Part shown: positions 1 to 29,136 of the stretch, one piece after another
How positions within the stretch are numbered: the stretch's first letter is position 1
Layout: every line of letters begins with the position of its first letter
Virus record (IMG/VR): IMGVR_UViG_3300048691_000086
Coordinates: 1-29,136 of that record
Reading direction: 5' to 3' (one strand)
Origin: a virus
Length of the DNA: 29,136 nucleotides
Notes under the pieces: generated by a model
The model's database searches: none
What the model was told of the DNA's origin: nothing
Seen by the model: only the letters and a program-made list of their open reading frames with translations
Program-made: the position numbers and the translations under genes

Positions 1-201
1 GCACTCTTAGAGATCTGTAGTAACTCTGATTGTGAAGAAGTTGCTATATCAGGAACTGCTAGCTTTATGGGTGAACTTACAAATAGGTTTACAGCATTAG
101 GCTATACAGTTAGTGTTTCTCTTGGACTACCTGAAGAACATTATCCAGTAACCACATTAACCATATTTAAACTAAAGAAAGACATAAACAATGAAAGTTA
201 A
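1..201 (+). CDS. C-terminal end of an unknown protein (partial)
   Basis: The reading frame is open from the first base and stops with TAA at 199-201, giving the last 66 residues of a protein whose start lies outside the window. The visible part is mixed alpha/beta in character, ends in a lysine-rich tail (FKLKKDINNES) and has no motif I recognise. Its last 11 bases overlap the next gene, as is usual for this genome, which supports it being real coding sequence. Function unknown. Confidence 0.6.
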   Translation, partial: ALLEICSNSDCEEVAISGTASFMGELTNRFTALGYTVSVSLGLPEEHYPVTTLTIFKLKKDINNES

Positions 202-382
202 ACCAACTGAGAGTTACTCTCAAACCACAGAGACATTCCCAAGAGTGTCTAGAGTTAGTCAAGGTGAGCCTTGGTTAATTGTAGAACCTAAGGTATCTTT
301 TGAAGATAAATTTGTACTGTCTAGTGCTGTACTTGTAGGAATCCTAGTATTCCTTGGCTTAGTAAGTGGGTATATCACATGA
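191..382 (+). CDS. Small single-pass membrane protein
   Basis: 63 residues. The first 40 are polar. Residues about 43-62 form one hydrophobic segment (VLSSAVLVGILVFLGLVSGY) that ends almost at the C-terminus, so the likely topology is one transmembrane helix with a soluble N-terminal part. The start overlaps the preceding stop. The SD is weak (AAAGAAAG further upstream). Its stop overlaps the next start as ATGA. No family recognised; small early inner-membrane proteins of this shape are common in phages and often alter the host envelope, but that role is inference. Confidence 0.6.
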   Translation: MKVKPTESYSQTTETFPRVSRVSQGEPWLIVEPKVSFEDKFVLSSAVLVGILVFLGLVSGYIT

Positions 383-525
383 CCTACCTACTCCTATTTA
401 CCAATGTAGTTGTATGCTACCTATGCTACAGGATTAAGTGTATGAATGATTTACACATCAAATATCTTGAGGCTCAACATATCAAATACTTAGAGGTGCT
501 ACATGAAGCTAACAAGTTGGGTTGA
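379..525 (+). CDS. Small hypothetical protein, hydrophobic N-terminus
   Basis: 48 residues. It starts at an ATG that overlaps the previous stop (ATGA), so translational coupling is likely. The N-terminus is hydrophobic (MTYLLLFTNVVVCYLCY) and could be a short membrane helix. The rest contains an imperfect internal repeat, HIKYLEAQ followed by HIKYLEVL, which looks like a short amphipathic or coiled-coil segment. No known family. Kept because start, overlap and spacing match the neighbouring genes. Confidence 0.45.
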   Translation: MTYLLLFTNVVVCYLCYRIKCMNDLHIKYLEAQHIKYLEVLHEANKLG

Positions 526-559
526 TGTACTGGAAGCACTTAAACAAGAGGGTATATAA
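503..559 (+). CDS. Possible 18-residue peptide
   Basis: A very short frame (MKLTSWVDVLEALKQEGI) with a purine-rich SD (AGAGG) at good spacing, nested across the end of the preceding gene and stopping 3 bases before the next start. It could be a real micropeptide or only a stretch that keeps ribosomes moving to the gene at 563. Length is too short to judge coding from sequence alone. Confidence 0.2.
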   Translation: MKLTSWVDVLEALKQEGI

Positions 560-562
560 GAC

Positions 563-784
563 ATGAATAAGAAAACATACATTAAACGTAAGTTGGATAC
601 CATCATTAAACTAATCAATGTGGCTACCTTCAATGAAGTCCAATTAGAGAACTTATACAAGCAAGTTCTAGCTCTTAATGACAAACGTATCCTTACAGTG
701 GTAGAACGGCAATTACTTACCCAACAGTTACGTACGGGTGAGTTACAGGCTTGCTATATCTATTGGTCAGGGTTAGAGACATGA
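563..784 (+). CDS. Hypothetical protein, helical
   Basis: 73 residues, basic N-terminus (MNKKTYIKRKLD), then largely alpha-helical by composition. SD AGAGGG lies upstream. The TGA stop overlaps the ATG of the next gene. No cysteine cluster, membrane segment or known motif is visible. It lies in a run of small early genes and cannot be assigned a function. Confidence 0.55.
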   Translation: MNKKTYIKRKLDTIIKLINVATFNEVQLENLYKQVLALNDKRILTVVERQLLTQQLRTGELQACYIYWSGLET

Positions 785-1026
785 CCCAAGTAACTACAAC
801 ACAGACATCTAAGTCATTCATACTGGTGTATAGCTCCTTTGGTTTACAAGGTGAGCGTGTAGGCAGTATTACGATAGCTAAGAACCCTGTTACTCGTTCG
901 CTATACGCTCACGGTTTCGTTGCCTTGGATCTGCTCAAAGCTGTTCAAGCACACAATGCTGAACTTAAATTAAATAAACAAAAAGGTCTTATCCGAATTC
1001 AGGATAGGTCTTATATCAAAATATAA
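781..1026 (+). CDS. Hypothetical protein
   Basis: 81 residues from the ATG that overlaps the previous stop (ATGA). An in-frame ATG 30 bases upstream lies inside the previous gene, and the overlapping start fits the local pattern better. The sequence mixes predicted strands (SFILVYSSFGL, VGSITIAK) and one helix (ALDLLKAVQAHNAEL) with a basic C-terminus. No recognised family. Confidence 0.55.
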   Translation: MTQVTTTQTSKSFILVYSSFGLQGERVGSITIAKNPVTRSLYAHGFVALDLLKAVQAHNAELKLNKQKGLIRIQDRSYIKI

Positions 1027-1034
1027 AGGATTAA

Positions 1035-1229
1035 ATGCAGTACTTCACAGGATTGGAGGTTGAAACCTTCCTAGAACTAAACAAAGCCATTCACTTAAAG
1101 GAATTGGATCTACTTAACTTAAAGGTGTGTTTACTAAACATGAACGAGAAACGAGATGGAAACATGGTAGCTCGTCTAACTATGTTAGGAGCTTCCCCTA
1201 AAGAAGAGGTATTTACCGATGAACATTGA
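1035..1229 (+). CDS. Hypothetical protein
   Basis: 64 residues with an SD (AAAGGA) correctly spaced before the ATG. Mostly helical by composition, rich in leucine and glutamate. The last 11 bases overlap the start of the RNA ligase gene, so the two are probably co-translated. No domain recognised. Confidence 0.55.
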   Translation: MQYFTGLEVETFLELNKAIHLKELDLLNLKVCLLNMNEKRDGNMVARLTMLGASPKEEVFTDEH

Positions 1230-2220
1230 ACGCTCCCTAGCATCAGTACAAACTATCAGTGATAAGAAACCTATTAAAGGAGCTGATCTAATAGAGGCTG
1301 TAAAGATTAAAGGTTGGTGGGTAATAACTAAGGTTAATGAATTTCAAATAGGAGATCCTTGTATCTACTTTGAGATTGATAGCTTTCTACCAATAGAGGC
1401 AGCCTATGAGTTTCTACGTAGCAGGTGTTACCAATACAGTAGCAGCTTAGGTGAGGGCTTTAAGCTTAAGACCTTAAAGCTTAAAGGGCAACTAAGCCAA
1501 GGTTTAGCTATACCTTACTTAGGTACTGAGCCTGTAAGTACAGACTTAACTAAGGCTCTTAATGTACAGAAATGGGAGGTAGCCCCATCTATAGTCCTTG
1601 GATCAGATAGGTTAGGTAAATTCCCTAGCTTTATCCCAAGGACAGATCAAGAACGTTGTCAGAACCTATCCTATGAGATTGCGGAAGCTTTCAATAACAA
1701 GGAAGTCTTTGAGATCACTAGGAAGCTTGATGGATCTAGCATCACCACCTACTTCAACAATGGGTATGTGGGTGTATGTTCTAGGAACTTTGAATTAAAA
1801 GCAGACTCTAAGTCTGATACTGCGTTTATCAAGTGTGCTCGTATCAGTAAGTTAATGTCCTCACTAGAGGCTTTAGCCTTGAATATAGCAGTACAAGGGG
1901 AATTAATAGGTGAAGGTATACAGGGTAATCCTGAAGGTATTCAAGGGACTTCTATAGCTATCTACAACATCTTTGATATAGACAAACAAGAATACCTAAA
2001 TCCCAGGGATCGTATGGATCTAGTAAATAAACTCATTGGTTTAGGTTACAAAGGTTCTCATGTACCTGTTGTAACTACTGCACCATTGTCTAGTGGTGAT
2101 GTAGAGAATCTACTTACTATGGCAGATGCTATAGGTGGTGAAGGTCTTGTATTTAAAAGTACATCAAGAGACTTTAGCTTTAAAGCTATATCAAATAAGT
2201 ATTTACTTAAGGAGAGTTAA
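1219..2220 (+). CDS. RNA ligase, Rnl5/DraRnl-like (TIGR02306 type)
   Basis: ATP-dependent RNA ligase of 333 residues. The N-terminal third (about 1-125) resembles the OB-like domain of the DRB0094/DraRnl family. The nucleotidyltransferase domain follows: motif I is KLDGSS with the predicted AMP-accepting lysine K169, motif III lies around QGELIGEG (226-233), motif IV is EGLVFK (308-313), and motif V-like lysines are in FKAISNK (321-327). The family joins a 3'-OH to a 5'-phosphate in nicked duplex RNA. A phage enzyme of this kind most likely repairs RNA cut by host nucleases, but no polynucleotide kinase is visible here to prepare ends. SD GAGGT; the start overlaps the upstream gene. Confidence 0.9.
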   Translation: MNIERSLASVQTISDKKPIKGADLIEAVKIKGWWVITKVNEFQIGDPCIYFEIDSFLPIEAAYEFLRSRCYQYSSSLGEGFKLKTLKLKGQLSQGLAIPYLGTEPVSTDLTKALNVQKWEVAPSIVLGSDRLGKFPSFIPRTDQERCQNLSYEIAEAFNNKEVFEITRKLDGSSITTYFNNGYVGVCSRNFELKADSKSDTAFIKCARISKLMSSLEALALNIAVQGELIGEGIQGNPEGIQGTSIAIYNIFDIDKQEYLNPRDRMDLVNKLIGLGYKGSHVPVVTTAPLSSGDVENLLTMADAIGGEGLVFKSTSRDFSFKAISNKYLLKES

Positions 2221-2481
2221 ATGAAAGTTCTGTTATTTACCTTAGTTATGTTAATAGCCTCAGTTGGGTGTGCACCTCAGAATGCATCACCTAAGAAAAT
2301 TGCTGTTATTCACCCAATATCAAAGGATTGTTTATATATAGATCATGATGGACTTAGGTACGAATGTACAGCACTGGCAAGAGTTAACGCTGACTGTGAA
2401 GTCTATCACCTCCCTGAGGTGGTGTATTACAAATGCTACCGAGACCCTAAAGATGAAACGTACATAAATAACGGAGGTTAA
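2221..2481 (+). CDS. Small cysteine-rich lipoprotein
   Basis: 86 residues, starting directly after the ligase stop with SD GGAG inside that gene. Residues 2-16 are a hydrophobic export signal and ASVGC at 13-17 is a plausible though imperfect lipobox, giving acylated C17. The mature part has four more cysteines (C37, C49, C59, C72), enough for two disulphides in the periplasm. It lacks the proline-rich stretch usual in outer-membrane spanins and is far from the peptidase gene, so I do not call it a spanin. A role in superinfection exclusion or envelope change is possible but unproven. Confidence 0.6.
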   Translation: MKVLLFTLVMLIASVGCAPQNASPKKIAVIHPISKDCLYIDHDGLRYECTALARVNADCEVYHLPEVVYYKCYRDPKDETYINNGG

Positions 2482-2889
2482 ATGATTATCAAAGCAACAG
2501 ATGCGCTTACATCTATAAAAGCTGCATACCTTAAAGCTTACTTTACTGATGACAGTCGTCCATACACACATGGCTCTCTATATTGCTGGGAAGGTGCTAT
2601 GAAGCCCTTGCAAGCTGTGGAGCACTCTTACTACCACGAAGTAGAGCTAAAGCCTTCTGAGGCACTTAAAAAGGCTTTAGCTCTAGGTAGTACTCTACAT
2701 CTTGATATCTTCAAAGATGATAACTTTGAGCTATATATATTAAATGAAGGTTTTGATGTACTGATGGCTAATAAGGACTTCTTCCTTAACAATTTTGGAG
2801 AAGTTTATAAAGGTCAGTGGCGACAAGTCCTATCCCAAGAAGACACAGATTTACTTTACATCTCAGTAATGAAACAAGAGAAACTTTAA
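2482..2889 (+). CDS. Hypothetical protein
   Basis: 135 residues. SD GGAGG lies just before the ATG, overlapping the end of the lipoprotein gene. The protein is soluble, acidic in its second half and rich in aromatic residues (YCWEG, HSYYHEVE). The stretch ELKPSEALKKALALGSTLHL is probably helical. No domain recognised. Confidence 0.6.
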   Translation: MIIKATDALTSIKAAYLKAYFTDDSRPYTHGSLYCWEGAMKPLQAVEHSYYHEVELKPSEALKKALALGSTLHLDIFKDDNFELYILNEGFDVLMANKDFFLNNFGEVYKGQWRQVLSQEDTDLLYISVMKQEKL

Positions 2890-2907
2890 GAGAAAAAGGA
2901 GATAACA

Positions 2908-3231
2908 ATGAGTGATGACTACAGATATCCAAGGAACTTCTTGGAGTGGATTAAGTTATTACCCAAAGCAGATGCAGGAGATAGTGAAGCTATGTTCTCA
3001 CTAGCACTAATGAGCGAATCCGTTGATCAAGCTATTCATTGGATTGAGAAATCAGCTGTACTTAAACACTTACCTGCAATCAGGTATTTAATAAATCACT
3101 ATACAGACTTTGATTTTAAAGACACTGCTAAAGCAGATTATTGGATTAAATTAAGACAACAAGAGGAGAGTAAACATGTTGTATGTATTAAGCTTAAACA
3201 AAGTTCAAAAGTCATAAAGGAAAATATATGA
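2908..3231 (+). CDS. Divergent Sel1-like protein with a run-on C-terminus
   Basis: 107 residues, strong SD (AAAAAGGAG). The core holds degenerate Sel1/TPR-type helical pairs: EAMFSLALMSESVDQAIHWI at about 28-47, then a second unit ending AKADYWIKL. Sel1 repeats are helical scaffolds that bind proteins. The last 22 or so residues (RQQEESKHVV onward) are read from sequence that nearly matches the non-coding leader after the stop of the next gene (see the repeats at 3139 and 3783). Loss of the old stop by an indel therefore seems likely, and the tail may be new and unfolded. The gene overlaps the next start by 4 bases. Confidence 0.6.
   Translation: MSDDYRYPRNFLEWIKLLPKADAGDSEAMFSLALMSESVDQAIHWIEKSAVLKHLPAIRYLINHYTDFDFKDTAKADYWIKLRQQEESKHVVCIKLKQSSKVIKENI
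3139..3180 (+). repeat. Direct repeat copy A (gene end plus ribosome binding site)
   Basis: Near-copy of 3783-3824. Shared exact blocks are AAGACAACAAG and GAGAGTAAACATGTT. In this copy two bases are missing before the first block, so the TAA that ends the gene in copy B is out of frame and translation runs on. The ATG at 3176 now opens only a 13-codon frame and looks like the stub of a lost gene start. Confidence 0.75.
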
Positions 3232-3800
3232 ACTATATATACGACTTACCTAGAGTACTAATGAATGCAATTAAACTAGGGTATGACCCAGCTATTAAAG
3301 ACGCTTGGGAAGAGTTTGAGGCTGATGATATATTTGGTGCAATTGAACACTATAACGATATGTGTAAATCAGACAAACCTTCACCAAATGCGTTACAAGC
3401 GCTAATTAGATTAGCTTTTTTGGGACGTAAGCGACCTATTGAATATGTTGCTAAATTGGCTGCCGATGGAAGTACTGAAGCTTTAACCGCAATTAGTACC
3501 CTTGCTGAGCAAGAGGACAGTAATGCTCTATGGTACTTAGGGCATATATACCGTCAAGGTGCGGGAGTAGAGCAGAACATTGAGAAAGGTATGCAATATC
3601 TATGTAAGGCGTTTAACTTAAATAAAGTAAATGTACTAGATTGGTTTGAGGAATGTCTTCTAGAAGGGGACTCTGAAATTGAAGCCTGCCTCTCTACTTT
3701 GGCATCAGAACATAATATGGAAGCTCAGTATATGTTAGGTAAATACTACCGTAAAAAAGCTATTGAAGTTCATTCAGAACGCTATTGGGAAAAACTGTAA
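3228..3800 (+). CDS. Sel1-repeat-like protein
   Basis: 190 residues, SD AAAGGA. Recognisable Sel1 signature at about 105-130 (ALWYLGHIYRQGAGVEQN), with the A-x-x-x-L-G-x-x-Y-x-x-G-x-G-V pattern, followed by weaker units ending EAQYMLGKYYRKKAIEV. The N-terminal 65 residues are helical and acidic. It is the second of several Sel1-like genes in a row (2908-5692). No signal peptide or membrane segment, so probably cytoplasmic. The partner is unknown. Confidence 0.75.
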   Translation: MNYIYDLPRVLMNAIKLGYDPAIKDAWEEFEADDIFGAIEHYNDMCKSDKPSPNALQALIRLAFLGRKRPIEYVAKLAADGSTEALTAISTLAEQEDSNALWYLGHIYRQGAGVEQNIEKGMQYLCKAFNLNKVNVLDWFEECLLEGDSEIEACLSTLASEHNMEAQYMLGKYYRKKAIEVHSERYWEKL

Positions 3801-3824
3801 GACAACAAGGAGAGTAAACATGTT
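3783..3824 (+). repeat. Direct repeat copy B (gene end plus ribosome binding site)
   Basis: Counterpart of 3139-3180. It covers the final codons and TAA of one gene, the SD (AAGGAGAG) and the ATG of the next. This copy keeps the intact stop and functional start and is therefore likely closer to the ancestral arrangement. Confidence 0.75.
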
Positions 3825-4095
3825 CTTTAGAAAACAACGCTATGGTAAGTTTCAATCAATCTATGAATTAGCCACACACTTTAAAGGTAAGAACCCTCAA
3901 GTATGTAAAACCTATGGAGGTGTGATTGTTAATGGTGAATTCTTTGAAACCAAGCTATCAAGCTTAGAAGTAAGGCTATGTATCCAATGCTTAAGTAACC
4001 TGAAGTACTCAGCACAGCTTAATGGCACTAGGGTTGAGTATAAGCAGGGTGTATTCACTGTGTACTACGAATCCAGTAAAGTATTAGGAGGTTAG
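3820..4095 (+). CDS. Hypothetical basic protein
   Basis: 91 residues from the ATG with SD AAGGAGAG nine or so bases upstream. An earlier in-frame ATG at 3763 lies deep in the preceding gene and is not used here. The N-terminus is strongly basic (MFFRKQRYGKF), and the body looks mixed alpha/beta with a strand-rich end (TRVEYKQGVFTVYYES). A nucleic-acid contact is possible from charge alone. No family recognised. Confidence 0.55.
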   Translation: MFFRKQRYGKFQSIYELATHFKGKNPQVCKTYGGVIVNGEFFETKLSSLEVRLCIQCLSNLKYSAQLNGTRVEYKQGVFTVYYESSKVLGG

Positions 4096-4122
4096 TATGT
4101 TGAAAAGTAGAGAGGAATCAAA

Positions 4123-4626
4123 ATGACAACGTTTACAGAACTTAAAGCACTTCCATTTGTATCTGACCCAGATAGTCAATATGAACGAGCCATGGCATTC
4201 TATAACCTAGATAACTCTATTGAAGCCATGAAAGCATGTTTATCTTGGATCAGAAAGGCAGCTAAACAAGAGCATATTGCTGCGCAAGCCTTCTTAGGGG
4301 CTTCCTATTACTTCGGTAGTAACACCTTAACTAAGGACGTTAAACAAGCCTTTAAATACGCTAACAAGGCTGCTCTTGAGGGTGATGCAGGTAGTCTTTT
4401 TATATTAGGGCTTTGCTTCTATCACAATCAAGCAGATGAGCATGATGCCACTAAAGCTATTGCATGTTTAGGACAAGCTGCATCTCAAGGATTTAAGTTA
4501 GCTAAATCAGAGCTGCTACGTATACAGATGTTAGGTGAGATGGCAAAAGAAACTTTAAAAGCTAATAGTGCTCCATCTTATGGAGCAGAACTGCCTTACA
4601 TGTACGGAGATACCCATGGTAAATAA
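4123..4626 (+). CDS. Sel1-repeat protein
   Basis: 167 residues, SD AGAGAGGA. About three consecutive Sel1-type units: around 20-55 (YERAMAFYN to WIRKAAKQEHIAA), 56-90 (QAFLGASYYFGSN to ANKAALEGDAG) and 91-130 (SLFILGLCFYHNQ to LGQAASQGF). These have the usual alternation of small and aromatic residues. The C-terminal 35 residues are unstructured in appearance. The last 11 bases overlap the next Sel1-like gene. Probable cytoplasmic protein-protein interaction scaffold. Confidence 0.8.
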   Translation: MTTFTELKALPFVSDPDSQYERAMAFYNLDNSIEAMKACLSWIRKAAKQEHIAAQAFLGASYYFGSNTLTKDVKQAFKYANKAALEGDAGSLFILGLCFYHNQADEHDATKAIACLGQAASQGFKLAKSELLRIQMLGEMAKETLKANSAPSYGAELPYMYGDTHGK

Positions 4627-5038
4627 CAAAGGACTTTCCCATAAACCTATGGAAGAGGCATATGACAACTATATAGAAGCTGTGTCCAATCTTGCAAACC
4701 AATACAGTAAACAGGGTACTGGTGAGACTAGCTTTAAAGCTGTAGAGATTCTAACTAGAGCATCTAAGTTAGGTAACCCTAAGCTATTAAGAATGTTAGG
4801 ACTTCTGTTGGTATACAGAGTATCTGTCCGTAACTATAAACGAGGTGTGAAATATTTAACTGAGGCAGCATACCTAGGAGATGTAGAAGCTCAGAAAGAC
4901 TTAGGGGAAATCTACAGCTATGCACAAGGGTTTCCCTCTAAGAGTACCATGCGTAAAGCTCTCTATTGGTTTACACAAGCAGCTGACCAAGGTTGTAAGT
5001 ACTCTATCTCACAGGTAGATAAAATCTTAGGAGGATAA
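4616..5038 (+). CDS. Sel1-repeat protein
   Basis: 140 residues from the ATG that follows GGAG and overlaps the previous gene. An upstream in-frame ATG at 4568 has no SD and would lengthen the overlap. Two clear units: GVKYLTEAAYLGDVEAQKDL, then GEIYSYAQGF to ALYWFTQAADQG near the C-terminus. The N-terminal half is helical and contains a more degenerate unit. It forms a tandem pair with the preceding gene. Confidence 0.75.
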   Translation: MVNNKGLSHKPMEEAYDNYIEAVSNLANQYSKQGTGETSFKAVEILTRASKLGNPKLLRMLGLLLVYRVSVRNYKRGVKYLTEAAYLGDVEAQKDLGEIYSYAQGFPSKSTMRKALYWFTQAADQGCKYSISQVDKILGG

Positions 5039-5692
5039 ATGGAAGTAACCCAGTACCAAGCAGGGCTGTTGTTATGGCAGGAAGATAAACGCAAGGCATT
5101 AACGTACCTAGTGCCTGCTGTGCTAGATGGAGATGCCTTATCTAAGGAGTTCTTGGTTCAACAAGGTGTAGCCCTATCAGAGGTGTCAATACCCACAGAT
5201 AACTCTCACATATACCGTAAGGTATCAGAGACTCTGTTAAGTATGCTCACTGATTTTGAAGGTGAACCTTATGAAGACTTAGTTAATCAACTTAGTACCT
5301 TGGATTGCTCTGAGGTGCTTCAAGTAGCATATAAAGAAGTAGCCAAGCTATACACACAATACCTTACAGAGAACCTTGAAGGTGTAGTGGTAGGCTTTAA
5401 ATCTATGTCTGAGGATACTATCACAGGTGTAATGGATAACCTATCAATAGCCTTCATGAAGGGTTTAACCCTAGAACAGTATGTATGTGAAGAGCATCAT
5501 TTACAGTCTCCTACTTACGAGAGTAAAGGTAGAGGGCGGTTAAGTGATTATGTAGATGAGCTGCTCACTGAGATCAGGGGTTCAAGCTTCATTGATGATG
5601 CTGTATTTACAGCATTACGAGAGTACCGTGAACACCCACTAAATAAGCTGGTGAGTGAAGCAAATAGACGATATACCTTAGAGGAGACTTAA
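5039..5692 (+). CDS. Hypothetical protein with one Sel1-like N-terminal unit
   Basis: 217 residues. A strong SD (TTAGGAGG) precedes the ATG, which directly follows the previous stop. Residues 5-42 (YQAGLLLWQEDKRKALTYLV and what follows) read like a single decayed Sel1 unit. The remaining 170 residues are helical, acidic and do not resemble any family I know. Its place at the end of the Sel1 run suggests descent from the same expansion with a different C-terminal domain. Confidence 0.6.
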   Translation: MEVTQYQAGLLLWQEDKRKALTYLVPAVLDGDALSKEFLVQQGVALSEVSIPTDNSHIYRKVSETLLSMLTDFEGEPYEDLVNQLSTLDCSEVLQVAYKEVAKLYTQYLTENLEGVVVGFKSMSEDTITGVMDNLSIAFMKGLTLEQYVCEEHHLQSPTYESKGRGRLSDYVDELLTEIRGSSFIDDAVFTALREYREHPLNKLVSEANRRYTLEET

Positions 5693-6046
5693 ATGAATGT
5701 AACAGCTTATGTAGGTAACGCTGAGTATATCTGTATTACCTGCCCTAGACCTGATAACTGTAAGACTATCACAAATATTTCAGAGGTCTTTGAATTAACT
5801 TATCAATGTGATATATGTAAGGAAACCTTTAGGTTTGATGGAAACCTACATACTGAGGGCATTGAGATCTTGGATCAAGTACCTGAATACCTAGATGATT
5901 CACCCTTTGGTGAACGCTATGGAAGTGAGACTTATGACCTCACACAGGAACAGATTGATTCCTTGGTTAGAGGTAGTGTAATTGCTTTAGATGTGCTACA
6001 TGAGAATGTTGTCTACATACGTAAGAAAATTAAACAGGAGAGTTAG
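5693..6046 (+). CDS. Small protein with zinc-ribbon-like cysteines
   Basis: 117 residues, SD GAGGAGA. Cysteines C14, C17, C23, C39 and C42 form two knuckle-like pairs (CITC and CDIC) about 22 residues apart, which fits a zinc ribbon. The C-terminal half is acidic and helical (LTQEQIDSLVRGSVIALDVL). Such proteins often bind nucleic acid or proteins, but there is no catalytic signature. Confidence 0.6.
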   Translation: MNVTAYVGNAEYICITCPRPDNCKTITNISEVFELTYQCDICKETFRFDGNLHTEGIEILDQVPEYLDDSPFGERYGSETYDLTQEQIDSLVRGSVIALDVLHENVVYIRKKIKQES

Positions 6047-6463
6047 ATGCATAATGAAACCGAAGCAGAACGTATTCAAACAATTAAAGATGATGCAGAA
6101 ACCTATAACAACAGGTTTAATATAGCTAAGGTATTTAAACAAACTTATCACCTCCCTTTAGACGGTGAGGTATCTGCCTTAGTTAATACTTTAGCTTTCT
6201 CAGATTTAATAACAGAGACCACTACAACCTTTGATATTAACCTGGGTAAAGCAAAGGCTCTAGTAATTCCTAAGGTACTTCCCGAAGAAGAGTACCAGCT
6301 ACTTATACCAGCTCTTAAAGGTATTCAAGAAAACTACTGTAGAACAGTTAAAACTTGGCAAGATACGGTTAGGATAAGCTTCCTACGCTCTATGTATCGC
6401 AGCCACCCTGTAACCTTATTGGACTATACAAATGACAGTCTTACTATTTCAAAAGACCACTAG
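6047..6463 (+). CDS. Hypothetical protein
   Basis: 138 residues, starting right after the previous stop with SD AGGAGAG. N-terminal helix rich in Glu/Asp (ETEAERIQTIKDDAETYNNR), a central mixed region, and a helix near residues 105-120. No motif recognised. Its end overlaps the next gene by 32 bases. Confidence 0.55.
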   Translation: MHNETEAERIQTIKDDAETYNNRFNIAKVFKQTYHLPLDGEVSALVNTLAFSDLITETTTTFDINLGKAKALVIPKVLPEEEYQLLIPALKGIQENYCRTVKTWQDTVRISFLRSMYRSHPVTLLDYTNDSLTISKDH

Positions 6464-6755
6464 CCTAAATACACTCAATGATGCTTTAGATGGACATCTT
6501 AGTTGCTGGGGTAGTGCAGCCTTACATACCTACCTACAAGAGTTAACACATAACTTCTCAGCAGCTATATATAACATTCAAGTACTTAAGGATAAGTATT
6601 GTGAGCTGACTCTTGAACAGGTACAAGATAAGTTCAATTTACTTGATGCATCAGTAGAAGAGTGTGAAGACTACCTCTACGGTAATGATTCCGTAGGGGA
6701 AACTTTAATTGACAACAATAGGGAGCTTAGGCTCTTTTTATTTTATAAAGGATAA
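6432..6755 (+). CDS. Hypothetical acidic protein
   Basis: 107 residues. The start lies inside the preceding gene, with TTGGA as a modest SD. Helical and acidic, with a short WGSAALHTYLQELTH segment. The end of the gene contains a hairpin followed by a T-rich run (6720-6744), which could terminate transcription. Unknown function. Confidence 0.5.
   Translation: MTVLLFQKTTSLNTLNDALDGHLSCWGSAALHTYLQELTHNFSAAIYNIQVLKDKYCELTLEQVQDKFNLLDASVEECEDYLYGNDSVGETLIDNNRELRLFLFYKG
6720..6744 (+). terminator. Possible weak intrinsic terminator
   Basis: A seven-pair stem (AGGGAGC with GCTCTTT, two pairs being G-T) and a TTAG loop run straight into TTTTTATTTT. It lies within the last codons of the gene ending at 6755 and before a stretch of decayed reading frames. 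The stem is weak, so partial termination at best. Confidence 0.3.
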
Positions 6756-6757
6756 AC

Positions 6758-6820
6758 ATGACTAATGAAGAATGGTTAGAAGACTATGAGCAATTTGAAA
6801 ATAAAGGTAATAATAAATGA
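6758..6820 (+). CDS. Possible 20-residue acidic peptide
   Basis: Short frame (MTNEEWLEDYEQFENKGNNK) with SD AAAGGA two bases after the previous stop. The composition is strongly acidic and codon choice resembles the neighbours, so translation is plausible. It resembles the equally short acidic frame at 18158 in style. It could equally be the surviving N-terminus of a larger broken gene, since coding-like sequence follows in other frames. Confidence 0.35.
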   Translation: MTNEEWLEDYEQFENKGNNK

Positions 6821-6834
6821 GCCTAGTAAGTAAC

Positions 6835-6923
6835 ATGCCTGATCCCCTTACGAAGATGAGATTCAGCCCATTGACCTATTGGATCAATTACTAATTAAGG
6901 TAAATCAAAATGAAGTCGCATAA
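6835..6923 (+). pseudogene. Probable remnant of a small gene (frame broken)
   Basis: After ATG CCT GAT CCC the text YEDEIQPIDLLDQLLIKVNQ reads as good protein in another frame, up to a TAA at 6921-6923. It has no start in its own frame because a TGA lies at 6840. Removing two bases near 6847 would give one continuous peptide beginning MPDPYEDE. In the frame that does have starts, the reading ends after 25 codons (6817-6894). A small indel in a former small gene is the simplest reading. Confidence 0.3.
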
Positions 6924-7269
6924 AACTATACTGAATATTGATGACGTATACCACGTATCTAGAAGAGAGGGTATTCCCTATACTACATTACACAACCTAA
7001 AAGTACAACCTGGCGGTAACTTGTTAGTACCTACTAGTAAGCAAAAGCTTACTATGTCTGGTGATACGTATATGTTACCAATGACCTGGATAAGTGAACA
7101 AGTGGCGTTAGGTCTAACTGTTGCACTTAAACTTGACCCATTCTCATTAGTGGGGGGTATATACTTAGTAGCCTATAAAGAAATGTCCCTGGATAAGCTT
7201 AAGAAGGTGATCACAAAAGAAGTTAAGAAAGTCTATAAACAACCTCCTGTATTTACAGGAGATATATAG
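6910..7269 (+). CDS. Tandem-paralogue family protein, copy 1
   Basis: 119 residues, SD AAGGT. The second half has a pattern shared with the genes at 7533 and 7813: a (L/V)P-x-x-W-(V/I) core (MLPMTWISEQ), then a G(L/Y)-x-V strand about eight residues on (GLTVALK), then a helix and a Y-x-x-P ending (VYKQPPVF). The shared pattern points to a small alpha/beta domain. Function unknown. The three copies lie within 1.3 kb and have probably arisen by duplication, though divergence is high. Confidence 0.6.
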   Translation: MKSHKTILNIDDVYHVSRREGIPYTTLHNLKVQPGGNLLVPTSKQKLTMSGDTYMLPMTWISEQVALGLTVALKLDPFSLVGGIYLVAYKEMSLDKLKKVITKEVKKVYKQPPVFTGDI

Positions 7270-7296
7270 TAAACACAGGAATCAAAGGAACTACCT

Positions 7297-7536
7297 ATGA
7301 CATTATTTGAATTACTCTATAAACTAAATCAGGAACAACTGACTATTGAAAGTCATGAAGGTTACTTAGATATCCAAGGAGTTAAGTTCCCTAGTGAGCT
7401 ATCTCCTGAGATTATTCATTTAGCTAATAAGGCTTTCCACAGTAATAAGAGGACAGCCACTAAAGGTATCTACACAGTTACCTTAACTAATCAAGTCTTT
7501 GCCCTATACCAATCAACCTGTAGTTACTTAAAATGA
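7297..7536 (+). CDS. Hypothetical protein, relative of the gene at 17332
   Basis: 79 residues with SD AAAGGA. Residues around LANKAFHSNKRTATKGIYTV align with LAYKAFNSESHIATESWRTV of the gene at 17332, and the lengths and starts also match (MTLFELL against MTVKSFF), so the two look like distant paralogues. It sits between copies 1 and 2 of the tandem family and overlaps copy 2 by four bases (ATGA). No known function. Confidence 0.55.
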   Translation: MTLFELLYKLNQEQLTIESHEGYLDIQGVKFPSELSPEIIHLANKAFHSNKRTATKGIYTVTLTNQVFALYQSTCSYLK

Positions 7537-7838
7537 AACAGTACAACAGCTTCTGTTCAATAGATGTGATTGATGGTTGTCCTGTAGTAACCATTTTAAG
7601 AACACCAGCTATTGAGATTATTAAAACCATTACCCTCTTCAATGACTCTACCCTACCTAAGACTTGGGTAACAACAGCTTTTAAAGAGGGTTTAGTTATC
7701 ACCGTTAAAATTGGTGGTGGCACTGTTACTTTCAATGCCCATAAAATGGCTAGCCCTGAAGAGATTGAGGCGTATATAAGTGCTGATCTAAGTAAGATTT
7801 ACAAAAAACCATGTGAGTTTAAATATGCAAAAGATTGA
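7533..7838 (+). CDS. Tandem-paralogue family protein, copy 2
   Basis: 101 residues. The ATG overlaps the previous stop (ATGA) and there is no clear SD, so translation is probably coupled. It has the family core TLPKTWVTTAF, the strand GLVITVKI, a helix beginning SPEEIEAYI and the ending IYKKPCEFKY. It is the shortest of the three copies and has a shortened strand region. Unknown function. Confidence 0.6.
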   Translation: MKQYNSFCSIDVIDGCPVVTILRTPAIEIIKTITLFNDSTLPKTWVTTAFKEGLVITVKIGGGTVTFNAHKMASPEEIEAYISADLSKIYKKPCEFKYAKD

Positions 7839-8184
7839 TGTTTCCTGTTTATGTAGATTCTTCAGTGTTAATGCTGAAGGTAAGACATCACTAGTTACAC
7901 TAAATGATCCCTCTAAATTAACCTATGAAGTGTGCGTTGCTACGTCCACTGATAATGGATACCATGTACCCATTGACTGGGTAATAGAACAAAAACAGCT
8001 TGGTTACACAGTGATGGCAGAGCCTGACATTTATTACGAAGATTTCTACGATATAGACTACGCAGCCTATGCTTCTATCTCTAGAGAAGAGTTACTTGTC
8101 CATATCAAAGAATACGTGGAAGCTACTTACGTCAAACCTTATGAGTTACATATACCTAAGAGAAAATGGGGAGATACACCATGA
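7813..8184 (+). CDS. Tandem-paralogue family protein, copy 3
   Basis: Up to 123 residues. Two starts are possible, 7813 and 7825, and neither has a strong SD; the second has GTGAG nearby. Family core HVPIDWVIEQKQLGYTVMAE, then an acidic tyrosine-rich insert (YYEDFYDIDYAAY) and the ending TYVKPYELHI. The acidic insert is unique to this copy. The stop overlaps the next gene (ATGA). Unknown function. Confidence 0.6.
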   Translation: MSLNMQKIDVSCLCRFFSVNAEGKTSLVTLNDPSKLTYEVCVATSTDNGYHVPIDWVIEQKQLGYTVMAEPDIYYEDFYDIDYAAYASISREELLVHIKEYVEATYVKPYELHIPKRKWGDTP

Positions 8185-8609
8185 ACATTGAAGAACAAAC
8201 ATCACTAGAGCAACTCACAGAGTTAGCTAATCAAGGTGTAGCACAGGCTCAATATAACTTAGCTGTCTATTACCTAGAAGGTCTTGAGGGTACACCTCAA
8301 GATACCTCTAAGAGTGTTGAGTGGCTTACTAAAGCTGCTAATAATGACTTACCTCAAGCCTGTATAGCCTTAGGTGCAATGAACCTCTTTGGGTTACATG
8401 GACATACGGTAGATGTACCTACCGCTATTACTTGGCTTAGTAAGGTAGCTCACTTAGGTAACGTAGATTCCATGAACAATCTAGGATATATCTACAGCAC
8501 TGGATTTGAGGGTGTAGATAAGAACGTAGAGCTTGCTATCTACTGGTATACCCAAGCAGTTAATAAAGGCTCTGTACATGCCAAGGAAGCCCTTAAAGGA
8601 TTACTATGA
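8181..8609 (+). CDS. Sel1-repeat protein (three clear repeats)
   Basis: 142 residues from the ATG with SD GGGGAG, overlapping the previous stop. One of the clearest Sel1 proteins here: about 18-53 (VAQAQYNLAVYYLEGLEG to WLTKAANNDLPQ), 54-91 (ACIALGAMNLFGLHG to WLSKVAHLGN) and 92-130 (SMNNLGYIYSTGFEG to WYTQAVNKGS). Three units of about 36 residues would form a short curved helical solenoid. No signal peptide. The three repeats make up nearly the whole protein, so it is likely an adaptor or competitor of protein-protein binding. Confidence 0.88.
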   Translation: MNIEEQTSLEQLTELANQGVAQAQYNLAVYYLEGLEGTPQDTSKSVEWLTKAANNDLPQACIALGAMNLFGLHGHTVDVPTAITWLSKVAHLGNVDSMNNLGYIYSTGFEGVDKNVELAIYWYTQAVNKGSVHAKEALKGLL

Positions 8610-8688
8610 AATCTCTTATGAAGAAGAGCTTGAATCTATCCATATATTAATTCAATTAAGGATCAATATTGAAAGACACCATGAATGA
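8578..8688 (+). CDS. Possible 36-residue protein overlapping two Sel1 genes
   Basis: A short frame that starts within the Sel1 gene before it, with AAAGG correctly spaced, and ends inside the next gene. The product (MPRKPLKDYYEISYEEELES and 16 more residues) looks protein-like, with a basic start and an acidic helical middle, and it bridges the otherwise open stretch 8610-8668. An alternative 14-codon frame from 8606 looks less protein-like. Small and unproven. Confidence 0.35.
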   Translation: MPRKPLKDYYEISYEEELESIHILIQLRINIERHHE

Positions 8689-9067
8689 ATTAGATCAAGA
8701 TATAGCATTTGCTACAGGGAGTGTTTACCTATCAGCACGTATGTATGACAGAGCATTGCCCTACCTAAATGTAGCTGCATCATATGAACACTGTGATTCT
8801 CTATGGGTATTGGCTCAACTATATACCTATGGTTGGGGTGTAGACATAGACTATAAGCTCGCCTCTAGCTATATAGAGCGAGCTTACGCATTAGGCTGTA
8901 AAGATGCCCTACGCCTAGTTAAAGAGATGGGTGAACCTATTAGGTGTACCAAACACCACTATAGGTTAGGTAAAGCATTGGAAGATACTAGAGCAAAAGA
9001 GGTCTTACTAGTATCTTGCTGGAAATGTACCTACTGTGGTTACAGTAAAAGGAGAGAGGGTATATGA
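8669..9067 (+). CDS. Sel1-like protein with C-terminal zinc-finger-like tail
   Basis: 132 residues from a TTG with SD AAGGA six bases upstream. An in-frame ATG at 8681 has only a weak SD but would overlap the upstream stop, so the start is uncertain. The N-terminal 80 residues hold Sel1-like units (ALPYLNVAASYEHCDSLWVL, then AQLYTYGWGVDIDYKLASSY). The C-terminus has a CxxHH segment and, after about 25 residues, CWKCTYCGY, which fits a zinc site. A repeat scaffold joined to a zinc knuckle suggests binding to a protein or nucleic acid. The stop overlaps the next start. Confidence 0.65.
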   Translation: MKDTMNELDQDIAFATGSVYLSARMYDRALPYLNVAASYEHCDSLWVLAQLYTYGWGVDIDYKLASSYIERAYALGCKDALRLVKEMGEPIRCTKHHYRLGKALEDTRAKEVLLVSCWKCTYCGYSKRREGI

Positions 9068-9783
9068 AACCTGAGTACCCAAAATATTACTACATTGGTA
9101 TGTTTTATATTGCTAGTAATATCGGCACGGCTCTCTATTGGTTTAGGGAAGGCGTTACCATTCATGCATGTAGTGCGTGTAAGAACTGTATATCTCTTAT
9201 GCATAAATGTCATGGTCGTGATTACTGTGATGTCTTGGAAGAATCGTTTAAATCAAAAGTAATTGTAGACCCTTGGATAGGTTACTCACCTAGCCGTCCT
9301 GAATTTCTCTCAATAGGGGATCTAGCTACCACCATAAAACTAGCAGAGCGTGGGGTAGACATCTTTAAATTAGGGTTAAGTAAGGTCTATTCAGATAACT
9401 TACTAATCTCACCTAACTACATCATGGCAAGATATTGGATTGGTCAAACACATAAAAATACACTGTACAGAGATGAACAGTTAAGTAACCTAAATGCCCG
9501 ATACAAGTATGCTAGGTTTACTTATTGGAACTCCAAGAAATTACCATATCAGTTGATCCAACCACAACCACAATTATTAAAAGAGTTCTATGAAGGAGTT
9601 AACTTGCTGATAAAGAACACAGAAACTGCTTTAGATAAATTTAAGCAAGGTAGTTTCCTTGGCTGTAACGCTTGTAGCCGAGCTATAGATTTACTCCAAG
9701 CTTTAAATCTTAAAAGCAACTTAACTAGGTTACACAGTAAAACTCTGTACCATCAAAATAACCTAGGAGGTAATGACTCATGA
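9064..9783 (+). CDS. Cysteine-rich Sel1-like protein
   Basis: 239 residues, SD GGAGAGAGG, overlapping the previous stop. Two related units stand out: ALYWFREGVTIHACSACKNC near residues 23-42 and ALDKFKQGSFLGCNACSRAI near 191-210. Both fit the end of a Sel1 repeat with an added CxAC pair. The first unit has further cysteines (C49, C55), so a metal site is possible. The middle has a weaker repeat around MARYWIGQTHKNT. No enzyme signature. Confidence 0.6.
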   Translation: MKPEYPKYYYIGMFYIASNIGTALYWFREGVTIHACSACKNCISLMHKCHGRDYCDVLEESFKSKVIVDPWIGYSPSRPEFLSIGDLATTIKLAERGVDIFKLGLSKVYSDNLLISPNYIMARYWIGQTHKNTLYRDEQLSNLNARYKYARFTYWNSKKLPYQLIQPQPQLLKEFYEGVNLLIKNTETALDKFKQGSFLGCNACSRAIDLLQALNLKSNLTRLHSKTLYHQNNLGGNDS

Positions 9784-9929
9784 ATGGTTCATTAACATGC
9801 CCACATTGCAATGAAGCTTTTGAGCTTGAAGATCATGACTTTCCTGAAGAGGACGACTCTATGCACATATCCAACAAAACAAAAAGGAATCCAAATGAAT
9901 CCATTAATACGAACCAAGAAGACAGCTAA
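9780..9929 (+). CDS. Small zinc-knuckle-like acidic protein
   Basis: 49 residues. The ATG overlaps the previous stop (ATGA) and SD AGGAGG lies nine bases upstream, which is strong. The N-terminus CPHCNEAFELED is a typical CPxC knuckle, followed by an acidic run (EEDD) and a polar asparagine-rich tail. Only one CxxC pair is present, so metal binding would need a partner chain or histidines. The last 35 bases overlap the next gene. Confidence 0.5.
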   Translation: MNGSLTCPHCNEAFELEDHDFPEEDDSMHISNKTKRNPNESINTNQEDS

Positions 9930-10428
9930 GGCAGAATTAGATGCCTTTAATAAATATACAGGCATTAAATTTAAACAAGTACCTTACGAGTACATTACTG
10001 GAGGTATAGATGACCCTGGAGTTACTCTAGCAGTAGGTCAAGCTTGGGCTTACCTACAGACAAATAATGGACAATACCTTTACAAGGATACTGCTATAAC
10101 GTGGTTACTTAAAGGAGCTCACAAAGGTTGTCTTAGATCCCAATATACATTAGGTAGAATCTACTGCCTACACCCTGATATAGAATCTCGGGATTATGTA
10201 GAAGGTATTAAGTGGTTCACTAAATGTGCAAAGCGCAACCTTACATCTGCTCAGTTCCTATTAGCATACTTTTTGTATCTCACTAACGATTGTAAGATGA
10301 ATGCTAAAGCCAGTCATTGGTTAACTGAAGCTGTAAAGAGTAAGAACATACTGGCTGAAGATATGCTTAAAGCACTTACTTTAGGTATACCAGTAGACCT
10401 AGATCGCTACTTAACTTTTCATAATTAA
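9895..10428 (+). CDS. Sel1-repeat protein
   Basis: 177 residues from the ATG with SD AAAAAGGA. A longer in-frame start at 9811 lies in the small gene above and has no SD. The N-terminal 50 residues are non-repetitive. Then come Sel1 units: AITWLLKGAHKGCLRSQYTL at about 68-87, GRIYCLHPD to IKWFTKCAKRNLTSA, and a third ending WLTEAVKSKNILAEDML. Cytoplasmic adaptor-type protein, partner unknown. It is the last Sel1 gene before the antirepressor. Confidence 0.78.
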   Translation: MNPLIRTKKTAKAELDAFNKYTGIKFKQVPYEYITGGIDDPGVTLAVGQAWAYLQTNNGQYLYKDTAITWLLKGAHKGCLRSQYTLGRIYCLHPDIESRDYVEGIKWFTKCAKRNLTSAQFLLAYFLYLTNDCKMNAKASHWLTEAVKSKNILAEDMLKALTLGIPVDLDRYLTFHN

Positions 10429-10444
10429 AAGGAATTAAAAATAA

Positions 10445-11161
10445 ATGAATCAATTAACAAACCATTCAATACCTGAACCTACTTCAGTTGCAACTATGAC
10501 TAGCTTAGAGTTAGTTAAATTTATCAACTCTGAACGTGCTGAAGGTGAAACTGAATTACGACACTCAGATTTCTTAACAAAAGTACCTAAAGTATTAGGT
10601 GAAATAGGTGAACGAAATTTTAGGTTCACCTACACAGATGTGCAGAACAAGGAGAGACCTTGTTATAACTTCCCTAAGCGAGAGGCTTGTTTAATGGCTA
10701 TGTCATATAGCTACGAGCTTCAAGCTAAAGTCTACGATAAGATGACAGCTCTTGAAGAAGGGAGCTTTAGTGTACCTAAGACACTAGCAGGAGCTTTACG
10801 TTTAGCTGCTGATCAACAAGACGTTATTGTTGAGCAAGCTCGTAAGCTTGCTCTTGCTGCACCTGCGGTGGCTTATATTGAGAACTTCGTTAAAGCTGAT
10901 GGTCTCATCGGTATTCGTGAAGCTGCTAAAGCTCTAGGTATGCAACAGAATGCTTTCATTCATCTATTATTAGAGAATAAAGTAATGTTCCGAGAGAACG
11001 GTGGATTACAGGCTTATGCCTCTAGTATCACTAAAGGATACTTTAAAGTAAAGCAAACTCAGGACACTAAAGGTAAGGTGCGAACACAGACTATGTTCAC
11101 ACCTAAAGGTCTTCGTTGGGTATGTGATGAACTAGAGCTATCTAAGCTGCTAGGAATTTAA
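10445..11161 (+). CDS. Phage antirepressor-like protein (Rha N-terminus, ANT/KilA-C C-terminus)
   Basis: 238 residues, SD AAAAGGAA. Residues about 18-100 match the Rha family (SDFLTKVPKVL, FTYTDVQNKERPCYNFPKRE, SYELQAKVYDKM). Residues about 115-235 match the ANT/KilA-C DNA-binding domain (IREAAKALGMQQNAFIHLL, FTPKGLRWV). In temperate phages these proteins relieve repression or regulate phage genes. In an N4-like phage it might instead act on resident prophages or tune its own transcription, which is inference. The 3' end overlaps a convergent - strand gene by 20 bases with no terminator between. Confidence 0.85.
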   Translation: MNQLTNHSIPEPTSVATMTSLELVKFINSERAEGETELRHSDFLTKVPKVLGEIGERNFRFTYTDVQNKERPCYNFPKREACLMAMSYSYELQAKVYDKMTALEEGSFSVPKTLAGALRLAADQQDVIVEQARKLALAAPAVAYIENFVKADGLIGIREAAKALGMQQNAFIHLLLENKVMFRENGGLQAYASSITKGYFKVKQTQDTKGKVRTQTMFTPKGLRWVCDELELSKLLGI

Positions 11162-11537
11162 GTAATGTTTCAGGAGTTACTCTAGACTGCTTAGTAACCT
11201 CTAATCCAAGTAAATAAGCACATAACTCATGACAGTAGAAGTTCTTAGTAGAACCTACTCTCCAAGGCAATATAAAGGCTGTAGCTCCTATTAAGTCATA
11301 TGGTCTACCCACTACACCTCTGAACCTATTAAGAGCCTCTGAAGCATAATGCTCAGGTATCTCAAACCAATCCCATGAATCACTAGGATCTACAGTGGTT
11401 ACATGTACTCCTCTAGTAGGTGTTGATTGATAAAGTCCACCATTAATAAGTAATGCGCTATGGGAGTATTGGCTTACCAGCCTAGCTCTAATTAAAGAAC
11501 TAACTACCCCAGTTCCTTTAAGTAATCCTAGTTTCAT
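11142..11537 (-). CDS. Permuted NlpC/P60-like cysteine peptidase
   Basis: 131 residues. The pattern fits the circularly permuted papain-fold (YiiX/YaeF/LRAT-type) group: an early histidine in YSHSALLI (H26), a GRPYD segment at 77-81, and a late nucleophile candidate in FYCHELCAYLL (C102, with E104 beside it). The fold hydrolyses peptidoglycan peptides or amides. Being the last gene of a tail cassette, it may be a tail-associated wall hydrolase for DNA entry. Start overlaps the previous stop (ATGA on the - strand). Its 3' end overlaps the antirepressor gene. Confidence 0.7.
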   Translation of the reverse strand: MKLGLLKGTGVVSSLIRARLVSQYSHSALLINGGLYQSTPTRGVHVTTVDPSDSWDWFEIPEHYASEALNRFRGVVGRPYDLIGATAFILPWRVGSTKNFYCHELCAYLLGLEVTKQSRVTPETLLKFLAA

Positions 11538-11932
11538 AATAGGCTCTTATAGTTAGCTGCATTAATGAATAGTTGATCTAACTCCTCAGGTGTAATAGCT
11601 AAGGTTGTTACTAGTGCATTAACTAAAGCACTGTCCCTAGACACAGTAGGTTCATATTCCCATTGGATCATAGGTATAGCTCCCATGGATTTAATTAAGG
11701 TAGATATCTTGGCTACTAAGCCTGGCTTCCATTTCTCTAAGGCTACCTTAGCACCTACCATTGGTACAAGCACAGGTACTGGTGGTTTACTGACGTTTAA
11801 ATGCCATTCAAGGAACTCTTCTACAGTCATAGCTGTATAGCCATTAGCTAAGTCTTGAACCACATAAGGGTTCTCTATATCCTCATATTGTTTTACATCA
11901 TTGGTTTCTTGGTTTATGTAGTAGTAAGTCAT
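11534..11932 (-). CDS. Probable tail fibre assembly or accessory protein
   Basis: 132 residues from the ATG that overlaps the stop of the tail protein gene (ATGA). SD-like GGTGGA lies upstream; an in-frame ATG 18 bases earlier is less likely. The N-terminus (MTYYYINQETNDVKQYED) and the C-terminal pattern IQWEYEPTVSRDSALVNAL followed by ITPEELDQLF resemble small proteins often encoded beside phage tail fibres. The position directly after the receptor-binding gene supports a chaperone role. No catalytic residues visible. Confidence 0.5.
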   Translation of the reverse strand: MTYYYINQETNDVKQYEDIENPYVVQDLANGYTAMTVEEFLEWHLNVSKPPVPVLVPMVGAKVALEKWKPGLVAKISTLIKSMGAIPMIQWEYEPTVSRDSALVNALVTTLAITPEELDQLFINAANYKSLL

Positions 11933-13269
11933 AGTAATTGTTCCACCCATTTAACTAAAGTTGCTGTTGTATTTATCCGATATGTTGCACCTACTGGCAC
12001 TATCGTAGAAATCTTAATACTGTCTACATTAAGATCACCCTGATGTACCACTACATCATTCACAAGGACACTGACTGGTAGACGTAACGAGAAGTTCTCT
12101 ACTGAGACATACCACATAAAGGTTCTACCATAGGTGTTCGTCTGTGTTACATTTAGCTTCAGAGGAGCTGTAAGGTTTACTGGTGTAGCTGCTTGAACTG
12201 CTGCTGCTAGGTTCTGTCTAGGTACGGTAATTATGTTCCCAGTAGTTACAGGAAACTGTGCTGTAGCACTTGTCCAACCAGTGAACCAAGAGCCAATATG
12301 TCCAGCTATACCATCGATGTATGCACTAATACGGTAACGGTTTAGGTACACCTCAGAACCCCAGTCTATCTCAAACTGAAGCATTCCTGTGTCTGTGTAA
12401 CCTCCTTTGATAGCTACAGGTGTTGCACCACCTTTACTTACCCAACCACTGTTAAAGATGTTACCTGCGGGTACACCATAGTTGTATAGGCTTATCTGTA
12501 TATCAATAGGGGAAGAGAGCCCATAGGAATATCCTTGTAAGAATACTGTAGGCATTGTGTAGCTATCCTTGGGTATATTGGTAGTGATAATCTCATACCG
12601 ATAGAACCCACCTGAGACAAAGGATAGTATGTTCTCATAACTACAACCATCGGCAGAGAAGCTAGATACACCAGCAGCACTGCTTACCTTAAGCCACGGT
12701 GTGAATGTATTAACCCCTGTGGTTAAGTTTATGTCAGTAGACCTACGTCTCCAAGTAACTATTCCAGATACTTGGATTAAGGTTTGTATAACTACACCAT
12801 CCGCTACTATTACATCTAGCGTTCCTTCACCTGTTTGAGGAGAGTTAGCAAGAGTCCCACTAGAGCTATAACTACCAGCACTTATGTAGTTGTTTAGATC
12901 ACTGACTGCTACACCCTTATCTTGGTAAGCTGTACCAGCAATCTTATCTACATAACCAGGTGTAGTAACTAACTCATCAGAGACAGTTGTAGGTGTCATT
13001 GAATCTGCTACACCTAGATTCCCTGCTTTAGTGGATACAGGTATTGGATACGTGGTAAGTGTTACATACCCTGTACCTGAGGCTAGCTTCACATATTTGT
13101 ATGTGGTTGAATAGCTTATAGATGAGCCTGCTGCTACTGTAGCCACAGTAGTTACAGCATCTGTGGATAGGAGCATGTTTACACTATTCTCATTCTTTAG
13201 TGTAACTGCCCCTGCTGCACTTGCTCCTGATAGGGGAGTGTACCTATCGTTAATATATATCTCAATCAT
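11929..13269 (-). CDS. Receptor-binding tail protein with pyocin-knob-like module
   Basis: 446 residues, rich in Ser, Thr, Gly and beta-strand pattern, as in phage tail fibres. Residues about 124-176 hold a motif seen in many tail fibres (DLNNYISAGSY to VTWRRR), the knob-type module. The N-terminal 110 residues may attach to the virion, and the C-terminal 250 residues are beta-rich and probably form the receptor domain. SD GAGGA precedes the start. It heads a leftward cassette of three genes within rightward early genes; in N4-like phages, leftward genes are the late structural ones, which fits. Confidence 0.8.
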   Translation of the reverse strand: MIEIYINDRYTPLSGASAAGAVTLKNENSVNMLLSTDAVTTVATVAAGSSISYSTTYKYVKLASGTGYVTLTTYPIPVSTKAGNLGVADSMTPTTVSDELVTTPGYVDKIAGTAYQDKGVAVSDLNNYISAGSYSSSGTLANSPQTGEGTLDVIVADGVVIQTLIQVSGIVTWRRRSTDINLTTGVNTFTPWLKVSSAAGVSSFSADGCSYENILSFVSGGFYRYEIITTNIPKDSYTMPTVFLQGYSYGLSSPIDIQISLYNYGVPAGNIFNSGWVSKGGATPVAIKGGYTDTGMLQFEIDWGSEVYLNRYRISAYIDGIAGHIGSWFTGWTSATAQFPVTTGNIITVPRQNLAAAVQAATPVNLTAPLKLNVTQTNTYGRTFMWYVSVENFSLRLPVSVLVNDVVVHQGDLNVDSIKISTIVPVGATYRINTTATLVKWVEQLL

Positions 13270-13312
13270 AGTAAGTCCTCAGTTGTATGCCCTGACAGGA
13301 CACATCTAGGCT

Positions 13313-13321
13313 ATTATCGCA
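13313..13321 (-). promoter_or_regulatory. Candidate extended -10 promoter for the tail cassette
   Basis: On the - strand the sequence TGCGATAAT is a TGn-extended -10 element (five of six matches to TATAAT). The -35 region at 17-base spacing (TTCTCC) is poor. It lies about 45 bases upstream of the tail protein start in the divergent region 13270-13348. A weak -35 would suit an activator-dependent late promoter such as N4 uses with host RNA polymerase, but this is inference. Confidence 0.35.
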
Positions 13322-13348
13322 CCCTTTATTAACTTGGAGAACTTACAG

Positions 13349-13609
13349 ATGGCAATAAATAAACCTCTAAAGAGGGTAGCTATTAATCACACAGATGGAC
13401 TGATTTGTGTAGCTGTCCCTCACACTGAAACAGTGGAAGAGTGTGTAGCTCGTTGGGTGAACCTAAGGAACATTCATGTAGTTACTGTTACCACGTTACA
13501 TGAGAATACTGCTGCACTTACCTTGTACTATAAAGCAGCAGCTAATAATCAAACCTACAGAGACAAGCATAAAACTAAACCTACCAATAAAACCTATAAC
13601 TACCTATGA
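13349..13609 (+). CDS. Hypothetical small basic protein
   Basis: 86 residues from the ATG with SD TTGGAGA. A TTG 15 bases earlier is in frame but overlaps that SD. First rightward gene after the tail cassette. Mixed alpha/beta, with strand-like ICVAVPH and VVTVTTLH and a basic polar C-terminus (RDKHKTKPTNKTYNYL). The stop overlaps the ThyX start (ATGA). Unknown function. Confidence 0.55.
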   Translation: MAINKPLKRVAINHTDGLICVAVPHTETVEECVARWVNLRNIHVVTVTTLHENTAALTLYYKAAANNQTYRDKHKTKPTNKTYNYL

Positions 13610-14763
13610 CTATTAAAATCCATACCAAGCTAGTAGATGACTTAGACCCTGAAGTACAAGCCATGTTAATTGCTATGTACTCAAGAGATAGCTCATCTAT
13701 CGTTACACGCTTACCTTCTAGTATTGAATCCAAGGAACAACATAAGGAGAAATTTAAGAAGTACTTCCTAGACTATGGGCATAAGAGTATTGGTCAATGT
13801 GGGGTTACTACTGTGTTCTTTGAGAATGTCTCACTGATAGCTGCCAAGTGTATTGAGAACCACCCTTTGTTTAATGGGCAGGAATGCAGTACTCGTTACA
13901 TTGACTTCACTAAACAACCTTTAATCAGTGATAGTCCTGCTACCACTGTAATCCAGGAAGCTTTAATGAAAGAGTATACTTGGCAGTTAGAGGCTGTTAC
14001 AGCAAAGCTAATGAAGGAACACCCAAGTAACACTAAAGTACAGGTTAACTCTATTAAGGCTAGAGCCTTTGATATATGCAGAGGTCTACTACCTGCTGGT
14101 GTTACTACTAATGTGGCTATGGTAGCTTCCTTTGATACCTTCATTAACCACTTAGGTATGCTCTTATATCACCCATTAACTGAGGTGAGTAAGATTGCTG
14201 TAGCTACCTTATATAAGTTGAAGCAAGATTACCCTACAGCCATTCCTGACATGGAAGACCTCTTACAAGAGTACCACTACATGCTAGGTAAGGAGCAATA
14301 CTTCTATACAACCAATGTGCAAGAGTACACAAAGAACATAGCACCAATACAACGTGAACTAGTACCTCTGAGTGAGAGTAAGATAGCCTTACAAGGCTTT
14401 GAAGGTTTACTAGACTATGGCTCATATAGAGACTTACACCGTCATCGTAATGGAGTTATCAACTTCCCTAAGCTTGATACTTATCTTGGCTTCCATCCTT
14501 GGTATTCAGAACACTTAATCCATAGAGAACCTCTTACTGAAGTACTACTTAGTTGTATGGGTGCAAATCCTTATGCTATTCCCCTTGGGTTTAGAGTACC
14601 TGTTAAGTACACCTGTGATGTCAATCAATACAACTATGTACTAGGTCTTCGTAGTGGTATGAGTTCACACCCTACCTTAAGACAGTTTGTTTTAGGTGAA
14701 GACTTCGTAGATAGCTTTAACCCTGTAAGGGGTAAACAAACATTTAATATGGAGAACCAATGA
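13606..14763 (+). CDS. thyX: FAD-dependent thymidylate synthase homologue, double ThyX domain
   Basis: 385 residues, longer than the usual single-domain ThyX (about 220-250). ThyX makes dTMP from dUMP with FAD, NADPH and methylene-tetrahydrofolate. Residues 1-200 form one ThyX-like unit (YGHKSIGQCG at 57-66, GQECSTRYIDF at 91-101, CRGLLPAGVTT at 158-168). Residues 260-365 form a second (DYGSYRDLHRHRNGV at 270-284, then GLRSGMSSHPTLRQF). The classical RHR-x7-S-x-R-Y signature is split: STRY lies in the first unit, where RHR is replaced by ENHP, and RHR lies in the second. With dUTPase it would supply thymine nucleotides. Start coupled by ATGA. Confidence 0.82.
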   Translation: MTIKIHTKLVDDLDPEVQAMLIAMYSRDSSSIVTRLPSSIESKEQHKEKFKKYFLDYGHKSIGQCGVTTVFFENVSLIAAKCIENHPLFNGQECSTRYIDFTKQPLISDSPATTVIQEALMKEYTWQLEAVTAKLMKEHPSNTKVQVNSIKARAFDICRGLLPAGVTTNVAMVASFDTFINHLGMLLYHPLTEVSKIAVATLYKLKQDYPTAIPDMEDLLQEYHYMLGKEQYFYTTNVQEYTKNIAPIQRELVPLSESKIALQGFEGLLDYGSYRDLHRHRNGVINFPKLDTYLGFHPWYSEHLIHREPLTEVLLSCMGANPYAIPLGFRVPVKYTCDVNQYNYVLGLRSGMSSHPTLRQFVLGEDFVDSFNPVRGKQTFNMENQ

Positions 14764-15197
14764 AAAGAAAGTTTACTAAGTTGGCTCTTAACCCCCTATA
14801 CATACTTTCTCAGAAAGCCTTACTTGATGTTGATGTTGTTAACCTAGAGATCTCTAGATTCATTCACTGCCATCAAAGTAGTGAGGAAGGAAGTGCCTCT
14901 CATAATGCTTGGGCTGCTTTAGTAAGCTCCATTGAACTTACTAGGGAGCTAGGACTTCTAGGTTACTTCAAGGACTTAGTAATGCCATTATTTGATAAGG
15001 TATATCCAATACTGCAAGCTACTTACGCTGAACAAGTTGAAACAGGTATATATAGATATGTTAGTGATATTTCTATAGATGTCTTGGATCTAATTAACAT
15101 ACACCATGCTCAACTTGAATGTATTACTAGGGCTGTCTATGAGAAAGCCTATACAACTACCAATAAACGACTAAAGGAATCAACGCATGCTAAGTAA
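14760..15197 (+). CDS. Hypothetical helical protein
   Basis: 145 residues. The ATG overlaps the ThyX stop and SD GGAGA lies upstream. Almost wholly helical by composition, with a basic N-terminus (MKRKFTKLALNPLY) and a basic C-terminal tail. No motif recognised. The overlap suggests co-translation with ThyX, but no enzymatic link can be seen. Confidence 0.55.
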   Translation: MKRKFTKLALNPLYILSQKALLDVDVVNLEISRFIHCHQSSEEGSASHNAWAALVSSIELTRELGLLGYFKDLVMPLFDKVYPILQATYAEQVETGIYRYVSDISIDVLDLINIHHAQLECITRAVYEKAYTTTNKRLKESTHAK

Positions 15198-15663
15198 CGT
15201 AGTTAACATAGTTATAGGAGAATCTCTAGCTTCATATCGTTACCTGGGAGATGGTGAATACCTTTCCTATTACCTCCCCGAGACTGAGAAAAGCTTATCA
15301 AGAATAAAGGCTTGGGTAGTAAATTTCTGTGAGACATGTACTAACCAAGGCTTGTACCCTTACGTAATATTCACACACTCACCTTACATACTTAATCACT
15401 TCATGCTTGCTACTTATGTTGGTAGTTTAGTAAAAAAGTATCCTAACAGTGTTAAGGTCACTGAGTTAAAGAAACTTCATGGATCAATAGATCCTGATAT
15501 GTTAGACCTGTATGAGGCTGATAGTGAACTAGTGAAACTAAAGAAAGAATATAACCTCATCACTAGTGACAATTACCTTAATAACACCTTAGGTAGCTTC
15601 AATGATGACTACGCTGATTTATTAGAGTTAAGTTTAGAGTTAGATAACCAAAAGGAGCAATAA
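15187..15663 (+). CDS. Hypothetical protein with an ATPase H-loop-like motif
   Basis: 158 residues, SD AAAGGA, overlapping the previous gene by 11 bases. The segment PYVIFTHSPYILNHFMLA at about 58-75 closely resembles the switch (H-loop) region of OLD/AAA_21/ABC-type ATPases, where a histidine follows a strand. There is no Walker A, signature or Walker B motif in the protein, so it cannot be such an ATPase by itself. It may be a fragment or a mimic. The remainder is acidic and helical. Confidence 0.5.
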   Translation: MLSNVVNIVIGESLASYRYLGDGEYLSYYLPETEKSLSRIKAWVVNFCETCTNQGLYPYVIFTHSPYILNHFMLATYVGSLVKKYPNSVKVTELKKLHGSIDPDMLDLYEADSELVKLKKEYNLITSDNYLNNTLGSFNDDYADLLELSLELDNQKEQ

Positions 15664-15665
15664 AA

Positions 15666-16367
15666 ATGAGCATACTACATGAAGCACATGATCTAATCAA
15701 TGGACAACGAGCCAAGGATTACGGATCACCTGATATAAACTTTGCACACATTGCTGCTATATGGTCAGGTGTACTAACACCAATCATTAGCCGTAACATC
15801 ACCTCAGTTGAGGTTGCCTTATGTATGCAGGGAGTTAAGATGGCTAGATTAGCCAAGAGTCCCGACCACAGGGACAGTGCAGTAGATAACTGTGGGTATG
15901 CAGGTATTATTGAAAAGCTAGTATCAAGCCATACAGAAGCTCAATGTAATTTAGACGTAGTGCCTTGTCATGTGGATAAAGAGCAGAATGAGTCTTCGGC
16001 TATAGAGTGGTTGCAAAACTCCGCTGCCCGAGGTGGTGTACATGCGCAATTTTATTTAGGCAGTTTGTACGAAAAAGGACAAATCGTAGTTAAAGACAAA
16101 ACTAAAGCGTTCCAGTTATACGAGAAAGCTGCCAAACAAGGTCATGGATATGCACAATTTAAGTTAGGTTATATGTACCACAAAGGCAAAGGCGTAGAAA
16201 AGAACGAAAGCACAGCGGTAGCGTGGTTTCAAAAAGCTGCTGACCAAGGACACGCAGAGGCGCAACTTAAATTAAAAGCATTAGGATCACTCTTGGCTAA
16301 CAAAACCGTGTCTCTATACAAGAATGCCTCAGTAGGTCAAACTGTATTTGGTTGTGCTGAAACATAA
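15666..16367 (+). CDS. DUF6378 domain fused to Sel1 repeats
   Basis: 233 residues, SD AAAAGGAG. Residues 1-85 match the phage DUF6378 domain (QRAKDYGSPDINFAHIAAIW, then VKMARLAKSPDHRDSAVDNC), of unknown activity. After a linker, residues about 108-200 are Sel1 repeats with near-textbook bacterial sequence (FYLGSLYEKGQ, LYEKAAKQGHGYAQFKLGYM, GKGVEKNESTAVAWFQKAAD). The repeat part uses codons such as GCG and CGA more freely than its neighbours and is less decayed than other Sel1 genes here, which suggests recent gain from a bacterial genome. Domain order and the single open frame are clear; the function is not. Confidence 0.82.
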   Translation: MSILHEAHDLINGQRAKDYGSPDINFAHIAAIWSGVLTPIISRNITSVEVALCMQGVKMARLAKSPDHRDSAVDNCGYAGIIEKLVSSHTEAQCNLDVVPCHVDKEQNESSAIEWLQNSAARGGVHAQFYLGSLYEKGQIVVKDKTKAFQLYEKAAKQGHGYAQFKLGYMYHKGKGVEKNESTAVAWFQKAADQGHAEAQLKLKALGSLLANKTVSLYKNASVGQTVFGCAET

Positions 16368-16380
16368 AAGGATTAATGAA

Positions 16381-16617
16381 ATGGCAATTAAACAGACTAT
16401 TTTAAGAGGTAAATTTATAGATACTATGAAGGAGACTGCTAGCTGGTCATATGAGAGTGGGGAAATTCTATTCAACTATTTAAATGATTTAGAGGGAGAC
16501 ATTGAGTTTGATCCAATAGCACTTAGGTGTGAATACTCTGAGGTAGCTACAGCTGACTTAGAGCCTTGTCATAACCCCATTGGATCACATGATGGAGTAC
16601 ACCTATGTTGGACATAG
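16381..16617 (+). CDS. Hypothetical acidic protein
   Basis: 78 residues from the ATG with SD AAAGGA eight bases upstream. An in-frame ATG at 16348 lies in the preceding gene. The C-terminal part contains two cysteines and histidines in a loose pattern (EPCHNPIGSHDGVHLCW) that might hold a metal ion. Otherwise unremarkable; no family recognised. Confidence 0.55.
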   Translation: MAIKQTILRGKFIDTMKETASWSYESGEILFNYLNDLEGDIEFDPIALRCEYSEVATADLEPCHNPIGSHDGVHLCWT

Positions 16618-16763
16618 AAGAAGACACAGTACCTATCAAGGAACAGGAAGAATACTCTAATGATTCCTTTGATAGTGATATTAAATTAGGGGCTTGGTTT
16701 ACTCTTCTATGGGTAGCTATAGTATTTATAGGCTTGTACTTAGGAGCAATACATGACATCTAA
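16605..16763 (+). CDS. Small single-pass membrane protein
   Basis: 52 residues with SD GGAG. The N-terminal 27 residues are acidic (MLDIEEDTVPIKEQEEY). One clear transmembrane helix follows at about 30-48 (AWFTLLWVAIVFIGLYLGA). Overlaps the genes on both sides by 13 and 11 bases. The acidic N-terminus suggests it may face the periplasm under weak charge control, or the cytoplasm with a partner. Function unknown; holin-like activity from a single helix cannot be excluded. Confidence 0.55.
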   Translation: MLDIEEDTVPIKEQEEYSNDSFDSDIKLGAWFTLLWVAIVFIGLYLGAIHDI

Positions 16764-17313
16764 CAATCCTGAAATAATAGTTCCATTTCATGGGTTCTAC
16801 AACTCTGTCTGGGATCTAAGTGAAATTGATCTTGAGGGTGAAGATGACGAAGGTAACACCTATGAGATTGAGTTTGACTGGACTAAATCTACTGTAAAGA
16901 TTGCTGAGAACTACATACATCAATTAAACCTACGGACAATTGAACATACACCTATTAGATTGACCTTAGAGTATGTAGATCTAAAGTCCCCTAAAGAATA
17001 TAACTTCTACACTGATACATTAAAAGCTACCATTAACCAAGACTTCGTAGATCATATCTTAAACACCTTGACTCTTAAAAGTGAGTTCTATGAGCAAGTT
17101 AAGGTGAAGGTTAAAGAGTTAGGTACACGCACCTCAGGGTATATCCCCTACTACTCTTGGAGTTTAACTGAATGGTTAAGTGAGACATTAGATGCTGTCC
17201 AATTAGGGGTGCTGTTTGAATGCTACATACAGTTCATCACTGAAGATCCCAATTGGTTTGATACAGTTCAGATTGAAGTATCGGAAGATAAAGAACATTG
17301 GTTAGTTTATTAA
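16753..17313 (+). CDS. Hypothetical acidic protein
   Basis: 186 residues, SD TAGGAG. The sequence is soluble, strongly acidic and rich in aromatic residues and beta pattern in the first half (EIIVPFHGFYNSVWDLSEID, GEDDEGNTYEIEF). The second half is helical. Overall negative charge could mimic DNA, but there is no direct evidence for it. No family recognised. Confidence 0.6.
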   Translation: MTSNNPEIIVPFHGFYNSVWDLSEIDLEGEDDEGNTYEIEFDWTKSTVKIAENYIHQLNLRTIEHTPIRLTLEYVDLKSPKEYNFYTDTLKATINQDFVDHILNTLTLKSEFYEQVKVKVKELGTRTSGYIPYYSWSLTEWLSETLDAVQLGVLFECYIQFITEDPNWFDTVQIEVSEDKEHWLVY

Positions 17314-17331
17314 CATAAGGAACATACACAC

Positions 17332-17580
17332 ATGAAACACATGACCGTAAAAAGCTTCTTTGAAGCTATTGATAACAATAACTTTGTTAATACCCCCGAG
17401 GGAGTCTCAGTAGGTGAACATGAGTTAGTAACAGACTTCGGCGTAGACGCATTAAATCTTGCTTATAAAGCATTTAATAGTGAAAGCCATATTGCCACTG
17501 AGAGTTGGAGGACTGTTGAATACAACACGGTTACAGAGTACTTCACCTATACAACCCGCGATTCTGAATACTTCCGATAA
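17332..17580 (+). CDS. Hypothetical protein, relative of the gene at 7297
   Basis: 82 residues, SD AAGGA with ten-base spacing to this ATG. A second ATG at 17341 is in frame and would align better with the start of the relative at 7297. The shared part is LAYKAFNSESHIATESWRTV. Two distant copies 10 kb apart indicate an old duplication or a family spread by recombination. Function unknown. Confidence 0.55.
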   Translation: MKHMTVKSFFEAIDNNNFVNTPEGVSVGEHELVTDFGVDALNLAYKAFNSESHIATESWRTVEYNTVTEYFTYTTRDSEYFR

Positions 17581-17583
17581 GCC

Positions 17584-17967
17584 ATGATTACTCTCACTAA
17601 CTACTTCACTCGCAATGGTGTGGATTTAAGAACCACAGACATTGTCCCCACTACCCATATTAATAATGCCTTAGGATTGCTCTCTAGAGTTAATGGGGTG
17701 TTAGCTACCTACCCAGCTAAAGACACTCTTAAAGTGAACTCAGGTTACCGCACAGCAGCTGTGAACAAGTTAGTGGGAGGAGCTAAGTACAGTAATCATA
17801 TGACAGCCATGGCTATTGATATAGCAGATACTAAAGGTAATCTCTATGCTTTCTTACTTAAACAGCCCTTGACCAAGTTAGGGCTATACATGGAACGGAA
17901 GGAAAGTACACCTACATGGGTACATCTCCAAACTAAGGCTACTGTAAATAATCCATTTAAACCTTGA
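17584..17967 (+). CDS. M15-type zinc peptidase (endolysin candidate)
   Basis: 127 residues, a complete single-domain Peptidase_M15 (M15_3/VanY-like). Substrate-binding SGYRTAAVN lies at 53-61, zinc ligands are H72 and D79 in SNHMTAMAIDIAD, and H114 is in WVHLQ. The enzyme class cuts D-Ala or other peptide bonds in peptidoglycan cross-links, and many phages use it for lysis. No signal peptide, so release would need a holin; a two-helix membrane protein follows at 18238. No strong SD is visible before this ATG. Confidence 0.85.
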   Translation: MITLTNYFTRNGVDLRTTDIVPTTHINNALGLLSRVNGVLATYPAKDTLKVNSGYRTAAVNKLVGGAKYSNHMTAMAIDIADTKGNLYAFLLKQPLTKLGLYMERKESTPTWVHLQTKATVNNPFKP

Positions 17968-17972
17968 CCACT

Positions 17973-18161
17973 ATGCTTACTTTACATCTTGAATCCAATA
18001 AGGCTTATCTAAAAGATAATGTACATTCCTTACATGTCCTAACTGGGAATGTCCTAGATGTGGATGCTCTTATTAAGTTGTTCAATGACGACTTCCATAC
18101 ACACTACACACGTGAGACCACTCATGTAACCTCTGAATTTAAAAGAAAGTACACACCATGA
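17973..18161 (+). CDS. Hypothetical small protein
   Basis: 62 residues from the ATG. An in-frame TTG at 17964 overlaps the peptidase stop and is the alternative start; neither has a good SD. Histidine-rich and soluble (LHLESNKAYL, FNDDFHTHYTRETTHVT). It lies between the peptidase and small coupled frames, so it may belong with lysis genes, though it has no membrane segment. Confidence 0.45.
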   Translation: MLTLHLESNKAYLKDNVHSLHVLTGNVLDVDALIKLFNDDFHTHYTRETTHVTSEFKRKYTP

Positions 18162-18238
18162 CTGATGAAGAAGAACACCAAGTTACTAATTGGGAGATTG
18201 ACCAGTACTTTAATGACTTAGATGTAGGCTCTCAATAA
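18158..18238 (+). CDS. Possible 26-residue acidic peptide
   Basis: Short frame beginning at an ATG that overlaps the previous stop (ATGA) and ending in TAATG, so its stop overlaps the next start. Sequence starts MTDEEEHQVTNWEIDQYF and is acidic. Tight coupling on both sides argues for translation, even if only to carry ribosomes to the membrane protein that follows. Confidence 0.4.
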   Translation: MTDEEEHQVTNWEIDQYFNDLDVGSQ

Positions 18239-18405
18239 TGTTTAGTCTACTAACCCTATTCTTTATATTCCCTGTTGTACTGAGCTTCTGTATTATCGGA
18301 GGGGTAATTTATTTACTAGTTATGTATTGGCAGGAAATCCTTCTTTGGCTTGCAGGCTTCGCCTTGCTTGCTGCTATTGCTTTCGCTATTTTGGTGTTTC
18401 CATGA
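18238..18405 (+). CDS. Two-helix membrane protein, holin candidate
   Basis: 55 residues with two hydrophobic segments: about 2-28 (LLTLFFIFPVVLSFCIIGG and on) and 33-54 (EILLWLAGFALLAAIAFAIL), separated by a short polar turn (MYWQE). This size and layout fit small class II-type holins. It lies 270 bases after the M15 peptidase and is coupled to the gene before (TAATG) and to the helicase after (ATGA). A role in early membrane change rather than lysis is also possible because it sits upstream of replication genes. Confidence 0.5.
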   Translation: MFSLLTLFFIFPVVLSFCIIGGVIYLLVMYWQEILLWLAGFALLAAIAFAILVFP

Positions 18406-19640
18406 ATGAACTAAACTCATGCCAACTAAAAGCTACTGAAGACTTTATTCAGTTTATGCATTCAGATTCTTCTGAACTCATAATTAGTGGTGCTGCTGGA
18501 ACAGGTAAGACATTTCTCATGAAACATCTCATAGAGGAAGTTGCTCCTAAGTTCCCAAGGTATACAGTGGCTTTAACAGCTACCCTTAATAAAGCTGCTC
18601 ATGTCCTATCTGAAATGGTAGGACAACCCGCTAAAACTATTCACTCATTTCTTAACCTCAAACCAAAGGAGGACTTTAAAACAGGTAAAACTACCATCAC
18701 TAAGAACAAAGGTTATAAGATTCACTTTGAAACCTTACTGTTCATTGATGAGTATAGCTATATAGATAGTGAACTACTAGAGCTAATCAGGGATACCTTG
18801 CATGCCTCTAAGATAGTTTATCTTGGAGACAAGGATCAGCTTAACCCTATCTTTGAAATGAATAGCCCTATTAACGCTTCAGTTAAAACTATCACTGAAC
18901 TTACTACTCAGATGAGGACTAAACAAGCAGGTATTAAACACCTAGTACAAGGCTATCGTGAAGCAGTAACCACTAGTACCTTCCCTAAGCTAGTTACCCT
19001 AGATTCCAGTGTTATACATCTATCTGATGAGGAAGCTCAAAGCAAAATTGATGAGTACTTCTATGAGAAGGACTGTACAGCTAAGATATTAGTCTATACA
19101 AATACACGGGTTAAGGAATACACAAACCATATTAGTTATATTCGTAAAGAGAACTCTATATATAACATAGGCAGTCAGGTTATATGTTCTAGCTTCTATC
19201 AGATTAACGATAGAGAATCCTTACATGCAGAGCAATCCATGACCATTACAGATGTACTGGAAGCTGCTCCCCTTAAACTTAAAGGTGCTGTTATTGAAGC
19301 CCTTGGGTTACAGGTTATAACTGACCTTGGATCTAACCAGTTAATCCATGTATGTCCCAATGATGAGCACCTTAAAGAAGTACTTAAACACTTTATTAGA
19401 TTAAAGGATTGGAGAACCGTATTTCAGATTAAAGGTTACTTTGCTGACATACGTGGGTGTGAAGTACAAACCACACACAAGGCACAAGGTTCTACTTATG
19501 ACACTGTATTCATTGATCTTACTGATATCAGTAAGTGTACTCGTCCTGATATAGCAGCAAGGTTACTTTATGTAGCTACATCTAGAGCCAAGAACCAAGT
19601 ATACCTTATAGGTAATTTAACAACTAAGTACGGAGGGTGA
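18402..19640 (+). CDS. SF1 helicase, Dda/RecD-like
   Basis: 412 residues from the ATG overlapping the previous stop. A longer in-frame start at 18327 would run through the membrane gene. Walker A is GAAGTGKT (30-37), Walker B is FIDEYS (114-119), motif III is LGDKDQLNP (141-149), motif V is TTHKAQGSTYDTVFID near 357-372 and motif VI is ATSRAKN near 395. This is the SF1B group of 5'-3' DNA helicases used by phages to start or restart replication. The SH3-like insert of Dda-type enzymes may be in the 270-350 region. It opens the replication block, as in N4. Confidence 0.88.
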   Translation: MNELNSCQLKATEDFIQFMHSDSSELIISGAAGTGKTFLMKHLIEEVAPKFPRYTVALTATLNKAAHVLSEMVGQPAKTIHSFLNLKPKEDFKTGKTTITKNKGYKIHFETLLFIDEYSYIDSELLELIRDTLHASKIVYLGDKDQLNPIFEMNSPINASVKTITELTTQMRTKQAGIKHLVQGYREAVTTSTFPKLVTLDSSVIHLSDEEAQSKIDEYFYEKDCTAKILVYTNTRVKEYTNHISYIRKENSIYNIGSQVICSSFYQINDRESLHAEQSMTITDVLEAAPLKLKGAVIEALGLQVITDLGSNQLIHVCPNDEHLKEVLKHFIRLKDWRTVFQIKGYFADIRGCEVQTTHKAQGSTYDTVFIDLTDISKCTRPDIAARLLYVATSRAKNQVYLIGNLTTKYGG

Positions 19641-22100
19641 ATGAAAATAGCATTATTGGTTACCCATACAGACAGCGAGGCTATTTATAGAGCCTACGGT
19701 ATAACCTCAGAGGACATGGACATAGTTAAGGTACATACCTCACTAGATAAGAAGAAGACCCCTACTAAGGAAATCAAGGAGTTCATTAAGACCTTAGATT
19801 ATGACCTCCTAGTGGTAGCAGATGCTGGGTACTTTAAGGTACTCAGTGGTAAGACTAATGTAGATACTCACCTAGGTTATGTCTTGGATTCTCCACTAGG
19901 AGATTATAAGGTTATGTATCTACCTAACTTTAGAGGTATCTTCTATGACCCTGATAAAGTTAATGCTAAGATATCTCTCGGACTATCAGCTTTACATGAC
20001 TACGTGAAGGGTTGTTATAAGCCACTAGGGCTCTCCATTATCAAGAGTGCTACATACCCATCAGACAATATAGAGGAAGCCTTAAATAAGCTCCTATCTA
20101 TGGAGTACCCATTATCAGTGGACATTGAAACCTTCGCTCTTAAGAACCCTGATGCAGGTATTGCTTCTATAGCTTTTGCTTGGAACAAGGGTGAGGGTAT
20201 TGCCTTTAAGGTAGACACTAAGGGTACTAAGAACTTTGAGGTAAGAGCTTATCTTAAAGACTTCTTTACACAAACCAAGAGTAAGCTTATCTACCATAAC
20301 ATCTCCTTTGATGTCTGTATCCTAATTCATGAGCTATTCATGGAAGGTATTGGAGATACTAAAGGCTTATTATCAGGGCTCTCAGTAATGCTTAAGAACT
20401 GGGACGATACTAAGTTAATAGCTTACTTAGCTACTAACACCTGTGCTGGTAACTCACTAGGTCTTAAAGATTTGGCTCAAGAGTTTGCAGGTAACTATGC
20501 CTTAACAGATATCAAAGATGTAACCAAGATTCCCTTAGATAAACTATTAGAGTACAACCTAGTAGATTGTTTAAGTACTTGGTTTGTATATGATAAGTAC
20601 CTTCCTTTAATGGTGAGGGATAGTCAATTAGAGCTATATGAGACTATCTTTAAACCTGCTGTAGTAGATATCATTCAAATGCAATTAACAGGCTTACCTA
20701 TTGATATGTGTAGAGTTAAAGAAGTATCCAAGGAACTAAGTACCCTTGGGAATACTGCCTTAGTAGCTATCCAAGAAAACCCAATAGTAATTGCCTATAC
20801 AGAGCAACTTAAACTTAATTGGGTGGACTTTAAGAACTCCACTCTTAAGGTTAAGAGGGTTACATTAGAGGACGCTGAGAAGAAGTTTAATCCTTCTAGT
20901 GGTGCACAGTTACAAGACCTATTGTTTAATGTACTTGGGCTACCTATCTTAGAGCTCACAGAGAATAAGCAACCTGCTACAGGTGGTGATGTACTTAAGA
21001 ACCTGCTCAACCACTCTAGTGATGAACAGGTACTGTCCTTACTCAACGCACTAATAGCATTGAAGAGTGTAAGCGGTATGCTTAGTACATTCATACCAGC
21101 CATGGAGAATGCCAATCTAGGTATAGATGGGTATCACTACTTATGTGGCTCATTCAATCTAGGAGGTACAGTAAGTGGAAGGTTGTCCTCTAATAACCCT
21201 AATATGGCTAATCTACCTTCTAACAGTGATCATGGTGAGTTAATCAAGAGCTGCTTTGTAGCTCCTAAGTCTTGGTTACTTGTAGGTGTTGACTTTAATT
21301 CTCTTGAGGACTACATAAGTGCTTTAACCACTAAAGACGAAAATAAACTAAAAGTTTATCTAGAGGGGTATGACGGACATTGTGTACGAGCCTATGGTTA
21401 CTACAAGGATCAACTCCCTGACATCGAGGATACAGTTGAATCTATTAACTCTATAGCTGATAAGTATCCACACCTGAGACAAGAGGGAAAGCAACCAACC
21501 TTTGCTCTAACTTATTCCGGCACATTTAAAACACTGATGAGGAACTGTGGATTTACTGTAGATAAAGCCAAGAACATTGAGCGTATTTACCATGAACTCT
21601 ATAAGCAGTCCACTGAGTGGGTAGAAGCCAAGATACAGCAAGCTTCTATAGATGGCTATGTAACAGTAGCCTTTGGGTTAAGGGTTAGAACTCCTCTACT
21701 TAAACAAGTGGTATTAGGTAACAGAGGTTGTCCTAATGAAGCTATGGCAGAAGCTAGAACTGCTGGTAATGCTTTAGGTCAATCATGGGGACTACTCAAC
21801 AACAGAGCAGCCAGTGAGTTCATGACTGAAGTTAGAGCTAGCCCCTATGCTAATAAGATACTACCATGCTGCCATGTACATGATGCACAGTACTACTTAA
21901 TTGAGGATTCCTTTGAAACACTCATGTTTGTAAATGAACACTTAATCAATGCTATCAAATGGCAAGAACACCCTGATATATACCACAACAAAGTAAAGAT
22001 TGGGGGTAAGCTCGTAGTCTTTCACCCTTCATGGGCTGAAGCACACCCAATACCTAATAACGCCACTGAGACCCAAATAGAAAGCATATTCAATGAATGA
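19641..22100 (+). CDS. DNA polymerase, family A, with 3'-5' exonuclease
   Basis: 819 residues, SD GGAGGG. Exonuclease: Exo I DIE (D161, E163), Exo II YHNISFD (N220, D224), Exo III YNLVD (Y305, D309). Polymerase: the TVSGRLSS strand motif near 510-517, motif A GVDFNSLED (D551), motif B RQEGKQPTFALTYSG (R613, K617, Y625) and motif C HVHDAQ (H747, D748). There is no 5'-3' exonuclease domain. The first 150 residues are phage-specific. In motif C the usual HDE is HDA. It is the replicative enzyme, like N4 gp39 in place and size. The stop overlaps the nuclease gene by eight bases. Confidence 0.95.
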   Translation: MKIALLVTHTDSEAIYRAYGITSEDMDIVKVHTSLDKKKTPTKEIKEFIKTLDYDLLVVADAGYFKVLSGKTNVDTHLGYVLDSPLGDYKVMYLPNFRGIFYDPDKVNAKISLGLSALHDYVKGCYKPLGLSIIKSATYPSDNIEEALNKLLSMEYPLSVDIETFALKNPDAGIASIAFAWNKGEGIAFKVDTKGTKNFEVRAYLKDFFTQTKSKLIYHNISFDVCILIHELFMEGIGDTKGLLSGLSVMLKNWDDTKLIAYLATNTCAGNSLGLKDLAQEFAGNYALTDIKDVTKIPLDKLLEYNLVDCLSTWFVYDKYLPLMVRDSQLELYETIFKPAVVDIIQMQLTGLPIDMCRVKEVSKELSTLGNTALVAIQENPIVIAYTEQLKLNWVDFKNSTLKVKRVTLEDAEKKFNPSSGAQLQDLLFNVLGLPILELTENKQPATGGDVLKNLLNHSSDEQVLSLLNALIALKSVSGMLSTFIPAMENANLGIDGYHYLCGSFNLGGTVSGRLSSNNPNMANLPSNSDHGELIKSCFVAPKSWLLVGVDFNSLEDYISALTTKDENKLKVYLEGYDGHCVRAYGYYKDQLPDIEDTVESINSIADKYPHLRQEGKQPTFALTYSGTFKTLMRNCGFTVDKAKNIERIYHELYKQSTEWVEAKIQQASIDGYVTVAFGLRVRTPLLKQVVLGNRGCPNEAMAEARTAGNALGQSWGLLNNRAASEFMTEVRASPYANKILPCCHVHDAQYYLIEDSFETLMFVNEHLINAIKWQEHPDIYHNKVKIGGKLVVFHPSWAEAHPIPNNATETQIESIFNE

Positions 22101-23025
22101 TGAAGAACTCCCCTTAGTTATACAGATGTGGTTAAAGTCAGATGACTATGACTATATTAAAGATAAGAACTACTTAAGTGTTACCTCCCTTATTAAGCCA
22201 ACGAAACAATTTATCCTAGGCTCTAGGGTAACTAATCTACAGACTAATCTAATTGATAGAGTGAGTACCTCTCAAGGACAGGCTGTACATACTGCTATTG
22301 CTCTTGCTGCTACTAAGATAGACCTACTACCACCTAACCTTAGAAACCTCTATGAACTTAATCCAGTAAAGCCTGATCCTGACAAGATCCAAGTGTATAT
22401 GGAGCAAAGAGCTTTTAAAGAGTTCCTAGGCTATAGGATTGGAGGTAAGTTTGATTATGTTCAAGACGGCGTAGTTCATGACATTAAGACTACTTCTACC
22501 ATGTCATGGAACAATGCTAACAGTTTAGAGTACTACAAGCTACAAGGTAGTCTATATCGTTGGCTCAATCCTGACATCATTACTAAGGACTACATGGTAG
22601 TAGATTTTATCTTTGGTAATTGGACAGCAGCCAAGATAAATGTAGAAGAGAACTATCCACCACATAAGCTATCCTTTAAGGTTATCCCCTTGTACAGCCT
22701 AGAAGAGACTGAGCAGTGGCTCACTAATAAGATTAACGACCTTACTAGATTGCTTGATGAGTCTCAGGATAATATCCCTGACTGCTCTCCTGAGGAGATG
22801 TGGCAAGATCCCCCTGTATATAAGTACTACGCTTCCCCTGATAAGTTAGGACGTTCTACTAAGAACTTCACCTCTGAAGAAGAGGCTAGAAAGTACAGAG
22901 CCTTACAGGCTAAGGGTGTAGTACTTACTGTGAGCTCTAGACCAAGGAAATGTGGCTTCTGTTCAGGTGCTTCAATATGTAAACAAAAGGAACTCTATGA
23001 ATCAACAACATCACCCAGTAATTAA
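22093..23025 (+). CDS. PD-(D/E)XK nuclease, RecB/Cas4-like
   Basis: 310 residues. The catalytic core is GGKFDYVQDGVVHDIKTT at about 117-134, with the metal-binding D and the D-I-K triad typical of RecB-type exonucleases. A QxxxY helix follows (YYKLQGSLYRWL). The C-terminus has three cysteines (CGFCSGASIC, about 294-303), reminiscent of the iron-sulphur clusters of Cas4/AddB-type nucleases, though the usual distant first cysteine is not obvious. Probably processes DNA ends in replication or recombination. The start overlaps the polymerase gene, and its 3' end overlaps the primase gene by 29 bases. Confidence 0.82.
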   Translation: MNDEELPLVIQMWLKSDDYDYIKDKNYLSVTSLIKPTKQFILGSRVTNLQTNLIDRVSTSQGQAVHTAIALAATKIDLLPPNLRNLYELNPVKPDPDKIQVYMEQRAFKEFLGYRIGGKFDYVQDGVVHDIKTTSTMSWNNANSLEYYKLQGSLYRWLNPDIITKDYMVVDFIFGNWTAAKINVEENYPPHKLSFKVIPLYSLEETEQWLTNKINDLTRLLDESQDNIPDCSPEEMWQDPPVYKYYASPDKLGRSTKNFTSEEEARKYRALQAKGVVLTVSSRPRKCGFCSGASICKQKELYESTTSPSN

Positions 23026-25141
23026 GGACTTATGTACCATCTTATGTAATAAAACACAGAACACAGAGACCTCATTCTTTAAAGCTGAGATAGCCTACTT
23101 CCTAGGTAAGATGGCTGCCTGTATGAGGGTCAAGGTATCCACAGAAGACCGTGGTGATATACCAGTAAACATCTATGCACTTGGACTGGCAGTTTCTGGG
23201 GCAGGAAAAGGTTTTTCTATCAACATCATGGAAGATCAACTCTTAGGTAAATTTAAACAAGAGTTCATGGAGAATACATTCCCTACTGTGGCTATGGGAA
23301 GTATTAATGATATAGCTGAGACACGCTCTATCAAGAATAGCTCTAACCAACAAGATGAATTAGAGCTCCTCTTAAAAGACTACAAGAATACTGGGGCATA
23401 TCCATTTACCTTTGACAGTGGTACAGCTCCTGCCGTTAAACAGTTACGCAATAAGCTATTAATGGCTGGGTGTGGTTCTATCAACCTACAGATTGATGAG
23501 ATAGCCTCTAACCTACTTAATGTAGTTGATGTACTAAATCTATTCTTAGAGTTATATGATCAAGGTAAAGCCAAGCAGAAGATTACCAAGAACACTATTG
23601 AAAGTGTGCGTACTGAAGAGTTAGACGGAAGTACACCAGCTAATATGCTCCTCTTTGGTACACAATCAAAGTTACTTGATGGTGGGCAGATTGAAGACAT
23701 GTTCTTTAGTTTCTTGGATACTGGATATGCTCGTAGATGCATCTTTGGGTTAATGGGTGCTGATAAGAAGGCGTACGCTACCTTAACTCCTGAAGAAACC
23801 TATGACCGTCTCATCTGTAAAGAAAATGATGAATTGGTTAATAAGTGGTCAGACCACTTCTATACACTGGCTGCCCTGACTAACTACGGTAAGAAGATAT
23901 CCTTACCTAGGGAAACTGCTATTGAACTAATCAAGTATAAGTGTGAGTGTGAGCTCTTAGCTGAGTCATTACCTGAACATGCTGAGATTAAGAAAGCTGA
24001 GATATCCCATAGATATTTCAAGGCACTTAAGTTAGCAGGGGCATATGCCTTTATTGATGGTACAGAGGTCATTACAAGCACTCAGTTAGCTCAGGCTATC
24101 TTACTAGTAGAAGAGAGTGGTGCAGCCTTCCAAGGTATCTTAAACAGAGATAAACCCTATGTTAAGTTAGCTAAGTTCCTAGCAGGTGAAAAGACTGAAG
24201 TAACTCATGCAGATTTAACAGAGGCACTTCCATTCTATAAGACAGGTAATGTATTTAGAAGTGAACTTATGTCCTTGGCTATTGCTTGGGGATATAAGAA
24301 TAACGTCATCATTAAGAAGTCTTTCACCGATGGTATTGAGTTTTTCACGGGTGAGAAGTTAGAGGCTACTTCACTGGAGCATGTTAAGTTATCTTATAGT
24401 AACCACATGGCTTCTGACTATGAACCTACTGTAGCACCATTCTCTGCACTCCATACGTTAACTCAATCAGCTAATCTACACTGGTGTAACCATGCATTTA
24501 GAGGTAACCATAGGAGTGAGAGTAATGTCATTACAGGGTTCAACTTATTAGTCTTGGATTGTGATGGAGGTACTTCACTGAACACATGTCATGAGCTACT
24601 TAAAGACTATGTCTTTATGACCCATGAAACTAAGAGAAGTACTCCTGAACTAAATAGGTATAGGTTAGTGATACCTATTAACTATGCCCTCAATCTTCAC
24701 TCCAATGAGTATAAGGAAGTACTGACAGCAGTCATGGATTACTTACCCATACAAGGCTTAGACAGTGCCTCTAGGGAACGTTCTCATAAGTGGGAGACCT
24801 GTGCTACAGGTAATCACTATTACAACCTAGAAGGTAAGGTATTTGATATCCTGCCATTCATTCCTGCTACCAGTAAGAACATAGAGCATAAGAATGTCCT
24901 AGCTAAGTATGCTTCCATGGATTCATTGGATAGGTGGTTCATACAACAAGGTGTTGAAGGGAATAGATCCAATAACATGATTAAGTATGCCCTAGTTCTA
25001 TTTGATACAGGTATTGATTATGACACTGCTAAGGAGAAGATTAAACAACTAAACAGTAAGACAGCAAGCCCATTAACCCAGCAGGAGTTAGACACTACTG
25101 TGTTAGCTACCCTATTTAAAAAATACAAGGACACTATATGA
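22997..25141 (+). CDS. Primase/ATPase of the N4 type
   Basis: 714 residues from the ATG with SD AAAAGGA. An in-frame ATG at 22952 lies inside the nuclease gene. The N-terminal ATPase-like part has a P-loop variant (AVSGAGKGFS, about 65-74) and a Walker B-like NLQIDEIAS near 163-171. The part from about 480 to 590 resembles archaeo-eukaryotic primases: LVLDCDGG near 518-525 with a D-x-D pair, then NRYRLVIPI. The last 75 residues look like a PriCT-type helical domain (NNMIKYALVLFDTG). It would prime and perhaps unwind DNA at the fork. The N4 replication region has a counterpart. The stop overlaps the split ATPase gene. Confidence 0.78.
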   Translation: MNQQHHPVIKDLCTILCNKTQNTETSFFKAEIAYFLGKMAACMRVKVSTEDRGDIPVNIYALGLAVSGAGKGFSINIMEDQLLGKFKQEFMENTFPTVAMGSINDIAETRSIKNSSNQQDELELLLKDYKNTGAYPFTFDSGTAPAVKQLRNKLLMAGCGSINLQIDEIASNLLNVVDVLNLFLELYDQGKAKQKITKNTIESVRTEELDGSTPANMLLFGTQSKLLDGGQIEDMFFSFLDTGYARRCIFGLMGADKKAYATLTPEETYDRLICKENDELVNKWSDHFYTLAALTNYGKKISLPRETAIELIKYKCECELLAESLPEHAEIKKAEISHRYFKALKLAGAYAFIDGTEVITSTQLAQAILLVEESGAAFQGILNRDKPYVKLAKFLAGEKTEVTHADLTEALPFYKTGNVFRSELMSLAIAWGYKNNVIIKKSFTDGIEFFTGEKLEATSLEHVKLSYSNHMASDYEPTVAPFSALHTLTQSANLHWCNHAFRGNHRSESNVITGFNLLVLDCDGGTSLNTCHELLKDYVFMTHETKRSTPELNRYRLVIPINYALNLHSNEYKEVLTAVMDYLPIQGLDSASRERSHKWETCATGNHYYNLEGKVFDILPFIPATSKNIEHKNVLAKYASMDSLDRWFIQQGVEGNRSNNMIKYALVLFDTGIDYDTAKEKIKQLNSKTASPLTQQELDTTVLATLFKKYKDTI

Positions 25142-25284
25142 GTGAAAGTTCAGAAGATAAAGATGAGTTCTCAGGATTAGACCAGTTAGTACTTATTACT
25201 GGTGTTTCAGGTGAAGGTAAGTCAAGATCTCTATATAACATACGGGATCAGCATGACTGGATATACCTGAATGTTGAAGCGGGT
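25138..25284 (+). CDS. RecA-like ATPase, exon 1 (residues 1-49)
   Basis: Starts at the ATG overlapping the primase stop (ATGA). The exon encodes the N-terminus and Walker A, GVSGEGKS (22-29), and ends in LNVEAG. Unspliced, the frame stops one codon later (TTG TAA), so no functional protein would be made. Joined to exon 2 (26235-26897) it gives a 269-residue RecA/Sak4-like ATPase; reading across the join is EAG-KRLPF, a segment I associate with phage ATPases of this type. The N4 replication block has an ATPase at this place. Probably acts in recombination or replication. Confidence 0.85.
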
Positions 25285-25334
25285 TTGTAAGATAGCCCCT
25301 CTACATAGCAATATGTAGCAGATAACTTATTTAA

Positions 25335-25363
25335 TTGCTGGAACACCCTTTTTATGTTATAAT
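25335..25363 (+). promoter_or_regulatory. Intron-internal sigma70-type promoter
   Basis: TTGCTG (25335-25340), a 17-base spacer, then TATAAT (25358-25363) with a TG extension (TGtTATAAT). A transcript would begin near 25370, just before the leader of the endonuclease gene, and would lack P1, P2 and the P element, so it could not splice. The -10 match is perfect, although the genome is AT-rich and the -35 has only three matches. Confidence 0.5.
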
Positions 25364-25375
25364 AAGTTTCGATAA

Positions 25376-25383
25376 CTTATAGG
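25376..25383 (+). promoter_or_regulatory. Helix that can hide the endonuclease ribosome binding site
   Basis: CTTATAGG here is perfectly complementary to CCTATAAG at 26030-26037, an 8-bp stem that closes the loop holding the endonuclease gene as an extension of P5. The SD of that gene (AGGA, 25381-25384) is largely inside the stem. In the folded precursor RNA the gene should therefore be translated poorly, much as known for T4 intron endonucleases. Confidence 0.55.
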
Positions 25384-25393
25384 ACATAGACAG

Positions 25394-26026
25394 ATGAAAA
25401 TATGTAAACAGTGTAAAAGTAAAATCAACAGTTCTAACATTTATCATAACTTTATTTATTGCTCTAGAAGTTGTGCCACAACTGCACAAAGGGGCGGATT
25501 AACTAAAGCTATGATAGAAGAGGAAATTGTTGCTTACGTTATTAATAAGGGAAAGTACTCTACTTTAAGTGAAATACTAAAAGGAATAGGTAGGTCAAAT
25601 AAGACTGTATCTAAATTTGGTATTTCAATAAAAAAGATACAAGAATCTCTTGGGATTGTTAAGTCAAAATCCCATTTTGAAGCCTCTATCTATTCTGTAT
25701 TAACTAAAGAATTTGATAATGTTATATGTGAAGTTACTTCAGAAGATTTGGTATCCCCAAAAGGATACCCCTTAAGAATTGATTTCTATATACCAGAGTT
25801 AAATTTATATATAGAAGCGGACGGCAATCAGCATACTGACCCTAATAACCCTTGGTATAATGAATACTTTGTAGAGTGTGACCAATTAAAAACAGCCTAC
25901 TGTAATAAGATCGGTACACTGATTCGTATTCCCTATACTAAAAATGCAACCACTGAATATGTATTAAAACATCTGAGAGCTTGTAGGGCTACAACGCAAC
26001 TGGTAACAGTAATCGTGAATGCTTAA
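25394..26026 (+). CDS. Intron-encoded homing endonuclease, VSR/PD-(D/E)XK-like
   Basis: 210 residues, inside the P5 loop of the intron. N-terminus: a zinc finger (C4, C7, then CSRSC with C23 and C27). Middle (about 40-95): helix-turn-helix-like helices, probably DNA-binding. C-terminus (about 100-195): YPLRIDFYIPELNLYIEADG, then NQH, CDQLKTAYCNKIG and LIRIPY, a layout that resembles VSR/EDxHD or DUF559-type nucleases with D, E, D and H as candidate metal ligands. It lacks LAGLIDADG, GIY-YIG and HNH motifs. It would cut intronless copies of the ATPase gene and drive intron homing. Base use is more A-rich than the neighbours. SD AGGA, spacing nine. Confidence 0.75.
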   Translation: MKICKQCKSKINSSNIYHNFIYCSRSCATTAQRGGLTKAMIEEEIVAYVINKGKYSTLSEILKGIGRSNKTVSKFGISIKKIQESLGIVKSKSHFEASIYSVLTKEFDNVICEVTSEDLVSPKGYPLRIDFYIPELNLYIEADGNQHTDPNNPWYNEYFVECDQLKTAYCNKIGTLIRIPYTKNATTEYVLKHLRACRATTQLVTVIVNA

Positions 26027-26234
26027 AAACCTATAAGATTGGGCAATCAGCAGGCAAGACTCAATATAACTATATTGAGTAAGCTTCAACGACTATTCCT
26101 TCGGGAAGTACATCTAAGTAGATGGAAATGGTAAGTACCTCATTAGAGGTAAAGATATAGTCTGGTCTGTATAGAAATATATAGCAGCTTGTATAAAGCG
26201 GGAAGCATCTAACGAATGCTTTTGAACAATAACG

Positions 26235-26897
26235 AAAAGACTCCCCTTCAGTAACGCCTTTACCTCTCGTAATATAACTGACCCTGACATGGTTACCGCA
26301 GCTCTTACATGGGCTACCTTACCTGAGAATAAAGGAGAGTTTAAAGGCATAATCATAGACTCCCTTACATTCCTCATGGATCTCTATGAAAGTACACATA
26401 TCGCATTCATAGATAAGAAGAGCTCCGATGGTATGGCTGCATGGTCTAACTATGGACAGTTCTTTAAAACCATGTTGCAACGGTTAGTCCCAGCTATTGA
26501 TGCACCTGTAATCTTTACAGCCCATGTACTGCCTATACTTAATGCAGCTACTGAAGAGTTTACTGTACGTGTACCTATTAAAGGTGCATTAAAGAACGTA
26601 GGCGTTGAGAGTTTCTTTTCTACTGTAGTAGCAGCTAAAAGGGTTAAAGTATCAATCCTTGAGCCTTATATGCAGAAGCAAATGGATTTAGGGAACTGTA
26701 TTTTAAATATAACTGATGAAGAAAGAGAGGACACCTATAAGTATGTGTTTCAAACAAGACCTACCAAGGACACATTCAAAGAGAAAATGAGAACACCCGA
26801 TACATTATTCACTAGACCCTATACATACATGGACAACGATACACAGCTATTAATTGACATGTTAGACAACTTCCACAAACAAAATAAAAATAAGTAA
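26235..26897 (+). CDS. RecA-like ATPase, exon 2 (residues 50-269)
   Basis: Continues exon 1 (25138-25284) after removal of the intron. Begins KRLPFSNAF. Walker B is GIIIDSLTF, and IFTAHVLPI looks like the sensor strand of RecA-fold proteins. The C-terminus is charged and ends in KQNKNK. The first ATG within this exon is at 26289; using it would lose the 18 residues from KRLPF on and the Walker A motif, so it is not an independent start. The 269-residue total suits small phage RecA-like (Sak4/UvsX-minimal) ATPases. Confidence 0.85.
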   Translation, partial: KRLPFSNAFTSRNITDPDMVTAALTWATLPENKGEFKGIIIDSLTFLMDLYESTHIAFIDKKSSDGMAAWSNYGQFFKTMLQRLVPAIDAPVIFTAHVLPILNAATEEFTVRVPIKGALKNVGVESFFSTVVAAKRVKVSILEPYMQKQMDLGNCILNITDEEREDTYKYVFQTRPTKDTFKEKMRTPDTLFTRPYTYMDNDTQLLIDMLDNFHKQNKNK

Positions 26898-26904
26898 ATA
26901 AATT

Positions 26905-27627
26905 ATGAATAACTTCTTCGCATCATTAGAACAACCTAAAGACATCGTAACAACTACTGACAGCTTAGGTGGTCGTAGCCTATTTGATAGTGACATCTAT
27001 GAAGCTACAGTCTCTGTAGCCTATACAAGTGTATCTAAAAGCGGTGCTAAGGCTGTTAACCTAATCCTTAATATGGGTAAAGATAAACAGTATCGTGAGA
27101 CTATCTATGTTTCAAGTAACACAGCAAAAGGTGGTAAATCTTACACTGAACGAGATGGTAAGACATATCCAATGATTGGCTTCACCCTCATTAATGATCT
27201 TTGTATTGTGGCTACAGGTCTACCTTTAACTTCACAAGACTTAGAAGAGAAGCTCATTAACATCTACGACTTTGAGGCACGTAAAGAAGTTCCAAGGTCT
27301 ACAGACTGCTTAGTAAACCTACACGGTAAGAAAGTTAAGGTAGCCTTAATCAAAGCCCTTGTAAACAAGCAAGAGAAGAATTCAGCTGGTGAGTATGTAG
27401 ATATTGCTGAAACAAAAGAAACTAATGCAATTGTTAAGTTCCTTAATGAGGATAGCTTCACAGCTAATGAGTTAGAGGCTAAAGACAGAGTGCCTGTCTA
27501 TGCACCTAAATGGTTAACACTGAATCAAGGCATTACTAAGGACAAATCTAAAGAGGTAGCTAAATCTTCTGTGCCTACAGCAAGTTCTAGTCCTATTTTT
27601 GTAAAACCCCTGTTCTTTAAGAAATGA
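26905..27627 (+). CDS. Single-stranded DNA-binding protein, N4 SSB-like
   Basis: 240 residues. Place and size match N4 SSB (gp45, 265 residues). The N-terminal 160 residues look like an OB-type domain (YEATVSVAYTSVSKSGAKAV, MIGFTLINDLCIV), then a charged linker and a basic aromatic tail ending FVKPLFFKK. N4 SSB coats template strands, aids replication and recombination, and activates host RNA polymerase at late promoters through its C-terminus. The shared KK ending hints at the same here. No SD can be seen before the ATG; the leader is a run of A and T. The stop overlaps the resolvase gene (ATGA). Confidence 0.8.
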   Translation: MNNFFASLEQPKDIVTTTDSLGGRSLFDSDIYEATVSVAYTSVSKSGAKAVNLILNMGKDKQYRETIYVSSNTAKGGKSYTERDGKTYPMIGFTLINDLCIVATGLPLTSQDLEEKLINIYDFEARKEVPRSTDCLVNLHGKKVKVALIKALVNKQEKNSAGEYVDIAETKETNAIVKFLNEDSFTANELEAKDRVPVYAPKWLTLNQGITKDKSKEVAKSSVPTASSSPIFVKPLFFKK

Positions 27628-28016
27628 CCAGCTGGGTAATATCTCTACCTCTACACATTATGATGAAGAATAAGAAGCATTATCTTAATCTTAATGTGTA
27701 TACTACAACCCATAGATTCACTCGTAACAAGGTGAAGATTAAGTTTACAGAGGAAGTGTTACCCTTGATAGCACATCTCCCTAAACTAGCCAAGATGTCT
27801 GTAACCTATGTTATATATCCTCGTACTAATGCTGCTAGCGACACTAATAACATATGTAGCATAGTAGATAAGTTCTTCTTGGATACACTAGTAGCGGGTG
27901 GTGTGATAGTTGATGACAATCACACGATTGTCGTTAGCACCACTAATCTATATGGCTCTAAGGATAAAGACAATCCTAGATGTGAAGCCATAATAACTGA
28001 CTTAGGTAACCAATGA
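27624..28016 (+). CDS. RusA-like Holliday junction resolvase
   Basis: 130 residues, matching the usual RusA length (about 120). Key pattern: an acidic residue and Asn in SDTNNICSIVDKFFLDTL (D73, N75, D82, D87), then GGVIVDDNHTIV with D97 and D98. These fit the metal-binding aspartates of RusA, although the common D-x-D-N is here D-T-N-N. Family role: symmetric cutting of four-way junctions made during recombination or before packaging. Coupled to SSB upstream and dUTPase downstream by overlapping ATGA. Confidence 0.75.
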   Translation: MTSWVISLPLHIMMKNKKHYLNLNVYTTTHRFTRNKVKIKFTEEVLPLIAHLPKLAKMSVTYVIYPRTNAASDTNNICSIVDKFFLDTLVAGGVIVDDNHTIVVSTTNLYGSKDKDNPRCEAIITDLGNQ

Positions 28017-28462
28017 ATAAAGTAGAAATCAAAAGACTTAATAGAATAATGGACGTATTTCCTATAGAGTATGCTACCTTAGGTAGTGCTGCTCTAGACT
28101 TACGTGCTTCCATTGAATGGGATATCTCAATAGCCCCTAATGAGACAGTTAAGATACCTACAGGTATCGCTATACATATAGCTGATACTGGTTACTGTGC
28201 TTTGATCTTACCTAGGTCAGGTCTAGGTAGCAAAGGCATTGTCCTAGGTAATACCATTGGATTAATTGACAGCGATTACCAAGGTGAGCTTATCTTATCT
28301 ATCCTCAATAGGGGCACAGAAACATATCTTATCAAAGCATACGAGAGATTGGCTCAGTTAGTCTTCGTACCTATTACAAGACCTACCCTTGAGTTTGTAG
28401 AGGAGTTCTCAGTAACTACTGAGCGTGGTGATAAAGGTTTTGGATCAACAGGATCTACATAA
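28013..28462 (+). CDS. dut: dUTP diphosphatase (trimeric dUTPase)
   Basis: 149 residues, the normal length. All five motifs are present: 1 GSAALDLRA, 2 PRSGLGSKG, 3 GNTIGLIDSDYQGEL (D is the catalytic base), 4 ERLAQLVFVP, 5 ERGDKGFGSTG (the C-terminal arm that closes on the substrate). It splits dUTP to dUMP and pyrophosphate, keeping uracil out of phage DNA and feeding ThyX. Start overlaps the RusA stop; SD AGGT. It is the last rightward gene, and a terminator follows directly. Confidence 0.96.
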   Translation: MNKVEIKRLNRIMDVFPIEYATLGSAALDLRASIEWDISIAPNETVKIPTGIAIHIADTGYCALILPRSGLGSKGIVLGNTIGLIDSDYQGELILSILNRGTETYLIKAYERLAQLVFVPITRPTLEFVEEFSVTTERGDKGFGSTGST

Positions 28463-28492
28463 AAATAAAGCCCCTTCTCAGGGGCTTTATTT
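28463..28492. terminator. Bidirectional intrinsic terminator
   Basis: A perfect 12-bp stem (AAATAAAGCCCC with GGGGCTTTATTT) and a 6-base loop lie exactly between two convergent genes, one base after the dUTPase stop and one before the stop of the - strand gene. A and T runs flank both arms, so it should end transcription in both directions. Confidence 0.92.
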
Positions 28493-28493
28493 A

Positions 28494-29136
28494 TTACGTC
28501 AATACATTCACAAGAGGGTTTAAGTTAATAGCTCTTATTGCTTGTCCCCATCCTAAGCTATAGCCTAGATGTCCTGATAATAACTTACTTATAAAGTTAT
28601 CTGTTACAGGTGATCCTAATGCATCAGGGACTGGTAACACCATCTTAAGTAGTACACCTGCTGGGTTGTTACGTATCATAGATAAAGCAATCTTAGTACT
28701 CCTAATCTTAAAAGTAGGAAACCACACTAATCCAATGGATTCTAGATAATGTTGATCTCTACCTGATAGTCTAGAAGTATCTACAAACTCTTCACTAGCT
28801 AATCCTGCTGCTACCTTAGGATCAGTCTTCTGAGTAAGTAAGTAATCGTAGTACACACTCTTAGCTAAGAAGTCTCCGAAGTCTACAGACTTCTTAAGTA
28901 ATTGATACAAGGCTGTATCTTTACCTACCAATATCTGATTAGCTATGTTCTGTAAGTTACTCGGTAACACCCCAATAGCTTTATTTACCATCTGATCAAA
29001 CTTACCATCAATGACATGTATGTCATCACGAGAAACTGCACCATCACTAATAGAAGAGAACTCCCCTGCTTCAATCATTGGATATATAGATAGGTGTGTG
29101 AAGGTATCTTCAATAGCTTGGATTCTAGCTGCAATA
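28494..29136 (-). CDS. C-terminal part of a large virion protein, probably virion RNA polymerase
   Basis: Open on the - strand from the right edge of the window to a TAA at 28494; 213 residues are visible and the true start lies outside. The region LTQKTDPKVAAGLASEEFVD, then YLESIGLVWFPTFKIRSTKI and RNNPAGVLL, resembles C-terminal segments of large internal or injected proteins of podoviruses. In N4 the giant virion RNA polymerase gene (gp50) lies on the leftward strand near the SSB gene, so this is my best call. None of the polymerase core motifs falls within the window. Confidence 0.6.
   Translation of the reverse strand, partial: IAARIQAIEDTFTHLSIYPMIEAGEFSSISDGAVSRDDIHVIDGKFDQMVNKAIGVLPSNLQNIANQILVGKDTALYQLLKKSVDFGDFLAKSVYYDYLLTQKTDPKVAAGLASEEFVDTSRLSGRDQHYLESIGLVWFPTFKIRSTKIALSMIRNNPAGVLLKMVLPVPDALGSPVTDNFISKLLSGHLGYSLGWGQAIRAINLNPLVNVLT

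Follow-up and report, generated by a model that had tools for sequence, protein, structure and literature searches.

An N4-like phage genome with at least eight predicted Sel1-repeat genes

Results

Predicted Sel1 genes and their scores

The window analyzed here, a linear virus record of 29,136 bases taken at its full length, carries at least eight predicted Sel1 genes, named by their first positions: 2908, 3228, 4123, 4616, 8181, 8669, 9895, and 15666. All are intact open frames on the plus strand. Seven of them form a packed same-strand block at positions 2908 to 10428, amid genes without a recognized function. The eight genes carry two or three tandem units of approximately 36 residues with the framework L-G..Y..G.G...D...A..W...AA..G. 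The framework positions are conserved across units, and the remaining positions vary. A search of the window in all six frames turned up no further Sel1 genes, and neither did a search of approximately 26 kb of this virus that lie outside the window.

Profiles were built from approximately 900 Sel1 units of bacterial proteins, and 4,194 open reading frames of N4-like relatives were used as decoys. The alignment of the phage Sel1 genes was too variable to serve as a search profile. With the bacterial two-unit profile, the scores were 154.8 bits for 15666, 88.2 for 8181, 58.8 for 4123, 46.0 for 4616, 41.4 for 9895, 33.6 for 3228, 18.8 for 8669, and 13.6 for 2908, and the top decoy scored 7.5 bits. 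Single units scored from 67 bits down to less than 0 against the bacterial profile. The curated cutoff of Pfam Sel1 (PF08238) was passed by 3228, 4123, 4616, 8181, and 15666. A first-pass annotation had assigned Sel1 units to the seven genes other than 2908. Profile searches recovered all seven, rather than just one or two of them, and the same conclusion was reached with phmmer, in which seven genes matched solved Sel1 structures (15666 best, 8.6e-68). PHROG 8741 also matched these seven genes, as well as 2908 weakly. The alpha-hairpin solenoid is taken from a predicted model for 15666 and from matches to solved structures for the other genes; the Sel1 fold of these proteins is well supported.

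The block begins with 2908 (2908 to 3231; 107 amino acids), a divergent gene with two units at approximately 2986 to 3075 and 3076 to 3168 and an E value of 0.0023 to phrog_8741. Neither Pfam Sel1 nor phmmer against solved structures gave a match for this gene. Gene 3228 (3228 to 3800; 190 amino acids) has one clear unit (3522 to 3629) and two degenerate ones, scored 31.8 bits with Pfam Sel1, and matched the HcpC structure at 5.3e-11 by phmmer, the method used for all structure matches given here. Two three-unit genes follow. The first, 4123 (4123 to 4626; 167 amino acids; units at 4171 to 4497), scored 43.1 bits with Pfam Sel1 and matched PDB 6ok3 at 2.6e-35. The second, 4616 (4616 to 5038; 140 amino acids; units at 4676 to 4999), scored 43.4 bits when scanned as 4634 to 5035 and matched the same structure at 2.2e-17. 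Gene 8181 (8181 to 8609; 142 amino acids) is a canonical three-unit gene composed of Sel1 only (units at 8244 to 8576), with 99.5 bits in Pfam and 1.3e-50 to a solved Sel1 structure. The two-unit gene 8669 (8669 to 9067) ends in a Cys/His-rich C terminus (CTKHH...CWKCTYC) that was judged by eye to be zinc-ribbon-like. Its Pfam Sel1 match was subthreshold, and its match to the SEL1L structure (2.9e-9) was the weakest of the seven. The last gene of the block, 9895 (9895 to 10428; 177 amino acids; three units at 10021 to 10350), was likewise subthreshold in Pfam and matched phrog_8741 at 4.3e-10 and PDB 6ok3 at 4.2e-22. Gene 15666 (15666 to 16367; 233 amino acids) is a DUF6378-Sel1 fusion, with DUF6378, a domain common in phages, at residues 3 to 85 and Sel1 units at 15936 to 16256.

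Three further genes had been proposed as decayed or divergent members, and they fared differently. Gene 2908 was upheld, since none of the 4,194 decoys scored as high with the two-unit profile. Gene 9064 (plus strand, 9064 to 9783; 239 amino acids) is borderline and may be a very divergent Sel1 gene. With a leave-one-out phage profile it scored 5.6 bits and 2 of the 4,194 decoys did better; with the bacterial pair profile, 59 did better. It matched 4616 by blastp at an E value of 0.009. No Sel1 match was obtained for it by phmmer against solved structures, and an AlphaFold model of the gene alone was uninformative (pLDDT of 32). Gene 5039 (plus strand, 5039 to 5692; 217 amino acids) has no recognized family, and its proposed Sel1 kinship was not supported: it lacked a Pfam or PHROG Sel1 match, and 49 (leave-one-out) and 142 (pair profile) of the 4,194 decoys scored as well. 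Both 9064 and 5039 fell inside the decoy score range with the bacterial two-unit profile.

Other features were seen in and beside the block. Three adjacent paralogues, 6910, 7533, and 7813, occupy positions 6910 to 8184 (blastp E values of 1.7e-6 and 9.5e-5) and had no Pfam or PHROG match. A small open reading frame of 49 amino acids with a CPHC zinc-finger-like motif (9780 to 9929) lies between 9064 and 9895. On the minus strand, the gene at 11142 to 11537 belongs to the phrog_1128 moron family (4.9e-21) and is convergent with an antirepressor gene.

The virus is N4-like by its gene matches

The DNA polymerase at 19641 to 22100 is 54 to 55% identical to the polymerases of the Achromobacter phages Axy11 and Axy22 and of N4. 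The minus-strand frame at 28494 to 29078 is the C terminus of a very large N4-type virion RNA polymerase (phrog_2206, 1.5e-66, positions 3210 to 3405 of 3406) and is 50% identical to that of Stenotrophomonas phage Paxi. The capsid protein of the virus is 53% identical to N4-like capsids, and the window also encodes a Dda-like helicase, an exonuclease, a primase, a single-strand binding protein, and a dUTPase. Because of the matches of the polymerase, the virion RNA polymerase, the accessory replication genes, and the capsid, the virus is assigned by sequence to the N4-like phages of the Schitoviridae type. It is a virulent-type phage known from metagenomes only.

Two further contigs represent the same virus, differing by a single mismatch and a 15-base indel across approximately 17 kb. 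They start at positions 12041 and 12169 of the window, past the Sel1 block, and one adds approximately 26 kb rightward. Both contain a 15-base stretch at position 27669 that is absent from the window. Both also begin inside the minus-strand frame at 11929 to 13269, which may be a variable tail-type gene. The thymidylate-synthase-like gene at 13606 to 14763 has its sole relatives in the phage collection in phages of 278 to 309 kb, at 28 to 32% identity. Farther right, at 25142 to 26897, an ATPase gene is interrupted by a group I intron (RF00028, 25950 to 26184) and a homing-endonuclease gene (25394 to 26026). Its 5' exon, with the Walker A motif GVSGEGKSRSL as read from the DNA, ends at approximately 25250, and its 3' part extends to 26897.

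The Sel1 block most likely belongs with the rest of the phage genome

Only one contig covers the Sel1 block, as would be expected if bacterial DNA had been wrongly joined to a phage contig. Against such an artefact, the tetranucleotide use of the left part and Sel1 block correlates with that of the rest of the virus at 0.94 to 0.96. By comparison, halves of single other phages gave 0.81 to 0.955, and other N4-like viruses gave at most 0.735 against this virus. In addition, the open frame at 11929 to 13269, which has no PHROG match, is continuous through the start points of the other contigs, the block is flanked by phage genes for an RNA ligase and a KilAC antirepressor, and 15666 is present in three contigs of the virus in total. 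A misjoined contig is thus extremely improbable. Given this agreement in tetranucleotide use, the region is unlikely to be chimeric or recently imported.

Sel1 genes are rare among the phage records searched

Sel1 repeats were found in 0 of 50 N4-like records (49 plus the named genome Axy22; most of 20 to 78 kb), in 0 of 35 other phage records with the same RNA ligase, and in none of the other DNA polymerase relatives searched, so the set does not consist of core genes of the relatives. Of 50,697 phage records, 28 had a match to a Sel1 consensus, and several of these resemble bacterial DNA in size and gene names. The eight records opened had one Sel1 gene each. Five were among these 28, one of them with its Sel1 units split into short frames. 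The lambdoid-type prophage contigs L099 to L101 each carry their Sel1 gene near the tail end, and its product ends in a zinc-ribbon-like and a membrane segment. No second viral contig contained an exact match to a 31-base probe from 8181, and a search with 13606 for relatives bearing the block returned only the same virus. The literature search found no report of a multigene Sel1 set in a phage. These results agree with the earlier view that a phage carrying many Sel1 genes is unusual.

The phage Sel1 proteins share the 36-residue alpha-hairpin units, the fold, and the framework residues of the known Sel1 family (HcpB/HcpC, LpnE/LceB, SEL1L, and the Oxalobacter structures). They differ in having two or three units, in lacking a hydrophobic N terminus, and in forming a multigene set in a phage. 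Sel1 is also found on phage genomes as the single prophage genes of L099 to L101, Akkermansia phage Chambord, and Helicobacter phages. A Cys-rich zinc-ribbon-like tail is a feature of the L099 to L101 genes and perhaps of 8669. However, these are one gene each, several of them near integrase or tail ends, whereas at least eight are present here in an N4-like phage. PHROG 8741, which eight genes here match, is a phage Sel1 family with no assigned function, and no member genome with a comparable multigene set was found in this analysis.

Most of the Sel1 genes appear old

Protein similarity among the Sel1 genes is real (4616 versus 8181, blastp E value of 3e-12), and no DNA similarity among them exceeded that of codon-recoded controls. 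Recent duplication within the phage was rejected: the excess of gene pairs over synonymous recoding had a mean z of 1.0, compared with 1.37 and 1.22 for unrelated pairs. Short direct repeats occur in the block (for example, 3139 to 3180 with 3783 to 3824) and were not taken as evidence of duplication, because DNA alignments did not exceed the recoded controls. The units were also compared in a nearest-neighbor test with equal numbers of score-matched bacterial units. Among 20 units, 62.6% had their nearest neighbor in the phage (5 to 95% range, 47.5 to 75%; expectation, 50%), a value that did not differ clearly from the expectation and is to be read with the bias of a bacterial set gathered with a 15666 query. 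The best bacterial matches of 9895, in 16 Sel1-rich genomes, were approximately 30 to 42% identical. Judged from these comparisons, the Sel1 genes other than 15666 are old. The first-pass annotation had suggested duplication and fast change, and a phylogeny of the units to separate duplication from repeated capture. The protein-level kinship and strong divergence stand, duplication gains nothing from the DNA comparison, and the nearest-neighbor test did not separate duplication from capture, with the units of 15666 nearer to bacterial ones.

One or two captured Sel1 genes might have spread and now be decaying without a selected function, as the weak scores of 2908 and perhaps 9064 and the fall of single units to below 0 bits could suggest. 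However, all frames are intact in a packed block even though DNA similarity has been erased, and the framework residues are conserved, which makes such drift improbable. Because the frames remain open despite the lost DNA similarity and the framework is conserved, the sequences suggest retention under selection.

The fusion gene 15666 may be a later capture

Both parts of 15666 were recognized by Pfam (DUF6378, 5.6e-25; Sel1, 1.8e-28), in line with the fused domains first proposed from the sequence. The predicted model of the Sel1 part has a pLDDT of approximately 97 and matched the Sel1 protein 6orc with Foldseek at 2.3e-6. The nearest bacterial proteins to its repeats are 54 to 56% identical, and its two clear units lie nearer to most bacterial units than to any unit within the phage. 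Peptide patterns from the repeats were found at 218 places in bacterial genomes versus 3 viral contigs, 2 of them the same virus, a rough contrast given that the bacterial collection is larger than the viral one. The nearest bacterial sources include Sel1-rich symbionts such as Amoebophilus. Because its repeats are nearer to bacterial units than to those within the phage, 15666 looks like a separate, later capture than the other Sel1 genes.

Gene 15666 sits between the thymidylate-synthase-like gene and replication genes, and DUF6378 without Sel1 was over the cutoff in 3 of the 50 N4-like records. The Sel1 repeats could carry the DUF6378 protein to a partner. This joining of Sel1 to a phage domain, together with its location and the DUF6378 records, would also fit Sel1 proteins that organize phage enzymes (DUF6378, nucleotide metabolism, and replication) and leave the host untouched. 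However, seven of the eight genes have no fusion to a recognized phage domain, and the relatives replicate without any Sel1. We consider such internal scaffolding unlikely.

Discussion

A proposed set of host-protein adaptors

SEL1L, HcpC, and LpnE are established Sel1 proteins that bind other proteins, and the Sel1 fold is used by bacteria and animals to hold other proteins. No catalytic activity is known for Sel1 solenoids. Each of the phage proteins would fold into a small alpha-solenoid with two or three units and would most likely stay in the infected cell and bind other proteins. The confirmed Sel1 proteins range in charge from -11 to +7 at pH 7, and no strongly hydrophobic N-terminal stretch was found in any of them. 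Because the proteins are short, vary in charge, lack a hydrophobic N terminus, and keep the framework, the simplest interpretation is that they are cytoplasmic proteins with different binding partners. With the framework kept and the other positions differing, each protein probably grips a different partner. Accessory phage genes of this kind commonly serve host takeover or counter-defense, and the likely partners would be host regulatory or defense proteins, which would be blocked or diverted as the phage takes over the cell. We therefore propose, with a probability of roughly one-half, that the phage retains its own set of eight or more small Sel1 adaptors that bind host proteins in the infected cell. 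The binding, the host targets, and early expression are inferred. Early expression of the block is assumed, because no N4-type hairpin promoter was recognized in its intergenic gaps, where hairpins were at chance level only.

The partners could instead be eukaryotic. Legionella Sel1 proteins such as LpnE are eukaryote-directed effectors, and ankyphage ankyrin-repeat proteins, which are also phage-borne repeat scaffolds of a different repeat type, are thought to act on eukaryotic hosts. The phage proteins might similarly aid the bacterial host inside an animal or protist, and the presence of Amoebophilus-type symbionts among the nearest bacterial sources is compatible with this. Nevertheless, a signal-like hydrophobic N terminus is absent, and a virulent-type N4-like phage profits little from the long-term symbiosis of its host. 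We regard eukaryote-directed effectors as very improbable.

The proteins might also act as decoys, in which free phage Sel1 proteins mimic the Sel1- or TPR-like modules of defense systems, thereby poisoning assembly or taking up the ligand. Residues 1 to 71 of 8181 align with positions 1 to 69 of the PADLOC model of the Septu ATPase PtuA (E value of 1e-7), 15666 matched the PtuA model at 5.8e-6, there was a weaker match to the type I-A retron ATPase, and 3228 had a subthreshold match to a TPR-S sensor. In addition, the C-terminal TPR and Sel1-like repeats of Pseudomonas Avs5 are required for its activation (PMC12931631). However, the similarity to PtuA is much weaker than that to Sel1 and may come from the shared repeat consensus alone, so decoys seem quite unlikely. 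Gene 8181 was rejected as a PtuA gene itself, since the AAA ATPase domain is absent and only the N-terminal 69 of 545 model positions were matched. A broader version, which we consider doubtful, is a diversified set of Sel1 proteins acting as adaptors or decoys, every one specialized for its own host defense or regulatory protein and some imitating Septu, type I-A retron, and Avs5 modules. If true, the Sel1 battery would be a general, evolvable counter-defense scaffold, for which the literature search found no phage report.

For the proposed host-protein adaptors, the SPO1 ClpC adaptor-like protein (PMC6873191), a small phage protein that acts on a host machine by binding and redirecting it, serves here as an analogy alone.

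Few phages carry Sel1 genes, and the other Sel1-bearing phage records opened here had one each. The presence of at least eight diverged genes in one N4-like phage suggests that a scaffold for binding can grow into a phage's own collection of host-protein binders, much as repeat proteins have been expanded in bacteria and eukaryotes. Should the targets prove to be defense proteins, the set would help to identify the host proteins that N4-like phages need to keep in check and would supply existing binders for them.

Follow-up and report, generated by a model that had tools for sequence, protein, structure and literature searches.

The type IA introns td and sunY of phage T4 contain endonuclease ORFs that are under separate expression control. 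The intron of the I-Bth0305I system lies in the recA gene of Bacillus phage 0305phi8-36. The EDxHD family of homing endonucleases has been described (PMC3943268). For N4-like phages, a group I intron has been published in the thymidylate synthase gene of pVa5 (PMC5746245) and another has been suggested in JA1 (PMC3670811). Overlap of ORFs with the intron core and invasion of introns by endonucleases are both well established as concepts (PMC3984707).

Intron-bearing N4-like phages are already known, including one with an intron in the Sak4-like gene at another site. Here we describe what is very probably a composite mobile group I intron, with a Vsr-like endonuclease cassette inside it, that interrupts the gene for a Sak4-like ATPase in an N4-like phage. 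It extends the known pattern to another insertion site, and a limited literature search turned up no publication about an intron at this position of the gene.

The sequence is IMG/VR record IMGVR_UViG_3300048691_000086, a 29-kb viral contig that we analysed from position 1 to 29,136 (this whole stretch of 29,136 nucleotides is called the window). Of a virion RNA polymerase, only the last 193 residues fall within the window; they are encoded at 28494-29075 on the minus strand and match the end of phrog_2206 (E 8e-66). The Sak4-like gene has a primase gene (phrog_2135) on one side and that of a single-strand binding protein (phrog_743) on the other, a Schitoviridae gene order, and PHROG matches in the window include the polymerase, the primase, the single-strand binding protein, RusA and dUTPase. 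These results support an N4-like (Schitoviridae) phage, as the initial annotation had proposed from the sequence. The same annotation called the interrupted gene a RecA-like ATPase; the RecA fold stands, and Sak4-like, the annotation carried by homologues in RefSeq records, is the better name. The 3' exon gives a weak AAA_24 match, under the cut-off. Walker A is GVSGEGKS (residues 22-29) and Walker B is GIIIDS (about residues 87-92), and the insertion does lie between them as had been stated, after residue 49. The main features of the locus are the following.

25138..25284, plus strand: 5' exon, 49 codons including Walker A, of the gene for the Sak4-like ATPase (RecA fold); ends ...NVEAG, last base U
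25285..26234, plus strand: group I intron, 950 nt, type IA from P7.1/P7.2, terminal G
25351..25975, plus strand: endonuclease cassette of 625 bp, inserted into the strand that links P5 with P5a; missing from the allele in contig L007
25394..26026, plus strand: ORF of a predicted Vsr-like/EDxHD-like homing endonuclease, 210 aa, 633 bp, from PHROG matches and fold
26235..26897, plus strand: 3' exon of the same ATPase gene, from KRLPF... through the stop, with Walker B

The covariance model RF00028 matches the window once, at 25950-26184, with 58 bits (E 1.8e-12; the gathering threshold is 50 bits), and no further group I intron was found elsewhere in this record. For the endonuclease-free allele of L007 the alignment takes in the upstream strands of P1-P5, and the score is 87.1 bits (E 1.8e-21). 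Both scores answer the group I covariance-model check for which the initial annotation had called. Joining 25284 to 26235 yields a single open frame of 269 codons. When offsets from -8 to +8 were tried, EAGKRLPF was produced by offsets 0 and -1 only, and offset 0 alone placed a U at the exon end together with a G at the intron end. U25284, its partner G25295 in the U-G pair of P1, and G26234 are the bases expected at the ends of a group I intron.

Matches to the joined protein are present in 463 phage records, with a coverage of at least 80 % in one place for 462. We aligned eleven homologues picked across hosts from these records and found all eleven collinear and gap-free over the join, where they read E(A/S)GK(R/K)LPF. 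The junctions put forward earlier (after 25284 and before 26235, restoring EAG-KRLPF) are thus borne out by the offset scan and by the alignment with intronless homologues that had been suggested alongside them, and the proposed U-G pair and terminal G are both present. In the unspliced RNA a UAA stop lies two codons inside the intron, so the host gene would be dead without splicing, as had also been argued. Among viral contigs, no near-identical allele of this phage that lacks the intron was found. Separately, a degenerate pattern over the join matched one contig, which we rejected because the sequence around the match is G+C-rich and does not resemble the Sak4-like gene.

RF00028, the junctions and the homologues therefore all agree with the earlier claim of a complete group I intron in the gene at 25138-26897. 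What that interpretation lacked is the composite nature of the intron, whose P5 domain holds a predicted homing endonuclease. The endonuclease ORF, which occupies two thirds of the intron within the P5 extension, had been left undescribed. All of P1, P2, P3, P4, P5, P6, P7, P7.1, P7.2 and P8 can be located in the intron, as listed here.

25281-25284/25295-25298, plus strand: P1, exon GGGU with intron guide GCCC, U25284-G25295 wobble; read from the sequence, and part of the Rfam alignment for the endonuclease-free allele
25301-25318, plus strand: P2 hairpin, CUACAUA-GCAA-UAUGUAG, -5.7 kcal/mol, z -5.45
25325-25331/26130-26136, plus strand: P3, ACUUAUU with GGUAAGU
25335-25341/26047-26053, plus strand: P4, located by position
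25346-25348/26041-26043, plus strand: P5, located by position
25976..26053, plus strand: remainder of the P5 extension, then the 3' strands of P5 and P4, from covariation
25980-25987/26030-26037, plus strand: P5a, from covariation
about 25994-25996/26014-26016, plus strand: P5b, from covariation
25999-26002/26007-26010, plus strand: P5c, from covariation
26059..26080, plus strand: P6-region hairpin, ACTCAATATA/TATATTGAGT, a perfect 10-nt inverted repeat
26091-26095/26158-26162, plus strand: P7, located by position and RF00028
26096-26107, plus strand: P7.1, between the 5' strand of P7 and the 3' strand of P3
26111-26124, plus strand: P7.2, between the 5' strand of P7 and the 3' strand of P3
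26137-26150, plus strand: P8, located by position and RF00028

Compensatory changes occur at 16 of the 26 pairs of the P4-P5 domain (48 distinct sequences), with P5a-P5c supported. The placement of both P7.1 and P7.2 supports the subgroup IA of the initial annotation, an assignment made from anatomy alone, and P10 is weak when judged by eye. The Rfam hit at 25950-26184 misses the true 5' half of the intron: the real 5' strands of P3, P4 and P5 are at 25325-25348, and Rfam mis-threads this half because the 633-bp ORF parts the two strands of P5. We rejected its P3-P5 threading of the window, which leaves P3 mostly unpaired, in favour of the upstream strands, which pair better. Rfam hits can put the 5' half of ORF-bearing introns wrong by hundreds of bases. 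From the anatomy we infer self-splicing: the ribozyme would excise itself from the pre-mRNA by guanosine attack at U25284 and ligation to A26235, restoring EAG-KRLPF.

The 210-aa product matches two phage homing-endonuclease families (phrog_559, E 1e-16; phrog_9084, E 2e-10), and relatives occur in Bacillus phage Moonbeam, inside a terminase-gene intron, and in Lactobacillus phage Semele, between the terminase parts. Sequence search of the ORF against Pfam and NCBIfam gave no meaningful family match, solved structures searched by sequence gave no match to the ORF or to a small alignment of it, and a 56-sequence profile against solved structures returned AbaSI only (E 0.12). We discarded a single-sequence AlphaFold model (pLDDT 45). 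The model made from 56 sequences has residues 91-180 at a mean pLDDT of 90-97 and low quality over the N-terminal 90 residues; a zinc finger is suggested by CxxC pairs close to the start. With VIA-align, Vsr (Z 9.7) and I-Bth0305I (3r3p, Z 9.5) are among the top matches to this model over about 100 residues. Foldseek alone on the model gave nothing at E 0.001 or better, with AbaSI and Vsr ranked near the top. Taken together, the ORF is predicted to be a Vsr-like homing endonuclease. By analogy with other phage introns, the enzyme would cleave the conserved EAGKRLPF site in copies that lack the intron, and would lead to homing.

The conserved residues can be read in two ways. Across 56 relatives D130, F131, E141, G144 and H147 never vary, and E96, D163 and K166 are almost invariant. 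D130, E141 and K166 look like a PD-(D/E)XK motif, and the AbaSI/PvuRts1I-like and TnsA folds also match the model, as they would if the ORF were a PD-(D/E)XK-type nuclease from another homing lineage and not an EDxHD enzyme. We consider this unlikely. The invariant H147 and the near-invariant E96 and D163 would suit an E-D-H-D set (putatively E96/D130/H147/D163, read from the alignment of relatives), Vsr and I-Bth0305I rank among the best structural matches, and all the folds concerned are related.

The Vsr-like ORF is also present in three contigs from other samples. A fourth contig, L007, likewise from another sample, lacks exactly 25351-25975, with 25224-25350 joined directly to 25976 onward, and there is no substitution between the window and these four contigs in the shared intron and exon parts. 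Outside the cassette, L007 is about 99.99 % identical, over some 29 kb, to G002, one of the contigs with the ORF. The empty-site junction, CCCTT^AGAGC, is spanned by the 23-mer AATTGCTGGAACACCCTTAGAGC, which is exact in 56 viral contigs, that of L007 included; introns from unrelated viruses have exactly this junction. Its first 18 bases occur in 96 contigs; the distance to the other strand of P4 is 88 nt in 38 of them, the P4-to-P4 distance of L007 itself, and 82 to 92 nt in most of the others. No interruption is present at the cassette point in the introns of Serratia phage 2050HW, crAss-like phage cr118_1 or Bacillus phage BpSp. The final 16 endonuclease codons are ribozyme sequence common to the endonuclease-free allele, the 5' strand of P5a included.

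On the sequence evidence, the endonuclease-free intron is the older form and the endonuclease a later cassette insertion, because of the shared empty-site 23-mer, the 88-nt spacing, the covarying P5a-P5c and the uninterrupted introns. The 625-bp cassette would have been added to an intron already there, at the strand joining P5 to P5a. The endonuclease-free allele of this phage is known from one contig only, and that contig stops 127 nt beyond the junction, which resembles an assembly-graph end and may be one at k=127 with both alleles present. L007 could then be a recent deletion of the endonuclease, or a misassembly, instead of the older form of the intron. This is improbable, since its junction falls inside an exact 23-mer of 55 other viral contigs and its P5 domain has the standard 88-nt length with covarying stems, neither of which would be expected from a random deletion or misjoin. 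Precise loss through recombination with an endonuclease-free copy is a possible exception to this argument: L007 may be a never-invaded copy, with gain in the other contigs, or a copy that lost the cassette by such recombination.

The start of the cassette carries two elements that bear on expression of the endonuclease.

25351..25390, plus strand: leader hairpin, starting at cassette base 1 and containing the endonuclease ribosome-binding site
25355..25363, plus strand: promoter-like site of the extended -10 type, TGTTATAAT, within the leader hairpin's 5' arm; putative function

The ribosome-binding site of the endonuclease, AGGA at 25381-25384, is paired in the predicted hairpin (-10.3 kcal/mol, z -3.78; none of 200 shuffles was equally stable) and would be closed in the read-through pre-mRNA. 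TGnTATAAT has two occurrences on this strand of the window, one of them the TGTTATAAT site, and a start about 7 bases past this site would give a separate transcript without the 5' arm of the hairpin. An internal promoter could in this manner free the ribosome-binding site, as in the intron endonucleases of phage T4. The -35 hexamer of the site is poor, and the site is not among the promoters listed by a consensus promoter scan. The prediction of an internal promoter is not strong because the folds predicted for the shorter transcript keep the start codon paired.

Unrelated PD-(D/E)XK-like ORFs sit in the same P5 extension in three other viral contig sets. We are evenly divided on the fuller hypothesis that the near-isogenic pair reflects a cassette, equipped with a self-closing leader and promoter, that newly invaded an older intron, and that the P5 extension is a recurrent entry point. 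That the intron no longer splices, leaving the Sak4-like gene a pseudogene and the phage living without this ATPase, would fit with the overlap of the ORF and the P5 domain, but is most improbable given that the core pairings are all intact, both exons are open in frame, the shared intron and exon parts have zero substitutions relative to four other contigs, and the Sak4-like gene is conserved in 463 records.

The most useful feature of the locus is its natural pair of alleles with and without the endonuclease. Since the pair supplies a real empty site in an intron, the question of endonuclease entry becomes testable on natural sequence. The proposed entry routes are target resemblance (I-TevII), or pre-adaptation plus illegitimate recombination (PMC3984707). 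We compared the exon target with the insertion point in the intron and rejected a resemblance: the best local score, 16, is reached by 61 % of random 60-mers from the window. The target-resemblance idea gets no support here because the empty site is no closer than random phage sequence.

The I-Bth0305I system resembles this locus in having a group I intron in a phage RecA-fold recombination gene and a Vsr-like nuclease, the prototype of EDxHD. The host gene is RecA there and Sak4-like here, the endonuclease here lies in the P5 domain, and the likeness of I-Bth0305I to the 210-aa ORF is too weak for sequence search. Escherichia phage vB_EcoP_PW8 (PQ362703) is also N4-like and has a group I intron with an endonuclease in the same Sak4-like gene, whereas its intron lies some 60 codons downstream (after NTQKA) and its enzyme is HNH. 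The stretch of vB_EcoP_PW8 examined has no intron annotation. The introns published for pVa5 and suggested for JA1 are in N4-like phages as here and differ in their host genes and their HNH endonucleases. Litunavirus-type Pseudomonas phages (Pa_WF01, phPLST) are N4-like with a similar intron core, but their intron is in the RNA polymerase gene and the endonuclease follows the intron core instead of lying in P5. The td and sunY introns of T4 are, like the window intron, type IA phage introns with endonuclease ORFs, and they differ from it in the families of their endonucleases and in the loops that hold them.

Two short sequences of the intron's ribozyme recur in the endonuclease leader or coding sequence:

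25321-25330, 10-mer GATAACTTAT, overlapping the 5' strand of P3
25371-25380, the same 10-mer, in the endonuclease leader hairpin
25823-25833, 11-mer GGCAATCAGCA, in the endonuclease active-site codons
26042-26052, exact copy of the 11-mer, in the 3' strand of P5/P4 of the ribozyme

The ATAAGTT of the endonuclease leader could alternatively pair with P3, and such pairing might connect splicing with expression of the endonuclease. The recurrence of GGCAATCAGCA in endonuclease codons and ribozyme may be due to chance.

The P5 extension is also where other introns of this family hold PD-(D/E)XK-like ORFs that are unrelated (viral sequences L138, L152, L164, L165; L190, L204, L221; L194, L201), and some of these ORFs apparently terminate within ribozyme sequence. 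In Staphylococcus phage CF5, a stretch of about 1.1 kb (L126:1111-2243) matches group I introns four times in a row.

Compared to the four near-identical relatives, all of which contain it, the window lacks 15 bp (ATAAGAAGCAGGAAG) at 27669/27670, an in-frame difference of five codons close to where the RusA-like resolvase gene begins. At the left end (1219-2220) lies the gene for an RNA ligase (PF09414) whose product includes a PHA02142 OB-fold domain.

Sel1-repeat matches occur in at least five predicted proteins (3228-5035, 8166-8606 and 15666-16364), and several adjoining proteins, judged by eye, look similar to these. These proteins may represent an expanded family, and such a set looks unusual for an N4-like phage.
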